The notes beneath the pieces are model-generated. The model searched no databases. It saw only the letters and a list, made by a program, of their open reading frames with translations, and was not told the origin of the DNA. The translations under genes and the position numbers were made by a program. This document shows, piece by piece, positions 1 through 64,000 of a stretch of DNA of 64,000 bases. The stretch covers positions 2,728,001-2,792,000 of the forward strand of contig NZ_CP151657.1 in assembly GCF_038405225.1 (NCBI RefSeq). Reading direction: 5' to 3'. Within the stretch, counting starts at the first letter, position 1, and each line of letters opens with the position of its first letter. Source of the DNA: Arthrobacter citreus. GTDB lineage: Bacteria; Actinomycetota; Actinomycetes; Actinomycetales; Micrococcaceae.

Positions 1-46
1 CCGGGCAGGATTCTCAGCCCCGTCAAATCGATCTGGAGGGGCCGGG

Positions 47-415
47 TCATTCCACTGGCCTCATGCTGAGGGCTCCGCCGTAGCGTGGCGGGCGGTGGTT
101 TGTGGGCACCGACGCCGCAAGGCGCTGGACGTTGCGGACCATCTGTTCGTCACCGTGGAGGTACTCGGCGACGGCGCCGGCAACTCCCTCAACCGCGTTG
201 TTGCACCGGGTCATGATGGCCGTGATGTCCCGGCCCAGCACGTCGCGGCAGATGACCCCGGCCGCCTCCGCGATCTCGGTGCAGGCACCCAGTGTCTCCG
301 GCATCCTGCGCTCCTGTGCGGCCAGAAGCGTCCGGGTATTTTCCAGCTCGTCGAGATCCCGCCGGGTGTCGCGCAGCAGGGCCTGCACCGGCGCCACCTG
401 AATATCCATCTCCAT
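47..415 (-). CDS. small ESX/WXG100-like helical protein, unknown function
   Basis: 122 residues with no signal peptide and no membrane segment. The sequence reads as alternating helices (about residues 5-40 and 45-95) with few aromatic residues. Its size and helical-hairpin look resemble WXG100/ESX-associated small proteins and the DUF6507-like proteins of actinobacteria, but I see no WXG motif, so the family is a guess. The start is well supported: AAGGAGGA lies 4-5 bases before the ATG. It lies 128 bases downstream of the metallo-beta-lactamase gene on the same strand and probably has its own promoter. No secretion-system gene is visible in the window to confirm an ESX link. Confidence 0.65.
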   Translation of the reverse strand: MEMDIQVAPVQALLRDTRRDLDELENTRTLLAAQERRMPETLGACTEIAEAAGVICRDVLGRDITAIMTRCNNAVEGVAGAVAEYLHGDEQMVRNVQRLAASVPTNHRPPRYGGALSMRPVE

Positions 416-543
416 GTGTTCCTCCTTGATTTCGAGGAACGTTACGGGGGCCCGGGGAGAGTGCGGAGCAACGGAGGACCACCTGTGGAAGGCTTCGGGA
501 TCCCATCAGCGCCGGTTCCGCAGGTGGAGGAAATGCGGCGTCG

Positions 544-1416
544 TCAGCTGTCAGCGGCGTCCGGAACGTTCCGCCCGTAGGTCGGCTCGGCGAATCCGCC
601 AACGGGTCCGGGAACCATAATCCGGCGCTTTCGAGGCGCGAACCGCGTCCGGGCAGTTCCCACCGCCTGCCGCACTCCCACCCGCACGGCCGGACCGTGC
701 CCTGGCAGCAGCAGTGAAGCATCCAGTTTCCCTAGCTGGGCCAGCGAGCGCCGGGCGCCGCCGTCGTCGGTATGGAACATGGGATCAAGCATCTGGGGAC
801 CATGCCGGCGGCTGATGGCGTGGCCGGTCACCAGCGCGTCGCCCGTGGCCACGGCATGGGCGGCCGGCAGGTAAAACGCGGTGTGGCCGGGCGTATGACC
901 CGGGGTGGGAACCGCGACGGGCGAACCGGGCAGGGCAGCCAGTTCGACGTCGTTATTCCAGCTGGCTGCGGACAGCACGGCCACCCGTCCCGCCCCGCCG
1001 GCTGACAGCGCGTGCCAGGCCCAGTACAGGACGGACGGCTGCCAGCTCCGGCTCAGGATGTGCGCCACGGACACCTGTTCCCGCTCCTCCCCCAGCAGAT
1101 AGCGGTGTTCCTCCGGGCTGCACAGGACCGGGGTCTGGTAGGCCGCGGCAAAGTGGCCTGCCGTTCCGGCATGGTCAACGTGTGCGTGGGTTATCAGGAC
1201 CGCCGCTGCCTTGGCCGGATCCAGCCCCGCGTCCCGGATCGATTCCAGGACCAGCGGCAGATCCCCGGGGTAGCCGCCGTCGATCAGGGTGAAAGCGTCC
1301 CCACTGCGCAGGATGATCCAGTTCGACGCCGGCCCTTCCGTGAAAAAGACATCCGGGGCCGGTTCCGTCAGCGTGTATGTCCGAGCGGACTTCGCGGGCT
1401 TCCGTGCAGCTTTCAT
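544..1416 (-). CDS. MBL-fold metallo-hydrolase
   Basis: 290-residue cytoplasmic hydrolase of the metallo-beta-lactamase fold. The metal-binding motif HAHVDH is at residues 77-82, followed by a TPGHTPGH stretch (His 173/177), the bridging Asp in GD at 191-192 and a final LPGHG histidine near 239, so a complete two-metal site is present. The glyoxalase II/lactonase-like layout suggests a thioester, lactone or phosphodiester substrate; nothing narrows it further. The N-terminus is rich in Lys/Arg/Ala. GGAGG lies about 6 bases before the ATG and a good promoter precedes it, so it is probably monocistronic. Confidence 0.88.
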   Translation of the reverse strand: MKAARKPAKSARTYTLTEPAPDVFFTEGPASNWIILRSGDAFTLIDGGYPGDLPLVLESIRDAGLDPAKAAAVLITHAHVDHAGTAGHFAAAYQTPVLCSPEEHRYLLGEEREQVSVAHILSRSWQPSVLYWAWHALSAGGAGRVAVLSAASWNNDVELAALPGSPVAVPTPGHTPGHTAFYLPAAHAVATGDALVTGHAISRRHGPQMLDPMFHTDDGGARRSLAQLGKLDASLLLPGHGPAVRVGVRQAVGTARTRFAPRKRRIMVPGPVGGFAEPTYGRNVPDAADS

Positions 1417-1435
1417 GCCCCACCTCCTCTACAGA

Positions 1436-1464
1436 GGTATAGCTCCAAGCCAGTCCGGCCGCAA
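1436..1464 (-). promoter_or_regulatory. sigma-70-type promoter of the MBL hydrolase gene
   Basis: On the minus strand TTGCGG (1464-1459) and TATACC (1441-1436) are separated by exactly 17 bases, upstream of the ATG at 1416. It sits in the 57-base gap just past the exonuclease stop codon, which supports independent transcription. Confidence 0.6.
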
Positions 1465-1473
1465 TGGACCCGC

Positions 1474-3066
1474 CTAGTCGCCGGAGGACTCGTAGAAGTC
1501 CCAGGCAGTGATTGTTTCGGGCACGGGCAGCGCATGCCCGGTGCGCGGGATGACCGCCTGCAGCGAGCTGAGCTTCGCGCCCGGACGGCCGCGGTGCGCC
1601 AGGACCATCGAGCCGAGCATGAACATGTCGGCAACCGGTGCCTGGACCGCCACCGCCTGGACCACAAACGGCCCTCCCAGGGCGTCGAAGACTGCGGTGA
1701 CCAGGTCTCCGTGCTCAACGCCGCTGAGCAGGACCTCAAGAAATTCACGGTCCGGGTTCTGGCCGGTGAGGGTGCTGACGAAGGCCGCGTCCTCATCCTG
1801 CAGGAGGGCCAGGGATTGGATGTCGCGTTCGGGCTTTCCGTTGTTTTCGATGCTGCGGTGGCCGAGCATCCGAACCCCGAGCACCGGGGACTTGAAGGCT
1901 GTTCCGGCCACCCGGAACACCCCATAGTGGTCGCTCTTGAAGGTTGCGGCGGCCAGATCCGCCGGCCCCAGCTGCGCCAGGATCTCCGCCATTCCCTTGA
2001 CGTCCCGGCGTTTGGGCAGCACCGGCGGAGTGACCGCCAGGGACAGCGGCTCATAGGCTGTGGGCTGCAGCAGTGCCGCGGCGGCTGCAGCCGAGGCCGC
2101 AGCGGGATCCGCGTCCAGCAGCTGCCAGAAGGCCGCTTCCCCGATAATGTCCACGCTCTGGCCTTTGGCCCGCAGGTCCTGCGCCTTCTGGACCGAGCGG
2201 CTGACGACGGCGCCTGGCCGCAGCATGTCAGCGTTCCAGTCCCCCACCACCAGCAGGGTGGTGGCGCGGGTGGGAGCGTGGTTGTTCAGTGCACCGCCGT
2301 GTTCCAGCACCAGCTGCTGCAGGACCGGGCGTTCCACGGAGAAGTCGCCGGTGAAGGAGACCATGTGTCCGCTCATCTTCACGGAGACCGGGGCCACCGG
2401 TTCGCTCAGGTCCAGGGTGGGCCGCGGGGCAAACCGGGCCCACGGTGTGGCCGGTCCCGCTGCAGCAGCCCCTGTGACCGCTGCCCCCGCCGGCACCAGC
2501 CCCGCCGGCACCGCAGCCGACGATCCCCCGCACAGCTTCAGGACGGCGTCGATGTCCGCCAGCCCTTCCCGTTCGGCAATGGCGATGGTGATGTTGGCGC
2601 AGGCCTCGGCGTCGGCCAGGCCGTCGTGGTGCTGGAAGGCCCCAAAGCCCAGGGCAGCGTGAACGGTGGGCAGTTTGTGGTTCTCCAGCACCAGCAGTTT
2701 TTGAGCCAGCTTTACCGAGCAGCCGTAGGTGAAGGACCGCACCGCAATGCCTGCGGTCTCACTGGTCTTGGCGAACACGCCAACATCGAAGATTGCATTG
2801 TGGGCGAGGAGCACGTCGTCATCGATGAAGGCCGCGATCTCCGGATGAACCTGCGCCCACGTGGGTGCTCCCGCGACCATCGCCTCGGTGATGCCGTGGA
2901 CCTCCACGTTGCGGGGCCAGAAGCCTCCGCCGTCGGTGGGCCGCAGGAGCCAGCTTCCCCGCTCCACAATCCGGCCGCTCCGGACCTTCACCATCCCCAG
3001 TGCACAGGCCGATGCCCGCGATCCGTTGGCTGTTTCAAAGTCGATCGCGGTGAAGTTCAATGTCAT
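1474..3066 (-). CDS. DEDDh exonuclease (DnaQ/epsilon-like) with BRCT domain
   Basis: 530 residues. The N-terminal third is a DnaQ-type 3'-5' exonuclease: Asp9/Glu11 (IDFET), HNAIFD at 89-94 (Asp94) and HHDGLAD at 146-152 (His147, Asp152) give all DEDDh catalytic residues. After an Ala/Pro linker (about 180-225), residues about 225-320 (SFTGDF, then HGG and TTLLVVGD) look like a BRCT domain of the type found in DNA ligase and in several actinobacterial epsilon-like proteins. The final 190 residues form another globular region I do not recognise. It probably acts in repair or processing of DNA 3' ends rather than as the replicative proofreader. The Shine-Dalgarno is weak (AGGA about 12 bases upstream). 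Confidence 0.85.
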   Translation of the reverse strand: MTLNFTAIDFETANGSRASACALGMVKVRSGRIVERGSWLLRPTDGGGFWPRNVEVHGITEAMVAGAPTWAQVHPEIAAFIDDDVLLAHNAIFDVGVFAKTSETAGIAVRSFTYGCSVKLAQKLLVLENHKLPTVHAALGFGAFQHHDGLADAEACANITIAIAEREGLADIDAVLKLCGGSSAAVPAGLVPAGAAVTGAAAAGPATPWARFAPRPTLDLSEPVAPVSVKMSGHMVSFTGDFSVERPVLQQLVLEHGGALNNHAPTRATTLLVVGDWNADMLRPGAVVSRSVQKAQDLRAKGQSVDIIGEAAFWQLLDADPAAASAAAAAALLQPTAYEPLSLAVTPPVLPKRRDVKGMAEILAQLGPADLAAATFKSDHYGVFRVAGTAFKSPVLGVRMLGHRSIENNGKPERDIQSLALLQDEDAAFVSTLTGQNPDREFLEVLLSGVEHGDLVTAVFDALGGPFVVQAVAVQAPVADMFMLGSMVLAHRGRPGAKLSSLQAVIPRTGHALPVPETITAWDFYESSGD

Positions 3067-3183
3067 GTTGTGTGTATTCCTAGGGATGTGACCGAACGCA
3101 GCTCGGCGTTGCTAAACCGCGAGTGGCGGCCCTCCACTCTACCGGGACGGGAATGCAGGCCCCGCGGCTGCAGTTGTGCCGGC

Positions 3184-3612
3184 ATGAGCCTTTCCGACAG
3201 CACTCCCGAAGCCCTGCCGCCCGTCCGCCAGCTGCGCCTGGTCATAGCCGCTGAGGATTATGAGGCGGCACTGGCCTTTTACCGGGACACCCTGGGCATG
3301 CCCGAACAGGAAGCGTACTCGGGCGGCGACGGGGCCGAAGTCACCATTCTGGACGCTGGCCGGGCCACCCTGGAGATTTCCAATCCGGCGCAGGTCCGCA
3401 TGATTGACCGGGTCGAGGCGGACGGGCAGCCAAGCCTGAAGCTGCGGGTGGCCCTTGAGGTGGGCGACGCCCGGCTGGCCACCCGCGCAGCGGTCGACGG
3501 CGGCGCGGAGCTGGTGGCCAATCCCCGGGAAACTCCGTGGCGCTCGCTAAACTCCCGACTCAACGGTCCTGAAGGAGTGCAGCTGACCCTGTTCGAGGAA
3601 CTGGACGAATGA
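3184..3612 (+). CDS. VOC family (glyoxalase/bleomycin-resistance-like) protein
   Basis: 142 residues forming one vicinal-oxygen-chelate domain with two beta-alpha-beta repeats: the first begins RQLRLVIAAEDYEAALAFYR and the second near LKLRVALEVGD, ending in a glyoxalase-like RLNGPEGVQLTLFEEL strand. The ATG at 3184 is where homology to the fold begins; no strong Shine-Dalgarno precedes it. Divergent from the exonuclease gene across 117 bases. Substrate unknown; such proteins isomerise, bind or detoxify small molecules. Confidence 0.85.
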   Translation: MSLSDSTPEALPPVRQLRLVIAAEDYEAALAFYRDTLGMPEQEAYSGGDGAEVTILDAGRATLEISNPAQVRMIDRVEADGQPSLKLRVALEVGDARLATRAAVDGGAELVANPRETPWRSLNSRLNGPEGVQLTLFEELDE

Positions 3613-3676
3613 TGGGGAGCGCTGCCGGACGCCGCGCTGCGCCCGAAGGCACCAGTCCCCCGGCCCGCCCGTTTTG

Positions 3677-3691
3677 TAAGCTTGAGAAGTG
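3677..3691 (+). promoter_or_regulatory. -10 element and leaderless start of gluQ
   Basis: TAAGCT at 3677-3682 lies 6 bases before the GTG at 3689, the spacing expected when transcription begins at the start codon. This favours the GTG over the internal ATG at 3713, which has no ribosome binding site. Confidence 0.4.
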
Positions 3692-4639
3692 CCCGTCCCC
3701 TCCGCCGCTTCGATGACCTCAGGAGCCGGCCGCTTCGCCCCGAGCCCAACGGGAGACCTACACGTCGGCAACCTCCGCACGGCCATTCTGGCGTGGCTTT
3801 TTGCGCGCTCCACGGGCAGGCGCTTCCTGCTGCGGGTTGAGGATCTGGACCCGGAGCGCTCCCGGCCGGAGACGGGGCAGCTGCTTGACCTCACCGCCGT
3901 CGGGCTCACCTGGGACGCGGCGCCCGTGCGGCAGTCCGAGCGCACCAGCCTTTATCTGGAGGCCATTGGCCGGCTGGCCGCCGATGGCCTGGTGTACGAG
4001 TGTTTCTGCACGCGCAGCGAAATCGCCGATGCGCCCCGCGCTCCGCACGCCCCGCCCGGTGCGTATCCCGGCACCTGCCGCAACCTGAGCGAAGACGATC
4101 GTGCCCGACGGCGGAAGCTGCGTCCCGCTGCGCTGCGGCTGCGCAGCGGGGTTGCGGAGTTCACGGTGACCGACCTGCTGCACGGCGCTTACACAGGACC
4201 CGTGGATGACCTGGTGCTGCTGCGCAATGACGGCGTGCCGCCCTATAACCTGGCGGTGGTTGTTGATGATGCCGCGCAGGGCATCGATCAAGTGGTGCGG
4301 GGCGGTGACCTGCTGGCCTCGGCTCCGCGGCAGGCATATTTGGCGTCACTCCTTGACCTGCCGCCGGTGGAATACGTGCATGTTCCCCTGGTCCTGAATC
4401 CGCGGGGACAGCGGCTGGCCAAGCGCGACGGCGCCATCACCCTCGCAGCCCTCGCCGGCGCCGGGATGGAAACGGCGGGCGTGCGGGACCTGATCCTGGA
4501 CTCCCTCGGGTTGCCGGCCGGGCCGCTCGACGACGCGCTGACGGCCTTTTCCGTGGCGCAGCTGCCCCGGGAGCCATGGGTCTTTGAGGCGCCGTTTCCC
4601 GCTAAGCCCGGCCCAGGTGTATTCCCAGCGCCAGGATGA
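3689..4639 (+). CDS. gluQ: glutamyl-Q tRNA(Asp) synthetase
   Basis: 316 residues, the length of GluQRS and much shorter than GluRS because the anticodon-binding domain is missing. It activates glutamate and attaches it to queuosine in tRNA(Asp). The class I signature HVGN is at 25-28 after RFAPSPTG, and KRDG near residue 248 stands for KMSKS. The zinc site typical of GluQRS is intact: Cys105, Cys107, Tyr126 and Cys130. The start is GTG with a leaderless-type -10; an ATG 8 codons in is the alternative. The last 38 bases overlap the 3' end of the convergent membrane-protein gene. Starting RFAPSPTG near residue 15 is normal for the family. Confidence 0.92.
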   Translation: MPVPSAASMTSGAGRFAPSPTGDLHVGNLRTAILAWLFARSTGRRFLLRVEDLDPERSRPETGQLLDLTAVGLTWDAAPVRQSERTSLYLEAIGRLAADGLVYECFCTRSEIADAPRAPHAPPGAYPGTCRNLSEDDRARRRKLRPAALRLRSGVAEFTVTDLLHGAYTGPVDDLVLLRNDGVPPYNLAVVVDDAAQGIDQVVRGGDLLASAPRQAYLASLLDLPPVEYVHVPLVLNPRGQRLAKRDGAITLAALAGAGMETAGVRDLILDSLGLPAGPLDDALTAFSVAQLPREPWVFEAPFPAKPGPGVFPAPG

Positions 4640-4895
4640 ACGCCGCCAGCCCGATGATCCCCACGATCGCCGCGTCGCGGCGGTGGTGCAGCCAGAGCCA
4701 GGACGGGCGCTTGGTGAAGAAGGCATAGAGTCCGGTCAACAGCAGGATCAGCCCGGCCATACCCACATACCCGGGCAGCCCGGACGCAACGCCCTGGGCA
4801 ATGACCAACAGCAGCATGATGAGACCGAAAATGAAGCTGCCCCAACGAAAGGCGGGCTCACCGCGCGGGTGTGAGCGGGAAACGGAACTGGTCAT
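4602..4895 (-). CDS. small membrane protein, three predicted TM segments
   Basis: 97 residues with a short polar N-terminus, then hydrophobic stretches at about 20-38, 41-58 and 75-93; the loop TKRPSWLWLHHRRD between the second and third carries positive charge and should face the cytoplasm. No family recognised. The reading frame stays open upstream, but the ATG at 4895 is chosen because the extra upstream sequence is Arg/Pro-rich and not membrane-like. Convergent with gluQ and overlapping its 3' end by 38 bases. Confidence 0.65.
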   Translation of the reverse strand: MTSSVSRSHPRGEPAFRWGSFIFGLIMLLLVIAQGVASGLPGYVGMAGLILLLTGLYAFFTKRPSWLWLHHRRDAAIVGIIGLAAFILALGIHLGRA

Positions 4896-5063
4896 CGTGA
4901 TCCCAACCGGAGCCGGCGGCCGCGCGGGCCAGGGCTCCTGGACTAAGCGCAAAGCGTGCTCCCTCCATTCTCCGGGCCGCCGCCAGGAGAAGGGAATACC
5001 GCACCCCGGCCGCGCCGCTTGAACGGGCCAAGCAGCACCTCGAAAAAACTTCACCGGGCACCC

Positions 5064-5135
5064 TTGACCCCACCGGGCCAGGCGCGTACTTTCGTAATCA
5101 ACCGCAAGGTTGAACAACCAGCACCTTGATTACGA
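5064..5135 (+). promoter_or_regulatory. promoter and palindromic operator of the ArsR-SRPBCC operon
   Basis: TTGACC (5064-5069) and TACTTT (5087-5092) are 17 bases apart. Starting inside the -10 and covering the likely transcription start are nested inverted repeats: TCGTAATCAA (5092-5101) matches TTGATTACGA (5126-5135) exactly, TCAACC-GCAA-GGTTGA lies at 5098-5113 and GGTTG-AA-CAACC at 5108-5119. ATCAA/TTGAT half-sites are typical of ArsR-family operators, so autorepression by the downstream regulator is likely. Confidence 0.7.
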
Positions 5136-5154
5136 CGAAGAGCTGACCGACCGC

Positions 5155-5520
5155 ATGAAATCCACCGGCGACGACCCCCTTCTGGACAAGGCCTTCCTGG
5201 CCCTGGCCGATCCGGCCCGCCGCCAGATCATTGCCCGGCTGTCCCGGGGTCCTGCAACGGTCAACGAATTGGCGGAACCCTTCGAGATGTCCAAGCAGGC
5301 CGTTTCGAAGCACATTCAGGTCCTCGAGCAGGCGCAGCTTGTCACGAGAAGCCGTGACGCCCAGCGGCGTCCGGTTCACCTGAACCCCGCACGGTTGGAG
5401 GCGCTCACCGCATGGATCGGCCAGTACCGGCTGGTCCGCGAGGAGCAGTTCCGCGGCCTTGATGCCGTGCTTCGCAGCCAGGCCGCCCCCGGCGGCCGCC
5501 AGGCAAAGGATCCATCATGA
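5155..5520 (+). CDS. ArsR-family winged-helix transcriptional regulator
   Basis: 121 residues from the ATG at 5155. The winged helix includes FLALADPARRQIIARL, then PATVNELAEPFEMSKQAVSKHIQVLEQAQLV (the recognition helix is MSKQAVSKHIQVL) and a wing with RDAQRRPVHLNP. There is no metal-binding CxC motif, so it belongs to the metal-independent ArsR group that usually precedes SRPBCC (AHSA1-like) genes. A TTG at 5110 would extend it by 15 residues but lies inside the operator, so it is rejected. A GAAGAG Shine-Dalgarno lies 12 bases before the ATG. The stop overlaps the next start (ATGA), so it heads an operon. Confidence 0.88.
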   Translation: MKSTGDDPLLDKAFLALADPARRQIIARLSRGPATVNELAEPFEMSKQAVSKHIQVLEQAQLVTRSRDAQRRPVHLNPARLEALTAWIGQYRLVREEQFRGLDAVLRSQAAPGGRQAKDPS

Positions 5521-6026
5521 CCAACACTCTGGAGCTCAACGTCCCCGACGGACTTCCCTTCATCAATTTTTCCCGCGAGCTGGACTATCCGGTTCCCCAG
5601 GTCTTCCGCGCTTACCAGGACCCGGATCTCATTGTTCAGTGGCTCGGTCCGCGGGGCATGAAGATGGAAATCGAACATTATGATTTCCGCACCGGCGGTT
5701 CCTACTGCTACATCCACACCGGCCCGGACGGTGTGCCGTACACGTTCAGCGGTATCTTCCACACGGTCCGGGAGAACGAATTCGCCGTCCAGACCTTCGA
5801 GTTCTCCGGTTATCCCGACGTCGTGAGCATTGAGTTCATGACGATGGAGGCGCTCGACGACGGCCGCACCCGGATCAGCGCGCATTCCGTCTACCCCTCC
5901 ATGGAGGCCCGCGACGGCATGGCCGCGTCCGGCATGGAAGGCGGTGTGGCCGAGGGCTTCGACCGGCTCGACGAGCTGCTCGCCCAGCTGCAGGAAGGCG
6001 CGCTGCAGGGAGAAGGTGCGCCATGA
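5517..6026 (+). CDS. SRPBCC (AHSA1/START-like) protein 1
   Basis: 169 residues of the SRPBCC fold: FSRELDYPVPQVFRAYQDPDLIVQWLGPRGM, FRTGGSYCYI, GIFHTVRENEFAVQTFEFSGYPDV and a long C-terminal helix (about 135-160). These proteins enclose a hydrophobic ligand cavity; the ligand here is unknown. Translation is coupled to the ArsR gene by a 4-base overlap and to the second SRPBCC gene in the same way. It is clearly paralogous to the next protein (same block order and length), suggesting tandem duplication. Confidence 0.88.
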   Translation: MTNTLELNVPDGLPFINFSRELDYPVPQVFRAYQDPDLIVQWLGPRGMKMEIEHYDFRTGGSYCYIHTGPDGVPYTFSGIFHTVRENEFAVQTFEFSGYPDVVSIEFMTMEALDDGRTRISAHSVYPSMEARDGMAASGMEGGVAEGFDRLDELLAQLQEGALQGEGAP

Positions 6027-6511
6027 GCAATCCGTTGACCGTCAATGCGCCCGAGGGCATACCCTTCGTGGAGTATGAGCGCGAATTCGATTTCCCGGTG
6101 CACGAGGTCTTCCGGGCGCACGTTGATCCGGAGCTCTACTCCCAATGGATCGGTCCACGGGGGCTGAGTACCCGCATCGATGTGTTCGAGCCGCGTCCGG
6201 GCGGCGCCTACCGCTTTGTGCAGGCAGGGGACGACGGCGCGGAGTACGCCTTCCGCGGCGTTTTCCACTCGGTCCGCGAGGACGAATTCATGCTGCAGAC
6301 GTTCGAGTACGAGGGCTACCCGGACGCCGTGACGCTCGAATACGCTACGTTCAGCGAATTGCCCGGCGGCAGGAGCAAACTGGCCGGCCGTTCAGTGTTT
6401 CCCACACTGGAAGCCCGGGACGGTTTCGCTGCCGAAGGCATGGAAACCGGGATGTCCGAGGGCTATGACCAGCTCGACGAGGTCCTGGACCGGAGCCGGG
6501 CCGAGACCTAA
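6023..6511 (+). CDS. SRPBCC (AHSA1/START-like) protein 2
   Basis: 162 residues, paralogue of the preceding protein: YEREFDFPVHEVFRAHVDPELYSQWIGPRG, GGAYRFV, FHSVREDEFMLQTFEYEGYPDAV and the same C-terminal helix with MSEGYDQLDEVLD. Overlaps the previous gene by ATGA. With the regulator and the following VOC protein it forms a four-gene operon of small ligand-binding proteins, probably controlled by the ArsR-type regulator. Confidence 0.88.
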   Translation: MSNPLTVNAPEGIPFVEYEREFDFPVHEVFRAHVDPELYSQWIGPRGLSTRIDVFEPRPGGAYRFVQAGDDGAEYAFRGVFHSVREDEFMLQTFEYEGYPDAVTLEYATFSELPGGRSKLAGRSVFPTLEARDGFAAEGMETGMSEGYDQLDEVLDRSRAET

Positions 6512-6539
6512 CCGCGAAGGAAGAAGGGTAGGAGCACTC

Positions 6540-6959
6540 ATGGACTGGACCTTGGAGGTGGTGGTCCTGCCGGTCAGCGATCTGGACCGGGCCGTCGCCT
6601 TTTACCGCGACCAAGTGGGGTTCACTTTGGATCACCGCACGGTCAACGGAGACATGGATTTCGCTCAGCTGACACCGCCGGGATCGGGTTGTTCCATCGT
6701 GATCGGGAATCTGCCGTCCCAGCAGCAGATGGAGCCCGGGTCGATGAGCGGTTTGCAGCTGGTGGTGTCCGACGCGCGGGCGGCCCGGGATGAACTGGTC
6801 GGCCGCGGCGTGGACGCCAGCGAGTTGACTGTCATTGATCCGCGCGACGGCGGAACGTTTTTCGGTTTCTCGGATCCGGACGGCAACAGCTGGGCCGTGC
6901 AGGAAATGAAGGTCCGGGCAGAACAACCGCTGATTCCGCGCAGTGGCTCAGCGCCCTGA
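6540..6959 (+). CDS. VOC family protein
   Basis: 139 residues. Vicinal-oxygen-chelate fold with LEVVVLPVSDLDRAVAFYRDQVGFTLDH at the N-terminus and a C-terminal half ending FFGFSDPDGNSWAVQE, the usual glyoxalase ending with the metal-ligand Glu. AGGAG lies 6 bases before the ATG, which fixes this start over an upstream in-frame one. It is 28 bases after the second SRPBCC gene and completes the operon. Confidence 0.88.
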   Translation: MDWTLEVVVLPVSDLDRAVAFYRDQVGFTLDHRTVNGDMDFAQLTPPGSGCSIVIGNLPSQQQMEPGSMSGLQLVVSDARAARDELVGRGVDASELTVIDPRDGGTFFGFSDPDGNSWAVQEMKVRAEQPLIPRSGSAP

Positions 6960-7047
6960 GGGACGGACTGACTGGCGGGGCGGACGGACGGGGTGGGCGA
7001 CGGGGCTGTCCTAGTCCCCCAGCGTCCGGCTCGTTAGGGAATCCATC

Positions 7048-7339
7048 GTGCAGATAACGGGTCTTCCCGGCATCTCTCGTGCAGATCAAGGGCTTAAACA
7101 CGCCAAAACAGCCGTTTTGATCCCGTCATCTGCACAAAGGAATTATCGAAGGCCCCTTATCTGCACGAGAGATCGGGGACGGACCGTCCTGACCCCCTTA
7201 TCTGCACGAGAGATCGGGGACGGACCGTCCTGACCCCCTTATCTGCACGAGAGATCGGGGACGGACCGCTGTGGCCCCGTTATCTGCACAATAGATCGGG
7301 GACGGACCTCTTTGACCCCGTTATCTGCACGAGAGATCG
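7048..7339. repeat. TTATCTGCAC repeat array: five 41-bp units plus a symmetric inverted head
   Basis: TTATCTGCAC begins at 7157, 7198, 7239, 7280 and 7321, a period of exactly 41 bases. Each unit continues GAGAGATCGG (slightly varied) and most contain a GGACGG-A-CCGTCC-like palindrome. Upstream, GTGCAGATAA (7048-7057) and GTGCAGATCA (7079-7088) are the inverted counterparts of TTATCTGCAC (7157) and TCATCTGCAC (7126); all four are symmetric about 7107. A CAAAAC-AGCC-GTTTTG hairpin (7104-7119) lies near the centre. The array fills the 412-base gap between the convergent VOC and acetyltransferase genes, which holds no gene. Confidence 0.9.
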
Positions 7340-7371
7340 CAGCCGAACCGGCACAACACCCGGCCCTCTGC

Positions 7372-7935
7372 CTATAGCGTGCGCACGACCCGCGCCGGCG
7401 AGCCGACCACCACCGAGTTCGCCGGCACATCCTTTGTGACCACGGCTGCCGCCGCGATCACTGCGTTCTCGCCGACCGTTACGCCGGGCAGCACAGTGGC
7501 ATTGGATCCGATCCACACGTTCCGGCCGATGACGATGGGCGCCGGATGCATGTCGGTGCGGCGGCCGGGATCAAGGTCATGGTTGAGCGTGGCCAGGACG
7601 GTGTTGTGGCCAATGAGGCAGTCATCCCCAATGACCACGCCGCCCTGGTCCTGGAACTTGCATCCGGCGTTGATGAACACCCGCTTGCCGATGGTGGTGT
7701 TCTTTCCGAAGTCCGAGGAAAACGGTGGAAAGACGGTCACGGTTTCGTCGATGTCCCTGCCGGTTAGGGCGGCCAGGAGTTCCCGGACCCGCGCCGGTTC
7801 CTGGTAGCCGCTGTTCAGCTCGCCGGTGATCCGCAGTGCCTCCTGGCTAACCTGGTGCATGGCCGCGTGCAGCGGGGAGCCCCCGGTGATGGTCTCGCCG
7901 GCGTTCAGCGCCGCGAGCAGGTCCTCGAGATCCAT
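7372..7935 (-). CDS. sugar O-acetyltransferase (maltose/galactoside acetyltransferase family)
   Basis: 187 residues. The N-terminal helical cap (to about 60) precedes a left-handed beta-helix of hexapeptide repeats such as IGDDCLIGHNTVLA, IGRNVWIGSNATVLPG and VGENAVIAAAAVV. The catalytic histidine is in TLNHDLDP, where the family has it. It transfers acetyl from acetyl-CoA to a sugar hydroxyl. The ATG has AAGGA close upstream. It lies 89 bases downstream of nanE on the same strand and may be the last gene of the sialic acid operon, which would make an acyl-amino sugar a plausible substrate, but this is inference from position only. Confidence 0.85.
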   Translation of the reverse strand: MDLEDLLAALNAGETITGGSPLHAAMHQVSQEALRITGELNSGYQEPARVRELLAALTGRDIDETVTVFPPFSSDFGKNTTIGKRVFINAGCKFQDQGGVVIGDDCLIGHNTVLATLNHDLDPGRRTDMHPAPIVIGRNVWIGSNATVLPGVTVGENAVIAAAAVVTKDVPANSVVVGSPARVVRTL

Positions 7936-8024
7936 GGGTGTCCTTCCGATCAGAGCTGTCCTTCGGACCTTAGCCCGGCAGCACCTGTCCCCGCAGCTTT
8001 TAGGCCAGCACCTGCCGCCGGCAC

Positions 8025-8699
8025 CTACCCCTGCAGCGCGCCGGCAAACCACCCGGTGATCGTGGTCGGATGCGTAATGGCGGTCCCGACGACGACGGCG
8101 AACGCCCCCGCGTCCAGGCAAGCCCGGGCCTGCGCCGGGGTGTGGATCCGTCCTTCGGCGATCAGCGGCCGGCCCAGGTCGAGGGCCGCAATCTCCGCGA
8201 TGAGTTCCAGGTCCGGACCATCGGTCTTCGGCCGCTCGCCCGTGTATCCGGCCAGCGTCGTGCCAATCACGTCAGCTCCGGCGTCGGCCGCCGCCTTGGC
8301 GTCGGCGGCGGACCCGCAGTCTGCCATCACCAGTGCCCCGGTCTGTTCATGCAGGGCCGCGATGGTTTCGGCGAGGTTGCGGCCGTCCGGCCGGGGCCGG
8401 CGGGTGCCGTCAATGGCAACAATGTCGGAACCGGCCGCGGCGCAGGCCAGCGCGTGGTCAAGCGTGGGAGTGATGAAAACGCCGTCGGTGCCGTCTTTCC
8501 ACAGCCCGATCATCGGCACATCCACCGCATCGCGTGTCTGTTCCAGGTCCTGGATCCCCTGGATCCGGACGGCGGCAGCACCGCCGATGACGGCGGCCTG
8601 CGCCATCTGCGCCATCGTGCGCGGATCGCGCATTGGCTCTCCGGGATAGGCCTGGCAGGAAACGATCAGCCGGGAGGCCAGAACGGAAAGGTCAAACAT
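8025..8699 (-). CDS. nanE: N-acetylmannosamine-6-phosphate 2-epimerase
   Basis: 224 residues, a TIM barrel of the NanE family that converts ManNAc-6-P to GlcNAc-6-P. Visible family blocks: LIVSCQAYPGEPM near the N-terminus, AAVRIQG, IGLWKDG (catalytic Lys), FITPTLDHA, IVAIDGTRRPRP, VMADCGS, DVIGTTLAGYT, LIAEGRIHTP and AVVVGTAITHPTTIT. The start is the ATG at 8699 with AGGAG 7 bases upstream. The upstream kinase gene ends within the first codons of this gene (8-base overlap), so the two are translationally coupled. It sits between NanK and an acetyltransferase in the nan operon. Confidence 0.93.
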   Translation of the reverse strand: MFDLSVLASRLIVSCQAYPGEPMRDPRTMAQMAQAAVIGGAAAVRIQGIQDLEQTRDAVDVPMIGLWKDGTDGVFITPTLDHALACAAAGSDIVAIDGTRRPRPDGRNLAETIAALHEQTGALVMADCGSAADAKAAADAGADVIGTTLAGYTGERPKTDGPDLELIAEIAALDLGRPLIAEGRIHTPAQARACLDAGAFAVVVGTAITHPTTITGWFAGALQG

Positions 8700-9765
8700 G
8701 GTGGTGCTCCTGTGATGCGTTGAGTTCAGCGGAAAGACGGTCAAAGGCGAATTTGGCGGCTCCCACGATGGCGGCGCTGGAGCCGAGGTCGGCCGGAACC
8801 ACGGGGAGGTCCGCCAGCGGGTCCATCAGCTCGGCACGCAGCGCGGCCCGGAACGGTGTCCACCACAGGTCACCGGCTCCGGCCACGCCGCCGCCGACCA
8901 CCACAACGGACGGATCCAACATGTTCGCGAGTCCGCCCACGGCCTGTCCGGCGGCTGTTGCTCCCGTGGTCAGGGCACGAAGGGCCAGCGGGTCACCGGC
9001 GCCCGCCATCTCGGCCACTTCCCGTCCCGTCACGCTCCCGGCGATGGCGTCACCGCCGGCAGGCTCACCGCCGGCAGGCTCCCCGCCGACGGTCTCCCCG
9101 CCGACGGTCTCCCCGCCGGCAGTTTCCCCGTCCACGAGTCGCCGGTACAGCGCGGCGATGGACGGCCCGGAGGCGATGGCCTCCACGTGCCCGGCCCGCC
9201 CGCAGCTGCACGGCAGCGGACGGCCGCCGTCGTCGTACGCGAAGGGTGAGGCCAGATGCCCCACGTGCCCGGCCACCGCCCGTGCCCCCAGATGCGGTCC
9301 GCCATCGAGAATCAGGGAACCGCCGACGCCGGTTCCCACGGCCACGAGCAAGCTGGAGTCCGCGCCGGCGGAGGCACCCCTCCAGTGCTCGCCCAAGTTA
9401 TGCGCATGCACGTCGTTGACCGCGTAGGCGGGCAGCCCGGACTGCTCAGCGACATGCGCCGCCAGCGGAGTGCCCGCCCAGCCGGTGAGGGAATCGGTGG
9501 CCGAAACCACCGATCCGTCCCGGGCGTCAATGACGCCGGCCGAACCAATGCCCACCGCCACCGGATCCAGCCCAGCAGCGCGGGCCTGGGCCAGCAGGGC
9601 GGTGACCAGCCCGACGGCGGTGGCCAGGATGGCTGCCGCTCCGGCGGCCGCGGGGGTGGGCCGGGACTCGACGGCGTGCACTGTGCCGGTGGCGTCCACA
9701 ATGCCGGCGGCCGTTTTGGTGCCGCCCAGGTCCACCCCGATGACGCACTGTGAAGCGGAGGGCAT
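8692..9765 (-). CDS. nanK: ROK-family N-acetylmannosamine kinase-like protein
   Basis: 357 residues. ROK sugar kinase with the phosphate loop VDLGGTKTAAGIVD at about 10-24 and the zinc motif CSCGRAGHVE, in which the third cysteine of the classic CxCGxxGC is histidine. By position between nanE and the lyase it should phosphorylate ManNAc to ManNAc-6-P. It is longer than typical NanK because a Gly-Glu-rich insertion of pentapeptide repeats (GGETV/GGEPA) of about 25 residues follows the zinc motif; it is encoded by a 15-bp tandem repeat. The start ATG at 9765 is 2 bases from the lyase stop. Glucokinase-like specificity cannot be excluded from sequence alone. Confidence 0.85.
   Translation of the reverse strand: MPSASQCVIGVDLGGTKTAAGIVDATGTVHAVESRPTPAAAGAAAILATAVGLVTALLAQARAAGLDPVAVGIGSAGVIDARDGSVVSATDSLTGWAGTPLAAHVAEQSGLPAYAVNDVHAHNLGEHWRGASAGADSSLLVAVGTGVGGSLILDGGPHLGARAVAGHVGHLASPFAYDDGGRPLPCSCGRAGHVEAIASGPSIAALYRRLVDGETAGGETVGGETVGGEPAGGEPAGGDAIAGSVTGREVAEMAGAGDPLALRALTTGATAAGQAVGGLANMLDPSVVVVGGGVAGAGDLWWTPFRAALRAELMDPLADLPVVPADLGSSAAIVGAAKFAFDRLSAELNASQEHHHV
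9049..9123. repeat. 15-bp in-frame minisatellite inside the ROK kinase gene
   Basis: Five tandem 15-base units (9049, 9064, 9079, 9094, 9109) of the form CTCCCCGCCGACGGT with a few substitutions; two adjacent units are identical. Each unit encodes one GGE(T/P)(A/V) pentapeptide, so gain or loss of units keeps the frame. Confidence 0.9.
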
Positions 9766-9767
9766 GA

Positions 9768-10700
9768 CTAGATCAGGCCGTTGCGCTCAAGGATGGTGCG
9801 GATGGCTGCTGTTTCCGCGTCATCCAGGCTCAGCATCGGCGCGGACATGACGTTGGTGTCGATGACACCCATCAGCATCAGTGCCGTCTTGAACGCGCCC
9901 AGACCGGCTGCGCCGCCGGAAACCCGGCCGGGTGCCGGGGTGTAGACAATGTTGAAAACGTCAGCGAGGCGGTCCTGTTCCGCTGCCGCAGTGGCGAAAT
10001 CGCCGGCCGCGGCGGCGTCGAACAGCCGGCGGTAACCGGCCGGATCCACGTTGCCCAAGCCGGGCACCACGCCGTCGGCGCCGCCGAGCAGGGCACCGTC
10101 CACCACCACTTCGTGGCCGGTGAAGATGGAGAAGTTGTCGATGCCGCGCGCGGCCAGGACGAGCTGGCGGAAGGACACGTCGTCACCGGAGGAATCCTTG
10201 ACGCCGGCAATGACCTGGTCCTGGCCCAGCTGGATCAGCAGGTTCAGCGGCAGCTTGAAGTGGGTGCGGACCGGCACGTCGTAGGCGAAGAGCGGCACGT
10301 CCAGGGCGGCGTGGATGCTGCGGAAGTGGGTGTCGGTTTCCTGCACGTTGGGGATGGCGTAGAACGGGGACGTCACCACCAGGGCGTCGGCGCCCAGGCC
10401 CACCATTTTCCGGCCCTCCTCGATGACGCGGTTGGTGGTCTGCTCGCACGCCCCGACGATCAGCGGGACCTGGCCGGCGTTGACGCCGGCAATGGTGGTG
10501 ACCACCAGTTCACGCTCGTCATTGGTCATGTACGGCACTTCGGCGGAGGAGCCCAGGACAAACAGACCGTGCACGCCGCCCTCCAGCAGGTGCTTGGTCA
10601 CCCGGGCCAGGGAATGGGTGTCGATGCTGCCGTCTGCGGAACGCGGAGTGACAACGGGGGGAATGACGCCGGTGAACTGGCGGATGGGCTGAGAGGCCAC
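9768..10700 (-). CDS. nanA: dihydrodipicolinate synthase/N-acetylneuraminate lyase family protein
   Basis: 310 residues, class I aldolase TIM barrel. The Schiff-base lysine is in IAGVKDSSGD (about residue 168) and the partner tyrosine in FAYDVPVR (about 140; the family usually has YNxP). The substrate carboxylate loop reads GSSAE instead of the common GSTGE/GTTGE. With NanK and NanE next to it, cleavage of N-acetylneuraminate (or a related acid) to ManNAc and pyruvate is the best guess; other 2-keto acid aldolase roles remain possible because of the changed loop. The GTG at 10700 is preferred over a TTG 4 codons upstream because GGAG lies 6-7 bases before it. Confidence 0.8.
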   Translation of the reverse strand: MASQPIRQFTGVIPPVVTPRSADGSIDTHSLARVTKHLLEGGVHGLFVLGSSAEVPYMTNDERELVVTTIAGVNAGQVPLIVGACEQTTNRVIEEGRKMVGLGADALVVTSPFYAIPNVQETDTHFRSIHAALDVPLFAYDVPVRTHFKLPLNLLIQLGQDQVIAGVKDSSGDDVSFRQLVLAARGIDNFSIFTGHEVVVDGALLGGADGVVPGLGNVDPAGYRRLFDAAAAGDFATAAAEQDRLADVFNIVYTPAPGRVSGGAAGLGAFKTALMLMGVIDTNVMSAPMLSLDDAETAAIRTILERNGLI

Positions 10701-10776
10701 AGATATCTCCAAGGTGCTGGTAATGGGTTGGTGCAGTGGAACGAGCCGGTGTTACCGGGGGGAAACAGGTGAAAAA

Positions 10777-11622
10777 TCAGGGGTGCAGCAGGCTGGGCGC
10801 GGCGCCCAGCAGCTTGCGGGTGTAGTCGTCCTTCGGGTTGGCGAAGATGTCTTCGGCCGGTCCCTCTTCGACAATCCGGCCGTAGTACATGACGCAGATA
10901 CGGTCGGAAACATAGCGGACGGTCTGGATGTCATGGGAAATGAAGACCATGCCCAGGTTCAGTTCGCGCTTCAGGTCAGCCAGCAGGTTCAGCACCTGGG
11001 CCCGGACGGACACGTCCAGGGCCGAGGTGGGCTCATCCGCCACGATCACCGCGGGATCCAGGGCCAGGGCCCGGGCAATGGCTACACGCTGACGCTGTCC
11101 GCCGGAAACCTGGTGAGGGGTGACCTCAGCGGCGGTGTAGGGCAGCCCCACCAGCGCCAGCAGGTCCTTGACCTTGGCTGCCCGGGACCGGGCGTCTCCG
11201 ATCCCGTGGACCTGCAGCGGATCGGTGAGGATGTCCTGGATGGTCATCCGCGGGTTCAGCGCGGTGGACGGATCTTGGAAGACGACGGCGACATCTTGGC
11301 CGAAGCGCTTCCGTTCCGCGGCGCGCCGGATGCTGATCGGCTTGCCGTGGAACAGGACCTCCCCGGCGGTGGGCTGCTGCAGCCCCACCAGGACCGAGGC
11401 CAGGGTGGACTTGCCGCAGCCGGACTCCCCCACCACGCCCACCGTTTCGCCGCGGCGGACGGTGAAGTCCACGCCGTCCACGGCCTTGACGATGTTGGGG
11501 CGGAAGATGGATCCGGTGCGGGTGCGGTGGTAGACCTTGAGGCCGCGCAGTTCCAGGACCGGTGTGGTGCGGGCGGGCGCCGCTGCGTTCAAGGAATGAG
11601 TGCTCATGGATTCGGTGCTCAT
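10777..11622 (-). CDS. oligopeptide/Sat-type ABC transporter ATP-binding protein (OppF/DppF-like)
   Basis: 281 residues. Walker [11 protein letters not shown]-loop [14 protein letters not shown], signature [15 protein letters not shown], Walker [16 protein letters not shown] and H-loop FISHDI. The C-terminal part ([29 protein letters not shown]) is the OppF/DppF tail. It is the second ATPase of the transporter; its first codons overlap the permease-ATPase fusion gene (ATGA). Adjacent nan genes suggest a sialic acid or related substrate rather than peptide. Confidence 0.9.
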
Positions 11623-13760
11623 GCTTGTCCTTCGGCACTGGTGCCGGCGGCGGCCAAGGTGGCGCCGTCGTCGTTGTGGCTGTCTGTCAGGTGGCTGGCC
11701 CAGTAGTGCTCGCCCTCGCCCACACGGACAAAGGACAGGATCTGGTCCGGATCGGCGTCCGGACGCAGGGAGCGTTCGGCAAACCGGTCTCCGGCCGCGA
11801 ATTCGCGCGGCGAGGGAACGGTGCCCTGGATCTGGTGCAGCCGGTCGGCGTCGGACTCGATGGACAGCACGGCGCCGAGCAGGCCGCGGGTGTACTCGTG
11901 GTGCGGGTTGCGCATCAGTTCGGATGCTCCGGCGGATTCCACCACCTGGCCGGCATACATCACGGTGATGCGGTGCGCCAGGGAGGCTACCAGGGCCAGG
12001 TCATGGCTGACGAAGACCATGGCAAAGCCGAGTTCCTCGCGCAGTTCGTTGAGCAGGTCCACCACCTGTTTCTGGACGGTGACGTCCAGGGCTGTGGTGG
12101 GCTCGTCAGCGACGATGATCTTCGGCGAGCGGGACAGGGCCATCGCCACGAGCACGCGCTGGCGCTGTCCGCCGGAGAGCTCGTGCGGATAGCTCTTGAG
12201 GGTCCGCTCGGGGTCCAGCTTCACCAGTTCCAGCAGTTCGCGCGGGGACTTGCGGCCGTTGCGGCGGGTGAGCTGCAACAGCTGGTCCTTGATCAGCATG
12301 GACGGGTTGAGCGAGCTCAGCGCGTCCTGGTACACCATGGCAATCTGCTCCCCGCGCAGTCCGCGGTAGCGCTGGTCGCGTTCGCGCTTGTCGTTGGTCA
12401 GCAGTTCCTTGCCGTTGAATGTGATGGATCCGCTGAGCACCGCGGTGGGCGGCAGCAGTCCCATGATGGCCAGGGACGTGATGGATTTGCCGCAGCCGGA
12501 TTCCCCCACCAGGCCCATGGTTTCGCCCTCGCGGACGGTGAAGCTGACCCGGTCCACAATGGCGGTGTCGCCGTAGCGGCCCGGGAAGCGGATGGACAGG
12601 TCGCGGACTTCGAGGATGACGGGGGCCTCCTCGCCGACGGCGGGCAGCCTGTCGGTCCGGCGGTTCTCCACGGCGGCGAGCAGCTCCAGCTCCTCGGCCA
12701 GGGCGGCCAGGGATCCGGGCTGGTTGATGAGGGTGCCGGCGGCGGTGTCCTCCACCACGGTTCCTTCGGTCGCTGCGGGCGGAGCGGCGACGGCGGCATC
12801 TGCCGGTGCGGGAACGGCGGCTGCGGCAGCCGCTTCCTTCACCACGGTGTCCTTAACCATGGCGTCCTTCACCGGTGCGGCCCGGCGCGGACGCGGATTG
12901 ACCATGGCATCGGTGAGTCCTTCGGCCAGGATGTTCAGCGCCAGGACGGTGAGCAGGATGGCAATGCCGCCAAACGTCGTCGGCCACCAGGCCCCGCTGA
13001 AGACCACGTTGCGGCCGTCGGCCATCACGTTGCCCCAGGAGGCGGACGGCGGCTGGACACCGGCGCCGAGGAAGGACAGGGACGCCTCCAGGATGATGGC
13101 GTCAGCCACCATTACCGTGGCGAAAACGAGCACGGGGGCCGCGGTGTTGCGGACCACGTGTTTGGTCAGGATGAACAGCCGGCCGGCGCCGATCACGCGT
13201 TCGGCGCGGACATAGTCCTCGCCGTACTGGGCGAGGACGTTGGCGCGGACCACCCGGGCCAGCTGCGGCGTGTAGACAATGGCAATAGCGAAGATGATCA
13301 CCGGAACGGTGGACCCGAAGAGGGCAACCGAATAGTCCTTGAGGGCAAACAGCAGGGCGGCGGCCAGCGCGATGCCGGGGAACGCCATCATGATGTCCAG
13401 GACGCGCATGATGCCTTCATTGACCGACTTGCGGGATGTTGCGGCCAGGGCTCCGAGGACGGCGCCGAGGACCACGGCCACCAGTACCGAGCCGAGGCCG
13501 ATCGCCGCGGAGACGCGGGCGCCGTACAGCAGCCGGGAGAACACGTCGTAGCTGTTCCCGTCGGTGCCCATCAGGTGCTCGCCGCCGGGCGGAAGCACCG
13601 GGGCGCTGGATTCGTTCTCGCCGAACGGGGCGAGCATGGGTCCGGTGACGGCGATGAACGCCACCAGGACCAGGAACGCCAGGGCGAGCTTGGAACTGAG
13701 TTTCAGGGAAGTGAAGCGGGCGCCGGATGTGGCGAGCCGTTCAGCGAGTCCGTTGCGCAT
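11619..13760 (-). CDS. ABC transporter permease (DppC-like) fused to ATP-binding protein (DppD-like)
   Basis: 713 residues, two normally separate subunits in one chain. Residues 1-285 are a DppC-type permease with a single N-terminal TM helix, an extracytoplasmic segment (APVLPPGGEHLMGTDGNSYD) and five further TM helices carrying the EAA-like loop (DYVRAERVIGAG). Residues about 286-375 are an Ala/Val/Pro/Glu-rich linker. The ATPase from about 380 has [49 protein letters not shown] and SHDLA. Such fusions are known in actinobacterial Dpp/Opp systems. It overlaps the next gene by 4 bases and lies 2 bases after dppB, so the four transporter genes are one operon. Confidence 0.92.
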   Translation of the reverse strand: MRNGLAERLATSGARFTSLKLSSKLALAFLVLVAFIAVTGPMLAPFGENESSAPVLPPGGEHLMGTDGNSYDVFSRLLYGARVSAAIGLGSVLVAVVLGAVLGALAATSRKSVNEGIMRVLDIMMAFPGIALAAALLFALKDYSVALFGSTVPVIIFAIAIVYTPQLARVVRANVLAQYGEDYVRAERVIGAGRLFILTKHVVRNTAAPVLVFATVMVADAIILEASLSFLGAGVQPPSASWGNVMADGRNVVFSGAWWPTTFGGIAILLTVLALNILAEGLTDAMVNPRPRRAAPVKDAMVKDTVVKEAAAAAAVPAPADAAVAAPPAATEGTVVEDTAAGTLINQPGSLAALAEELELLAAVENRRTDRLPAVGEEAPVILEVRDLSIRFPGRYGDTAIVDRVSFTVREGETMGLVGESGCGKSITSLAIMGLLPPTAVLSGSITFNGKELLTNDKRERDQRYRGLRGEQIAMVYQDALSSLNPSMLIKDQLLQLTRRNGRKSPRELLELVKLDPERTLKSYPHELSGGQRQRVLVAMALSRSPKIIVADEPTTALDVTVQKQVVDLLNELREELGFAMVFVSHDLALVASLAHRITVMYAGQVVESAGASELMRNPHHEYTRGLLGAVLSIESDADRLHQIQGTVPSPREFAAGDRFAERSLRPDADPDQILSFVRVGEGEHYWASHLTDSHNDDGATLAAAGTSAEGQA

Positions 13761-13762
13761 GG

Positions 13763-14722
13763 TTATACCGTCCGGATCCGGGGATTGATGAGTACGTAGA
13801 GGACATCCACCAGGATGTTGACGACGACGAACGCCACCGCGATGGTCAGCACGGCACCCTGGACGAGGTTGGTGTCCGAGGTGTTGAGCCCGACGATGAT
13901 CAGGTCTCCCATGCCGTTGAGGTTGAAGATTTTCTCGATCACCACGGCGCCGCCCAGCAGATAGCCGATCCGCAGGCCCAGGACGGTAACCGGGGTTACC
14001 AGGGCGTTGCGCAGCACGTTCCGGGCCACGACGGTCCGGTACGGAACGCCGTTGCCGATGGCCGTGCGGACGTAATCGCGGTCCAGCTCCTCAACCATGG
14101 ATGTTCGCACCACCCGGATGAGGGAAGCGGAGACCGGCAGGCCCAGGGCCAGTGCGGGCAGGGCCATGGAATACATCCAGCCGACAAAGCCGTACTGATC
14201 GGCCCAGTCCAGGCCTCCGGTGGGGAAGATCGAACCCGCCGGCAGGGCGAACCACTGGATGAGCAGGATGGCCAGCCAGAACGACGGCGTCGCGATGGCG
14301 GCAATCGAGAACACGCGGATGGCCTGGTCCGGCCAGCGGTCCCGGTACAGGGCGCTGGTTACGCCCAGCACCAGGGCCAGGAACACGGCCAGCAGGATGC
14401 CGAGCAGGGTCAGCTGCAGGGTGACCGGGAATGCCGCGGCAATCTTGGAGGCCACGGATTCCTCCGGCGGGTTGGTGAAGCCGAAGTCCAGCCGCACCAC
14501 TCCGCCCAGGTAGCGCAGGAACTGCACCAGCAGGGAGTCGTTCAGGCCGCGGTCCTCACGGAAGGCGTCTTTGGCCTCTTCGCTGGCGTTCTCGCCCAGG
14601 ACGGCGGTGGCGCGGTCCGCCGGGATCACCGACAGGACGATAAAGACCATGATGGTGACGCCCAGCAGCATGAACGGCAGAGCTGCCAGCCTGCGGCCCA
14701 GCAGGCGCAAAAGTGTTGCCAT
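13763..14722 (-). CDS. ABC transporter permease (DppB-like)
   Basis: 319 residues, six predicted TM helices: the first at about 8-30, then a long extracytoplasmic region (AVLGENASEEAKDAFREDRGLNDSLLVQFLRYLGGVVRL, read in parts) typical of DppB/OppB, and the conserved EAA-type loop DYVRTAIGNGVPYRTVVARNVLRNA. GGAG lies 9 bases before the ATG. Partner of the DppC half of the neighbouring fusion protein. Confidence 0.92.
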   Translation of the reverse strand: MATLLRLLGRRLAALPFMLLGVTIMVFIVLSVIPADRATAVLGENASEEAKDAFREDRGLNDSLLVQFLRYLGGVVRLDFGFTNPPEESVASKIAAAFPVTLQLTLLGILLAVFLALVLGVTSALYRDRWPDQAIRVFSIAAIATPSFWLAILLIQWFALPAGSIFPTGGLDWADQYGFVGWMYSMALPALALGLPVSASLIRVVRTSMVEELDRDYVRTAIGNGVPYRTVVARNVLRNALVTPVTVLGLRIGYLLGGAVVIEKIFNLNGMGDLIIVGLNTSDTNLVQGAVLTIAVAFVVVNILVDVLYVLINPRIRTV

Positions 14723-14805
14723 GTTTTATTTCTCCAAGTGGTGCGGGGGCCGCCCTGCCGGAGGAGGGCGTCTGGGGGGATGTCCCTCATCCGGCAGGAC
14801 AGGTC

Positions 14806-16410
14806 TTACTTCCGGCCGACGCCTACGAAGGAGAGGCCGGTGGTCGGAAGCGGCGCAAAGCCGTCGAGCGTGCTGCTGTCCCACGCGGTGGGAAGCTGGC
14901 GGTGGAAGAGCGGGTACAGGGGCACCTCTTCGGCAACAATGTCGACGACGGCGGCGTGCAGCTTTTTCGCTTCTGCCGGCTCCTTCTGGACCGCTTCGTC
15001 CAGCTTTGCCTGGACCTCCGCGTACTCCGGGGTGCCGGCCCAGGCCATGCGGTTCTTCGCCCAGGTGTCGCCGCGGTAGAACCAGCTCAGCAGCAGGTCG
15101 CCGTCGTTGCCGAAGACCGAGGGATCGCCCGGCGCAATGAGCACATCGAAGTTCTGGCCGCCCACCTTTTCCGGGGCGTAGACCGCCGCGGACTGGAGGG
15201 GTTCCAGCGTGGTGGTGATGCCAATCGCGTCCCAGCTTTCCTTAATCAGCGGGGTCACCTTGGTGACCCAGCCGGCGTCGGTGGAGGTCAGCGTAACGGT
15301 CATGTTTTCCATGCCGGCTTCCTTGAGCAGAGCCTTGGCCTTCTCCGGGTCATAACCGTAGACGGTGCCGGCTTCCGTGTAGGACGGGTGGCCCTTCTGG
15401 AAGTAGGAGGTTGCGGCGGCGGCGTTGCCCAGCAGCGCCTTGGAAATGATGTCCTCGGTGTTGGTGGCGTAATGCAGAGCCTGCCGCACCCGCTTGTCGG
15501 CGAACTTCTCCGAAGCACAGTTGAACATCATGAACAGCAGGCCGAAGGACTGCACGGACTCCACATCCAGCTTGGCCTTGAGCTGGTCCACATCCAGGTA
15601 GGGAATATCCTCGATGGCCTGGGTGCGGGACGGAACCGCCGCAACGCGAGCCGCCGGGTCCGCCAGCAGCAGCCAGGTCATGTCGGTGACCTTGGCCGGG
15701 TAGGAGCCGTTGTACTCCTCGAACTTCTTGAAGACAATCCGGTCTTCCTTGACCGCTGAGACAAACTTGTACGGTCCGCTGCCCAACGGCGCCAGGTCAA
15801 AGGCTGCCTTGTCCTGGGCCAGGGCCTTGGGAACGATCTTGACCACGGAAATGCGCGGGCCGAACTCGGCGAAGGGGTACTTCAGCTCGAACTTCACGGC
15901 GTCGCCGTCGGCGGTGACCGAGGCGATGAAGGGGATGAAACCGGCAAACAGGGAGGCGTTCGCCGGATCGAGCACGCGTTCAAAGGAGTAGACGACGTCG
16001 TCGACGGTGACGGGCTCGCCGTTGTGGAACGTTGCGCCCTCACGGAGCGTGACGCGGTACGTGGTGTCGTTGACCTTTTCGGGTTCGGCCGCGGCCAGGG
16101 CCAGGTACGGCTTCCGGGTGGCCGGGTGCAGCTCCGTCAGGCCTTCGAAGATGTGGAGGTTGGCGGCCACCGGCGTTGCGCCAGTGGCGGACATCGGGTC
16201 GAAGCCGGTGGAGAGGGAATAGGAAATTCCGGCTTCAATGGAGTCTGCTGCAGCGGCGCCGGTGCCGCTGGCGGCAGGTGCACCGCCCGGGCTGCACGCA
16301 GCCAGGGAGCCGGCAAAGGCTGACGCGGTGCCCAGGACACCGGCAATGCGCAGGAAATCGCGCCGGCTGGCGTTCCGGAGAAAGCCGGTGCTCTCGGAAG
16401 TTGTACTCAT
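14806..16410 (-). CDS. ABC transporter substrate-binding lipoprotein (SBP_bac_5, DppA/SatA-like)
   Basis: 534 residues. The N-terminus has a Tat-like motif ([11 protein letters not shown]) followed by a hydrophobic stretch and the lipobox SLAAC, so it is probably a Tat-exported lipoprotein. The mature part is a family 5 solute-binding protein ([55 protein letters not shown]). The ATG at 16410 is preferred over an adjacent TTG because GAGG is 7 bases upstream. It is the first gene of the operon, reads from a promoter facing away from the GntR regulator and is followed by permeases and nan enzymes, pointing to sialic acid-type uptake (as with SatABCD of Haemophilus ducreyi). Confidence 0.9.
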
Positions 16411-16477
16411 CAAGGTGCCTCACCATTCGGGTGTGATGTGGATATCGGACGTAGGACATCCCATGCGGGTTGAATAG

Positions 16478-16525
16478 ACTGTAAGCTGAATCACAAGACG
16501 CGGTCAAGCACGTCATTACTGTGAC
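16478..16525 (-). promoter_or_regulatory. promoter and candidate operator of the sat-nan operon
   Basis: On the minus strand TTGACC (16507-16502) and TACAGT (16483-16478) are 18 bases apart. GTCA-TTACTG-TGAC (16512-16525) lies directly upstream of the -35 and is a candidate site for the adjacent GntR/FadR regulator. The transcript would have a leader of about 60 bases. Confidence 0.5.
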
Positions 16526-16674
16526 CACGTGGAACCCCGCCCGCACCGGGTCCGGGACGACGCACAGCGGGACGTGCGCCCTGCTCTTGCCCGAGTTGGA
16601 CCCCGGCCCATTGCCCGAACTGATGCCCGAACCGTGAAGATTTGCTTAACGACCTTTTCCAAGGAGTGCCGATT

Positions 16675-17457
16675 TTGGTGAAAAACACCACGCAGCCGCT
16701 TTCCGACGCAGACGCTCCCCCGTCTGCGTATCCGGTCCGCGCTCCGGCCCGGCCGCCCCGCTTCAGCGCCCAGGCCAGACTGGCCGCCCTGCAAAGCGAC
16801 ATCATGGACCTGATCCTCGACAGCAAGCTGCAGGCCGGAAGTCCGCTGCCCACCGAGGCCGAACTGTGCTCGGCGCTGGGCGTGGGCCGCAACACCCTGC
16901 GGGAATCCCTCAAGGTGCTGCAGGCGCTGGGCGTGGTGGAGATCCGGCACGGCTACGGCATGTTTGTTGCGCCCACCAATTTTGATGCCCTGACCGCCGG
17001 GCTCAGCTTCCGGGGCCGGCTGTCGCTGCGGCAGCAGGGCAAGGAGGCACTGGAGCTGGTGGATGTTCGGCAGACCCTGGAATCAGGACTGATTGGCCAG
17101 GCCATGACCCTGATGACGCCGGAACATCTGGCCCGCATCGAGGCCACTGTCCAGGAGATGGAATCCCTGGCCGATCAGGGGCAGGCGCTGGCCGCCGTGG
17201 ACTCGGAGTTTCACCGGCAGCTTTTTGAGCCGCTGGGCAATGAACTGCTGACCCACCTGATGTCGGTCTTTTGGGACGTCTACAGCCGGATCCATGCAGA
17301 AGCAGGCATGAAGACCGCCAGCCTGCATGCCACCGCGCACATGCACCGGGAGATTTTCGAAGCCGTGCGCTCCGGCGACAAAGCGCTGGCATCGGAGCGG
17401 ATCAACAGTCATTTTGACGGCATCCGCGAAGCCATTGCCGAACTGGTGCGCCGATGA
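16675..17457 (+). CDS. FadR-subfamily GntR transcriptional regulator (NanR-like position)
   Basis: About 260 residues. The N-terminal winged helix has SPLPTEAELCSALGVGRNTLRESLKVLQALGVVEIRHGYGMFV (about 55-100, read in parts), the GntR signature; the C-terminal FCD domain has DVRQTLESGLIGQA, DSEFHRQLF and HMHREIFEAV with the histidines that bind metal or ligand. Start: AAGGAG at 16661-16666 is 8 bases before TTG 16675 (11 before GTG 16678). Divergent from the sat-nan operon and directly upstream of nagB, it is probably the amino-sugar regulator of the cluster. Confidence 0.85.
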   Translation: MVKNTTQPLSDADAPPSAYPVRAPARPPRFSAQARLAALQSDIMDLILDSKLQAGSPLPTEAELCSALGVGRNTLRESLKVLQALGVVEIRHGYGMFVAPTNFDALTAGLSFRGRLSLRQQGKEALELVDVRQTLESGLIGQAMTLMTPEHLARIEATVQEMESLADQGQALAAVDSEFHRQLFEPLGNELLTHLMSVFWDVYSRIHAEAGMKTASLHATAHMHREIFEAVRSGDKALASERINSHFDGIREAIAELVRR

Positions 17458-17498
17458 CCGCGCTCCACGCACGAACTGACCTAAAGGAACAGCACATC

Positions 17499-18233
17499 AT
17501 GAAGGTTTTAACCCTGGACAGCCGGGAAGCAGCCGGCGCCGCCGGGGCCGCCGTCGTCCGCGACTGCGTACAGGCCAAGCCCGACGCGGTGCTGGGTTTT
17601 GCCACCGGTTCCTCCCCCCTGCCGCTGTATGACGCGCTGGCGGATTACGGTCTGGACTTCACCGGTGTCCGTGGCTTTGCCCTGGACGAGTACATCGGGC
17701 TACCGCCCGGAGATCCCCGCAGCTACGGTGCCGTGATCGACAGCGAAGTGGTCCAGCGGCTGGGCATGCGGCCCGGATCCGTGCGCGTTCCCGACGTTGC
17801 AGCCGCGGACCTGGACGCCGCCGCTCGGGACTATGAACAGGCCATCCGTGAAGCCGGCGGCGTGGATCTGCAAATCCTCGGCATCGGTCATAACGGCCAC
17901 CTTGCGTTCAACGAACCCGGTGCCGCCCTTGACTCCCGTACCCGGGTTGAGCAGCTTGCCGAACGGACCCGGCGTGCCAATTCCCGTTTTTTCGATTCCC
18001 CCGACCAGGTGCCCACCCGCTGCATGACCCAGGGCATTGGCACCATCCTTGACGCCCGCCATCTGCTCCTGATTGCGCACGGGTCCGACAAGGCCGATAT
18101 CATTGCCCGGGCGCTGCAGGGACCCGTCAGTCCGGATTGCCCGGCCTCGGCACTGCAGCTGCACCCCCGTGTCACCGTCCTGCTGGACCGGCCCGCCGCC
18201 GCCCGGCTGAACCTAGGAGAAGACCGTCAATGA
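17499..18233 (+). CDS. nagB: glucosamine-6-phosphate deaminase
   Basis: 244 residues. Converts GlcN-6-P to fructose-6-P and ammonia in the cytoplasm. Recognisable blocks: VLGFATGSSPLPLYDAL, GFALDEYIGL (catalytic Asp), LQILGIGHNGHLAFNEPG with the catalytic His, and SRFFDSPDQVPTRCMTQGIGTILDARHLLLIAHGSDKA (read in parts). AAAGGAAC lies about 7 bases before the ATG. The allosteric C-terminal extension of the E. coli enzyme is absent. The stop codon overlaps the nagA start, giving coupled translation. Confidence 0.95.
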   Translation: MKVLTLDSREAAGAAGAAVVRDCVQAKPDAVLGFATGSSPLPLYDALADYGLDFTGVRGFALDEYIGLPPGDPRSYGAVIDSEVVQRLGMRPGSVRVPDVAAADLDAAARDYEQAIREAGGVDLQILGIGHNGHLAFNEPGAALDSRTRVEQLAERTRRANSRFFDSPDQVPTRCMTQGIGTILDARHLLLIAHGSDKADIIARALQGPVSPDCPASALQLHPRVTVLLDRPAAARLNLGEDRQ

Positions 18234-19480
18234 GCCCGGCCAACCGCCAGCCCGTCACCGTTCTCCGCGGCCGGGTGCTGCTGGGATCCCGCATTGAGGA
18301 GACCGGCGCCGTAGCTGTTGCCGGAACCGTGATCCTGTACGCGGGGCCCGAGTCCGGGCTGAATGCGGCACTGGCTGCCGCGGACATCTCGGCTGACCAT
18401 GATGTAAACGAAATCCGTCTGACCCCGGGCCAGCTGGCCGTTCCCGGGCTGGTGGACCTGCACTGCCACGGCGGCTACGGCGTCGATTTCCCGTCTGCGG
18501 ATGCCTCCGCCGCCCGTGCGGCGCTGCATCGGATGCACGCTGCCGGGACCACCACCGTGCTGGCCAGCCTGGTGACCGCTGCGCCCGCGGATCTGCTGTC
18601 CGGCCTGGAAATGTTTACCGGGCTTGCTGCCGCCGGCGATATTGCCGGCATCCACTTGGAAGGGCCGTTCCTTGCGGCCGCGCGCTGCGGCGCCCAGGAT
18701 CCGCGCTGGCTGCGTGCCCCCGACCTGGACTTTGCCGCCGAATTGATCGCCGCCGGCGGAGGACATCTGCGCACCATGACGTATGCGCCGGAACTTCCCG
18801 GCGCGGATGCCCTGGTGGATCTGCTGGCCGAACATTCAGTGGTCCCCTCGCTGGGGCACACTGCTGCATCCGCGGACGACGCCGGTGCCTCGCTTGCGCG
18901 GGCCGCCGCTGCACTCGCGGGCCAGTCGGTCTCAGCAGGCCAGACGGTCAGCGTCCCTACCGTGACGCATCTATTCAACGGCATGGACCCCATCCACCAC
19001 CGTGCTCCGGGTGCAGTGACCGCTGCGCTGCGTGCGGCACGGACCGGGGCCGCCGTCGTCGAGCTGATCGCTGACAACACCCACCTGGATCCTTTTGTGG
19101 TGGCTGCGATGTTTGAGCTTTTGGGTGCTGACAACATCGTCCTTGTCACGGATGCCATGGCTGCGGCAGGGCTCGCCGACGGCTCCTACCGTTTGGGTCC
19201 GGCCGAGGTGCAGGTCCGCAACGGCGTGGCCCGGCTGGAGTCCGGCGCCATTGCCGGCGGCACCGCCAGCATGCTGGACCTGGTGCGGAACGCGGTGGCC
19301 GCTGGGGTCCCGCTGGAATCCGCCCTGCGGTCTGCCTCCGAGATTCCCGCCCGGGTGCTGGGAAAGGCCGGACAGATCGGGTCCCTCACCGCGGGCGCAC
19401 AGGCCGATATGCTGCTTCTGGACGCCAACCTCCGCCCGGCCGGCGTGATGCACCGGGGAACGTGGATTTCTGCGGCGTAG
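18230..19480 (+). CDS. nagA: N-acetylglucosamine-6-phosphate deacetylase
   Basis: 416 residues, amidohydrolase superfamily. VDLHCHGGYGVDF carries the HxH metal ligands, GIHLEGPF the Glu ligand, then SLGHTAASADDA (His), VTHLFNGMDPIHHRAPG and LVTDAMAAAG (catalytic Asp). It removes acetate from GlcNAc-6-P, the product of NanE, and feeds NagB. The ATG at 18230 overlaps the nagB TGA by 4 bases and has AGGAGA upstream, so an upstream in-frame start is rejected. Confidence 0.95.
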   Translation: MSPANRQPVTVLRGRVLLGSRIEETGAVAVAGTVILYAGPESGLNAALAAADISADHDVNEIRLTPGQLAVPGLVDLHCHGGYGVDFPSADASAARAALHRMHAAGTTTVLASLVTAAPADLLSGLEMFTGLAAAGDIAGIHLEGPFLAAARCGAQDPRWLRAPDLDFAAELIAAGGGHLRTMTYAPELPGADALVDLLAEHSVVPSLGHTAASADDAGASLARAAAALAGQSVSAGQTVSVPTVTHLFNGMDPIHHRAPGAVTAALRAARTGAAVVELIADNTHLDPFVVAAMFELLGADNIVLVTDAMAAAGLADGSYRLGPAEVQVRNGVARLESGAIAGGTASMLDLVRNAVAAGVPLESALRSASEIPARVLGKAGQIGSLTAGAQADMLLLDANLRPAGVMHRGTWISAA

Positions 19481-19507
19481 CACCCACTTCCCAAAGGAGC
19501 CTGAACG

Positions 19508-20248
19508 ATGACCAGACCCAGCGCACTGCTGCTGACAGGAACCGGACGTTACGCCGATCCCTGGCACCCGTTCACCGAGACATCCCACGCACTCGCGGGG
19601 ATCTTGGATGAGTCGGGGTTCGACGTCATTGTGGCCGCGGATGCGGAGGCAGCATTGGAATGGTTGACCAGTTCCTGGAACTGGCCCGATCTGCTGGCCG
19701 TCAATGTCGGCCTGCCCCGCGACGGGGCGCCATCCCCTGGCCGAGCTGCCGCCGCCGGCTTGAGCGCCTGGCTGGCCGGCCGCCGTCCACTGCTGGCCTG
19801 CCACTCGAGCTCCACCAGTTTTACGGATCTGCCGGAGTGGAAGCAGGCACTGGGAGGCAGCTGGACACGGGGCACCTCCATGCATCCGGACCACGGTCCT
19901 GCCGACATCCTGGTGGACCGGAACTCGGGTTCCGTGGCCGCCAGCATCCCGGACTTCCAGCTCACCGATGAACGGTACAGCTGGCTGGACACTCATCCGG
20001 ACATCACGGTCCACGCCCGCCACCTCCATGAGAACGTGGCTCATCCGCTGATCTGGTCCTACGAGCGCGACGGCGGCGGCCGCACCTTCTACGATGCACT
20101 GGGCCACGACGCCGCATCCTACGAGTCTCCTGAGCACCGGGAACTCCTGCGCCGGGGAATTGAGTGGCTGGCTGAGTCGGTGCCGCTGCGTCCCGGAACA
20201 CCTCCGGAGACAGCTGACCCGTCAACAGCCCAGCTGCCCAACAGCTGA
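19508..20248 (+). CDS. ThuA-like domain protein
   Basis: 246 residues. The class I glutamine amidotransferase-like fold of ThuA proteins is visible: LLLTGTGRYADPWHPFTETSHALAGILDESGFDVIV, read in parts, a flavodoxin-like start; ACHSSSTSFTDLPEWKQALGGSW in the position of the ThuA G-x-x-F loop; and WSYERDGGGRTFYDALGHDAASY near the C-terminus, which is the ThuA signature. ThuA homologues act on trehalose or other sugars, often in carbohydrate operons. AAAGGAG is 8-9 bases before the ATG, and the gene is 27 bases after nagA, so it is likely cotranscribed. Function here unknown. Confidence 0.85.
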   Translation: MTRPSALLLTGTGRYADPWHPFTETSHALAGILDESGFDVIVAADAEAALEWLTSSWNWPDLLAVNVGLPRDGAPSPGRAAAAGLSAWLAGRRPLLACHSSSTSFTDLPEWKQALGGSWTRGTSMHPDHGPADILVDRNSGSVAASIPDFQLTDERYSWLDTHPDITVHARHLHENVAHPLIWSYERDGGGRTFYDALGHDAASYESPEHRELLRRGIEWLAESVPLRPGTPPETADPSTAQLPNS

Positions 20249-20264
20249 CACCTGCACTCCAACT

Positions 20265-20326
20265 CCGCGAGATGGCGGTAAGTGCTCTTCCCAGCCCCGG
20301 GAAGAGCACTTACTGCCATCTCGCGG
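20265..20326. terminator. 28-bp near-perfect inverted repeat between convergent transcripts
   Basis: The arms 20265-20292 and 20299-20326 pair over 28 bases with a single mismatch (centre of left arm ATGGCGGTAAG, right arm CTTACTGCCAT) and a 6-base loop AGCCCC. It lies between the end of the ThuA gene and the end of the rrn operon. Neither side has a U-tract, so it would be a non-canonical bidirectional terminator or a dispersed palindromic element. Confidence 0.6.
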
Positions 20327-20363
20327 AAAAGAAAGTGGTAGTCAAACAAACGCGGGTTAAACA

Positions 20364-20399
20364 AGTAAGGCCCGCACCATCACTGGTACGGGCCTTACT
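20364..20399 (-). terminator. Rho-independent terminator of the rrn operon
   Basis: On the minus strand AGTAAGGCCCG (20399-20389) pairs with CGGGCCTTACT (20374-20364), and the stem continues with a G-T wobble and ACCA/TGGT around a GTGA loop, about 16 pairs in all. TGTTT follows. It lies about 20 bases beyond the 5S gene. Confidence 0.8.
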
Positions 20400-20417
20400 C
20401 TCTCAACCGAAATATTG

Positions 20418-20535
20418 TCCGGCGGTGACCTACTCTCCCACATCCTCCCGGATGCAGTACCATCGGCGCTGTGGGTCTTAGCTTCCGGGTTCGGAATGGG
20501 ACCGGGCGTTTCCCCCACGCTATGACCGCCGTAAC
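20418..20535 (-). rRNA. rrf: 5S ribosomal RNA
   Basis: About 118 nt. On the minus strand it begins GTTACGGCGGTCATAGCG, contains CCCGGTCCCATTCCGAACCC and ends GGTCACCGCCGGAC, so the terminal helix closes (GGCGGT with ACCGCC). Ends are set by this helix and may be off by a few bases. Confidence 0.95.
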
Positions 20536-20829
20536 CCTTCCACCCACACCACCCCAACAAACAAACCTCAGGGTGAGGGGAAAACAATGGTCACAACAAA
20601 ACACACAAAACCAATAACAACATTGAGTGTTTCAAAGCGAAGTTATAACTGTAATTATACGGCACACCAGAACCCGCAAGGGTGTGGTGGTGCCGGTTCC
20701 AGGAGTGACAAACCACACGGGTTTGTTATCCGGGAACCACATAGTGGACGCAAGCAGCACATGATCTAACACAACCCTTATTTGGCGGGAACGTTTGAAG
20801 TCGTTTCCTGCCCAGATTGTGGTGTGGTG

Positions 20830-23985
<3,156 letters not shown>

Positions 23986-24120
23986 ACCACAAAGATCAAT
24001 AAATATTATCGCTATCGAGAAAACCATGACAACACCGGAAACACACCCATCAAGGGCACATCCCCGGATCACCAGGTTTATCTGAAATTGCACTTAATAA
24101 TTTTAAGATGCTCGCGTCCA

Positions 24121-24140
24121 CTATGTAGTTCTCAAACAAC
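24121..24140 (-). promoter_or_regulatory. boxA antitermination element in the 16S-23S spacer
   Basis: On the minus strand the sequence reads GTTGTTTGAGAACTACATAG, the actinobacterial boxA bound by NusB/NusE. The spacer (about 23986-24525, 540 nt) contains no tRNA gene that I can see and otherwise only AT-richer leader-like sequence. Confidence 0.75.
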
Positions 24141-24521
24141 AACCCCGTCACACCCCGCCACCACCACGTATTCACCGTGGAAGTCTTAGGTCTGCGCAGG
24201 AACAATCAGAAACAACACGGTACCCGTGCCACCTCCAACCAAACGGCTGTCAGTTCATACGGTCCTGTTGTCTCAGGACCCAACAGTGTGCCAAACGGTA
24301 AAACCCGGTACTCGAGGCACCGGCAGCTCTTTCCAACCACAACCATCCCCACAAGTGGGAACGTACACGGCGTACTCATGCTGCCAGGCTCAACGCCGGG
24401 CACCTGCTCATTGATATTCCACCCTTGAGCACCCACCGAAGAACAAATGTCTTACGATATGGGCATCTCCTGCAAAGACCGCATCCAACACTGTGGAAGG
24501 ACACAAAATCCTTGAGGTGCT

Positions 24522-26055
<1,534 letters not shown>

Positions 26056-26210
26056 TGTGTTACAGACACAAGACCGGAGCCAAGGAAAATTGGCTGCACG
26101 GTCCTGCACTAAATTCGAAACCAGCTAAAAAAGCCGTCCCATACCCACGGGGTGGGCGGTAACAGCCAGTTCAACCAATTAAAATAATTGGTATCAATAA
26201 ACTTGGCACA

Positions 26211-26230
26211 CTATTGAGTTCTCAAACAAC
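26211..26230 (-). promoter_or_regulatory. boxA antitermination element in the 16S leader
   Basis: Minus strand GTTGTTTGAGAACTCAATAG, matching the spacer copy at 24121 over the first 14 bases. CCAATTA-AAA-TAATTGG (about 26176-26192), between boxA and 16S, could form part of the processing structure. Confidence 0.75.
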
Positions 26231-26298
26231 AGATGCATCCGAAATACTCGGAAAAACAATGTAATGTTTTTCTTTTCTCTTCGCTGCAGTGTTTCTTT

Positions 26299-26327
26299 AT
26301 TCTATTTCATCCGGCCGGTTTTAGCAA
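26299..26327 (-). promoter_or_regulatory. candidate rrn promoter
   Basis: Minus strand TTGCTA (26327-26322) and TAGAAT (26304-26299) are separated by 17 bases, about 70 bases upstream of boxA and 245 upstream of 16S. Other weaker hexamers lie further upstream, so more than one promoter is possible. Confidence 0.55.
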
Positions 26328-26564
26328 TTCGGGATAACTCCCGGTTAGTGCTTGATTCCGCTGGATGCACCCGCGCAAAAGCCCTGGTTTTCCGTGTCCC
26401 GGGCGGTGAGGCGCAGGATGGATCACCAGGATGTTTTTGGTGGGGTCTGGCCGCCCTGCCGGGGATGTTTTTCAACTCCCTGCCGCGGCGACTTAGAAGA
26501 CTTTACACAGGTTTGCACCCCGCCGCAAATCGGCCTCCAGGACCCGCTGGCAGGCCTCCGGAAA

Positions 26565-26680
26565 CAGCCCTCAGCCCCAGCCCTAAGCCTTCAGCCCCAG
26601 CCCTAAGCCCTCAGCCCTCAGCCCCAAGCCCCCAGCCGCCAGCCTCCAGCCTCCAGCCTCCAGCCTCCAGCCTCAGCCCA
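26565..26680. repeat. low-complexity AGCCTCC/AGCCC tandem repeat in a gene-free stretch
   Basis: The region 26340-26805 upstream of the rrn promoter holds no convincing gene. 26565-26636 is built of imperfect TCAGCCC/CAGCCCTAAGCC units; 26638-26675 is five copies of the 7-mer AGCCTCC. The 7-base period is incompatible with coding. Confidence 0.85.
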
Positions 26681-26685
26681 CGCAG

Positions 26686-26717
26686 CGGCGGCCGGCAGCT
26701 GCTGCTGCCGACCGCCG
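26686..26717 (-). terminator. GC-rich hairpin downstream of the pyrimidine-type transport operon
   Basis: CGGCGGCCGGCAGC (26686-26699) pairs with GCTGCCGACCGCCG (26704-26717) over 14 bases with one mismatch and a TGCT loop. It lies 89 bases past the stop of the last operon gene. No U-tract follows. Confidence 0.5.
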
Positions 26718-26719
26718 TT

Positions 26720-26765
26720 GTGATCCCGTAAATGTCGTGATCCCGAATATCGTGATCCCGAATAT
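26720..26765. repeat. three direct repeats GTGATCCCG(A)AATAT
   Basis: GTGATCCCG starts at 26720, 26737 and 26752, each followed by TAAATGTC or AATAT. The last two are identical over 14 bases at a 15-base period. They lie between the hairpin and the stop codon of the binding-protein gene. Function unknown. Confidence 0.7.
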
Positions 26766-26805
26766 GCTCTCGGCCCGTCCTTACCAGCCGGATGAGCAGC
26801 CCCGG

Positions 26806-27948
26806 CTAGTTGCCGCCCTCGGCCAGGGTCACCTCGATCGGCTCGTAGTCCGCACCCTTGGTGTCCACCCCTTCTTCTTCCAGCTCTGCCAGCGCCTTCT
26901 CCACATACTCGTTGGTGTAGGCGGTCTCCGGCGGTTCCGTGGTCAGGATGGTGGTTCCCGTTTCGTTCTCTGTTCCCATGGCGATGTCCACGGTCTGCTT
27001 CCAAGCCGCCTCGTCGATCATCCCGACGCCGTTGGTGGAGGGGAAAATCAGCTTGTTGGTTTCATTGGTCATCCACAGCTGGTGGCTCTGGCCCAGGGTT
27101 GACCCGGAGTCGGTGACAATTGTGGCCGCTTCCTCCGGATTGTCCTTGGCGTAGATCCAGCCCTTGATGGCCGCCTTGACGAACGCCGTGGTGGTGTCCT
27201 GATACTCGGTGTCCTCTGCCAGCCGCGCGGCGTCCGCCCAAATGGCGTCCTGCAGCATGGCGGAGCCTTCTTCGTTCCAGTCGATAACCGTCAGGTCCTC
27301 GGGCTGGTACAGCTCCCCCGTCTCAGGGTTCACCGTCTCCAGCACCTGCGCGTACTCGTTGTAGGTCATGGCCTGGGCCGCATCGATGTCCCCGGACAGG
27401 AAACCGTTCATATCGAAGGCCTGCTGAATCAGCTCAATGTCCCCCGCTTCCACCCCTGCGTTCTTTAGGCCGGCGAAGAGCTCCCATTCATTGCCGTACC
27501 CCCAGGAACCCACCTTTTTACCCGCGAGATCCTCCGGGCCGTCGATGCCGGAATCCGCCATCGCCACCTGCAGCGTTGCGCTGCGCTCAAAGATCTGCGC
27601 CACGTTGGTGATGTTGGCGCCCTGTTCAATGGAACCCAGCACCTTCGGCACCCAGGAAATGGCGTAGTCCACATCGCCGGAGGCCAGCACGTCCTGCGGG
27701 ACGATGTCCGCGCCGCCCTCAACAATTTCCACGTCCAGGCCCTCGTCCTCAAAATATCCCTGGTCCAGCGCCGCGTAGTAGCCGGCAAACTGGGCCTGCG
27801 AAAACCACTGCAGCTGGAGTTTCACCGGAGTCAGTCCCTCTGCGGATTCTGTCTCGTCCGCGCCGCTGCCCGAGGCACAGCCGGCCAAAACCAGGACTGC
27901 GGCGGTTCCTGCCGCTGCGGCGGTGCGGATGCGTTTTCCACTTGCCAT
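26806..27948 (-). CDS. NMT1/THI5-like ABC transporter substrate-binding lipoprotein
   Basis: 380 residues. Signal peptide with lipobox VLAGC (Cys at about 24). The mature protein starts with VKLQLQWFSQAQFAGYYAALDQGYFEDEGLDV, read in parts, the hallmark of the NMT1/THI5-like group that binds pyrimidine, riboflavin, thiamine-precursor or hydantoin-like rings. An Asp/Glu-rich acidic surface fits an extracellular actinobacterial protein. GGAGG lies 7 bases before the ATG. It is the last gene of a seven-gene operon with a dihydropyrimidinase and a ureidopropionase-like enzyme, so a pyrimidine or hydantoin ligand is more likely than thiamine precursor. Confidence 0.88.
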   Translation of the reverse strand: MASGKRIRTAAAAGTAAVLVLAGCASGSGADETESAEGLTPVKLQLQWFSQAQFAGYYAALDQGYFEDEGLDVEIVEGGADIVPQDVLASGDVDYAISWVPKVLGSIEQGANITNVAQIFERSATLQVAMADSGIDGPEDLAGKKVGSWGYGNEWELFAGLKNAGVEAGDIELIQQAFDMNGFLSGDIDAAQAMTYNEYAQVLETVNPETGELYQPEDLTVIDWNEEGSAMLQDAIWADAARLAEDTEYQDTTTAFVKAAIKGWIYAKDNPEEAATIVTDSGSTLGQSHQLWMTNETNKLIFPSTNGVGMIDEAAWKQTVDIAMGTENETGTTILTTEPPETAYTNEYVEKALAELEEEGVDTKGADYEPIEVTLAEGGN

Positions 27949-28026
27949 TTTGTTGCCTCCATTTGGGTGAGAGCGGATAGCTGTGAGCGGGACCGTCCGG
28001 ACGGGACGGGTGAAAAACCGGCGGTG

Positions 28027-28854
28027 TCAGTGCCGGGAGCTGTATTTCTCCAGTGCGGCGGTGGCACAGAAGAACACCAGGCCGACGACGACGGCACCCA
28101 GCACGTAGGCCCACGCCAGTGTGTAGTTGCTTCCGGCGGCTGCCGAGGTGATGGACTTGCCGAGTCCGCCCACCGGACCGCCAAAGTACTCGGCAATCAG
28201 CGCGGAAATCACGGCCAGTGATGACGCGATCCGCAGCCCGGTGAACATGTAGGGCACGGCGCTGGGCAGCGTGACGCTGCGGGTGACCTGCCAGCGGCCG
28301 GCCGCGTAGGAGCGCATGAGGTCCCGGTGCACCGGAAGGACCTGCCGGAACCCGCGCAGCGAATTCACGTACACCGGAACAAAAACGGCAATTCCCGCCA
28401 CGATCTGCCGCGGTGCCTCTTCGCCGGCGCCGAACATCGTGTAGAGCACCGGGGCCACGGCCACGATTGGCACCACCGACAGTGCCGCCACCAACGGTCC
28501 GGCGAGGCGGTCAAAGACCGGCAGGAACGCGGCAACGACGGCGGCGAGGACGCCCAGCAGGCCGCCTGCCACCAGTCCCACCGCGGCATTGCCTCCGGTC
28601 ACAAGTGATGCCGAGACGATGTTGCCCAGGTTCGCGAAGAACGCCGCGGCGATATCGAACGGTCCGGGGAGCACAAACGGGGGAACCGCCAGCACGCTTA
28701 CCGCGGCCTGCCACAGCAGCACCACCGCAACTCCCAGCAGCAGCGGAAGCAATGCCTGCCGGCCGCCGCCAACTGCCCGCACCAGCAGCGCCGGAGACGT
28801 GGCCGCCACCGCGGCGGGGGTGGTTTTAAGCCCGGAGCTCTCCAGCGCCGTCAC
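28027..28854 (-). CDS. ABC transporter permease (SsuC/ThiX type), copy 2
   Basis: 275 residues. BPD_transp_1 permease with about six TM helices; a first helix near LLPLLLGVAVVLLWQAAVSVL and the cytoplasmic EAA loop DLMRSYAAGRWQVTRSVTLPSAVPYMFTGLRIA, read in parts. The ATPase gene overlaps its start by 4 bases. Together with the first permease gene it probably forms a heterodimeric channel. Confidence 0.9.
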   Translation of the reverse strand: MTALESSGLKTTPAAVAATSPALLVRAVGGGRQALLPLLLGVAVVLLWQAAVSVLAVPPFVLPGPFDIAAAFFANLGNIVSASLVTGGNAAVGLVAGGLLGVLAAVVAAFLPVFDRLAGPLVAALSVVPIVAVAPVLYTMFGAGEEAPRQIVAGIAVFVPVYVNSLRGFRQVLPVHRDLMRSYAAGRWQVTRSVTLPSAVPYMFTGLRIASSLAVISALIAEYFGGPVGGLGKSITSAAAGSNYTLAWAYVLGAVVVGLVFFCATAALEKYSSRH

Positions 28855-29690
28855 CGCGTTTCCACTCCACGGAGGGCGGTCACTGCGGTGCCGTGCAGGG
28901 ACTCGCGGACTGCGGTGATGGCGGCGTAGAACGCCGTGTCCTCCCGCAGGTTCTCGCCGCGCTCCCCCGCCGCTCCGAGCCGCATGGACAGCACATCCTT
29001 GATCCGTCCCGGCCGGGCCGACATCACGAACACGCGGTCGGAGAGAAATACCGCTTCCGGAATGGAGTGGGTGACAAAGACGACGGCGGCACCGGTTTCC
29101 GCGCAGATGCGGACCAGTTCGTTCTGCATCCGCTCACGCGTCATCTCGTCGAGGGCACCAAACGGCTCGTCCATCAGCAGCAGCCGGGGGCTTTCCGCCA
29201 GCGACCGGGCGATGGCCACGCGCTGCTGCATGCCTCCGGACAGCTGGTCCGGAAAGGAATCGGCAAATTCGGTGAGTCCGACCATCCCCAGGAGTTCCTC
29301 GGCCCGGCTCTTCCGGGTCTTCGCCGGGACACCGTGCAGCTGCAGCGGCAGTTCGATGTTCGCGCGCACCGTGCGCCAGGGCAAAAGTCCGGCCTGCTGA
29401 AAGGCGATGCCGTATGCCTGTTCCTTCCGGGCCTGCCGTGCGGTCCGGCCGAAAACGCTGATGGTTCCACTCGTCGGTTCATCAAGATCCGCGATCAGGC
29501 GCAGCAGCGTGCTCTTGCCGCAGCCCGATGGTCCGATGAGTGACACAAATTCGCCCGGCGCCACCGTCAGGTTGGCCGCCTCGAGTGCCGTGACGGAGCC
29601 CTTGCCGGTGGTGAAAACCCGGTGGACGTCCCGGACGTCCACCGCCGGTTGCTGTGCATCCGGTGCTGCCGCTTCTGTTGATGCGTTCAT
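28851..29690 (-). CDS. ABC transporter ATP-binding protein (SsuB/ThiZ type)
   Basis: 279 residues: [19 protein letters not shown] (Walker A), FQQAGLLPW (Q-loop), LSGGMQQRVAIARSLAE (signature), LLLMDEPFGALDEMTRERM (Walker B, D-loop) and VTHSIPEAVFLSDRV (H-loop). The pattern is that of taurine/nitrate/pyrimidine-precursor importers. ATGA overlaps on both sides couple it to the two permease genes. Confidence 0.92.
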   Translation of the reverse strand: MNASTEAAAPDAQQPAVDVRDVHRVFTTGKGSVTALEAANLTVAPGEFVSLIGPSGCGKSTLLRLIADLDEPTSGTISVFGRTARQARKEQAYGIAFQQAGLLPWRTVRANIELPLQLHGVPAKTRKSRAEELLGMVGLTEFADSFPDQLSGGMQQRVAIARSLAESPRLLLMDEPFGALDEMTRERMQNELVRICAETGAAVVFVTHSIPEAVFLSDRVFVMSARPGRIKDVLSMRLGAAGERGENLREDTAFYAAITAVRESLHGTAVTALRGVETR

Positions 29691-30577
29691 GCTGCTTGCT
29701 CTCCTCGGCGGTAGCGGTGCAGGAAAAGTCCCAGGACAGTGGTGGCGGAGACTGCGGCCAGGCCCAGCAGGACAGCCCCGAAGATGGGTGCCCAGGGTTT
29801 GCCCGGGTCACCGCCGGCCGCGGCGGCGTATTCCACGATCATTCGGCCAATCCCACCCTTGAGGCCGATCGACACTTCGGCCACGACGGCGCCGATCACG
29901 GCGTTGGCGGCGGCCAGGCGAAGCGCCGGCAGCAAGTAGGGGATGCTGGCGGGCAGCCGCAGGAACAGGAAGCTGCGCCACCATCCCACCGAGTAGCTGT
30001 GCATCAGGTCCAGATGGCTGACCTGCGGAGACGCGAATCCGCGCAGGGCGCCGATCGCCACCGGGAAGAAAGCCAGATATGAGGCGATGACGGCCACCGA
30101 CATCCAGTTTTCCCAGCTGAAGGAGCCGATCTCCAGCTGGGATCCCCAGCGGCGCACCAGCGGGGCGATGGCGATGAGGGGAACGGTTTGGCTCAGGATG
30201 ATCCAGGGCAGCAGGGCGGACCCGGCCGCCCGGAACCGCTGCATGACCATGGCCAGGCCCAGCCCCACCAGGACTCCGATGAACCAGCCCACGGCCGCGA
30301 TCCCCAGGGTAAAGGCCGCCGCCGCCAGGACAGCCAGCCACAGGGGCTGCGCCCCCGCGGCCGAGGTGACCGGTTCCGCCAGTCTTGCGAGCATGGTCCA
30401 GACGTGGGGCATGGCAAGGTCGGTGGTGCGCGGCAGGAGCGGCATGCTCCCCACGCTGACGCCGTCGTCGGGCCCGGCAAACTTGTACGCTTCCCACAGC
30501 AGAACCGGAACCAGGACGCCGGCGGCGGCCCAGCCGATCCGAGCCGCCGGCGGTGTCCTGGTTCCGGCCCGGGTCAT
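29687..30577 (-). CDS. ABC transporter permease (SsuC/ThiX type), copy 1
   Basis: 296 residues with a first TM helix at about 10-28 (WAAAGVLVPVLLWEAYKF) and the BPD_transp_1 domain; EAA loop DLMHSYSVGWWRSFLFLRLPASIPYLLPALRLAAANAVIGAVVAE, read in parts. It is more divergent than usual from its partner permease, so the pair is likely ancient. The start overlaps the stop of the LLM oxidoreductase gene (ATGA). Confidence 0.9.
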   Translation of the reverse strand: MTRAGTRTPPAARIGWAAAGVLVPVLLWEAYKFAGPDDGVSVGSMPLLPRTTDLAMPHVWTMLARLAEPVTSAAGAQPLWLAVLAAAAFTLGIAAVGWFIGVLVGLGLAMVMQRFRAAGSALLPWIILSQTVPLIAIAPLVRRWGSQLEIGSFSWENWMSVAVIASYLAFFPVAIGALRGFASPQVSHLDLMHSYSVGWWRSFLFLRLPASIPYLLPALRLAAANAVIGAVVAEVSIGLKGGIGRMIVEYAAAAGGDPGKPWAPIFGAVLLGLAAVSATTVLGLFLHRYRRGEQAA

Positions 30578-31590
30578 GCCGTTGCGCTCACGGTCTCGCG
30601 CAGTGCCGGGATGACGCTCTCGCCGTAGACCCGCAGGGTTTCCTCCTTGTTGTCGTGCTGGAGATACCCGGCGAACTGGGTTACGCCCAGCGCCTTGAGC
30701 TTTTCGAGCTTTTCAATGTGCTGCTCCGCCGTGCCCATCAGGCAGAAACGGTCCACAATCTCGTCCGGCACAAAGGCGGCATGAGTGTTGCCCGCCCGGC
30801 CGTGCTCGTTGTAGTCGTAGCCTTCCCTGCCGGCGATGTAGTCGGTGAGCGCCTGGGGCACGCTGGAGTCCGCGCCGTACTTGGCCACGATGTCGGCAAT
30901 GTGGTTGCCCACCATGCCGCCGAACCAGCGGCACTGCTCCCGCATGTGCTCCCAGTCATCCCCTATATACATGGGCGCCGCTACACAGAACTTGATGGCC
31001 ATGGGGTCACGCCCGGCGGCTGCCGCGGCGGACCGCACGGCGGCGATCATCCATTCGGCGATGTCCACGTCCGCCAGCTGCAGGATGAAGCCGTCACCCA
31101 CCTCGCCGGTCAGCTTCAGCGCGAGCGGGCCGTAGGCGGCCACCCACATTTCCAGTTCCGAGCCCTTGCTCCACGGGAACTGGATGGTTGCTCCGTTGTA
31201 TTCCACCGAGCGGGAGTTTGCCAGCTCACGGATGACGTGAATTGATTCCCGCAGGGTCTTCAGGGTGGTGGGCTTGCCGTTGCTGACGCGCAGCGCCGAG
31301 TCGCCCCGGCCGATCCCGCACACGGTCCGGTTGCCGTACATCGAGTTCAGGGTGGCGTAGGTGGAGGCGGTGACGGTCCAGTCCCGGGTGGCCGGGTTGG
31401 TGACCATGGGACCCACCTTGATGTTCTGGGTCTCGGCCAGGATCTGGCTGTAGATGACGTACGGTTCCTGCCACAGGATGTGGGAGTCAAAGGTCCAGAC
31501 GTAGTCGAACCCATACTCCTCGGCCCTTTTGGCGAGCGCCACCGTTCGTGCGGCGGGCGGATTGCACTGCAGTACTGCTCCGAAATCCAT
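30574..31590 (-). CDS. LLM-class putative F420-dependent oxidoreductase in the pyrimidine/hydantoin operon
   Basis: 338 residues, luciferase-like TIM barrel. MDFGAVLQCNPPAARTVALAKRAEEYGFDYVWTFDSH, read in parts, VGPMVTNPATRDWTVTAS, GNRTVCGIGRGDSALR and MWVAAYGPLALKLTGEVGDGFILQ are the LLM blocks. I associate this sequence type with the TIGR03842 group of predicted F420-dependent enzymes, from memory. It is 11 bases after the dihydropyrimidinase gene and overlaps the permease gene. A hydride transfer to or from a pyrimidine ring (uracil/thymine to dihydropyrimidine) would fit this operon, which has no dihydropyrimidine dehydrogenase genes. FMN instead of F420 cannot be excluded. Confidence 0.85.
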   Translation of the reverse strand: MDFGAVLQCNPPAARTVALAKRAEEYGFDYVWTFDSHILWQEPYVIYSQILAETQNIKVGPMVTNPATRDWTVTASTYATLNSMYGNRTVCGIGRGDSALRVSNGKPTTLKTLRESIHVIRELANSRSVEYNGATIQFPWSKGSELEMWVAAYGPLALKLTGEVGDGFILQLADVDIAEWMIAAVRSAAAAAGRDPMAIKFCVAAPMYIGDDWEHMREQCRWFGGMVGNHIADIVAKYGADSSVPQALTDYIAGREGYDYNEHGRAGNTHAAFVPDEIVDRFCLMGTAEQHIEKLEKLKALGVTQFAGYLQHDNKEETLRVYGESVIPALRETVSATA

Positions 31591-31601
31591 GCTTTCCGCT
31601 C

Positions 31602-33023
31602 CTAGATCAGGTACTGGCTCGGGGCACGGCGGATGTAGCGGCCGTGGCTCTTGGTCCCGAGATATTCGTTGTCATTGATGAGGATGCGGCCGCGGGACAG
31701 CACGGTGTCAACGTGCCCGTCGATCTCGTAGCCCTCCCATGCGGAGTAGTCCATGTTCATGTGGTGGGTCTTCTCCAGCCCAATCGACGTGTGCCCCGCC
31801 GGGTCATAGATCACGACGTCGGCGTCAGCTCCCGGCGCGATCACGCCCTTGGTGCCGTACATGCCGAACATGCGGGCCGGCGTCGTGCTGGTGATCTCCA
31901 CCCAGCGCTCGAGCGTGATCTTGCCGTCCACCACACCCTGGTACATCAGGTCCAGGCGGTGCTCCACCGATCCGATGCCGTTGGGGATCTTGGAGAAATC
32001 CCCCACCCCCATGTCCTTCTGTCCCTTCATGCAGAACGGGCAGTGGTCGGTGGCCACCATCTGGATGTCGTTGGTGCGAAGCGACTGCCACATGTGGTCC
32101 TGGTGGTGTTCATGCTTGGACCGCAGCGGCGTGGAGCAGACGTACTTGGCGCCCTCAAAACCCTCGGCGCCGAGCTGGTCCTCCAGGCTCATGTACAGGT
32201 ACTGCGGGCATGTTTCACCGAAGACGTTCTGGCCGTTGTCCCGGGCGGCGGCCAGCTGCTCAACGGCCTGTTTCGCGGAAACGTGCACCACGTACAGGGG
32301 CGCCCCGGTGAGGTTTGCCAGCATGATGGCCCGGTGGGTGGCTTCCTCCTCCATTTGCCAGGCCCGTGCCACCCCGTGGTAATAGGGATCGGTTTTGCCC
32401 TGTGCCAGCAGTTCGCTGACCATGGCGTCGATGGCCGGGCCGTTCTCGGCGTGCATCATGGTCATCAGCCCGGTTTCGGCACCGACCCGCATGGCCTTGT
32501 AGATCTGGGCGTCATCGCTGTAAAAAACGCCCGGGTAGGCCATGAACAGTTTGTAGCTGGAGACCCCTTCATCGATGAGCCCGGCCATGGCCTTCAGGGA
32601 GTCGTCATTGACGTCCCCCACAATCTGGTGGAAACCGTAATCGATGGCGCATTCCCCGGCGGCCTTCTCGTGCCATGCGGCCAGCCCGTCCATCACGCGC
32701 TCGCCGTAGCGCTGGATCGCGAAGTCGACGATCGTCGTCGTGCCTCCCCAGGCGGCGGCACGGGTTCCGGTTTCAAACGTATCGGAGGCCTCGGTGCCGC
32801 CGAACGGCATCTGCATGTGGGTATGGGCATCGATCCCGCCGGGAATTACATACTTGCCCGTGGCGTCCAGGACTGTGTCCACGGAGCGGGCGAGGTCATG
32901 TCCCAGCAGTGTTGACCCCGGTGCAAGCACCGCGGCAATCGTTTCGCCGTCAATGAGAACGTCCGCTTCGCTGCGGCCGGTGGAGGTGACAACTGTTCCT
33001 CCGGTGATCAGTGTTGTACTCAA
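31602..33023 (-). CDS. hydA: dihydropyrimidinase / D-hydantoinase
   Basis: 473 residues, cyclic amidohydrolase with a complete binuclear metal site: His67 and His69 (GGIDAHTHM), the lysine to be carboxylated Lys158 (SSYKLFMAYPG), His191 (HAEN), His247 (HVSAK) and Asp325 (VATDHCPF). It hydrolyses 5,6-dihydrouracil/thymine to N-carbamoyl-beta-amino acids or 5-substituted hydantoins to N-carbamoyl amino acids. The start is TTG 33023 (AAGGA 7 bases upstream) rather than TTG 33044, which has no ribosome binding site. Between the ureidopropionase-like and LLM genes. Confidence 0.93.
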   Translation of the reverse strand: MSTTLITGGTVVTSTGRSEADVLIDGETIAAVLAPGSTLLGHDLARSVDTVLDATGKYVIPGGIDAHTHMQMPFGGTEASDTFETGTRAAAWGGTTTIVDFAIQRYGERVMDGLAAWHEKAAGECAIDYGFHQIVGDVNDDSLKAMAGLIDEGVSSYKLFMAYPGVFYSDDAQIYKAMRVGAETGLMTMMHAENGPAIDAMVSELLAQGKTDPYYHGVARAWQMEEEATHRAIMLANLTGAPLYVVHVSAKQAVEQLAAARDNGQNVFGETCPQYLYMSLEDQLGAEGFEGAKYVCSTPLRSKHEHHQDHMWQSLRTNDIQMVATDHCPFCMKGQKDMGVGDFSKIPNGIGSVEHRLDLMYQGVVDGKITLERWVEITSTTPARMFGMYGTKGVIAPGADADVVIYDPAGHTSIGLEKTHHMNMDYSAWEGYEIDGHVDTVLSRGRILINDNEYLGTKSHGRYIRRAPSQYLI

Positions 33024-33101
33024 AACGACATCCTTGTCTGTCAAAAGGCTCGGCCTGTCAAAGCGCCTCTGGCACGCGTCTGCGGGTAAGCCGCCGGAAC
33101 G

Positions 33102-33950
33102 CTACGGAGCCGTAATCGGCGCGTAGGCGTCCGGGCGGCGGTCGCGGTAGAACTGCCAGTTGTTGCGGGCGGTGCGCACCAGGTCCATGTCCAGGTCCCG
33201 GATCATCAGTTCATCGCCGTCGCGGGAGCCGATGTCGCCCACGTAGTTGCCCTGCGGGTCCACCATGTACGACGTTCCATAGAAGTCCACGGCTTCATCG
33301 CCGAACTCGTTCGTTTCCGCGCCCACCCGGTTGGGGACCACCACGTAGTATCCGTTGGCGGCAGCAGCCGTGGGCTGTTCCAGTTCCCACAGCCGGTTGG
33401 ACAGGCCCGGCTTGGACGCATTCGGGTTGAAGACAATCTGGGCGCCGTTCAGGCCCAGGACACGCCAGCCCTCGGGGAAGTGGCGGTCGTAGCATATGGT
33501 CAGGCCCACGGTTCCGACGGCGGTTTCAAACACCGGCCAGCCCATGTTTCCGGGCCGGAAGTAGAACTTCTCCCAGAACTTCTCGACGTGCGGAATGTGG
33601 TTCTTGCGGTACTTGCCCAGGTACGTTCCGTCGGAGTCGATAACCGCTGCCGTGTTGTACAGGACGCCGGGCTGGTCCTCTTCATAGATCGGCAGGATGA
33701 TCACCATGTTGTGCTCGGCGGCAAGCTTGGAAAAACGTTCGGTGAGGGGTCCCGGAACCTTCTGCGCGTAGTCGTAGTACTTGTTGTCCTGCACGATCCC
33801 GAAGTACGGTCCGTGGAACAATTCCTGGAAACAAATGATCTGCGCACCCTCGGCAGCTGCCTTGCGGACAAACTCCTCGTGCTTGGCAACCATGGACTCT
33901 TCATCGCCGGTCCAGGTTGTTTGGGTCAAGGCTGTGCGGATAATCGTCAT
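33102..33950 (-). CDS. nitrilase-superfamily amidohydrolase, beta-ureidopropionase-like
   Basis: 282 residues. The Glu-Lys-Cys triad is present: Glu43 (CFQELFHGPYF), Lys116 (YRKNHIP) and Cys153 (TICYDRHFPEGWR). The wording around the cysteine and FNPNASKPG, EQPTAAAANGYYVVVPNR matches beta-ureidopropionase/N-carbamoyl amidases, which release CO2 and ammonia from the product of dihydropyrimidinase. GGAGG lies 4 bases before the ATG at 33950; an in-frame start 7 codons upstream has no ribosome binding site. First gene of the operon; divergent from the F420-0 transporter genes. Confidence 0.9.
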   Translation of the reverse strand: MTIIRTALTQTTWTGDEESMVAKHEEFVRKAAAEGAQIICFQELFHGPYFGIVQDNKYYDYAQKVPGPLTERFSKLAAEHNMVIILPIYEEDQPGVLYNTAAVIDSDGTYLGKYRKNHIPHVEKFWEKFYFRPGNMGWPVFETAVGTVGLTICYDRHFPEGWRVLGLNGAQIVFNPNASKPGLSNRLWELEQPTAAAANGYYVVVPNRVGAETNEFGDEAVDFYGTSYMVDPQGNYVGDIGSRDGDELMIRDLDMDLVRTARNNWQFYRDRRPDAYAPITAP

Positions 33951-34292
33951 TGTGCCTCCTATTAGCGGCAAACGTGCCGCGGTCTTGATCGGCCTGTTGA
34001 AGGGCCGTTATCAGTCTTAGTGCTGAACATTTCCCCAACATTTCCGCCGCGTTAAAAAGCTGAACTGCGTGGCCGCGGCGTCTGTTCATCCTTGACGCTA
34101 GGGCCGGAACCCGCAAGGGTTTTTAAACTGTTGCGCGCAGTCCCGGCGAGGCGGATAATGGCCGCCGCGCCACACTCCCGAAACAATGGGGTGCTAGCCT
34201 CCTCAATAGATCACCGGCCGGAAATGGCCGGTAGAACTGGTCTGGATTTGGACCATAGATCCCTCCGTTTTCCATTCCACCTGCGAGGAACT
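33951..34292. promoter_or_regulatory. shared divergent control region of the pyrimidine and F420-0 operons
   Basis: 342 bases with no gene. Two AACATTTCC copies at 34026-34034 and 34037-34045 (11-base period, one helical turn) lie about 80 bases before the nitrilase start and could bind a regulator. ACCGGCC-GGAAAT-GGCCGGT (34213-34232) is an inverted repeat 60 bases before the transporter ATG. No riboswitch type (cobalamin, TPP, FMN) was recognised. No clean -35/-10 pair is evident for either side. Confidence 0.5.
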
Positions 34293-35312
34293 ATGAACCG
34301 ATCCCCTTCCCCTGCCCTTTCCATGCTCCTGGCCGCCGGAGTTGCCGCACTTGTTGGCTGCGCGGGTCCATCCACGCCCTCCGGGACCACACCGGATACC
34401 AACACCGCCGCCGCAGCCTCGGACGCGCCGCATGCATCGGCGTCGTACCCGATCACCGTGACCAACTGCGGTACCGAAGTGAGCCTTGAGTCGCCGCCCG
34501 AACGAATTGTGACGATCAAATCCACAGCGCTGGAAACACTCCTGGCCCTTGGCCTGGGCAGCAAAGTGGTTGGCTCCGCTTTCTCCGACGGCCCGGTTCC
34601 CGGGCCATTGGCCACCGACGCCGCCTCGGTGCCCGTCCTCTCCGATGCTGCGCCCACCCAAGAGGCGGTGCTGGAACTCGAACCGGACTTCATTTACGCC
34701 GGCTGGGAATCGAACCTCAGCTCAGATACCGCCGGTGAACGGGATTTCCTGGCATCGCTGGGAATCGGCACCTACGTGTCGCCCGCGGCATGCCGGGAGG
34801 AAGGCGTTCCCGGAAAGCTCGGCTTTGAGGACGTGTTCGCAAACATCACCGAGGCCGGGGCCATCTTCGGCGCCCCTGACGCCGCGGCCGCACTGATCGC
34901 CGAACAGCGGAAAGTGCTCGACGGCGTGACACCGGCCGGCGGGGGCCAAAGCGCCTTTTGGTTCTCCTCGGGACGGGACACCCCGTACGCGGGAGCCGGG
35001 CTGGGTGCCCCGCAGATGATGATGGAGGAGCTCGGCCTGGAGAACATCGCCGCGGATGTCCAGGAGCCCTGGGCGTCACTGAGCTGGGAAACGGTGGTTG
35101 CCGCCAATCCGGACGTCATCGTCCTGGTGGACGCGGACCGCAACACCGCCGAGTCCAAGAAGGAACTGCTCGCTTCCATGCCGGCCACGGCCAACATGGA
35201 CGCCGTGATAAACGAACGCTACCTAGTCCTGCCCTTCGCGGCGGGAGAAGCCGGAGTGCGCAACGCCGAGGCCGTGGCGGACCTCGCCGACCAGCTGTCC
35301 GCACTGTCATGA
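34293..35312 (+). CDS. proposed F420-0 ABC transporter substrate-binding lipoprotein (FecB-like)
   Basis: 339 residues. Lipoprotein signal with lipobox ALVGC (Cys about 24), an Ala/Thr-rich linker, then a Fe3+-siderophore/B12-type binding fold: ITVTNCGTEVSLESPPERIVTIKSTALETLLALGLGSKVVG, read in parts, LELEPDFIYAGWES and SWETVVAANPDVIVLVD. GAGGA lies 4 bases before the ATG. It is followed without gap by permease and ATPase genes and then by cofE and an F420-dependent oxidoreductase gene; this gene order is that of the TIGRFAM 'proposed F420-0 ABC transporter' (recalled, not searched). A siderophore ligand is the main alternative. Confidence 0.82.
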   Translation: MNRSPSPALSMLLAAGVAALVGCAGPSTPSGTTPDTNTAAAASDAPHASASYPITVTNCGTEVSLESPPERIVTIKSTALETLLALGLGSKVVGSAFSDGPVPGPLATDAASVPVLSDAAPTQEAVLELEPDFIYAGWESNLSSDTAGERDFLASLGIGTYVSPAACREEGVPGKLGFEDVFANITEAGAIFGAPDAAAALIAEQRKVLDGVTPAGGGQSAFWFSSGRDTPYAGAGLGAPQMMMEELGLENIAADVQEPWASLSWETVVAANPDVIVLVDADRNTAESKKELLASMPATANMDAVINERYLVLPFAAGEAGVRNAEAVADLADQLSALS

Positions 35313-36391
35313 CCGCCGTGCGGACCCGGTCCCGGCCCGTCGCCGCACCAGCGGCACGGGAGGTGGGCGTCCCGGCACCCCGCCGCCGGTTCCGCACCGG
35401 ACCGGCAGCTGTGCTCCTTTCTGCCGTCCTGGTCTTTTCCCTCGCGGCGGCAACGGCGGTGGGCCCGGCGGACATCAGCGTTGCGGACGCCTTCCGCTCC
35501 ATTGGCGCTCATCTGGGTTTCGGCGCCAGCCCGCTGTCCGTGCTGCATGACGGCATCATCTGGGAGCTGCGGCTGCCCCGGGTGCTGACGGCGGCTGCGG
35601 TGGGTGCCGGACTGGCTGTCAGCGGTGCGGTCATGCAGGCCCTGACCCGCAATGCGTTGGCCGACCCGTATCTGCTGGGCCTGTCCTCCGGAGCTTCCCT
35701 GGGCGCCGTCTGTGTGGTGTTGCTGGGCCTGCAGCTGCTGCTGCCGCTGGCGGCCTTCATCGGCGCGCTGGCGGCCTTGGCGGCAACCCTGCTGCTGGCC
35801 CGGCTGGCTGGCGGGCTGACGCCGTCGCGCACCGTCCTGGCCGGAGTTGCGGTCTCTTCGTTGGGCAGCGCACTGACCAGCCTGGTGATTTTTTGGACGG
35901 CCACCGGCGATTCGTACCGGAACATCCTGGGCTGGCTGCTCGGTTCACTCAGCGGTGCGCAGTGGTCCAGCGCCGGGATTGCCGCTGCAGCGCTGCTGGT
36001 GGTGGGGGTGCCGCTGCTGGCCGCGTCCCGGATCCTGGATGGTTTCGCGTTTGGCGACGACGCCGCCTCGGCCCTGGGTCTCAACGTTCCGGCCGTGCGG
36101 TGGACCATGCTGGCCGGCACCGCCCTGCTGACCGGCGCCATGGTTTCCGTCAGCGGTGCGATTGGGTTCATTGGGCTGGTGTTTCCCCACGTGGTGCGGC
36201 TGATCGCCGGTCCCGGGCACCGTTCGCTGCTGCCGTTGTCCGCCCTGCTCGGGGCAATCTTCCTGATTTGGGCCGACACCGCAGCGCGGTATGCGTTTGA
36301 GCCCCGGGAACTTCCCGTGGGCGTGGTGACCGCAGTGATCGGTGCGCCGGTGTTCGCATACGTGCTTGCGCGGCGAAAGGGCGGCGCATGA
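35309..36391 (+). CDS. proposed F420-0 ABC transporter permease (FecCD family)
   Basis: 360 residues with about ten TM helices in the FecCD/BtuC pattern. WELRLPRVLTAAAVGAGLAVSGAVMQALTRNALADPYLLGLSSGASLGA, read in parts, is the family signature at about 80-130, and GFIGLVFPHVVRLIAGPGHR near 290 is the second cytoplasmic coupling region. ATGA overlap with the binding-protein gene and 4-base overlap with the ATPase gene. An Arg/Pro-rich N-terminal tail of about 30 residues precedes the first helix. Confidence 0.88.
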   Translation: MTAVRTRSRPVAAPAAREVGVPAPRRRFRTGPAAVLLSAVLVFSLAAATAVGPADISVADAFRSIGAHLGFGASPLSVLHDGIIWELRLPRVLTAAAVGAGLAVSGAVMQALTRNALADPYLLGLSSGASLGAVCVVLLGLQLLLPLAAFIGALAALAATLLLARLAGGLTPSRTVLAGVAVSSLGSALTSLVIFWTATGDSYRNILGWLLGSLSGAQWSSAGIAAAALLVVGVPLLAASRILDGFAFGDDAASALGLNVPAVRWTMLAGTALLTGAMVSVSGAIGFIGLVFPHVVRLIAGPGHRSLLPLSALLGAIFLIWADTAARYAFEPRELPVGVVTAVIGAPVFAYVLARRKGGA

Positions 36392-37227
36392 ACAGCCCAG
36401 CTCTGGAGGCCGCAGCCCTGGACGTGTCCCTGGGCGGAAAACTCATAGTCGACGGCGTGGACTGCACGGTTCCCGCCGGCGTCCTCTCGGCGCTGGTCGG
36501 GCCCAATGGCGCCGGTAAGTCAACACTGCTGCGCGCGCTGGCGGGCGTCGTTCCCGTGCGCCGCGGGACGGTGCTGTGGCAGGGCCGTGACATGCTGCGG
36601 CTGCCGCGCCGTGAACGTGCCCGCATTGCCGCCCTGGCGGAACAGGAATCCGGCACGGACACGCCCCTGACAGTGCGGGACGTCGTGTCGCTGGGGACCA
36701 TGCCGCACCGCCCGCTGCTGGGGTTCGGCGGCAGTGAAGATGATGCCGATGTGATGAGGGCCCTGCAGTCGGCAGGCGTTCCGGAGCTTGCGGACCGGCT
36801 GTTCGGCGAGCTCTCCGGCGGGCAGCGGCAGCGGGTGCAGCTGGCCCGTGCCCTGGCCCAGAAACCACAGCTGCTGCTCCTGGATGAGCCGACAAATCAT
36901 CTGGACCCGCACGCCCAGCTGACCACCCTGCATTTGATGCGGCGGCTGGCCGGTGACGGCATCGCCGTCGTCGCCGCACTGCATGACCTGACGCACGCCG
37001 CTGCGCACTGTGACCACGTCATTGTGCTGTCCGCCGGCACAGTGGTGGCCGCCGGGGACCCCCGCTCCGTCCTGACCGCCGAGCTGATTCGGACTGTGTA
37101 CGGAGTGGATGCCCATGTGCTGGAACACCCGGCCACCGGCCGCCCGCTGATCGCACTGTCCCTGCCAGCGGAACCCCAAATTGCCCGAAGACCCTCGGAG
37201 GCTTCCTACTCGGGTTCCTCCGCCTGA
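36388..37227 (+). CDS. proposed F420-0 ABC transporter ATP-binding protein (FecE-like)
   Basis: 279 residues: [17 protein letters not shown] (Walker A), [20 protein letters not shown] (Q-loop; Glu-Gln-Glu rather than the usual PQ), [17 protein letters not shown] (signature), [17 protein letters not shown] (Walker B) and [16 protein letters not shown] (H-loop). Vitamin B12/siderophore importer type. Its last 22 bases overlap the 3' end of the convergent cofE gene, a tight packing that suggests the two have long been neighbours. Confidence 0.9.
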
Positions 37228-38048
37228 GCCTCCCCCGGGACAGGGAGTCCGTTGTCGCGGCACGCCGCCGCGTAACCCTCACGCCAGGCCTCGTCGCTGC
37301 CCAGCCGGAACATGTCCTGCTCGGCGGGCCGGATCAGTGACCGGGCGCCGTCGTGCCGGGAGCCCTCCTCATCTCCGGAGCTCTGTCCCAGCGGACGCAC
37401 CAGCTCCGGCAGACCCCGCAGCACCGCAACGGGACATTGGCTGGTCTTGCCCTTGATGAGGTCCGCCGCCGCCGCGATCTCGTCCGCGACGGCGGTCATG
37501 GTCGCCTTCATCTGCTGCCCGAAGGTGTCGGTGTTTCCGCGCAGGTCGGTGATGACGTCCAAGCCGGCAGCGCCGATCGCCGCGTCGGTCTGTCCCTCAC
37601 GCCAGGCCCGGCCCATCGTGTCAGTGATGACCACTCCGACGTCGAACCCCAGGGCCCGCCGCAGCCCCGTACACAGCGCCCGGGCCGAAGCGTCCGGATC
37701 CACGGGCAGCAGCAGCACGGTTCCGGCCGGTGTGTTGCTGTTGTCCACGCCTGCCGCCGCGGCCACGATACCCAGCTTGTTCTCCACAATCCGGGTGACG
37801 CCGCCGGGATGGACCCGGCTGGCGACGAGCCGAACGGTCTCGTTGGTGATGGCCTGCTCCCGGTCCTCCGCCGGGAGCTGACGCCCCTCGGCCTTGGACA
37901 CGATCTTGGAAGTGACCGCCAGGATGTCGCCGGGGCGCAGCGCAGCATCCGGATTGGATCCGGCGGCAGCCAGGATGACCGCCGTCAGATCCGTTCCCGG
38001 GGTTATCTCCCCGATGCCGGGAAGCGTGAACAGCGTGATGCTGCGCAT
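37206..38048 (-). CDS. cofE: coenzyme F420-0:L-glutamate ligase
   Basis: 280 residues, close to archaeal CofE and lacking the C-terminal nitroreductase-like domain that mycobacterial FbiB uses to reduce dehydro-F420-0. Blocks: [32 protein letters not shown] (GTP/substrate region), [32 protein letters not shown] and [24 protein letters not shown] (metal binding). It adds gamma-linked glutamates to F420-0 with GTP. The ATG at 38048 is 4 bases past the LLM oxidoreductase stop, same strand, so the two are one operon. A Ser/Gly/Asp-rich insertion (about 225-240) precedes a C-terminal [14 protein letters not shown] helix. Confidence 0.9.
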
Positions 38049-38052
38049 GGGA

Positions 38053-39057
38053 TCAGCGCTTGAGCGCGGGCAGCACGGTGCGGGAGAAGACATCGATCCA
38101 CTCCCGCTGGTTCCGGCCCACATTGTGCAGGTAGATGCGGTCAAAACCCAGATCCACAAACTTCTGGATATACGCCCGGTGCACGTCGGGGTCGCTGGAG
38201 ATCACCATCCGCCCCTCGAAGTCTTCGGGGCGGACCAGCTTGGCCATCTGCTCCAGTTCAAACGGTGAGCGGATGTCTCCCTTGGGGAATTTCATGCCGC
38301 CGTTGGGCCATTCCACCATGGCGTTGGTCAGCGCTTCCTCATCCGTCTCAGCCCAGCTCATATGCAGCTGAAGGACCTTGGGCATGGTGTCCGGGTCCTT
38401 GCCCGCCTCGCGTGCTCCGGCGTCGAAACGGTCAAAGAGCATGCCGATTTTTTCCAGTGGTGCCCCCACCGTAATGAGGCCGTCCGCGTGCCGGCCGGCG
38501 CGCTTTGCGGTCACCGGGCCGGCGGTGGCGACCAGGATTTCGGGGGCCACCTCCGGCATGGTCCACAGCCGGGTGGATTCCATCTTGTAGAACTCACCCT
38601 TATGCCGCACATCCTTGCCGGCAAGGGAATTGGTGAAGAGTTTCGTGATGATTTCTATGGCCTCGAACATGCGGTTGATCCGCTCGGGTGCTTCGGGCCA
38701 GTACTGGGCGGTGATGTGCTCGTTCAGTGCTTCTCCGGACCCCAGCCCCAGCCAGTGCCGGCCGGGATACATGGCGGCCAGAGTTGCCGATGCCTGCGCC
38801 ACCATCGCCGGATGCCACCGGAAGGTGGGAGCGGTGACTCCGGGACCGATATCGCCTTTGGTCCGCTCGCCAAGCGCCGACAAAACGTTCCACACAAATG
38901 CTGACTGTCCCTGTGCCGGCACCCACGGCTGGAAATGGTCCGCAGCCATGACTCCGGAAAAACCCCTGCTTTCGGCATATTCAGCGAGCGCCACCGCTTC
39001 GGTGGGGTGGAACTGCTCGAGCATTGCCGCGTAACCAATTGTTAAAGAAGAAGTCAT
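38053..39057 (-). CDS. F420-dependent LLM oxidoreductase (G6PDH/TIGR03557-like)
   Basis: 334 residues, LLM TIM barrel closest in look to the F420-dependent glucose-6-phosphate dehydrogenase group: [49 protein letters not shown], read in parts, then [41 protein letters not shown], also in parts. Asp and His in AADHFQPW and TxPTFRxHP contact F420 in that family. The AGGA is 7 bases before the ATG. Directly upstream of cofE in one operon, so probably the main user or recycler (F420 to F420H2) of the salvaged cofactor. The exact substrate is open; it may not be glucose-6-phosphate. Confidence 0.87.
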
Positions 39058-39317
39058 AAACACATCCTGACAGCCAAAGATTTCGAAATGGAAAACACAA
39101 GTTTCCAGTGGAATAAGGCAGTAGTGCTTCGGCTTGCCGGAACACCGTAGGCCCATCCTAGGGGCGGCGGGGACGTGGGCCTAAGAATGACTCCGGGCAT
39201 GAGTCCCGGGGCGTGAGTCGCCGGGCATGAGCCCAACATGAGCCGGGCAGCAGTCCACGGCATGACCGAGGGGAGTTCTACGATGGTGGGACTGAACCTG
39301 CTTCCTGGAAGGCCACG

Positions 39318-41123
39318 ATGAGCGAGGACTCCCCCACCCAGAACTTCTCCGATGAACGCATCGACGGATACGCGGCGCTGCGTTCCTACGCGGCGATCGG
39401 AGACGGACGCACAGTGGCCCTCGTCGCCAGGGACGGTTCCGTGGACTGGTATCCAACGCCGGACCTCGATTCCGTCCCCTCCTTCGCAGCCCTGCTGGAC
39501 AACGGGAACGGCGGCCGGATTGTGTTGTGCCCGGTGGAGGATTTCTCCGTGGAACGGGCTTACGTGGACGGCACCAATGTTCTGGCCACCACTTTCACCA
39601 CCACTTCGGGCAGAGTGCGGGTCACGGATTCCCTGAATACCGGTGTGGCTGGGCGGCTGCCCTGGGGCGAACTGGCCCGCCGGACCGAAGGGCTGGAAGG
39701 AACAGTGGCAATGCAGTGGGCCGTGGAGCCGGGAAATTGTTTCGGCACCGCGTCCCCGTGGATGGAAAACAGTGCACACGGTCCGGTACTCCACGCACAA
39801 CACGCCACCATCGGGGTGCGCGGCTTTCATCACGGCACCGAAGAGGTTTCCGACCGCAGCATTTCCGGCACCTTCACCACATCCCCGGGGTCGCGGCATT
39901 TGGTGGCTGTCGTATCCACCCATGACGAGCCGCTGGCGCTGCCGGACCCGGAAACGGTGGATGCCGGCGTCGACCGCACCATCACCAACTGGCAGAACTG
40001 GATGAAGGAATTCTCCTATGACGGGCCGTGGTCCGACGCGGTGCAGCGCAGCGCCTTGGCGTTGAAGCTGCTGATCCACAGCCCCTCCGGTGCGGTGGCT
40101 GCGGCGGCCACGACGTCGCTGCCGGAAAGCCTGGACGGCGGCAAGAACTGGGACTACCGCTATGCCTGGGTCCGTGACACCGCTTACACGCTCAACGCCC
40201 TGATCCGATTCGGGCTGCGGGAAGAGGTGCACGCCGCGGTTGCGGGCATGCTGAAGAGCATCCGCAGCCAAGGCGCCGAGCTGCAGGTCTTCACAGCGCT
40301 CAACGGGGAGAAGGCCCAGGATGCCGAGGAGTTGGATCTGCCCGGCTGGCGCGGCATCGGTCCCGTGGTGCGCGGCAACAATGCCGCCCGGCAGCTGCAA
40401 ATGGGCGTTTTTGGCGATCTGTTCAACATTGTCCAGCTTTATGTGGACGCCGGGCACGTCCTGGACACCGGTACCGGGCGGCTGTTGGCTGATCTGGCCG
40501 ATTTGGCGTGCGACACATGGCAGAAGCGCGACGCCGGGATGTGGGAACTGTCCGAGGAGCGGCACTACACCACATCCAAGCTCGGCTGCTGGCATGCCCT
40601 CAGCTGCGCGTCCCACCTGGCCGATCTGGGCCAAATCCCAGGTCCGGCGGACCGGTGGCGGGCTGAAAAGGAGCGGATCGCGCACTGGGTCCGGGAAAAC
40701 TGCTGGTCCCAGGAGCGCGGCAGCTATGTCTGGTATCCGGGTTCGGACAAGCTGGACGCCTCCATCCTGCTGCATGCCATCAGTGGGTTCGACCGGAGCG
40801 AGCGGATGAGTTCCACCCTTGATGCGCTGCGCGGGGAGCTGGGGCGCGGTCCTCTGCTGTACCGGTACAGCGGCGCCGAGAAGGAGGAAGGAACCTTTGT
40901 TGCCTGCGCGTTTTGGCTGGTGTCCGCGCTGGTGCACGTTGGCCGCCGGGACGAGGCGGTGGAGCTGATGGATCAGCTGGTTCCGCTGGCCAATGACGTG
41001 GGCCTGTACACCGAGATGATCGCCGAGGAGGACCACGCCTTCTTGGGAAACTTTCCACAGGGGCTCTCGCACCTGGCCCTGATCACCGCGGCGCTCACGG
41101 TGCACGACGCGCAGGAGGAGTAA
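39318..41123 (+). CDS. glycoside hydrolase family 15 protein (glucoamylase/trehalase-like)
   Basis: 601 residues. The N-terminal beta-sandwich domain (IDGYAALRSYAAIGDGRTVALVARDGSVDWYPTPDLDSV, read in parts) is that of bacterial GH15; the (alpha/alpha)6 barrel has NWDYRYAWVRDTAYTLNALI at about 280 and ends EEDHAFLGNFPQGLSHLALI with the second catalytic region. No signal peptide, so it acts in the cytoplasm, perhaps on trehalose or maltodextrin. GGAAGG lies 5-6 bases before the ATG. The upstream gap (39158-39317) contains degenerate CGGGCATGAGTC/CGTGAGTCGC repeats (39193-39250) and nothing else recognised. Confidence 0.9.
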   Translation: MSEDSPTQNFSDERIDGYAALRSYAAIGDGRTVALVARDGSVDWYPTPDLDSVPSFAALLDNGNGGRIVLCPVEDFSVERAYVDGTNVLATTFTTTSGRVRVTDSLNTGVAGRLPWGELARRTEGLEGTVAMQWAVEPGNCFGTASPWMENSAHGPVLHAQHATIGVRGFHHGTEEVSDRSISGTFTTSPGSRHLVAVVSTHDEPLALPDPETVDAGVDRTITNWQNWMKEFSYDGPWSDAVQRSALALKLLIHSPSGAVAAAATTSLPESLDGGKNWDYRYAWVRDTAYTLNALIRFGLREEVHAAVAGMLKSIRSQGAELQVFTALNGEKAQDAEELDLPGWRGIGPVVRGNNAARQLQMGVFGDLFNIVQLYVDAGHVLDTGTGRLLADLADLACDTWQKRDAGMWELSEERHYTTSKLGCWHALSCASHLADLGQIPGPADRWRAEKERIAHWVRENCWSQERGSYVWYPGSDKLDASILLHAISGFDRSERMSSTLDALRGELGRGPLLYRYSGAEKEEGTFVACAFWLVSALVHVGRRDEAVELMDQLVPLANDVGLYTEMIAEEDHAFLGNFPQGLSHLALITAALTVHDAQEE

Positions 41124-41165
41124 GGACTGTCTCGGGCCGATTCGTTCGGCACCCGGAACTCAGTG

Positions 41166-42116
41166 CTAGGAGGTGCAGCCCACGCCGTCGCCGTCGCCGT
41201 CGAACTTGGGGTCCCAGCCCGCGTCGCCGGGGCGGATGGGGGCAGCGCCGGCAGCCTTGACCGCCGTGCAGTTCGCGTACACCGGTGCGCTTTCCGGCTG
41301 GGCCCGGCTGACGCCGGTGTTGCCACCGTTGCCGGCACTGCCAGCGTTGCCGGCGTTACCAGATACGCTGACCGCCGGGCCCGCAGTTGGTACGGGCTGG
41401 TCCGGGCACGTGGCGAGGACACCAGCGGCGGCGTCATGTTCCGCCTGCGTCATCCACAGCCGGTAATTCGCCTTCACGGCGATCTGGCGGGCCACGTACC
41501 CGCAGCGGAAGGCCTTGTTCGCCGGCAGCCAAGTAGCGGCGTCGGCATCGGATTTAGCGCCGTTGGCGGGTCCGTCGGCGGCCATCAGGTTCAACGGGTC
41601 ATTGGCAAACTGGCGCCGCTCTTCGGCTGAGAGCTGCTGCGCACCCTTCTGCCAAGCATCGGAAAGGGCCACGATGTGGTCGATCTGGACCGCGGTGCTG
41701 GTTTCATTACCGCGCACAAAACTAATGGTGGTGCCGGTGTAGGGATCGGCAAAAGTGCCCGACGCCACTACGCATTCCTTCGTTCCGTCCTTGTAGACGA
41801 CGGCGGTGAGGTCGCGGGCAAGAATGTCGTTGCGGGTATCGCAGCCATTACGGTCGACGTCGGCCCACGACGGCCCGAATTGATCCCTGTCATAGCCGGT
41901 CTTCGGTGCCCTGCCCTTGATCGGAAGGGTTTCCAGCTGCTCCGCGGCCGATCCGACTGCAGTCTCCTGGACTGTGGCGGTTCCAGCTCCGGAATCCGGG
42001 CTGCTTGCCCCGACGTCGGCGGTGCCGGCCTCCGTCAAAGGAGTGCATGCGGCGGAACTGAAGAGTATTACGGGCAGGGCGATCAGGGACAGAAATTTGG
42101 AGCGCAGAGAAGTCAT
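41166..42116 (-). CDS. secreted HNH nuclease lipoprotein (GmrSD-C/DUF1524-like) with excalibur domain
   Basis: 316 residues. Signal peptide with lipobox FSSAAC (Cys 24). Mature part: DRNGCDTRNDILARDL, GTTISFVRGNETSTAVQIDHIVALSDAWQKGA, NDPLNLMAADGPANGAKSDADAATWLP, read in parts, which is the HNH signature (His-Ile-Val, Asn-Asp-Pro-x-Asn-Leu, Asn-x3-Lys-x-Asp) of secreted actinobacterial nucleases. After a Gly/Asn/Ala linker (GNAGNAGSAGNGGNTG) the C-terminus has an excalibur calcium-binding motif: YANCTAVKAAGAAPI and DPKFDGDGDGVGC. Possible role in extracellular DNA use; convergent with the GH15 gene. Confidence 0.88.
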   Translation of the reverse strand: MTSLRSKFLSLIALPVILFSSAACTPLTEAGTADVGASSPDSGAGTATVQETAVGSAAEQLETLPIKGRAPKTGYDRDQFGPSWADVDRNGCDTRNDILARDLTAVVYKDGTKECVVASGTFADPYTGTTISFVRGNETSTAVQIDHIVALSDAWQKGAQQLSAEERRQFANDPLNLMAADGPANGAKSDADAATWLPANKAFRCGYVARQIAVKANYRLWMTQAEHDAAAGVLATCPDQPVPTAGPAVSVSGNAGNAGSAGNGGNTGVSRAQPESAPVYANCTAVKAAGAAPIRPGDAGWDPKFDGDGDGVGCTS

Positions 42117-42327
42117 CGCTATTCATTATGGACGATGGTGAGGCAGTGGTTTTCCGCTGCGTGTGGGCCCCGACAATGCGGTTGGGGAATCCATGAGGGA
42201 AACTATGGAGGAAAACTGAGGGAGAAATCGCGGATAGAGTCAGCATGCGCGGCAGAAGCCGCTCCGCACCCGTATGTCCGGCCGGCAGAACGATACTCCG
42301 GCCTTTCTCCGTTGAACAGGAATACCC

Positions 42328-44355
42328 TTGGCGAAGATTCTTTGTCTCCGAATCCGGTTTCGCGCCGTGGCAGCAGCAGCAGCTTTTGCTGTCGGCAGCT
42401 CCGCTCTAGCAGTGCCAGCACTCGCCGTAGCCGAGCAGGCTCCGGCCCCTGTCGCTTCCCCGGCCCAGACTCCGGGGGCGCCCGCGCCCGAGCCCAATGA
42501 AACGGCGTCGCAGGCTACCGATCGTTTTATCGTGCAATTCACGGGCAGTGCGGGCACTTCAAGCGCGGACCGGATCGAGTCCTACTCCAAGGTCACCGGT
42601 GCCCTTGGCACCGGTGTGACCGAGCTGCATGAAACGGCTGCCGGAGGGATGGTGGTGGAGATGGATAAGGATCTCACCGCTGAAGAATCAGCTGCCGCTG
42701 TTGCCGCGCTTGCTGCTGATCCCGACGTTGCCTTCGTTGAGCCGGATGTCCTGCTGTATCCGGCGGCCGCCGAGCCCAACGATCCTTTTTATGCCACGCA
42801 GTGGAACCTGCGCGCGGCGGGCGGCGGAGCAAATGTGGCCGCCGCCTGGAATCTTGGCGCCGGTGAGCGCCAAGTGGTGGCCGTCGTCGACACTGGAATT
42901 ACCGCCCACACGGATTTGAACTCCAAAGTCCTCCCCGGCTATGACATGATCTCCACCGCTGGAATGGCCGGTGACGGCGACGGCCGGGACGCCGACCCCA
43001 GGGATGAGGGGGACGGGTACGTCGCCGGAGCCTGCGGCCGAACCATGGGCGCCAATTCCACCTGGCATGGCACTCACGTTTCCGGCATCGTCGCCGCCAG
43101 CACGAACAACGGCGTCGGCATCAGCGGCGTAGCCCCTGGAGCCATGATCCTTCCGGTCCGCACCATGGGGACCTGCGGCGGGTACATGTCCGACATTTCC
43201 GATGGCATCATATGGGCCGCAGGCGGACAGGTGCCCGGCTTGCCGCTGAACCCCACTCCGGCACGGGTCATCAACCTGAGCTTGGGCGGAGTAAGCACCT
43301 GCTCGTCCTCGATGCAGAAAGCAGTGGACTACGCCGTCGGCAGCGGCGCCGTCGTCGTGGCGGCAGCCGGCAACGATGCCATTTCCGCCTCATCTACCCA
43401 GCCAGCTAACTGCACCAACGTCGTTGTAGTGGGTGCCGGAGACAGGGAAGGAGCGCGAGCGCCGTATTCCAACTTCGGCTCCATAGTGGACATCATGGCT
43501 CCGGGCGGCACTACCTCCCGTGATGTCACCGGAGGCATCATGTCGACGCTTAACAGCGGTACTTCCAAACCTGCGCGCGAAAGCTACGACTATTACCAGG
43601 GAACGTCGATGGCCGCTCCGCATGTAGCCGGCACGGCGGCGCTGCTGTTGGCCGCTAATCCCGCCCTGACTCCTGCCCAAGTGGAACGTATGCTCGTCAA
43701 GACTGCCCGTCCGCTGCCAGGGAACTGCTCTCCGCATTGCGGTCCTGGCCTCTTGGACGCCGGGGCTGCCATGGTCGCCGCTGCTCCCCCGTTTAGCGAT
43801 GTAACGCCAAGCGTTCAGTTCCACGATGAAATGGTGTGGATGGCAGGTAAGGGTATCTCCACCGGTTGGACCGAAACCAATGGCACCAAAACCTACAGGC
43901 CGCTCTGGGCAGTGAACCGCGACGCAATGGCCGCCTTCATGTACCGGCTGGACGGAAGTCCGGACTACACGCCGCCGAAGAAATCGCCCTTTGCGGATGT
44001 GGCCACCAGCAACCCGTTCTACAAGGAAATTGCTTGGCTCAACAGCCGGGGCATCTCCACTGGTTGGAAGGAAGCCAACGGGACCAGCACGTATCGCCCC
44101 ACCACACCGGTGAACCGCGATGCCATGGCCGCCTTCATGTACCGCTTTGCCGGGTCCCCGAGCTACACGGCTCCCGGAAAGTCTGCGTTCCGCGACGTGC
44201 CCGCCAGCAGCCAGTTCTATCCGGAGATTTCGTGGCTGGCGTCCACCGGCATCTCCACGGGCTGGGACAATGGGACCTTCCGGCCCCTAACTCCGGTGGC
44301 CAGGGATGCGATGGCAGCCTTCATGAAGCGATTCGACGACAAGTTCGGGCAGTAG
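42328..44355 (+). CDS. secreted S8 serine protease with three SLH-like repeats
   Basis: 675 residues. Signal peptide at 1-33, an I9-type propeptide (RFIVQFTGSAG ... VAFVEPDVLLYP, about 60-150) and the subtilase domain with Asp in VVDTGIT (about 190), His in WHGTHVSG (about 247) and Ser in GTSMAAPH (about 430). The last 180 residues are three repeats of about 60 (FSDV/FADV/FRDV ... WMAGKGISTGW ... NRDAMAAFMYR), like S-layer homology repeats used for cell-wall attachment. The start is TTG 42328 with AGGA 6 bases before; the region 42117-42327 is the divergent promoter area. Confidence 0.9.
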   Translation: MAKILCLRIRFRAVAAAAAFAVGSSALAVPALAVAEQAPAPVASPAQTPGAPAPEPNETASQATDRFIVQFTGSAGTSSADRIESYSKVTGALGTGVTELHETAAGGMVVEMDKDLTAEESAAAVAALAADPDVAFVEPDVLLYPAAAEPNDPFYATQWNLRAAGGGANVAAAWNLGAGERQVVAVVDTGITAHTDLNSKVLPGYDMISTAGMAGDGDGRDADPRDEGDGYVAGACGRTMGANSTWHGTHVSGIVAASTNNGVGISGVAPGAMILPVRTMGTCGGYMSDISDGIIWAAGGQVPGLPLNPTPARVINLSLGGVSTCSSSMQKAVDYAVGSGAVVVAAAGNDAISASSTQPANCTNVVVVGAGDREGARAPYSNFGSIVDIMAPGGTTSRDVTGGIMSTLNSGTSKPARESYDYYQGTSMAAPHVAGTAALLLAANPALTPAQVERMLVKTARPLPGNCSPHCGPGLLDAGAAMVAAAPPFSDVTPSVQFHDEMVWMAGKGISTGWTETNGTKTYRPLWAVNRDAMAAFMYRLDGSPDYTPPKKSPFADVATSNPFYKEIAWLNSRGISTGWKEANGTSTYRPTTPVNRDAMAAFMYRFAGSPSYTAPGKSAFRDVPASSQFYPEISWLASTGISTGWDNGTFRPLTPVARDAMAAFMKRFDDKFGQ

Positions 44356-44459
44356 CGGTCCTACCCGCCCGTCCCCCAGCGCAGCCTTCCGGAGAAAGCT
44401 CTTCCCACCCTCGACGCGTGGACGTAGATTCGTAACTACCGTCCGCGCAGGGAGATGCA

Positions 44460-45482
44460 ATGGCTACGAACAAATCCACGGATACCAAAGTCGACAAAAA
44501 ACCGGTTGAACAGCAGGCCGTGCCGCAGACCAACGGAAAGGTCCAGCCATCGGACGGCAAGCAGACGGTCGCCATAACAGCGGACTATACGAACGAATTG
44601 GATGAGCTCCGCGAGCTGAAAATCAAGAGCAAAAAAATCAAGGAAAACGCCGACGACGATGCCTGGCGGCATAACTACCCGTATGACACGAAGCTGTCCC
44701 GGCGCAGCTACGAAAAGCAGAAGCGTGCCCTGCAGATCGAGCTGCTCAAGATGCAGCTCTGGGTCAAGGACACGGGGCAGAAGATGCTCATCATTTTTGA
44801 AGGCCGCGATGCCGCGGGCAAGGGCGGCGCCATTAAGCGATTCAATGAGCACCTCAACCCCCGCGGCGCGCGCATTGTCGCTCTGGAGAAGCCAACGGAT
44901 GGCGAGCGGACGCAGTGGTATTTCCAGCGGTACGTGGCGAAACTTCCCAGCGGCGGCGAGATCGTCATGATGGACCGGTCCTGGTACAACAGGGCGGGTG
45001 TCGAACGCGTGATGGGATACTGCACCCCGGCCCAGTATCTGGAGTTTATGCGCGAGGTGCCGGAGCTTGAACGGATGCTCGTGAACTCGGGTGTGCTGCT
45101 CAACAAGCTGTGGTTCTCGGTGGGACGTGCGGAGCAGGTGGCCCGGTTCGCTGCCCGGGAAACGGATCCGGTGAAGCAGTGGAAGCTCTCCCCCACCGAT
45201 CTGGCCAGCCTGGATAAATGGGATGACTACACCGAGGCCAAGGAAGCCATGTTCTTCTACACCGATACCGGTGACGCTCCCTGGACGGTGGTGAAGTCCA
45301 ACGACAAGAAGCGCGCGAGGCTTGAAGCCATGCGCCATGTCCTGCATTCCGTGGACTATCCCAACAAGGACGCCTCGGTGGCGCATGCTCCGGATCCATT
45401 AATTGTGGGTCCTGCCGCGAGCCATTTCGAAGAGGGCGAGGAGCCCAGCGGCCAGTTCCCGGTTGTGAAGCCCAAGGGTTGA
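44460..45482 (+). CDS. ppk2: polyphosphate kinase 2 family protein
   Basis: 340 residues. Walker A FEGRDAAGKGGAIKRF at about 114-129, lid region PRGARIVALEKPTDGERTQWYFQRY, read in parts, and Walker B IVMMDRSWYNRAGVERVMGY are those of PPK2, which transfers phosphate between polyphosphate and (d)NDP/NMP. An 80-residue N-terminal Lys/Gln/Asp-rich extension precedes the core. AGGGAG lies 6-7 bases before the ATG and TAGATT with TTCCCA 17 bases upstream is a candidate promoter in the 104-base gap after the protease. Confidence 0.93.
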   Translation: MATNKSTDTKVDKKPVEQQAVPQTNGKVQPSDGKQTVAITADYTNELDELRELKIKSKKIKENADDDAWRHNYPYDTKLSRRSYEKQKRALQIELLKMQLWVKDTGQKMLIIFEGRDAAGKGGAIKRFNEHLNPRGARIVALEKPTDGERTQWYFQRYVAKLPSGGEIVMMDRSWYNRAGVERVMGYCTPAQYLEFMREVPELERMLVNSGVLLNKLWFSVGRAEQVARFAARETDPVKQWKLSPTDLASLDKWDDYTEAKEAMFFYTDTGDAPWTVVKSNDKKRARLEAMRHVLHSVDYPNKDASVAHAPDPLIVGPAASHFEEGEEPSGQFPVVKPKG

Positions 45483-45506
45483 GGATATGGCGCCCGGCGC
45501 CTATCC
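45483..45506. terminator. hairpin between convergent ppk2 and Lrp genes
   Basis: GGATA-T-GGCG pairs with CGCC-TATCC around a CCCGG loop, one bulged T. It fills the 18-base gap and overlaps the Lrp stop codon, so it may end both transcripts. Confidence 0.5.
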
Positions 45507-46070
45507 GAGGGGGCGCTCCACTGACACATACTCAAAGATGACGCTGGTGTTGGTCCCGGCGACCTCGGGATGCACGCTCAAGTTGTTCGCCACCAGTCCT
45601 CGCAGAGCCTCGGAGTCCGCCAACGCCACGTGAATCAGGAAATCCCGGTCACCGGTGACGAAAAAGATGCTTTCCACACCCGGCAGCTGCGCCAGATACT
45701 GCTTGAACGTCGCCAGGTTGGACCGTGCGTGGGCGTGCAGGCGGATGGCGACCAGAGCCTGCAGGCCGCGTCCGACGGCGGCCGGGTCAACGTCTGCATG
45801 GAAGCCGCGGATCACGCCGCGCTCCTGCAGCGCTTTGATTCTGCCGTGGCAGGTGGAGGGTGCAATGCCGACGGCGGCGGCCACCGCGTTGTTCGGTGTC
45901 CTGGCATCCGTCTGCAAAATGTTCACGATCTTCAAGTCGACCGCGTCCAGTCCGGTGGCAGGCGTCGTCGGCCGCATCCTGTCGGGTGCCGGCGTTTTGT
46001 CACTTTCCGGGTCCCGCCGTTTCTTCGATCCGGCGCCCTGTGCAGCCCTGTTTCTCGAATCCTTGCCCAT
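45501..46070 (-). CDS. Lrp/AsnC-family transcriptional regulator
   Basis: 189 residues. After a basic, disordered N-terminal tail (about 40 residues) comes the HTH LDAVDLKIVNILQTDARTPNNAVAAAVGIAPSTCHGRIKALQERGVIRGF, read in parts, and the RAM ligand domain (LQALVAIRLHAHARSNLATF, VESIFFVTGDRDFLIHVALAD). The ATG at 46070 is supported by a leaderless-type TAGACT 7 bases upstream on the minus strand rather than by a Shine-Dalgarno. Divergent from a D-amino-acid dehydrogenase-like gene, it probably controls amino acid catabolism there. Confidence 0.88.
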   Translation of the reverse strand: MGKDSRNRAAQGAGSKKRRDPESDKTPAPDRMRPTTPATGLDAVDLKIVNILQTDARTPNNAVAAAVGIAPSTCHGRIKALQERGVIRGFHADVDPAAVGRGLQALVAIRLHAHARSNLATFKQYLAQLPGVESIFFVTGDRDFLIHVALADSEALRGLVANNLSVHPEVAGTNTSVIFEYVSVERPLG

Positions 46071-46134
46071 GATCGGCAGTCTACGCAGAATGATCAGCGG
46101 ATCCGTTGCTTTCCCTCTTAAGGATCTTCAGGAT
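46069..46134. promoter_or_regulatory. divergent control region of the Lrp and DadA-like genes
   Basis: Plus strand TTGCTT (46106-46111) and CAGGAT (46129-46134) with 17-base spacing precede the oxidase gene. Minus strand TAGACT (46083-46078) is the -10 of the regulator. ATGATC(G/A)GC is repeated at 46069 and 46090, 21 bases (two helical turns) apart, a layout suited to an Lrp dimer. Confidence 0.5.
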
Positions 46135-46169
46135 GGCACCAAAGCTGCCCTCACGTCTGAAGGAGTCCC

Positions 46170-47417
46170 ATGTATCCCCGAGCAACAGCACCGAGGAGCG
46201 CCGTCATCGTTGGGGCGGGAATGGTGGGGCTGGCCACCGCCTGGCATTTGCAGGAGCACGGCCTTCATGTGACGGTCCTGGACCGTTCCGGTGTTGCGGC
46301 CGGAGCATCGTGGGGTAATGCCGGCTGGTTGACGCCGGGGATGGCGATGCCCCTCTCCGATCCTTCCCTGTGGTCCTACGGTGCCAAGGCGCTGCTCGAT
46401 CCCACTGCTCCCCTGCACATTCCGGCGCGGCTCGATCCCCAGCTGTGGTCTTTTCTGGCCCGTTTCGCAGCCCACGCCACGCCGAGGGCCTGGTCCAAGG
46501 CCATGGCGGCGCTGACGCCCATCGACCAGATGGCCTTGGAGGCTTTCGATGAGCTAACTGCCGCGGGAGTGGACTCCGTAACCCGCAAAGGCCCTTTCAT
46601 TATTGGTTTCGAATCGGCTGCGCAAAGCGTGCCGTTCACCAAGGAAATCAACCATGTCGAGGCTGCCGGACAATCCGTACCGCTGGTGGAGATGCCCGAT
46701 GCCCAAGCGAAGGTCCCGCAGTTGTCGGACAAGGTTTCCACTGTCTACGCCATGGAAGGCCAGCGGTTTATCGAACCCGGACCCTTTGTGCAGGCATTGG
46801 CGGATTCCGTACTGGCCAGGGGCGGCCGGATTGTCTCCGGGGCTGAGGTCCAGTCGCTGCGGCACGGGCCGGCCGGGATCGCCGTAGAGACGTACGCGTC
46901 GGATCCGGTGACGGCCGACGTCGTCGTGCTGGCTACCGGAGCCTGGCTGCCAAAACTCGCCAAGCCACTGGGAGTGCGCACTTTGGTGCGGGCCGGCCGC
47001 GGCTATTCCTTCAGCGTCGCGACCGACGAACCGGCCGAGTTTCCCATCTATCTTCCCGCCCGGCGTGTGGCCTGCACGCCGTACCAGGGCCGTCTGCGGA
47101 TTGCGGGAACCATGGAGTTCCGGGGCCCGGACGAGCCGCTGCAAACGGGCCGGATCCAAGCCATCCTCGACTCCGTACGTCCACTCTTCACCAATATGGA
47201 TCTGGAGAACCTGCAGGATATCTGGGTGGGTCCGCGGCCTGTGACACCCGATGGCCTGCCGTTAATTGGGGCCACCCGCTCTCCCGGTGTCTTCGTGGCG
47301 GGTGGGCATGGAATGTGGGGCGTTGTGCTCGGCCCGGCAACCGGCAAGTTGCTGGCGGAACAAATTGTGACGGGGACGGTGCCGGAGCAGATCCGGCCGT
47401 TTGATCCGCTTCGCTGA
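46170..47417 (+). CDS. FAD-dependent D-amino-acid dehydrogenase/oxidase-like protein (DadA family)
   Basis: 415 residues. N-terminal dinucleotide-binding motif VIVGAGMVGLATAWHLQEHGLHVTVLDR, read in parts, then GASWGNAGWLTPGMAMPL as in DadA, and a C-terminal FAD block WVGPRPVTPDGLPLIGAT, VAGGHGMWGVVLGPATGKLLAE. It would deaminate D-amino acids (or related amines) to keto acids, passing electrons to the quinone pool or oxygen. AGGAG lies 4 bases before the ATG. The gene is divergent from an Lrp-type regulator as in many dad systems; no alanine racemase gene is next to it. Confidence 0.88.
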   Translation: MYPRATAPRSAVIVGAGMVGLATAWHLQEHGLHVTVLDRSGVAAGASWGNAGWLTPGMAMPLSDPSLWSYGAKALLDPTAPLHIPARLDPQLWSFLARFAAHATPRAWSKAMAALTPIDQMALEAFDELTAAGVDSVTRKGPFIIGFESAAQSVPFTKEINHVEAAGQSVPLVEMPDAQAKVPQLSDKVSTVYAMEGQRFIEPGPFVQALADSVLARGGRIVSGAEVQSLRHGPAGIAVETYASDPVTADVVVLATGAWLPKLAKPLGVRTLVRAGRGYSFSVATDEPAEFPIYLPARRVACTPYQGRLRIAGTMEFRGPDEPLQTGRIQAILDSVRPLFTNMDLENLQDIWVGPRPVTPDGLPLIGATRSPGVFVAGGHGMWGVVLGPATGKLLAEQIVTGTVPEQIRPFDPLR

Positions 47418-47632
47418 CCGGCTTTTTTGCTGGCTAACCGGCTTTTTGCTGTCCGTCGCTGTACGCCGCCGCGCGGGCGGGCACGGAATGCGGGGCACAG
47501 ATGGGTGGGCATTGGGCCCGGGTAGTTGGGTGGAAAAGTAGGGTATTTGAATCACCCGGGAAGGGCCGTTTGAGGGCCGTTTTGGCCTGTTGTGGAGCCG
47601 GAAATGTCAGTGCCGGGTGAAAGCCTGAAGAC

Positions 47633-49264
47633 ATGGATCAGAACGGATCTTTTCCCGGCAAGACTGCCGGCAGTGGACAGGACGCAGTGGGCAGTGCACA
47701 GGGCGCAGCCGCCAGGCAGACGGCACTCAGCCTGTCAATTTACGCTGCCGATCCTGTTGCTGCCCGGGCCGTTCCTTCGCCCGTTCCCGTTCCTTCCGTT
47801 CCGGGTTCCGCGGTTGATCCCGCGATTGCTGTTCCGGGGCCCGATGCTCCGGTGACCGGTACCGGTCACCGGGACGGGTTGACCGGGTCCCTGGCCCTGC
47901 AAGCTGTGGAGTCCCTGACCCAGGACCAGGCCGGCGCCGTCCTGTCCCGCCTGGATCACCTGATCCGGTGGGCGCAGGCCCAGCAGGCCAAAACCCTCTC
48001 CCGCATACAGGTCCTGTTCCGGGACGAATACCTGAAGGACACCGGCCTGCTCGATCCCGGTCTGGCGTTCAGCCTCGCCGCGGAGGAAGCCGCAGCCATC
48101 CTGCACGTACCCACGAACACCGCCATGATGCTCATGAGCGAGGCCGGAACGCTCTGCACCACCCACGCCGCCACCCTGCACACCCTGGAATCCGGGCACA
48201 TCAGTTACGGGCACGTCCAGACCGTGGTGGATCAGTCCCAGAACATTCCGCCCGCGGAGCTGCCTGGTTTCGAGGCCCGGCTGCTGGGCCTGGCCCCGGA
48301 GCAAACCCACACCCAGTTCCGGGTCCGGGCCAGGCGGCTGCGGGAGACCACGTATCCGGAAACCATCGTCGTGCGTCAGCGCAGTGCTTTTGACCGGCGC
48401 CGTGTCGCGTTGCAGCCCGAGTGCGACGGCATGTCCTGGCTCTCGGCACTGCTGCCGGCCCAGAAGGCGCAGGCGTTTTTCCACCAGCTCAGCCTCGCCG
48501 CCCGCGGTGAGCAGGCCGCCGGAGACCCGCGCACCGTGGATCAGCTGCGGGCGGACATCATGGACAGCCTGCTCGAGGGCCACAACGACCCGGAGGACCA
48601 AGAGGACCGCGAAGAGGCGGACCAACATGATGAGGCGGGCGGCCGCGGGAGCCACCGGACAGGCAGCCACAGCCAGGGACGGACGCGTGCGAGGGCCCGG
48701 ACAGAGATCCTGGTCCTGATTAGCGCCGAGACCCTCTTCGGCGCCGACGAACAACCCGCCGAACTGCACGGCTACGGACCGATCAGCCCGGTCACGGCAC
48801 GAAAGATGGCCCGGGAAGCTGCGAAATGGACACCGGTGGAGCGGGACCCGGAAACCGGGGAGTTCCTGCGGATCGGCCGCAAACGGAAAGTACCGGATCG
48901 ACTCAAGCAGGTGCTGCGGGTCCGGGACGGGACCTGCCGGTTCCCGGGCTGCCGGACCAACGCGGTCATTTCCGAAATCGACCACACCACACCCTGGGCG
49001 CAGGGCGGGGCCACCGATCATGACAATTTGGAGCATTTATGCCGGCGGCACCACATGTTCAAAACCAAAGGCTTCTGGAAAGCCTGCCAACCCAGCCCGG
49101 GAATTATTGAATGGACCTCACCGGGCGGACGAAAGTACCGCACCGAACCCCACCTCACCCTTGCCGTTCGGACTCCAGAGCCAGCAAAGCCAATGGATGG
49201 TGTCAGTGCCGACGCTGGTGCCAGCGATCCGGAAGTCTACGGAGACGACCCACCACCCTTCTAG
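47633..49264 (+). CDS. DUF222 / 13E12-type HNH endonuclease protein
   Basis: 543 residues. N-terminal DUF222 helical region (about 60-330; LAAEEAAAILHVPTNTAMMLMSEA, SGHISYGHVQTVVDQSQ) and a C-terminal HNH: CRFPGCRTNAVISEIDHTTPWAQGGATDHDNLEHLCRRHHMFK, read in parts, with the CxxPGC and HH residues complete. A charged Asp/Glu/His-rich linker (about 320-345) separates them. These proteins occur in many copies in actinobacteria; a few are phage attachment targets (REP13E12 of Mycobacterium). TGTCAGTGCCG occurs 18 bases before the ATG and again 53 bases before the stop. The role is unknown. The 215-base gap upstream has a duplicated ACCGGCTTTTT element just after the DadA-like gene. Confidence 0.9.
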   Translation: MDQNGSFPGKTAGSGQDAVGSAQGAAARQTALSLSIYAADPVAARAVPSPVPVPSVPGSAVDPAIAVPGPDAPVTGTGHRDGLTGSLALQAVESLTQDQAGAVLSRLDHLIRWAQAQQAKTLSRIQVLFRDEYLKDTGLLDPGLAFSLAAEEAAAILHVPTNTAMMLMSEAGTLCTTHAATLHTLESGHISYGHVQTVVDQSQNIPPAELPGFEARLLGLAPEQTHTQFRVRARRLRETTYPETIVVRQRSAFDRRRVALQPECDGMSWLSALLPAQKAQAFFHQLSLAARGEQAAGDPRTVDQLRADIMDSLLEGHNDPEDQEDREEADQHDEAGGRGSHRTGSHSQGRTRARARTEILVLISAETLFGADEQPAELHGYGPISPVTARKMAREAAKWTPVERDPETGEFLRIGRKRKVPDRLKQVLRVRDGTCRFPGCRTNAVISEIDHTTPWAQGGATDHDNLEHLCRRHHMFKTKGFWKACQPSPGIIEWTSPGGRKYRTEPHLTLAVRTPEPAKPMDGVSADAGASDPEVYGDDPPPF

Positions 49265-49338
49265 GCCTCATACGGTAAGGGGAAACCGTAACGGAACAAC
49301 GCTGTGCAGCATCTGATTCCAGATCTAAAGTTCTGTAC

Positions 49339-50508
49339 ATGCCACGCACGTGCGGCGCACCAGGACGGGCGCCCGGGTTTGGCCAACGCCGGTGCAGGAA
49401 TCCGCGCACCGCAGTTTGGTCCCGGGTGCGTTCCGGCCTGGCAGCGGCAGGCATTGTCGTCTCGGCAGCTGCCTGTACAGGCGAATTCGTCACGTCGGAC
49501 CCAGAAGCTGTGTCACGGGGACCGGCAACTGTCGCACAGGAGCATCCGAGGCCGTCCCCGGGACGCCAACCCCAGCCACCATCACAACCAGTACCCCGGC
49601 CATCTACATCGTTTTTGTCCTCTCCCCTGCTGCCCACTTCTCATCCGCCGTCATCCCCTTCCGACTCATCGGCTCCTTCCGGTTCGTCAGCGTCCCTCTC
49701 CGCATCACCGACAACCGCCCGTGCACCGGCAGAACCCGACATCACGGTGAGTCTCGACGAGCAAAGGCTGAATATCGGCGCGGGCATCATCAGTATTCTC
49801 GTCACCAACAACACTGGCGCTCCGATATCCATCACGGCGGCTGCACTCGCGACTCCGCGTTTTGATGGACCGAGCAGCTGGACTCCGGGCCCTGCGGGAG
49901 CGAGCACCGTTCGCTCGGGCGCAACAGTAGCCCTGCCTGCGCCTCTGGCGGCTGCACTCTGCGGCGGGAGTGCAGATTCGGGTCAGCCTCCGGACTCCGG
50001 CCGGCCGGAAACGGCCACCGTGTTGCTGACGCTCAACGGACTGCAGCACGAGTTCGAAGCAGAAGATCCTCATGACGCACTGGTTAGGCTCCAAGGACAA
50101 GACTGTCTGGAACGCGCCATGCTGGCGGTCGCATCCGTGGTCCCCATGCCAACACTCTCCGTCGCCGCGGACGGAAGCACCGCCGTCGTCCACCTGTCGG
50201 TTATTCCAACGGGAGTCAGTGCGGACCTTACGCTCACAAACTTTGGCAACACCACTTTGCTGGCGGAAGACCCCCAGCAGCCCTGGCCCCGAAGCGTCTC
50301 CATTTCCGGAACAGATCCGCCAACCATTGTTGATCTGGCCGTAAAACCGGCGAGATGCGATCCGCACGCCCTGGCGGAGGATAAGGCCGGAACCAAGCTG
50401 CCCGTGAAGGTGGCAGCCGGCCAGCGGTCCGGAGAGCTGCGGCTGGAACCAAGCGGGGATTTCACCCGGTCGGTTTACGCATTTGTAGCGAAGGCCTGCG
50501 GCAATTAG
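49339..50508 (+). CDS. proline/serine-rich lipoprotein, unknown function
   Basis: 389 residues. A long basic n-region (about 30 residues) precedes a hydrophobic segment and the lipobox VSAAAC (Cys about 46). Then 80 residues of Pro/Ser linker and a C-terminal part of about 255 residues with beta-strand patterns (ITVSLDEQRLNIGAGIISILVTNNTGAPISITAAAL, read in parts; NIG/NLT motifs) and Cys pairs, perhaps two Ig-like domains. No family recognised. TAAAGT lies 7 bases before the ATG, so the long N-terminus is supported by leaderless initiation. It follows the DUF222 gene by 74 bases that include a weak TACGGT/ACCGTA hairpin. Confidence 0.7.
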   Translation: MPRTCGAPGRAPGFGQRRCRNPRTAVWSRVRSGLAAAGIVVSAAACTGEFVTSDPEAVSRGPATVAQEHPRPSPGRQPQPPSQPVPRPSTSFLSSPLLPTSHPPSSPSDSSAPSGSSASLSASPTTARAPAEPDITVSLDEQRLNIGAGIISILVTNNTGAPISITAAALATPRFDGPSSWTPGPAGASTVRSGATVALPAPLAAALCGGSADSGQPPDSGRPETATVLLTLNGLQHEFEAEDPHDALVRLQGQDCLERAMLAVASVVPMPTLSVAADGSTAVVHLSVIPTGVSADLTLTNFGNTTLLAEDPQQPWPRSVSISGTDPPTIVDLAVKPARCDPHALAEDKAGTKLPVKVAAGQRSGELRLEPSGDFTRSVYAFVAKACGN

Positions 50509-50594
50509 CCCGGCTGCCACAACCATCAGGGCCAAGCGGAAGGTGGGCATCATTGCGCGTGGATCAGCTTGTTTTGAGCTGCCGAAAAGGAGAG

Positions 50595-50622
50595 ACGCAG
50601 ACCACGCCATTGTGATCTGCGT
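50595..50622. terminator. hairpin downstream of the lipoprotein gene
   Basis: ACGCAGACCAC (50595-50605) pairs with GTGATCTGCGT (50612-50622) over 11 bases with one mismatch, loop GCCATT. It lies 87 bases after the lipoprotein stop, in a 232-base gene-free gap. No U-tract. Confidence 0.45.
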
Positions 50623-50740
50623 TGCATAAGATGCTAGCGAGAATCGCTGCGCTTTGCAGGAACGCCCCGCGGGTGCGCGCGTCAAGCTCCTTCCGGGACC
50701 CCGTCGCGGAAGTGTCAGGAGTGCGTGAGACGATAAAAAC

Positions 50741-53700
50741 ATGCCTTCCTCACCGCCCCTGATTGATGTCACCGACATCATCCGCGTTGTCGGCGGCGCC
50801 GCATTCCAGCGCGGCCAAACCTATGCCAAAGGTGGCGCCGTGGACGCCATGGAGTGGGATCCGCAGGCAGAAGTGCTCAGGGCCAAGGTTCGCGGCCACT
50901 CCTCGGTACCGTACCGAATCATGCTGCAGCTGGGGGAAAAACGGCAGGGTGACTACCGACTGCTGGACAACCATTGCAGCTGTCCGGTGGGATTCGACTG
51001 CAAGCACGTGGCCGCCGTCGCACTCCAAAGCAACACAGATCATCTGCTGGCACGGCAGGAATTCATCCGTCCAGCCGCACCGGGAAAGCCTGCCGTACCC
51101 GCATGGCAGGACTCCCTGCAAACCCTCATCGATGCCGACCTCGATGCCCTCACCGGCAGCACCCCTGCCGCGGCCACACCGTTGGCCCTGCAGTTTGAGG
51201 TGCGGACCACCGACGCAGGCATGAGCTCCCGCTGGGGCGCGCCGGCCCCCCGCAGCGCCCACCGCGCCACATCCTTCCGCTTGGGCGTCCGCCCAGTGGT
51301 GCGCAACACAAAGGGCAACTGGGTCAAGAACAATCTGGCCTGGAGCAACATCGCATATCAGACCTACGGCATGAAACTCGATCCTGAGCAGCACCGCTGG
51401 TTTTCACAGTTCCCGGCCCTGCACCGCTCCAACGGCGTGAGCTATTTCGGGCAGAACGATTCCTGGCTCTACCTCGATGACTTCGCGAATCCGCTCCTGT
51501 GGCAGCTGCTCGAAGAGGCGCGGCGGATCGGAATCGACTTTGTCGGCACCAAAAAGGACACCAGCGTCCAGCTGGGGCAGCGTGCAGCCCTTTCACTGGA
51601 CGTCCGGGCCGCTGAACCCGGCGATTCCTCCCGGCTCCAGTTGTTGCCGGTGCTGGAAATCGACGGCCAGCCGCTGCCCACCGACGCCGCAGGGCTCATC
51701 TCCGGACACGGCATCTATGTGCGCAGCCCGGAAAACGTCATCACTCTGGCGCCCACCGCCCGGCCGCTCACAGATCAGGACAAGGGCCTGCTGCTCAAGG
51801 GCGCTCCGGTGATGATCCCCGAAGAGGACGCTCCGGTGTTCCTGGAAAAGTTCTACCCAAAGCTTCGCCAGGTGCTGCCAGTGACAAGTAGCGACAACTC
51901 AGTGGAGTTCCCCGAAATTTCGCCTCCGATGCTCGTTCTCACGGCATCGTTCCAGCCGGATGATTCACTGTTCCTCGACTGGGAATGGGAATACCGGCAG
52001 GGCGAAGACATCACCCGCATTCCGCTGGGCACCAGGGCTGATCCGGCTGCCGGCTACCGCGATATCGTTGCCGAAGCTGACTTGCTGACGGCTGTCGGCA
52101 AGGTCCTCGGCGGGGTGCCCCGCAGCCGCGCCTACCAAGGCATAGACACCGCGGAATTCACCGAATATGTGCTGCCGAAAATCGAAAAAGTCGACGGCGT
52201 GAGGGTGGATGTGATCGGCGAACGCCCCGATTACCGTGAGCTGACCAGCGTTCCGGAGCTTCGAATCACCACTGTGGAGACCGAGCGCCGTGACTGGTTT
52301 GATCTTGGCATCATGATCACGGTGGATGGCCGGCTTGTTCCCTTCGCCGAGGTGTTCAAGGCGCTGTCCCAGGGCAAAACCAAGCTGCTGCTGCCCGACC
52401 GCACGTATCTGTCCCTGGACCGGCCCGAATTTGCCCAGCTCCACGCCCTGCTTGAAGAGGCCGAAGGACTGCGCGAGTGGGAAACCGGCGAAATGACCAT
52501 CAGCCGGTACCAGGCCGGGCTGTGGTCCGAGCTGGAGGAGCTCGCCGAAGAAACCGAGCAGGCAGCCGCTTGGCGCGCCTCGGTAACCGGGCTGCTGGAA
52601 CTGGAGTCAGTGGACCCGGTGCCGTTGCCCGCCGGCCTCAAAGCTGAACTGCGTCCCTACCAAGCTGAGGGGTTCAACTGGCTCGCCTTCCTCTGGCAGC
52701 ACGGGCTCGGCGGGATCCTGGCGGATGACATGGGGCTGGGTAAGACCCTGCAAACGCTGGCGCTGGTGGCGCATGCCCGGGAAAGTGCCACAGCTCAGCC
52801 TTCGGCGGCTTCCGGCGACGGTGGCTCCCCGGCGGCGCCCGACGACGGCGGGTCCCCGGCAGCGCGCAGACCGTTCCTCGTTGTTGCTCCCACCTCCGTG
52901 GTGCCCAACTGGCTGTCGGAAGCAGCCCGCTTCACTCCCGGGCTGCGCACGGTGTCCATCCCCGACACCAGCGCCAAATCCAAGGTGCCGCTGGCCGACC
53001 TCACTGCGGATGCCGACATCGTTGTCACCTCTTATGCCGTGTTCCGGCTGGACTTTGCCGCTTACCGCTCACTCGAATGGGATGGGCTGATCCTGGATGA
53101 GGCGCAGTTCGTGAAGAACCGCACCACTCGGGCGCATCAATGCGCACGCGACCTCGTGGCCCCGTTCAAGCTGGCGATCACCGGCACCCCCATGGAAAAC
53201 AACCTCCTCGAGCTGTGGAGCCTGTTTGCGATCGTGGCGCCAGGCCTGTTTCCCTCAGCCCGCAAGTTCACTGAGGAATACCAGCGCCCGATTGAACGCG
53301 GTGAAGACGCCAACTTGTTGGCCCGGATGCGCCGCCGGATCCGTCCGCTCCTCATGCGCCGCACCAAGGAAGCAGTGGCCAAGGACCTCCCGGAAAAGCA
53401 GGAACAGGTCCTTGAAGTGGATTTGAGCCCGAAGCACCGCAAAATCTACGAAATGCACCTTCAGCGTGAACGCCAAAAGCTGATGGGACTTATCAAGGAC
53501 CTCGACCGAAACCGGATGATCGTGTTCCGTTCCCTGACCCTGCTCAGGATGCTGAGCCTTGACGCCTCGCTCGTGGACGATGAGTATGCCGGAGTTCCGT
53601 CGGCCAAACTCGACGCCCTGTTTGAGCAGCTCGAAGATGTCACCGCTGAAGGGCACCGGGCACTGATCTTCAGCCAGTTCACCTCTTTCCTGAAGAAGGC

Positions 53701-54103
53701 CGCCGAGCGCCTTGATGCTGCGGGCATCCCTTACGCCTATCTGGACGGCTCCACCCGGGACCGCGGTGCCGTCATCAACTCCTTCAAGGACGGCCAGGCG
53801 CCCGTGTTCCTGATCAGCCTCAAGGCCGGCGGATTCGGCCTGAACCTGACGGAGGCCGACTACGTGTTCCTGCTGGATCCCTGGTGGAACCCGGCGGCCG
53901 AGTCGCAGGCGGTGGACCGCACGCACCGCATCGGGCAAACCCGCAATGTCATGGTGTACCGGATGGTTGCGCGGGGGACCATCGAAGAGAAGGTTATGGC
54001 GTTGAAGGAGCAAAAGGCGAAGCTCTTCAGCTCCGTGATGGACGACGACGCCGTGTTCAGTTCAGCGCTGACCGCTGACGACATCAGGGCACTGCTGGAC
54101 TGA
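50741..54103 (+). CDS. SWIM zinc-finger SNF2-family DNA-dependent ATPase
   Basis: 1120 residues. An N-terminal SWIM finger (Cys79, Cys81, Cys87, His89 in NHCSCPVGFDCKHV) is followed by about 550 residues of the bacterial SNF2-associated region. The motor begins near 635: Walker A ADDMGLGKTLQTL (about 660), DEAQ box LILDEAQFVKN (about 785), GTPMENNLLELWSLF, and in the helicase C half LISLKAGGFGLNLTEADYVFLLDPWWNPA and QAVDRTHRIGQ. A Gly/Ser/Pro/Asp-rich insertion (GGSPAAPDDGGSPAA) interrupts motifs I and Ia. Such proteins remodel protein-DNA complexes or aid transcription recycling and repair; the exact role is open. No Shine-Dalgarno is seen right before the ATG. Confidence 0.93.
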   Translation: MPSSPPLIDVTDIIRVVGGAAFQRGQTYAKGGAVDAMEWDPQAEVLRAKVRGHSSVPYRIMLQLGEKRQGDYRLLDNHCSCPVGFDCKHVAAVALQSNTDHLLARQEFIRPAAPGKPAVPAWQDSLQTLIDADLDALTGSTPAAATPLALQFEVRTTDAGMSSRWGAPAPRSAHRATSFRLGVRPVVRNTKGNWVKNNLAWSNIAYQTYGMKLDPEQHRWFSQFPALHRSNGVSYFGQNDSWLYLDDFANPLLWQLLEEARRIGIDFVGTKKDTSVQLGQRAALSLDVRAAEPGDSSRLQLLPVLEIDGQPLPTDAAGLISGHGIYVRSPENVITLAPTARPLTDQDKGLLLKGAPVMIPEEDAPVFLEKFYPKLRQVLPVTSSDNSVEFPEISPPMLVLTASFQPDDSLFLDWEWEYRQGEDITRIPLGTRADPAAGYRDIVAEADLLTAVGKVLGGVPRSRAYQGIDTAEFTEYVLPKIEKVDGVRVDVIGERPDYRELTSVPELRITTVETERRDWFDLGIMITVDGRLVPFAEVFKALSQGKTKLLLPDRTYLSLDRPEFAQLHALLEEAEGLREWETGEMTISRYQAGLWSELEELAEETEQAAAWRASVTGLLELESVDPVPLPAGLKAELRPYQAEGFNWLAFLWQHGLGGILADDMGLGKTLQTLALVAHARESATAQPSAASGDGGSPAAPDDGGSPAARRPFLVVAPTSVVPNWLSEAARFTPGLRTVSIPDTSAKSKVPLADLTADADIVVTSYAVFRLDFAAYRSLEWDGLILDEAQFVKNRTTRAHQCARDLVAPFKLAITGTPMENNLLELWSLFAIVAPGLFPSARKFTEEYQRPIERGEDANLLARMRRRIRPLLMRRTKEAVAKDLPEKQEQVLEVDLSPKHRKIYEMHLQRERQKLMGLIKDLDRNRMIVFRSLTLLRMLSLDASLVDDEYAGVPSAKLDALFEQLEDVTAEGHRALIFSQFTSFLKKAAERLDAAGIPYAYLDGSTRDRGAVINSFKDGQAPVFLISLKAGGFGLNLTEADYVFLLDPWWNPAAESQAVDRTHRIGQTRNVMVYRMVARGTIEEKVMALKEQKAKLFSSVMDDDAVFSSALTADDIRALLD

Positions 54104-54201
54104 GTGGCTTCACACTCACGATCAGCTATGAATTTCCCCACGGCTGCTGCTGCCTGGACGGCATCAAAGCGCGTCATTGCAGGCGAGTGCCGGCATTCCT
54201 G

Positions 54202-54223
54202 TGCACCGGGTGAGCCCGGTGCA
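54202..54223. terminator. hairpin downstream of the SNF2 gene
   Basis: TGCACCGGG-TGAG-CCCGGTGCA is a perfect 9-base stem with a 4-base loop, 98 bases past the SNF2 stop, followed by AGCTATTAAT. Confidence 0.65.
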
Positions 54224-54289
54224 GCTATTAATCTGGAAAAGGTCAGCACCTTGCCCTCCATCAGGGGCCGCCGTCATCGGGAAAGGACT

Positions 54290-54547
54290 ATGTACACGCA
54301 GGATTCAACCCTCGTCCGTCCGCTGGATGTCACCGCGAAGGATGAAGACGAGCTCGTGCATGTTTTTTGCACACCCTGCAAGCGCCGGGCGATGCACCAT
54401 GCACAAAGACCCACTCCGTACTGCGGAAAGATCATGCCGAACCGCCCGCTGAGGGATGACAACGGCCATCTGCCCGTTTGCACGGTGTGCGTGGATTTGG
54501 CACGTTCCGGCCCCTGCCCCCGCTGCGGCATGCAGGCCCGGTTCTAG
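54290..54547 (+). CDS. small Cys-rich zinc-ribbon-like protein
   Basis: 85 residues with seven cysteines: Cys27/Cys30 (FCTPC), Cys45 (PYCGK), Cys64/Cys67 (PVCTVC) and Cys76/Cys79 (PCPRCG). The CGK ... PVCxxC layout resembles the small actinobacterial DUF3039-type proteins, but the match is uncertain. The ATG at 54290 has AAAGGA 2-3 bases upstream; the frame is open back to 54104, but that part is not conserved-looking. It may bind zinc and nucleic acid; placed between the SNF2 ATPase and a MarR-type regulator. Confidence 0.7.
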   Translation: MYTQDSTLVRPLDVTAKDEDELVHVFCTPCKRRAMHHAQRPTPYCGKIMPNRPLRDDNGHLPVCTVCVDLARSGPCPRCGMQARF

Positions 54548-54572
54548 CATTCCCTCATGCCTGATGAGCCAT

Positions 54573-54622
54573 TTCCGTGAACCTCGTTTGGCATTCCGTG
54601 AACCTCGTTTGGTTTGTACAGT
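54573..54622 (+). promoter_or_regulatory. 21-bp direct repeats and leaderless promoter of the MarR-type gene
   Basis: A 19-base sequence starting TTCCGTGAACCTCG is present at 54573-54591 and 54594-54612, exactly 21 bases apart. TTCCGT of the second copy and TACAGT (54617-54622) are 17 bases apart and the ATG follows 6 bases later. The repeats are the likely binding site of the encoded regulator or another one. Confidence 0.6.
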
Positions 54623-54628
54623 GGGGTG

Positions 54629-55075
54629 ATGGCTACTGACGAACGCCCCATCGGATTCTGGCTGAAACTCGTGGACCAATTGGTTGATGACCAGTTCGGA
54701 GCCAGTTTCGAAGAACACGGCGTCACCCGGAGGCAATGGCAGATGATGAATCTGCTGACTGACGGTCCCGCCTCCGAGAAGCAGCTCACCGACGGGCTGA
54801 GACCCTATTTCCCTGTCGTGGAATCCGGCACCTCGGTGGAACTGATCGAGGAACTGCGTGAAAGCGGCTGGGTCGCTCTGGACGAGGGCCAGTATCAGCT
54901 CACTGATCTGGGCCGCCGCAGTTTGGAGAACCTCCGCGGCGCCGTGGAACGCATCCGGGAGCAGCTCACGGAAAATGTCTCAGAAGATGAGTACAGCGCT
55001 CTCGTGGCCGTGCTCCAGCGGATGGCCACCAATCTGGGGTGGGACGACACCCGGGACAAGCCGGTGGAACCATGA
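54629..55075 (+). CDS. MarR-like winged-helix regulator
   Basis: 148 residues. IGFWLKLVDQLVDDQFGASFEEHGVTRRQWQMMNLL, read in parts, is a MarR-type dimerisation helix followed by the HTH; SGWVALDEGQYQLTDLGRRSLENL is the wing and following helix; the C-terminal helices (AVERIREQL, SEDEYSALVAVLQRMATNL) complete the dimer interface. A TACAGT -10 lies 6 bases before the ATG, pointing to a leaderless mRNA; there is no good Shine-Dalgarno. Direct repeats at 54573-54612 in its promoter suggest autoregulation. No obvious target operon: it is followed by a gap of 300 bases. Confidence 0.82.
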   Translation: MATDERPIGFWLKLVDQLVDDQFGASFEEHGVTRRQWQMMNLLTDGPASEKQLTDGLRPYFPVVESGTSVELIEELRESGWVALDEGQYQLTDLGRRSLENLRGAVERIREQLTENVSEDEYSALVAVLQRMATNLGWDDTRDKPVEP

Positions 55076-55151
55076 CGTCTTTACTCCCAGACGCTGCGGG
55101 CTCGTTGCTGCGGGCGCATTATTAAACCGAGGTCCTTGTTAGACTGGCGCC

Positions 55152-55250
55152 ATGTTATTCCCAAGCATCATGAGCGGCCCCAGGTCCGCCGTGGAGGGGA
55201 TGGTGGGCCGGCAGGCCTGCAGAGCATCTAACCTGCCGCTGCTCGCCTAG
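55152..55250 (+). CDS. possible leaderless 32-codon ORF (leader peptide or small protein)
   Basis: ATG at 55152 opens a 32-residue frame ending TAG (start MLFPSIMSGP, end SNLPLLA). TAGACT (55140-55145) lies 6 bases before the ATG, the spacing of leaderless genes in this window. No family can be assigned. It is the only coding signal in the 307 bases between the MarR-type and FBP genes and could be a leader peptide for the FBP gene. Evidence is limited to the promoter spacing. Confidence 0.3.
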   Translation: MLFPSIMSGPRSAVEGMVGRQACRASNLPLLA

Positions 55251-55382
55251 GCTTCCCGCACCTTCCCCTCCGAGTGCATCTAAGCGCACGTGCCTTTATC
55301 CGCACACGGTTTGTGGTGCCCGCAGGCATGCGAGCGGACAGTTCCATGTCCTCATTCCTGCTCACCGAAGGCAGTACTTTTT

Positions 55383-55877
55383 ATGCAACCCCTGACAGAA
55401 TCCGCTATCCGGCGTTCCTTCATCAACGCAAGCCGCTCCGAGACGGCTGCCCTGAACCTCCCGCAGGACTTTGAAACCATCGATTGGGACCAGCTTGACC
55501 AGCTCGGCTGGCGGGATCACAAGATGCCCAAGCGCGGTTATCTGCTGGCACCGTTCGAAGGGTCGATCGTTGGCGTCCTGCTGCGGGCACCCGACACGGC
55601 AGCACCAAAAAACCGCCGGGTGATGTGTGCCCTGTGCCAGGACGTGAAGTCCAAGGACGAGGTATTCCTCTACGTGGCGCGGCGCGCAGGCGCATCCGGA
55701 CGCAATGGCAATTCGGTCGGCACCCTCATACACGCCGATTTCATTTGCTCACAAAGCGTCCGCGCCGAAGTGGAGCCCACACCCATCCACCCTGATCCCG
55801 AGCTGGTCATCAAGGAACGGATTGACGGCCTGCAGTTCCGGACGGAGCAGTTTATCCGCCAGGTCCTGGCCCAGTAG
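55383..55877 (+). CDS. FBP (FusB/EF-G-binding-like) zinc-finger domain protein
   Basis: 164 residues. The C-terminal half is the FBP/FusB treble-clef region: RRVMCALCQDVKSKDEVFLYVARRAG (Cys82, Cys85) and GTLIHADFICSQSVRAEV (His117, Cys122), then a final helix ELVIKERIDGLQFRTEQFIRQVL, read in parts. FusB-type proteins bind elongation factor G and rescue it from stalled ribosomes. One of the usual four cysteines is replaced by His117, which can still bind zinc. The ATG at 55383 is preferred over upstream starts because the fold begins there; the Shine-Dalgarno GAAGG is 12 bases away. Confidence 0.85.
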   Translation: MQPLTESAIRRSFINASRSETAALNLPQDFETIDWDQLDQLGWRDHKMPKRGYLLAPFEGSIVGVLLRAPDTAAPKNRRVMCALCQDVKSKDEVFLYVARRAGASGRNGNSVGTLIHADFICSQSVRAEVEPTPIHPDPELVIKERIDGLQFRTEQFIRQVLAQ

Positions 55878-55945
55878 GCAAGAACCGGTCTGGACCTGAC
55901 CAGGCAGGTACGGGTAAGGACCTGACCCGGTAGGGAACCACCCTT

Positions 55946-55977
55946 TGGTCCGGCGGCTCGCAGGAGCCGCCGGACCA
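55946..55977. terminator. bidirectional terminator between FBP and dehydrogenase genes
   Basis: TGGTCCGGCGGCTC-GCAG-GAGCCGCCGGACCA: a perfect 14-base stem (read as two arms and loop) between two convergent genes. No strong U-tract on either side. Confidence 0.75.
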
Positions 55978-55998
55978 GATTAGCCGAAGAACACCGGA

Positions 55999-56976
55999 TC
56001 AGTAGCCCTCGTCCACATTCACGAGCCCGTCCAGAGGCTCGCCGGCAGCAAACCTGCGAACGTTCTCACGCACGCGCCCGGCCAGCAGCGGAGCCACCAT
56101 TTCCGGTGTTTCGGCAGTGTGCGGAGTAATGAGCGCCCGCGGTTCGTTCCAGAGCGGATGTCCGTCCGGCAACGGCTGCGGATCGGTAACGTCCAAAGCA
56201 GCCCCGGCCAGTTGCCCGGCGGCGAGCGCCTGCACCAGGGCATCAGTATCGACGGTGGGCCCGCGGCTGATATTGATCAGGAAGGCCTCAGGCTTCAGCA
56301 GCGCCAGCCGCCGCGCATCCATGAAGTGATCTGTTCCGGCCGTTAGTGCCGCAGCCAGGATCACGACGTCGGCGTCCGCCAGGGCCTCGTCCAAGCCTGC
56401 ATCGGTCACCGTCTTTTCAGCGCCGGGAACCGGCTGGTTATGCGCACGAACCACGGTGATGTGTTCGGTGAAGGCCTGCAGCAGCCGCAAAATCTCAGAC
56501 CCGACACCGCCCGCGCCAACCAGAACCACGTTTCGCCCGTGCAGTGAGGTGCCCAGCGGCGGCCCCCAGCTTCGGGCCCGGGCAAATGCCGGAACTCCGC
56601 GCATGATGGCCAGCGTCAAGGTCAGGGCGAACTCCCCCACCGGCTGGCCGAAGGCACCCTTGCCGCTGGTCCATTCCCGGGTGTGGTTGGCCCGCATGAG
56701 ACCGTCATACTGATCAACCCCCGCGAGGTACAGCTGAATCCAGCGTATGCCGGGGTGCTCCGCCAGAACGCTCTCCACCGCGGAGGCGCTGATGGCATCC
56801 GAGAGCACCAGGCCTGCGGTGGCATCGGACAATGGTTCGACGACGCCGCCGCCTTCCCGAACGGCGGCAGCCAGTTCATCGGTTGGCGACGGGAGAAGGG
56901 CGATGGACGGTACGGCCGGGACAAAACCCGAGCCCGCCTGCGGATAAGGATTAAAAGGGTCAGCGTGCTTGGCCAT
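55999..56976 (-). CDS. D-isomer-specific 2-hydroxyacid dehydrogenase family protein, catalytic Glu replaced
   Basis: 325 residues. NAD-binding GAGGVGSEILRLLQAF (about 155), the catalytic Arg in INISRGPTVDTDALV and the catalytic His in LITPHTAETPEM are present. The conserved DPEPLP glutamate that orients the His reads DPQPLP (CAG codon), so the usual Arg-Glu-His relay lacks its acid. It may be slow, use another substrate, or not catalyse the classic reaction. No clear Shine-Dalgarno is evident just upstream of the ATG. The convergent FBP gene is separated by a strong hairpin. Confidence 0.88.
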   Translation of the reverse strand: MAKHADPFNPYPQAGSGFVPAVPSIALLPSPTDELAAAVREGGGVVEPLSDATAGLVLSDAISASAVESVLAEHPGIRWIQLYLAGVDQYDGLMRANHTREWTSGKGAFGQPVGEFALTLTLAIMRGVPAFARARSWGPPLGTSLHGRNVVLVGAGGVGSEILRLLQAFTEHITVVRAHNQPVPGAEKTVTDAGLDEALADADVVILAAALTAGTDHFMDARRLALLKPEAFLINISRGPTVDTDALVQALAAGQLAGAALDVTDPQPLPDGHPLWNEPRALITPHTAETPEMVAPLLAGRVRENVRRFAAGEPLDGLVNVDEGY

Positions 56977-57085
56977 TCGACGGCTCCTGCGGGCTGTGGG
57001 GTTCCCCGTGGGCGTCAGTCACGCACGGGCGCCGTGCGGGATGATGGCACCGGCTCCTGACGATTTTAGTTCCGTGCGGAAACCA

Positions 57086-57110
57086 GGGATAGGGACGACA
57101 GCTCTATCCC
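57086..57110 (-). terminator. hairpin after the FMN reductase gene
   Basis: Minus strand GGGATAG (57110-57104) pairs with CTATCCC (57092-57086), loop 11 bases, 12 bases past the stop codon. Confidence 0.4.
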
Positions 57111-57121
57111 CGGCGTGAAGG

Positions 57122-57745
57122 CTATCCCCGTTGGGTTTGGGCGAGCAGCTGCTCAAACGGCAGCGACACCGCGGCCCCGGCGCGGGCTGCCGGCGCCTGG
57201 TCCCCCAACAGTGCCACGAGCTCCCCGGCGGCACGGCGGACCCGTTCATCCAGCGGGGCCGTCTGGGCTTCACCGGTGCCCCAATCCTCCGGCGCGGCGT
57301 AAACAGCGGTGGGTGTCACCCGAGCGCGGAGGTAACTGAACATGGGCCGGAGGGCGAAGTCGAGGACCATCGAGTGCCGGGAGCTGCCACCGGTCGCTCC
57401 CAGGATAACCGGCTTGCCGTCCAGCGCAGTGTTGTCGATGACATCGAAAAAGGACTTGAACAATCCGCTCATGGACGCCGTGAAGACCGGGGTTACAGCC
57501 ACCAGGGCATCGGCTCCGATAACTTCATTGATTAGCGCCTCCAGTTTTGGAGCGGCAAAACCCGTCACCATGTTATTGGCGATATCCACGGCGTACTCCC
57601 GCAGCTCGAAGGTACTCACCGACGCCGAGCTGCCCGCCGCTTCAAAGGCTGCGGCTGCTTCCGCTCCAAGCTGGTCAGCCAGCATGCGGCTCGATGAGGG
57701 AACCCCCAAGCCGGCTGAGACTACTACGATTCTGCGATCCGCCAT
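57122..57745 (-). CDS. NADPH-dependent FMN reductase (CE1759-like)
   Basis: 207 residues, flavodoxin-like fold: IVVVSAGLGVPSSSRMLADQLGAEAA (phosphate loop for FMN), ALVAVTPVFTASMSGLFKSFFDVID and LGATGGSSRHSMVLDFALRPMFSYLRA, read in parts, as in the CE1759 group that often pairs with LLM monooxygenases. GGAGG lies 7-8 bases before the ATG. It supplies reduced FMN or flavin electrons; the LLM partner is not adjacent here. Divergent from the DUF368 gene. Confidence 0.87.
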   Translation of the reverse strand: MADRRIVVVSAGLGVPSSSRMLADQLGAEAAAAFEAAGSSASVSTFELREYAVDIANNMVTGFAAPKLEALINEVIGADALVAVTPVFTASMSGLFKSFFDVIDNTALDGKPVILGATGGSSRHSMVLDFALRPMFSYLRARVTPTAVYAAPEDWGTGEAQTAPLDERVRRAAGELVALLGDQAPAARAGAAVSLPFEQLLAQTQRG

Positions 57746-57869
57746 CGTGGCGACCTCCTGAAGCTTTCATGTGTTTGCATCTAGTTTTGTTCAACCCCAC
57801 GCTGCACACTGTTATTCCCCGGCAGCCGCAGAATTGGTGGCTGCTCCCACTGCTAGTAATCTCGAGTCA

Positions 57870-58850
57870 ATGGCTTCCCCCCATTCCTCCCCCGTCCTTC
57901 CACCACCTGCTCCGCGGCCAACCGTCACATCGACCATCACCCACGCTGCCCGTGGAGCCCTGATAGGACTGGTCGAACTGGTACCGGGAGTCTCCGGTGG
58001 CACGGTGGCACTCGTCCTCGGAATCTTCGATCGACTCATTGCATCTGCCAATCACTTCATCAGCGGCCTCACGCACCTTGTCTTCAGAGGGAGCAGGACC
58101 AGCGCCGCACAGCGGTTTGCACCCGTCGAATGGAGTTTGGTGTTGCCGCTGGCCGCCGGCATGTTCCTGGCCCTGGCGACGTTGTCGGGACCGCTGCACT
58201 CCTTCGTTGAGAACCAAGCGACCATCGCCAGCGCGTTGTTCTTCGGCATGGTCGCAGCCAGCCTGCTTGTACCGATCAGCATGGTGAGGCAAGTCGGACC
58301 ACCAACAGCCGCCGGCACGGTGAAGGGCGTTGCCGTGGTGCTCCTCGTCGCTGCCGCAGCGTTCATGCTGCTGGGGATACCGGCCCTGCAGATTCAAGAT
58401 CCGCCGTGGTGGGCCCTGACCCTCAGCGGTGCAGTTGCAGTGTGCGCCCTCGCACTGCCGGGCCTCTCCGGTTCCTTCATCCTGCTGACCTTCGGCATGT
58501 ACGAGCCGACGCTCGAAGCCGTCAGTACGAGAGATTACGGCTATTTGGCACTCTTTATCACCGGCGCCATCCTGGGCTTGGCCTCTTTCGTCCGCCTGCT
58601 TGGCCACCTCCTGCGCGTACGACGCCGGGCTGTCCTCTTGGTGGCCACCGGGCTGATCCTCGGCTCACTTCGTGCACTCTGGCCCTGGCAGCAGGACACC
58701 ACCCTGCTCCCACCCGATGATGCTTGGCTGTGGCCACTGGCTGCATGCCTTGCCGGCGCCTGCGTAGTCCTGCTCCTCTGGTGGCGCCAGCCGCGCACGG
58801 AGATGACCGCGGCCGTAGGCCCCCACGGAAACGTGGACCAGCATCCGTGA
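57870..58850 (+). CDS. DUF368 membrane protein (PopT undecaprenyl-phosphate transporter family)
   Basis: 326 residues with about eight to nine TM helices. The signature ARGALIGLVELVPGVSGGTVALVLGIFDRLI, read in parts, lies near the N-terminus, with a second ALPGLSGSFILLTFGMYEPTLEAV near 195 — the inverted repeat of the family. DUF368 proteins have been reported (PopT) to recycle undecaprenyl phosphate across the membrane, alongside DedA/UptA. The ATG at 57870 is chosen because the frame upstream (GTG 57771) would cover the divergent FMN reductase promoter; no strong Shine-Dalgarno exists at either. Confidence 0.88.
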   Translation: MASPHSSPVLPPPAPRPTVTSTITHAARGALIGLVELVPGVSGGTVALVLGIFDRLIASANHFISGLTHLVFRGSRTSAAQRFAPVEWSLVLPLAAGMFLALATLSGPLHSFVENQATIASALFFGMVAASLLVPISMVRQVGPPTAAGTVKGVAVVLLVAAAAFMLLGIPALQIQDPPWWALTLSGAVAVCALALPGLSGSFILLTFGMYEPTLEAVSTRDYGYLALFITGAILGLASFVRLLGHLLRVRRRAVLLVATGLILGSLRALWPWQQDTTLLPPDDAWLWPLAACLAGACVVLLLWWRQPRTEMTAAVGPHGNVDQHP

Positions 58851-58970
58851 GCTGCACGGGTCCCCACCGCTGTTGTTCCCCGTCCCACAGGCCTGAGCGA
58901 ATCTGACCACAGGGCCTACAGTCCCTGCCCCCGGGCGGTCCTGCCCTCAACGAATGAGCGAGATAGATCT

Positions 58971-60425
58971 GTGAGTGAAACAACCCAACGGCGCGTAAAC
59001 GTGGCTGCGCTGATGACGGCGTTGCTGGCTGCCTGCACCGCGTTCCAGCTGAACGCTTCCATGCTGTCCCCCGCCCTGATCACTATTGAGGAAGAGCTCA
59101 ACACCACCGCGGCGGCAGTAGCCCTGACCCAAACGGCCTTTTTCACCTCCGCAGCACTTTTCTCCCTGTTCCTTCCGCGCCTGGGCGACATCGTCGGCCG
59201 CAAAAAGGTCCTCGGCGGCATGCTCGTGGTCCTGACGCTCGGCTCTGTGCTGGCGGCCCTGGCGCCCAGCATTGAAGTGCTGTTCCTGGCGCGCCTGATT
59301 CAGGGTGTTTCCGGGCCTACGGTCGCTTTGTCCCTGATCATGCTGCGGGTGGAAATCCGCGAGCCCCGCCTGCTTGGCACGCTGATGGGTGTCATTGCTG
59401 CAGTCAACGGCGGTATTGCCGGGGTGGACGCCATTGCTGGCGGCTACCTGGCGCAGAATCACGGCTTCGCGTCCGTCTTCTGGGCCATGGCCCTCGTGGG
59501 CGCGGCCGCCTCCCTCCTGCTGATCCTCATGGCGTCCGAATCCACCGCGGAGAAGAAGGAAAAGATGGACTGGGTGGGCGTTGTTCCCCTGGTCGTCTCG
59601 GTGGGCACACTGCTGACCGCGTTCAACGAGGCAGGCAAGCTGGCCGACGCCAGTTGGCCCCTGGTTCTCGGGCTGATCCTTGCTGCCCTGGTGTCCTTCG
59701 TCATTTTCTGGAAGGTGGAGAACCGCAGCGATCATCCCCTCGTGGCCACCCATCTGCTCAAGCAGCGCTCCACTTGGGCGCTGCTCCTGACCACCGTCCT
59801 GACCATGACCGGCGTCTTTGCCGTCATGAACGGCATCCTCCCCGCGCTGGCGCAGGACGGCGCTACCGGTTTTGGCATGGGCGCCGAAGAGTCCGCCTGG
59901 TGGACCATCACCCCGTACGCCATCGCAGGTCTGATCGTCGGTCCCTTCGCCGGCCGCCTCGCGGGCACCTGGGGTTACGGCAAGGTGCTCCGCATCGGCA
60001 CCATCGGTTCCGTCATCGCCCTCGCACTGATGCTCCCCGTCATTGGCAGCGACTCCCGGCTGGGCCTGCTGGCCGTTTCGGTACTGGTTGGCATCACCTA
60101 TGCGGGCATTGGCAACGTCATGCTCAGCGGCCTGGGCGTCATGCTGTCCCCCAGGGAGAACCCCGGCTTCCTGCCGGGGCTCAATGCCGGCGCGTTCAAT
60201 CTGGGTGCCGGCCTGAGTTTCGCTGTCATCTACGCCGCCAAGACAGCCACCACCACCGCGGACGGAAGCGGACCCGAGGGCTACTACGGCGGCATCATCG
60301 CCGGCGTGATCATTCTGGGCCTGGCACTGGCCGTGTCCTTCCTGATCCCAAAACCTGCAGAGGCTGAGACCAGCGGCCGCTCCGAGGTCCCCGCGCCGGC
60401 CGACGTCGAGCCCGCCCTTCTCTGA
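58971..60425 (+). CDS. MFS transporter, DHA-type, copy 1
   Basis: 484 residues with 14 predicted TM helices. SMLSPALITIEEELNTTAAAVALTQTAFF, read in parts, and RLGDIVGRKKVLGG (the MFS A-loop motif) are seen early; then VENRSDHPLVATHLLKQRSTWALLL and a Pro/Glu/Ala-rich C-terminal tail. It is strikingly similar, along its whole length, to the MFS protein at 62428-63852. Start GTG 58971. No substrate is certain; proximity to a nucleoside hydrolase suggests nucleosides, but drug/H+ antiport is the family's usual role. Confidence 0.85.
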   Translation: MSETTQRRVNVAALMTALLAACTAFQLNASMLSPALITIEEELNTTAAAVALTQTAFFTSAALFSLFLPRLGDIVGRKKVLGGMLVVLTLGSVLAALAPSIEVLFLARLIQGVSGPTVALSLIMLRVEIREPRLLGTLMGVIAAVNGGIAGVDAIAGGYLAQNHGFASVFWAMALVGAAASLLLILMASESTAEKKEKMDWVGVVPLVVSVGTLLTAFNEAGKLADASWPLVLGLILAALVSFVIFWKVENRSDHPLVATHLLKQRSTWALLLTTVLTMTGVFAVMNGILPALAQDGATGFGMGAEESAWWTITPYAIAGLIVGPFAGRLAGTWGYGKVLRIGTIGSVIALALMLPVIGSDSRLGLLAVSVLVGITYAGIGNVMLSGLGVMLSPRENPGFLPGLNAGAFNLGAGLSFAVIYAAKTATTTADGSGPEGYYGGIIAGVIILGLALAVSFLIPKPAEAETSGRSEVPAPADVEPALL

Positions 60426-60498
60426 CTCCGCAGACACCGGCTGTAACAGAGGGCATCACCAGGACCGTCGGGTGACGCTGCTGGCTTACGCTGTTCCC

Positions 60499-61116
60499 AT
60501 GAGTGAGCAGCGTAAGCCCGCACCGCCGTCGTTCCTTGAGCCCGTGCAGCTCACCGGTGCCAGCGTCATCCTGGAACCGCTGTCACCCGCCCACGTGCCC
60601 GAACTGACACAGGCCGTGTGCGACGGCGAGCTGTGGAAGAAGTGGTACACCCGCATCCCGTCTCCCGCAGGGATGAGGGAAGATGTTGAGTCACGGCTGG
60701 CACAGCAAGCGGCCGGAGCGGTGATGCCATGGGCCATCCGCCGCCGGGACACCGGAGCCCTCTGCGGAATGACCACGTATTTGAACATCCGCGCTGATCA
60801 CCGCCGGCTGGAAATCGGCTCCACCTGGCTGGCTGCCAGCGCGCAGCGCACCACGATCAATACCGAGGCGAAGCTCCTGCTGCTCACCCGGGCCTTTGAG
60901 GAACTGGACTGCATTGCAGTGGAATTCCGGACCCACTGGCACAATCATCAGTCCCGGGCCGCGATTGCCCGGCTTGGCGCCAAGCAGGACGGCGTGCTGC
61001 GCAACCATGACATCTGGCGGGACGGGACGCTGCGGGACACCGTTGTCTTCTCCATCATCAACGCCGAATGGCCAACGGTCCGGCTTGCACTGACTTCCCG
61101 GCTGGACCGTTCATAA
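60499..61116 (+). CDS. GNAT family N-acetyltransferase (RimJ/RimL-like)
   Basis: 205 residues. RimJ-type acetyltransferase: VQLTGASVILEPLSPAHVPEL, ALCGMTTYLNIRADHRRLEIGSTWLAASAQRTTINTEAKLLLL, read in parts, with the acetyl-CoA loop, and AVEFRTHWHNHQSRAAIARLGAKQDGVLRNH, which is the acetyl-CoA and substrate block. The -10 TACGCT lies 6 bases before the ATG, so a leaderless mRNA is likely. It sits between the two MFS genes; substrate unknown. Confidence 0.88.
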   Translation: MSEQRKPAPPSFLEPVQLTGASVILEPLSPAHVPELTQAVCDGELWKKWYTRIPSPAGMREDVESRLAQQAAGAVMPWAIRRRDTGALCGMTTYLNIRADHRRLEIGSTWLAASAQRTTINTEAKLLLLTRAFEELDCIAVEFRTHWHNHQSRAAIARLGAKQDGVLRNHDIWRDGTLRDTVVFSIINAEWPTVRLALTSRLDRS

Positions 61117-61135
61117 GGGATCCTGACGGACGGAT

Positions 61136-61165
61136 TATGCCGCCAGGGACCGGCACTCCGGCATA
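61136..61165. terminator. hairpin after the GNAT gene
   Basis: TATGCCG (61136-61142) pairs with CGGCATA (61159-61165), loop 16 bases, 20 bases after the stop. Weak and without U-tract. The rest of the 367-base gap to 61483 holds no gene. Confidence 0.35.
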
Positions 61166-61384
61166 GCGCAGGGCATAGGTTAAGCGCCGTCCCTTCTGTA
61201 CGCAAATCCGCTCAGGCTGCCATCTTCTCCAGCACCGGCAACGGGAAATGCGAGGTGGAAATCGTCGCTATCTTTAATGCAGTGCCCGCCCCTTCAGGGG
61301 AAAGTGCCGCCACTCGAACCGTCTTCCGGCCCCCGCCTGATCCCGTTCGCTGAGTGCTGCACTGCGCCCCTGGCCCGGCCCGTA

Positions 61385-61459
61385 CCGCAGCGCTGCGGAC
61401 CACGGATCGGACAGCCAAGACGGGGCACTGCACCACCGGGATCAACGATCCCTTAGCTA
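61385..61459 (+). promoter_or_regulatory. palindromic candidate operators and -10 of the nucleoside operon
   Basis: CCGCAGCGCTGCGG (61385-61398) is a perfect 14-base palindrome. GGGATC-AAC-GATCCC (61438-61452) is a perfect inverted repeat immediately upstream of TTAGCT/TAGCTA (about 61453-61459), the likely -10 of the nucleoside hydrolase gene at 61484. A repressor bound there would block transcription. Confidence 0.5.
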
Positions 61460-61483
61460 GAACCTCAACGAAGCGGAGATGCA

Positions 61484-62431
61484 ATGCCCACCAAAATCAT
61501 CTTGGACTGCGACCCCGGTCATGATGATGCGGTCGCCCTGCTGCTGGCACACGGCAGCCCGGAGATCGACCTCCTCGCGGTGACCACCGTCGTCGGAAAC
61601 CAGACGCTGGAAAAGGTCACCCGCAACGCGCTGGCAATTGCCCGTGTCGCAAATATCACAAACGTTCCCTTCGCTGCAGGCAGTCCCCGGCCGCTGGTGC
61701 GGACCATCGAAAATGCTCCGGACATCCACGGCGAATCCGGCATGGACGGCCCCGAGCTGCCCGAACCCGCCATCGAATTGGACCCGCGTCACGCCGTGGA
61801 CCTGATCATCGACACGGTGATGGCTCACGAACCCGGAACCGTCACACTGGTCCCCACCGGCGGGTTGACCAACATTGCCCTCGCCGTGCGCAAGGAACCG
61901 CGCATCGCTGAACGCGTGAAGGAAGTTGTCCTGATGGGCGGCGGCTACCACGTGGGCAACTGGTCCGCAGTGGCCGAGTTCAACATCAAGATTGACCCCG
62001 AAGCAGCCCACATCGTCTTCAACGAAAAATGGCCGCTAACCATGGTCGGACTCGACCTGACGCACCAGGCACTGGCGACTGACGAAGTTGCCGACCGCAT
62101 TGCCGCCGTCGGCACCAAGCCGGCCAAATTTGTCGGCGAGCTGCTCGACTTCTTCGGCGAGGCGTATAAGGACGCGCAGGGCTTCGACTTCCCGCCCGTC
62201 CATGACCCGTGCGCCGTCGCGTACGTGATCGACCGTTCCGTCATGACCACCCGGCGGGTTCCGCTGGACGTGGAGCTGACCGGAACCCTGACCCTGGGCA
62301 TGACGGTGGCGGACTTCCGCGCGCCGGCGCCCGCTGACTGCAACACCTCAGTGGCCGTCGATCTGGATCACCAGAAGTTCTGGGACCTGGTTGTGGACGC
62401 CCTGGAGCGGATTGGTGAGGTGGACCTGTGA
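61484..62431 (+). CDS. inosine-uridine-type nucleoside hydrolase
   Basis: 315 residues. IILDCDPGHDDAVALLLAHGSPEIDLL, read in parts, is the DxDxxxDD calcium/ribose-binding motif at the N-terminus; GPTGGLTN-like VPTGGLTNIAL, VVLMGGGYHVGNWSAVAEFNIKIDPEAA and FPPVHDPCAVAYVID complete the active site. It splits ribonucleosides into base and ribose. GGAG lies 5 bases before the ATG; the stop overlaps the GTG of the second MFS gene by 4 bases, and a ribokinase gene follows, so the operon imports and consumes nucleosides or ribose. Confidence 0.92.
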   Translation: MPTKIILDCDPGHDDAVALLLAHGSPEIDLLAVTTVVGNQTLEKVTRNALAIARVANITNVPFAAGSPRPLVRTIENAPDIHGESGMDGPELPEPAIELDPRHAVDLIIDTVMAHEPGTVTLVPTGGLTNIALAVRKEPRIAERVKEVVLMGGGYHVGNWSAVAEFNIKIDPEAAHIVFNEKWPLTMVGLDLTHQALATDEVADRIAAVGTKPAKFVGELLDFFGEAYKDAQGFDFPPVHDPCAVAYVIDRSVMTTRRVPLDVELTGTLTLGMTVADFRAPAPADCNTSVAVDLDHQKFWDLVVDALERIGEVDL

Positions 62432-63852
62432 CTGAAACATCCCAGCGCCGCGTAAACGTCGCCGTCCTGATGACGGCACTGCTGGCCGCATGCGTGGCGT
62501 TCCAGCTGAACGCTTCCATGCTCTCCCCCGCCCTGGTGACCATCGAAGAGGAACTGAACACCACCTCGGCGGCGGTTGGCCTGAGCCAGACTGCGTTCTT
62601 TACGTCCGCAGCCCTCTTCTCACTGTTCCTGCCGCGGCTGGGTGACATCATCGGCCGCAAGAAGGTCCTCGCCGGCATGCTGGTGGTCCTGACTATCGGC
62701 TCCGTGGTGGCCGCGCTTGCGCCCAGCATTGAGGTGTTGTTCATCGCCCGGCTGATCCAGGGTGTCTCCGGCCCGGTGGTCCCGCTCGCACTGATCATGC
62801 TGCGTGTGGAAGTCCGCGAACCGAAGCTTTACGGCACTCTGATGGGTGTTATCACCGCAGTCAACGGAGGCATCGCCGGTGTGGACGCCATCGCCGGCGG
62901 CTATCTGGCGCAGAACCACGGCTTCGCCTCGGTCTTTTGGGCCATGGCCGTTGTGGGTGCCATTGCCTCTGCTCTGCTGATCTTCCTGGCTCCGGAGTCC
63001 ACGGCCGAGAAGAAGGAAAAGATGGACTGGGTGGGCGTTGTTCCCCTGGTTATCTCGGTGGGCACCCTGCTGACAGCCTTCAATGAGGCCGGCAAGCTTG
63101 CGGCGGCGAACTGGCCCCTGGTGGCCGGACTGATCGTCATTTCCATCATTGCCTTTGCCGTCTTCTGGAAGGTCGAAAACCGCAGCGACCACCCGCTCGT
63201 CGCCACACATCTGCTCAAACAGCGCTCCACGTGGGCACTGCTGCTGACCACGCTGCTGACCATGACCGGCGTCTTTGCCGTCATGAACGGCATCATCCCC
63301 GCCCTCGCACAGGACGGTGTCATCGGCTTTGGCCTGGGCGCCGAGGAGTCCGCCTGGTGGACGCTCACCCCGTACGCCATCGCAGGCCTGCTGATCGGCC
63401 CGTTCGCCGGCCGGCTTGCCGCAACCTGGGGTTACGGCAAGGTGCTGCGGATCGGCATGATCGGGTCCGTGATCGCCCTGGCGCTGATGCTCCTGGTGGT
63501 TGGCAGCGATTCCAAGCTGGGCCTGCTCGGTGTTTCGGTCCTGGTTGGCATCACCTACGCCGGCATTGGCAACATCATGCTCAACGGCCTGGGCATCGTG
63601 CTGTCCCCCAAGGAAAATCCCGGCTTCCTGCCGGGCCTGAACGCGGGCGCCTTCAACCTCGGCGCAGGTCTGAGCTTCGCGGTGATCTACGCTGTGAAGA
63701 CTGCCACCACCACAGCCGATGGTTCCGGCACCGAAGGCTACTACGGCGGTATCATTGCGGGTCTGATCATTCTTGGCCTGGCTCTTGCCGCGTCCTTCCT
63801 GATTCCCAAGCCGGTCCACGCTGAAGTCACAGCCGACGCCGGGCCCCGCTAA
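62428..63852 (+). CDS. MFS transporter, DHA-type, copy 2 (nucleoside operon)
   Basis: 474 residues, 14 predicted TM helices, colinear with and highly similar to the MFS protein at 58971 (for example RRVNVAVLMTALLAAC and VENRSDHPLVATHLLKQ), differing mostly in helices 4-8 and in the C-terminal tail, which is shorter here. Its start overlaps the nucleoside hydrolase stop (GTGA), so uptake of nucleosides or ribose is the working hypothesis. A ribokinase gene begins 23 bases later. Confidence 0.87.
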   Translation: MTETSQRRVNVAVLMTALLAACVAFQLNASMLSPALVTIEEELNTTSAAVGLSQTAFFTSAALFSLFLPRLGDIIGRKKVLAGMLVVLTIGSVVAALAPSIEVLFIARLIQGVSGPVVPLALIMLRVEVREPKLYGTLMGVITAVNGGIAGVDAIAGGYLAQNHGFASVFWAMAVVGAIASALLIFLAPESTAEKKEKMDWVGVVPLVISVGTLLTAFNEAGKLAAANWPLVAGLIVISIIAFAVFWKVENRSDHPLVATHLLKQRSTWALLLTTLLTMTGVFAVMNGIIPALAQDGVIGFGLGAEESAWWTLTPYAIAGLLIGPFAGRLAATWGYGKVLRIGMIGSVIALALMLLVVGSDSKLGLLGVSVLVGITYAGIGNIMLNGLGIVLSPKENPGFLPGLNAGAFNLGAGLSFAVIYAVKTATTTADGSGTEGYYGGIIAGLIILGLALAASFLIPKPVHAEVTADAGPR

Positions 63853-63875
63853 ATCCCACCAAGGAGAATCACCGC

Positions 63876-64000
63876 ATGACCGCCGGAAAAGTTGTAGTTG
63901 TTGGGTCGCTGAATGCGGACCTGACCGTCCGTACTGATCGTTTCCCCTCCCCGGGCGAGACCCTCAACGGTTCGGAACTGGTGATCGTCCCGGGCGGCAA
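63876..64000 (+). CDS. rbsK: ribokinase, N-terminal part only
   Basis: AAGGAG lies 9 bases before the ATG at 63876. The 41 readable residues start MTAGKVVVVGSLNADLTVRT and end in VIVPGGK, matching the PfkB-type ribokinase start (NxD near the N-terminus and the GGK of the sugar-binding region). The window ends inside the gene, so its length and integrity are unknown. It would phosphorylate the ribose released by the nucleoside hydrolase upstream. Confidence 0.8.
   Translation, partial: MTAGKVVVVGSLNADLTVRTDRFPSPGETLNGSELVIVPGG

Follow-up and report, generated by a model that had tools for sequence, protein, structure and literature searches.

The breakdown of uracil and thymine usually begins with an iron-sulfur enzyme, and the locus described here raises the question of which enzyme takes this first step in an operon that encodes the later steps and an importer. 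The window (the whole stretch of 64,000 nucleotides of Arthrobacter citreus DNA that was analysed) contains the following genes, given by position in the window:

33102..33950, minus strand: beta-ureidopropionase-like carbon-nitrogen hydrolase (amidase; step 3), PF00795
31602..33044, minus strand: dihydropyrimidinase / D-hydantoinase (step 2), by TIGR02033 and solved relatives
30574..31590, minus strand: LLM oxidoreductase of family TIGR03842, 597 bits, proposed F420H2-dependent uracil/thymine reductase (step 1)
29687..30577, minus strand: ABC importer permease 1, PF00528
28851..29690, minus strand: ABC importer ATPase, PF00005
28027..28854, minus strand: ABC importer permease 2, PF00528
26806..27948, minus strand: NMT1/THI5-type substrate-binding protein, probably for pyrimidine, PF09084, 131 bits

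We propose, with a probability of about 0.75, that the LLM protein is an F420H2-dependent uracil/thymine reductase that replaces dihydropyrimidine dehydrogenase. A sequence-only reading of this DNA had described an operon of dihydropyrimidinase, a beta-ureidopropionase-like enzyme and an importer, with the LLM gene directly between dihydropyrimidinase and transporter, and profile matches and gene order agree with that description. From the amidase to the binding protein the seven genes are spaced by 57, 11, -4, -4, -4 and 78 bases, so that the LLM gene lies 11 bases from the dihydropyrimidinase gene and overlaps that of permease 1 by 4 bases. The dihydropyrimidinase scored 546 bits against TIGR02033 (cut-off 393), and its solved relatives include the D-hydantoinase 4kqn (E=2e-143) and the dihydropyrimidinase 3sfw (E=3e-140). 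For the amidase the nearest equivalog is TIGR03381 (N-carbamoylputrescine amidase), which it matched with 246 bits, below the cut-off of 410. Its top solved relatives are 2vhh (CG3027-PA; 196 bits), which we take to be the Drosophila beta-alanine synthase, and the beta-ureidopropionases 8pt4 and 6ftq (178 bits), with the N-carbamoylputrescine amidase 5h8i just under these at 175 bits and the D-carbamoylases at 93 bits or less. The closest solved relative of the NMT1-type binding protein is the formyl-aminopyrimidine binding protein 3ix1 (E=1e-17).

The gene order is not a matter of chance, because in a phylum-wide sample of other genomes 30 of the 40 LLM stretches have a dihydropyrimidinase gene close to the LLM gene, as do all 80 of the close named relatives. 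Other neighbours of the LLM gene in the phylum-wide stretches are a class III aminotransferase (23/40) and an NCS1 symporter (20/40). Within the window, the surroundings of the operon showed no aminotransferase of the type known from other families, and the 80 named relatives likewise had none there at 45% identity or more; this 45% served as the threshold for the pathway aminotransferase, and class III matches at 28-33% near the LLM gene were left out of the counts.

A conventional first-step enzyme of the PreA/PydA type was not found in the genome, which is a single contig of 3.88 Mb. PF01180 gave one full match, judged by eye to be PyrD-like, and one fragment below the cut-off, and the best match to the PreA model NF006183 reached only E=1e-7. 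The lack of first-step preA/preT (pydA/B) genes reported earlier for the operon is thus borne out genome-wide, and the standard dihydropyrimidine dehydrogenase, which the sequence-only reading had named as contrary evidence if it were encoded outside the operon and required for uracil use, was looked for with both profiles and not found. In a phylum-wide sample of 197 genomes PreA passed the cut-off in two, neither of which has an LLM protein over the cut-off; two are too few to count as mutual exclusion between PreA and TIGR03842. In one of them (G196) the PreA gene lies about 1.3 kb from a dihydropyrimidinase gene, and in the other the match is on a contig of 3.8 kb and contains a stop.

The LLM protein matched TIGR03842 far above the curated cut-off of 295 bits, and this family is held as a hypothetical equivalog in NCBIfam (June 2026). 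Its closest solved protein is Mer, the F420-dependent methylene-H4MPT reductase, both by sequence (full length, E=2e-35, places 1-6) and by fold (E=1e-22, the top eight places). In the fold list Mer is followed by Adf and Fgd2, and next come FMN enzymes intermixed with Fgd1. The predicted structure is of moderate quality (pLDDT 80) and weak at residues 36-41, 96-105 and 263-267, around what is taken to be the active site. Q171 and D97 fall on the carboxamide and Asp positions of Mer (active-site C and D) and are invariant in 20/20 sequences, whereas the catalytic Glu6 of Mer is missing, its place being taken by V6 in the window protein and by V, T or C in 20/20 sequences. Methylene-H4MPT activity is therefore not expected, and the function of Mer itself was rejected for this protein.

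The case is one of comparative genomics throughout: the genes, their order and linkage, and the lack of other genes for the first step and for making F420 are observed, and from them we infer the substrate, cofactor and direction of the reaction as well as the import of F420. The LLM protein would reduce the C5=C6 bond of uracil or thymine by direct hydride transfer from F420H2, after which ring opening and release of the beta-amino acid would fall to the dihydropyrimidinase and the beta-ureidopropionase-like amidase. Uptake of the pyrimidine would be the task of the NMT1-type ABC importer, a task that NCS1 symporters may have in other lineages.

Genetic linkage to F420 synthesis argues for this cofactor. 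In Leisingera caerulea and L. aquaemixtae the LLM gene is the last of a cofG-H-D-C-E-npdG-LLM operon, which is faced in both by genes for an NCS1 transporter, dihydropyrimidinase, hydrolase, aminotransferase and transhydrogenase, and in Paracoccus alcaliphilus the order is cofG-H-D-C-E-npdG-LLM-ABC. Coverage beyond the phylum of the window consisted of plasmid searches (E of 1e-60 or better), which returned ten records from Leisingera, one from Paracoccus, one from Streptomyces and no others; two Leisingera records, the Paracoccus record and the Streptomyces record, which carries no gene annotation, were examined. Among 248 genomes of the window's order, CofD is present in 52 of 62 genomes with the LLM protein and in 40 of 186 without it, and in the phylum sample (n=197, counted by hand) CofH passed the cut-off in 36/42 and 60/155, respectively, these counts of co-occurrence, like those for FecB below, taking no account of shared ancestry. 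The distance from LLM to CofD is 25 kb or less in 20 of the 52 genomes of the order sample that have both, and cofD/E/G/H adjoin the pyrimidine operon in 39 of the 80 close named relatives. The 40 phylum-wide stretches, which all come from outside the window's order, showed no CofC, CofD, CofE, CofG or CofH in the neighbourhood of the LLM gene, so the linkage between the LLM gene and F420 synthesis has been observed in that order and the Rhodobacterales alone.

The earlier proposal that an F420-dependent LLM reductase stands in for dihydropyrimidine dehydrogenase thus gains strong support from linkage in two phyla, from co-occurrence with CofD and from similarity to Mer, and is weakened on the side of F420 supply. 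F420 had been taken as available, but CofG, CofH and CofD are absent from the genome, where the sole match to the CofD model is a fragment of 20 bits. The cofactor must therefore come from outside, or a different one is used here. Five genes beside the operon bear on this point:

34092..35312, plus strand: FecB/BtuF-type substrate-binding protein, proposed F420/FO importer, by 4mlz; a long reading frame whose true start is probably further in, with the mature part at about 34350-35309
35309..36391, plus strand: FecC-type permease, proposed F420/FO importer, by motif and position, beside FecB in relatives; likely ATG start
36388..37227, plus strand: FecE-type ATPase, proposed F420/FO importer, by motif and position, conserved beside FecC
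37206..38048, minus strand: CofE, F420-0:gamma-glutamyl ligase, TIGR01916; start at a likely ATG
38053..39057, minus strand: relative of F420-dependent glucose-6-phosphate (G6P) dehydrogenase, proposed to reduce F420, TIGR03557; the reading frame extends to 39156

CofE and the G6P dehydrogenase relative (37.2-39.2 kb), like the missing CofG, CofH and CofD, had been overlooked in the sequence-only reading. CofE scored 217 bits against TIGR01916 (cut-off 180.65) and aligns with the solved CofE 2g9i/2phn (E=1e-27); we know of no use for it without F420. Its neighbour scored 273 bits against TIGR03557 (cut-off 210), and its best solved match is 9hav (E=4e-128), titled the F420-dependent G6P dehydrogenase of Thermomicrobium. 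A sister genome (G283) also keeps both genes beside the LLM gene, and relatives of the dehydrogenase (57-59% identity) occur in 4 of the 40 LLM stretches from outside the order. The neighbouring CofE, G6P dehydrogenase and FecBCD genes probably belong to the same story as the LLM gene. F420, which is not made in this host, would probably be imported by the FecBCD-type transporter (34.1-37.2 kb), CofE would extend the glutamate tail of the imported F420, and the G6P dehydrogenase (38.1-39.1 kb) would reduce it.

We consider supply by import through this transporter somewhat better than an even bet, on the basis of its distribution. Of the genomes that carry LLM or CofD (102), those with FecB have CofH in 1 of 44 cases and those without FecB in 38 of 58, and all ten LLM-positive genomes that lack CofD have FecB; the three weakest FecB matches (G408, G428 and G245; E 1e-50 to 1e-55) were left out of the FecB counts. 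FecB lies within 25 kb of CofD in 23 of 34 genomes and in 5 of 8 genomes without LLM, and one locus (L195) has the order CofE-FecB-FecC-FecE-CofD, all on the same strand. CofD occurs with neither CofH nor FecB in 7 of 62 LLM-positive genomes, so import cannot explain every gap. No report of an F420/FO importer or of F420 salvage was found among the matches listed from openly licensed literature, as far as the text of those sources was available.

That the transporter instead imports iron or siderophores, its link to F420 genes being accidental and F420 coming by another route or being absent, is rather unlikely. The solved relatives of the FecBCD family serve iron-siderophore, haem and B12 uptake (the binding protein here matches the solved periplasmic binding protein 4mlz with E=6e-86), and 20 of 64 FecB-positive genomes have neither CofD nor LLM. 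Against this stand the near-exclusion with CofH, the presence of FecB in every LLM-positive genome without CofD and its linkage to CofE and CofD even where there is no pyrimidine operon; moreover, in both of the 20 genomes' loci that were examined (L201 and L202), CofE and the G6P dehydrogenase lie beside FecB.

The operon might also degrade another cyclic ureide, such as a hydantoin or a modified pyrimidine, which the LLM protein would reduce or oxidise with F420. We regard this as improbable. The family models do not separate D-hydantoinase from dihydropyrimidinase, the amidase is nearly equidistant from N-carbamoylputrescine amidase (175 bits) and beta-ureidopropionase (178-196 bits), and an F420-type LLM protein has been proposed as the yanthine reductase of uricolytic clusters in Chloroflexota, according to the available part of the source (PMC12507026). 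The amidase is, however, far from the D-carbamoylases, the aminotransferase and NCS1 genes of the phylum-wide stretches are what one would look for in a cluster that handles uracil and beta-alanine, and in G196 it is PreA that lies beside the dihydropyrimidinase where there is no LLM protein over the cut-off.

Because F420 cannot be made here, the LLM protein of this genus could have kept its role in the pathway and switched to FMN or another carrier, but we give such a switch only a slim chance. Apart from the lack of CofG, CofH and CofD, it is favoured by the existence in NCBIfam of an LLM family called FMN-dependent, flavin_revert, against which the G6P dehydrogenase-like neighbour scored 303 bits, below the cut-off of 399. 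It is opposed by the 86-89% identity of the window protein to its four nearest named LLM proteins, by its agreement with 19 other family members at 63 of the 65 positions at which these do not vary (the two substitutions are G→S and V→I), and by the retention, also in the sister genome, of CofE and of a G6P dehydrogenase most like a solved F420 enzyme.

A flavin monooxygenase like RutA, which is likewise an LLM-superfamily protein of pyrimidine use and would open the ring with oxygen, was rejected as scarcely credible, since its family TIGR03612 is absent from the best 25 of the 27 families that match the LLM protein (and so scores below the last listed value, 22.9 bits), FMN monooxygenases rank under Mer, Adf and Fgd2, though mixed with Fgd1, and the operon contains a dihydropyrimidinase, for which we know of no use in the Rut route.

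Under the F420-dependent reading, one would expect F420-dependent use of uracil and a route of uptake for F420. F420 is a rare, vitamin-like cofactor, and there is an even chance that it is traded as one among bacteria, many relatives in this order, the present organism among them, having lost FO synthase (and some of them CofD), importing FO or F420 through a dedicated FecBCD-type transporter whose genes adjoin cofE and the F420-G6P dehydrogenase gene, and spending it on the pyrimidine reductase. If so, F420 auxotrophy would exist in nature, pyrimidine breakdown would have a new first step, and the FecBCD-type transporter would be, to our knowledge, the first F420 importer. The reductase, if real, would give F420 a role in primary metabolism in bacteria and the TIGR03842 family a named function. 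It might also supply a reason for the trace F420 of Alphaproteobacteria such as Paracoccus denitrificans (the locus described here is from P. alcaliphilus), where the role of F420 is called minor or niche-specific in the available text of a review (PMC8498797). No report of an F420-dependent pyrimidine reductase was found among the matches listed from openly licensed literature, within the text available from them.

Compared with known systems, the transporter shares with FecBCD/BtuCDF-type importers its binding-protein family and the permease and ATPase genes alongside, but is genetically tied to F420 genes and has FO/F420 as its proposed ligand. The LLM protein is closest to Mer in sequence and fold and shares with it the Q171/D97 positions, and differs in lacking the catalytic Glu6. 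With RutA it has in common the LLM superfamily and pyrimidine use, although RutA is an FMN monooxygenase of another pathway and TIGR03842 is not close to it. The putative F420 yanthine reductase of a 2025 paper, as described in its available part (PMC12507026) and compared by description rather than sequence, has likewise been put forward as an LLM/PF00296 substitute for an NADH or ferredoxin reductase on the way to breaking down a ureide, but its substrate derives from purines and its cluster is different. With the Pyd pathway (PydA, PydB, PydC and PydD) the operon shares the dihydropyrimidinase step, a putative beta-ureidopropionase-like step and, in relatives, the aminotransferase and nucleobase transporter; where that pathway has PydA/PreAT, a flavin and iron-sulfur enzyme that uses NAD(P)H or ferredoxin according to the available text of PMC7332683, the operon in the window has an LLM protein.

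Seven consecutive genes on the minus strand of the window encode an amidase, a dihydropyrimidinase, the LLM oxidoreductase, a permease, an ATPase, a second permease and an NMT1-type binding protein, with a 4-base overlap between the LLM gene and the first permease gene. From sequence, we put at roughly three in four the probability that the LLM protein is an F420H2-dependent uracil/thymine reductase and a variant first step of reductive pyrimidine degradation. The relevant features are as follows.

20417-26055, minus strand, a complete 5S-23S-16S rRNA operon directly downstream of the pyrimidine operon
30574-31590, minus strand, the LLM oxidoreductase gene
34.1-37.2 kb, a FecBCD-type transporter, between the pyrimidine operon and the next pair
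37.2-39.2 kb, CofE and an F420-G6P dehydrogenase relative
61484-63849, a gene with a DPGHDD motif, which we take to be nucleoside-hydrolase-like, then a transporter-like gene; this pair could be a source of free pyrimidines

The dihydropyrimidinase named in the sequence-only reading passed its equivalog cut-off in profile scores. The amidase had been called beta-ureidopropionase-like, and such enzymes do top its list of solved proteins (178-196 bits), but N-carbamoylputrescine amidase is almost equal at 175 bits; D-carbamoylases are distant (93 bits or less). The nearest solved relative of the NMT1-type binding protein is a formyl-aminopyrimidine binder. A canonical dihydropyrimidine dehydrogenase elsewhere in the genome was the competing source of the first step; the genome is a single contig of 3.88 Mb with a completeness rating of 100%, and a genome-wide profile search found no PreA-type enzyme, the single full DHO_dh match being PyrD-like by eye. 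By profile scores LLM is a clear member of TIGR03842, whose function NCBIfam leaves open, and the named LLM proteins nearest to it, among the top 80 of 587 confirmed, belong to Arthrobacter (89% and 87%). The genome holds 14 PF00296 matches, so the family name alone is weak proof and the case is made from position and linkage.

A phylum sample of 197 genomes gave 44 over-cut-off LLM places, of which 40 were fetched (all but the window's own and a single place on each of G184, G095 and G092) as stretches of 3 to 20 kb, none from the window's order, with neighbours called by identity thresholds. Dihydropyrimidinase was present in 30 of these 40 stretches, a class III aminotransferase in 23, amidase in 21, an NCS1 symporter in 20 and the ABC importer in 12. 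The close named relatives are the 80 top-ranking of 587 confirmed, a set skewed to near kin; dihydropyrimidinase was found in 80/80 of them and amidase in 79/80. Eight stretches (L034, L053, L058, L059, L062, L063, L065 and L069) carry LLM beside an NCS1 symporter and a dihydropyrimidinase that is less similar (43-46% identity), most with an aminotransferase also.

In Leisingera caerulea and L. aquaemixtae, genes for an NCS1 symporter, dihydropyrimidinase, Zn hydrolase, aminotransferase and transhydrogenase stand opposite cofG-cofH-cofD-cofC-cofE-npdG-LLM, and in Paracoccus alcaliphilus a cofG-cofH-cofD-cofC-cofE-npdG operon ends in LLM and an ABC transporter; these gene orders thus place LLM, in another phylum, with an entire F420H2 supply line. 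The NAD(P) transhydrogenase genes lie within the Leisingera pyrimidine cluster (about 6245-9271 in stretches L181 and L205) and may supply NADPH for npdG to form F420H2. Both stretches also hold, at 22.6-26.5 kb, about 7 kb downstream of LLM and beside TonB genes, a FecC/FecE-like iron-chelate ABC transporter (37-44% identity), probably a siderophore system.

CofD occurred in 52 of 62 genomes with LLM vs 40 of 186 without it in the order sample of 248 (Fisher p ~2e-18, ancestry ignored), and CofH over cut-off in 36 of 42 vs 60 of 155 in the phylum sample (hand count, ancestry ignored). The six LLM genomes without over-cut-off CofH comprise two with CofG and CofD over cut-off (G139, G194), two with CofD only (G178, G168), and G115 and the window's genome (G000), without CofG and CofD. 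CofD, E, G or H lay within the fetched stretch in 39 of the 80 named close relatives; near LLM in the 40 stretches outside the window's order there was no F420-synthesis gene, and an F420-G6P dehydrogenase relative in four (57-59% identity). The proposal of an F420-type LLM as first pyrimidine step is very likely right in kind, with the added twist that the cofactor is seemingly imported.

We lean towards import of the F420 cofactor in the window organism, in whose genome no CofG, CofH or CofD was found. FecB homologues were counted in 64 of the 248 order-sample genomes after three weak ones were dropped, and CofH at E <=1e-60 (26 genomes over cut-off plus 16 divergent matches). Of 102 genomes that carry LLM, CofD or both, CofH was present in 1 of 44 with FecB vs 38 of 58 without it (p ~4e-12, ancestry ignored); one genome, G370, has FecB plus a divergent CofH. 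Family f68 (n=15) divides into nine genomes with FecB only, four with divergent CofH only and two with neither, and FecB is present in all 10 LLM genomes that lack CofD. Of the 34 genomes carrying both FecB and CofD, 23 have the two no more than 25 kb apart (5 of 8 where LLM is absent), and FecB is equally close to LLM in 28 of 36. Twenty stretches were fetched from 16 genomes with FecB; 16 contain FecB and 14 of these CofE, the others being from G433, where the stretch stops <3 kb past FecE, and G324, where CofE is at the LLM locus instead. CofE, FecB, FecC, FecE and CofD are consecutive on one strand in G227, and at the 80 named loci CofG or CofH (5) and FecB (30) never overlap. The simplest reading is that the transporter would take up FO where CofD remains and F420 itself where CofD is gone, as in the window's genome. 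In seven stretches (L192-L196, L201, L202) FecBCE and CofE form a module, in most cases joined by the G6P dehydrogenase, with no LLM nearby and CofD present or absent; we read these as F420 serving other purposes.

The import pattern has gaps. Seven order-sample genomes with LLM and CofD lack CofH and FecB, as do a further 13 with CofD and no LLM, 10 of them in family f3; another FO route or missed genes may account for them. In f3, 10 of 15 CofD genomes have no detected CofH, FecB or LLM (G082, G279, G305, G330, G342, G384, G394, G404, G424, G434). Sixteen order-sample genomes encode a CofH-like protein that is divergent and scores under the curated cut-off; in three of them, G345, G269 and G437, its gene is 4-7 kb from CofD.

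Among the matches listed, which exclude subscription papers, there was no published F420 pyrimidine reductase or F420 importer. According to an F420 review (PMC8498797), Paracoccus denitrificans has F420 in trace amounts and an F420 exporter has been suggested for Paraburkholderia; the words uracil, hydantoin and dihydropyrimid- are absent from the review. A ferredoxin-dependent PydA variant is described in PMC7332683, and the nearest precedent dates from 2025, when an F420-type LLM was proposed for uric acid clusters of Chloroflexota (PMC12507026). The operon would quite probably carry out reductive pyrimidine degradation in a new form.

Mer tops both the sequence and the fold list for the LLM protein, followed by Adf and Fgd2 and, lower down, by FMN enzymes intermixed with Fgd1; the predicted structure (pLDDT 80) loses confidence around the presumed active site. 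Site equivalents were taken from the LLM-Mer alignment and the positions published in PMC11094777, where the carboxamide residue is Gln178, but by our own count the aligned Mer sequence has Asn at 178. Invariant Y153, H230, D233, Y258 and H263 are candidate proton donors. Mer Asp96 corresponds to D97 of LLM and the carboxamide position to Q171, both invariant in 20/20 sequences, Leisingera and Paracoccus among them, whereas the catalytic Glu6 of Mer is replaced by V6, which fits a mechanism in which hydride would pass from F420H2 in a ternary complex to a substrate needing no Mer-type activation.
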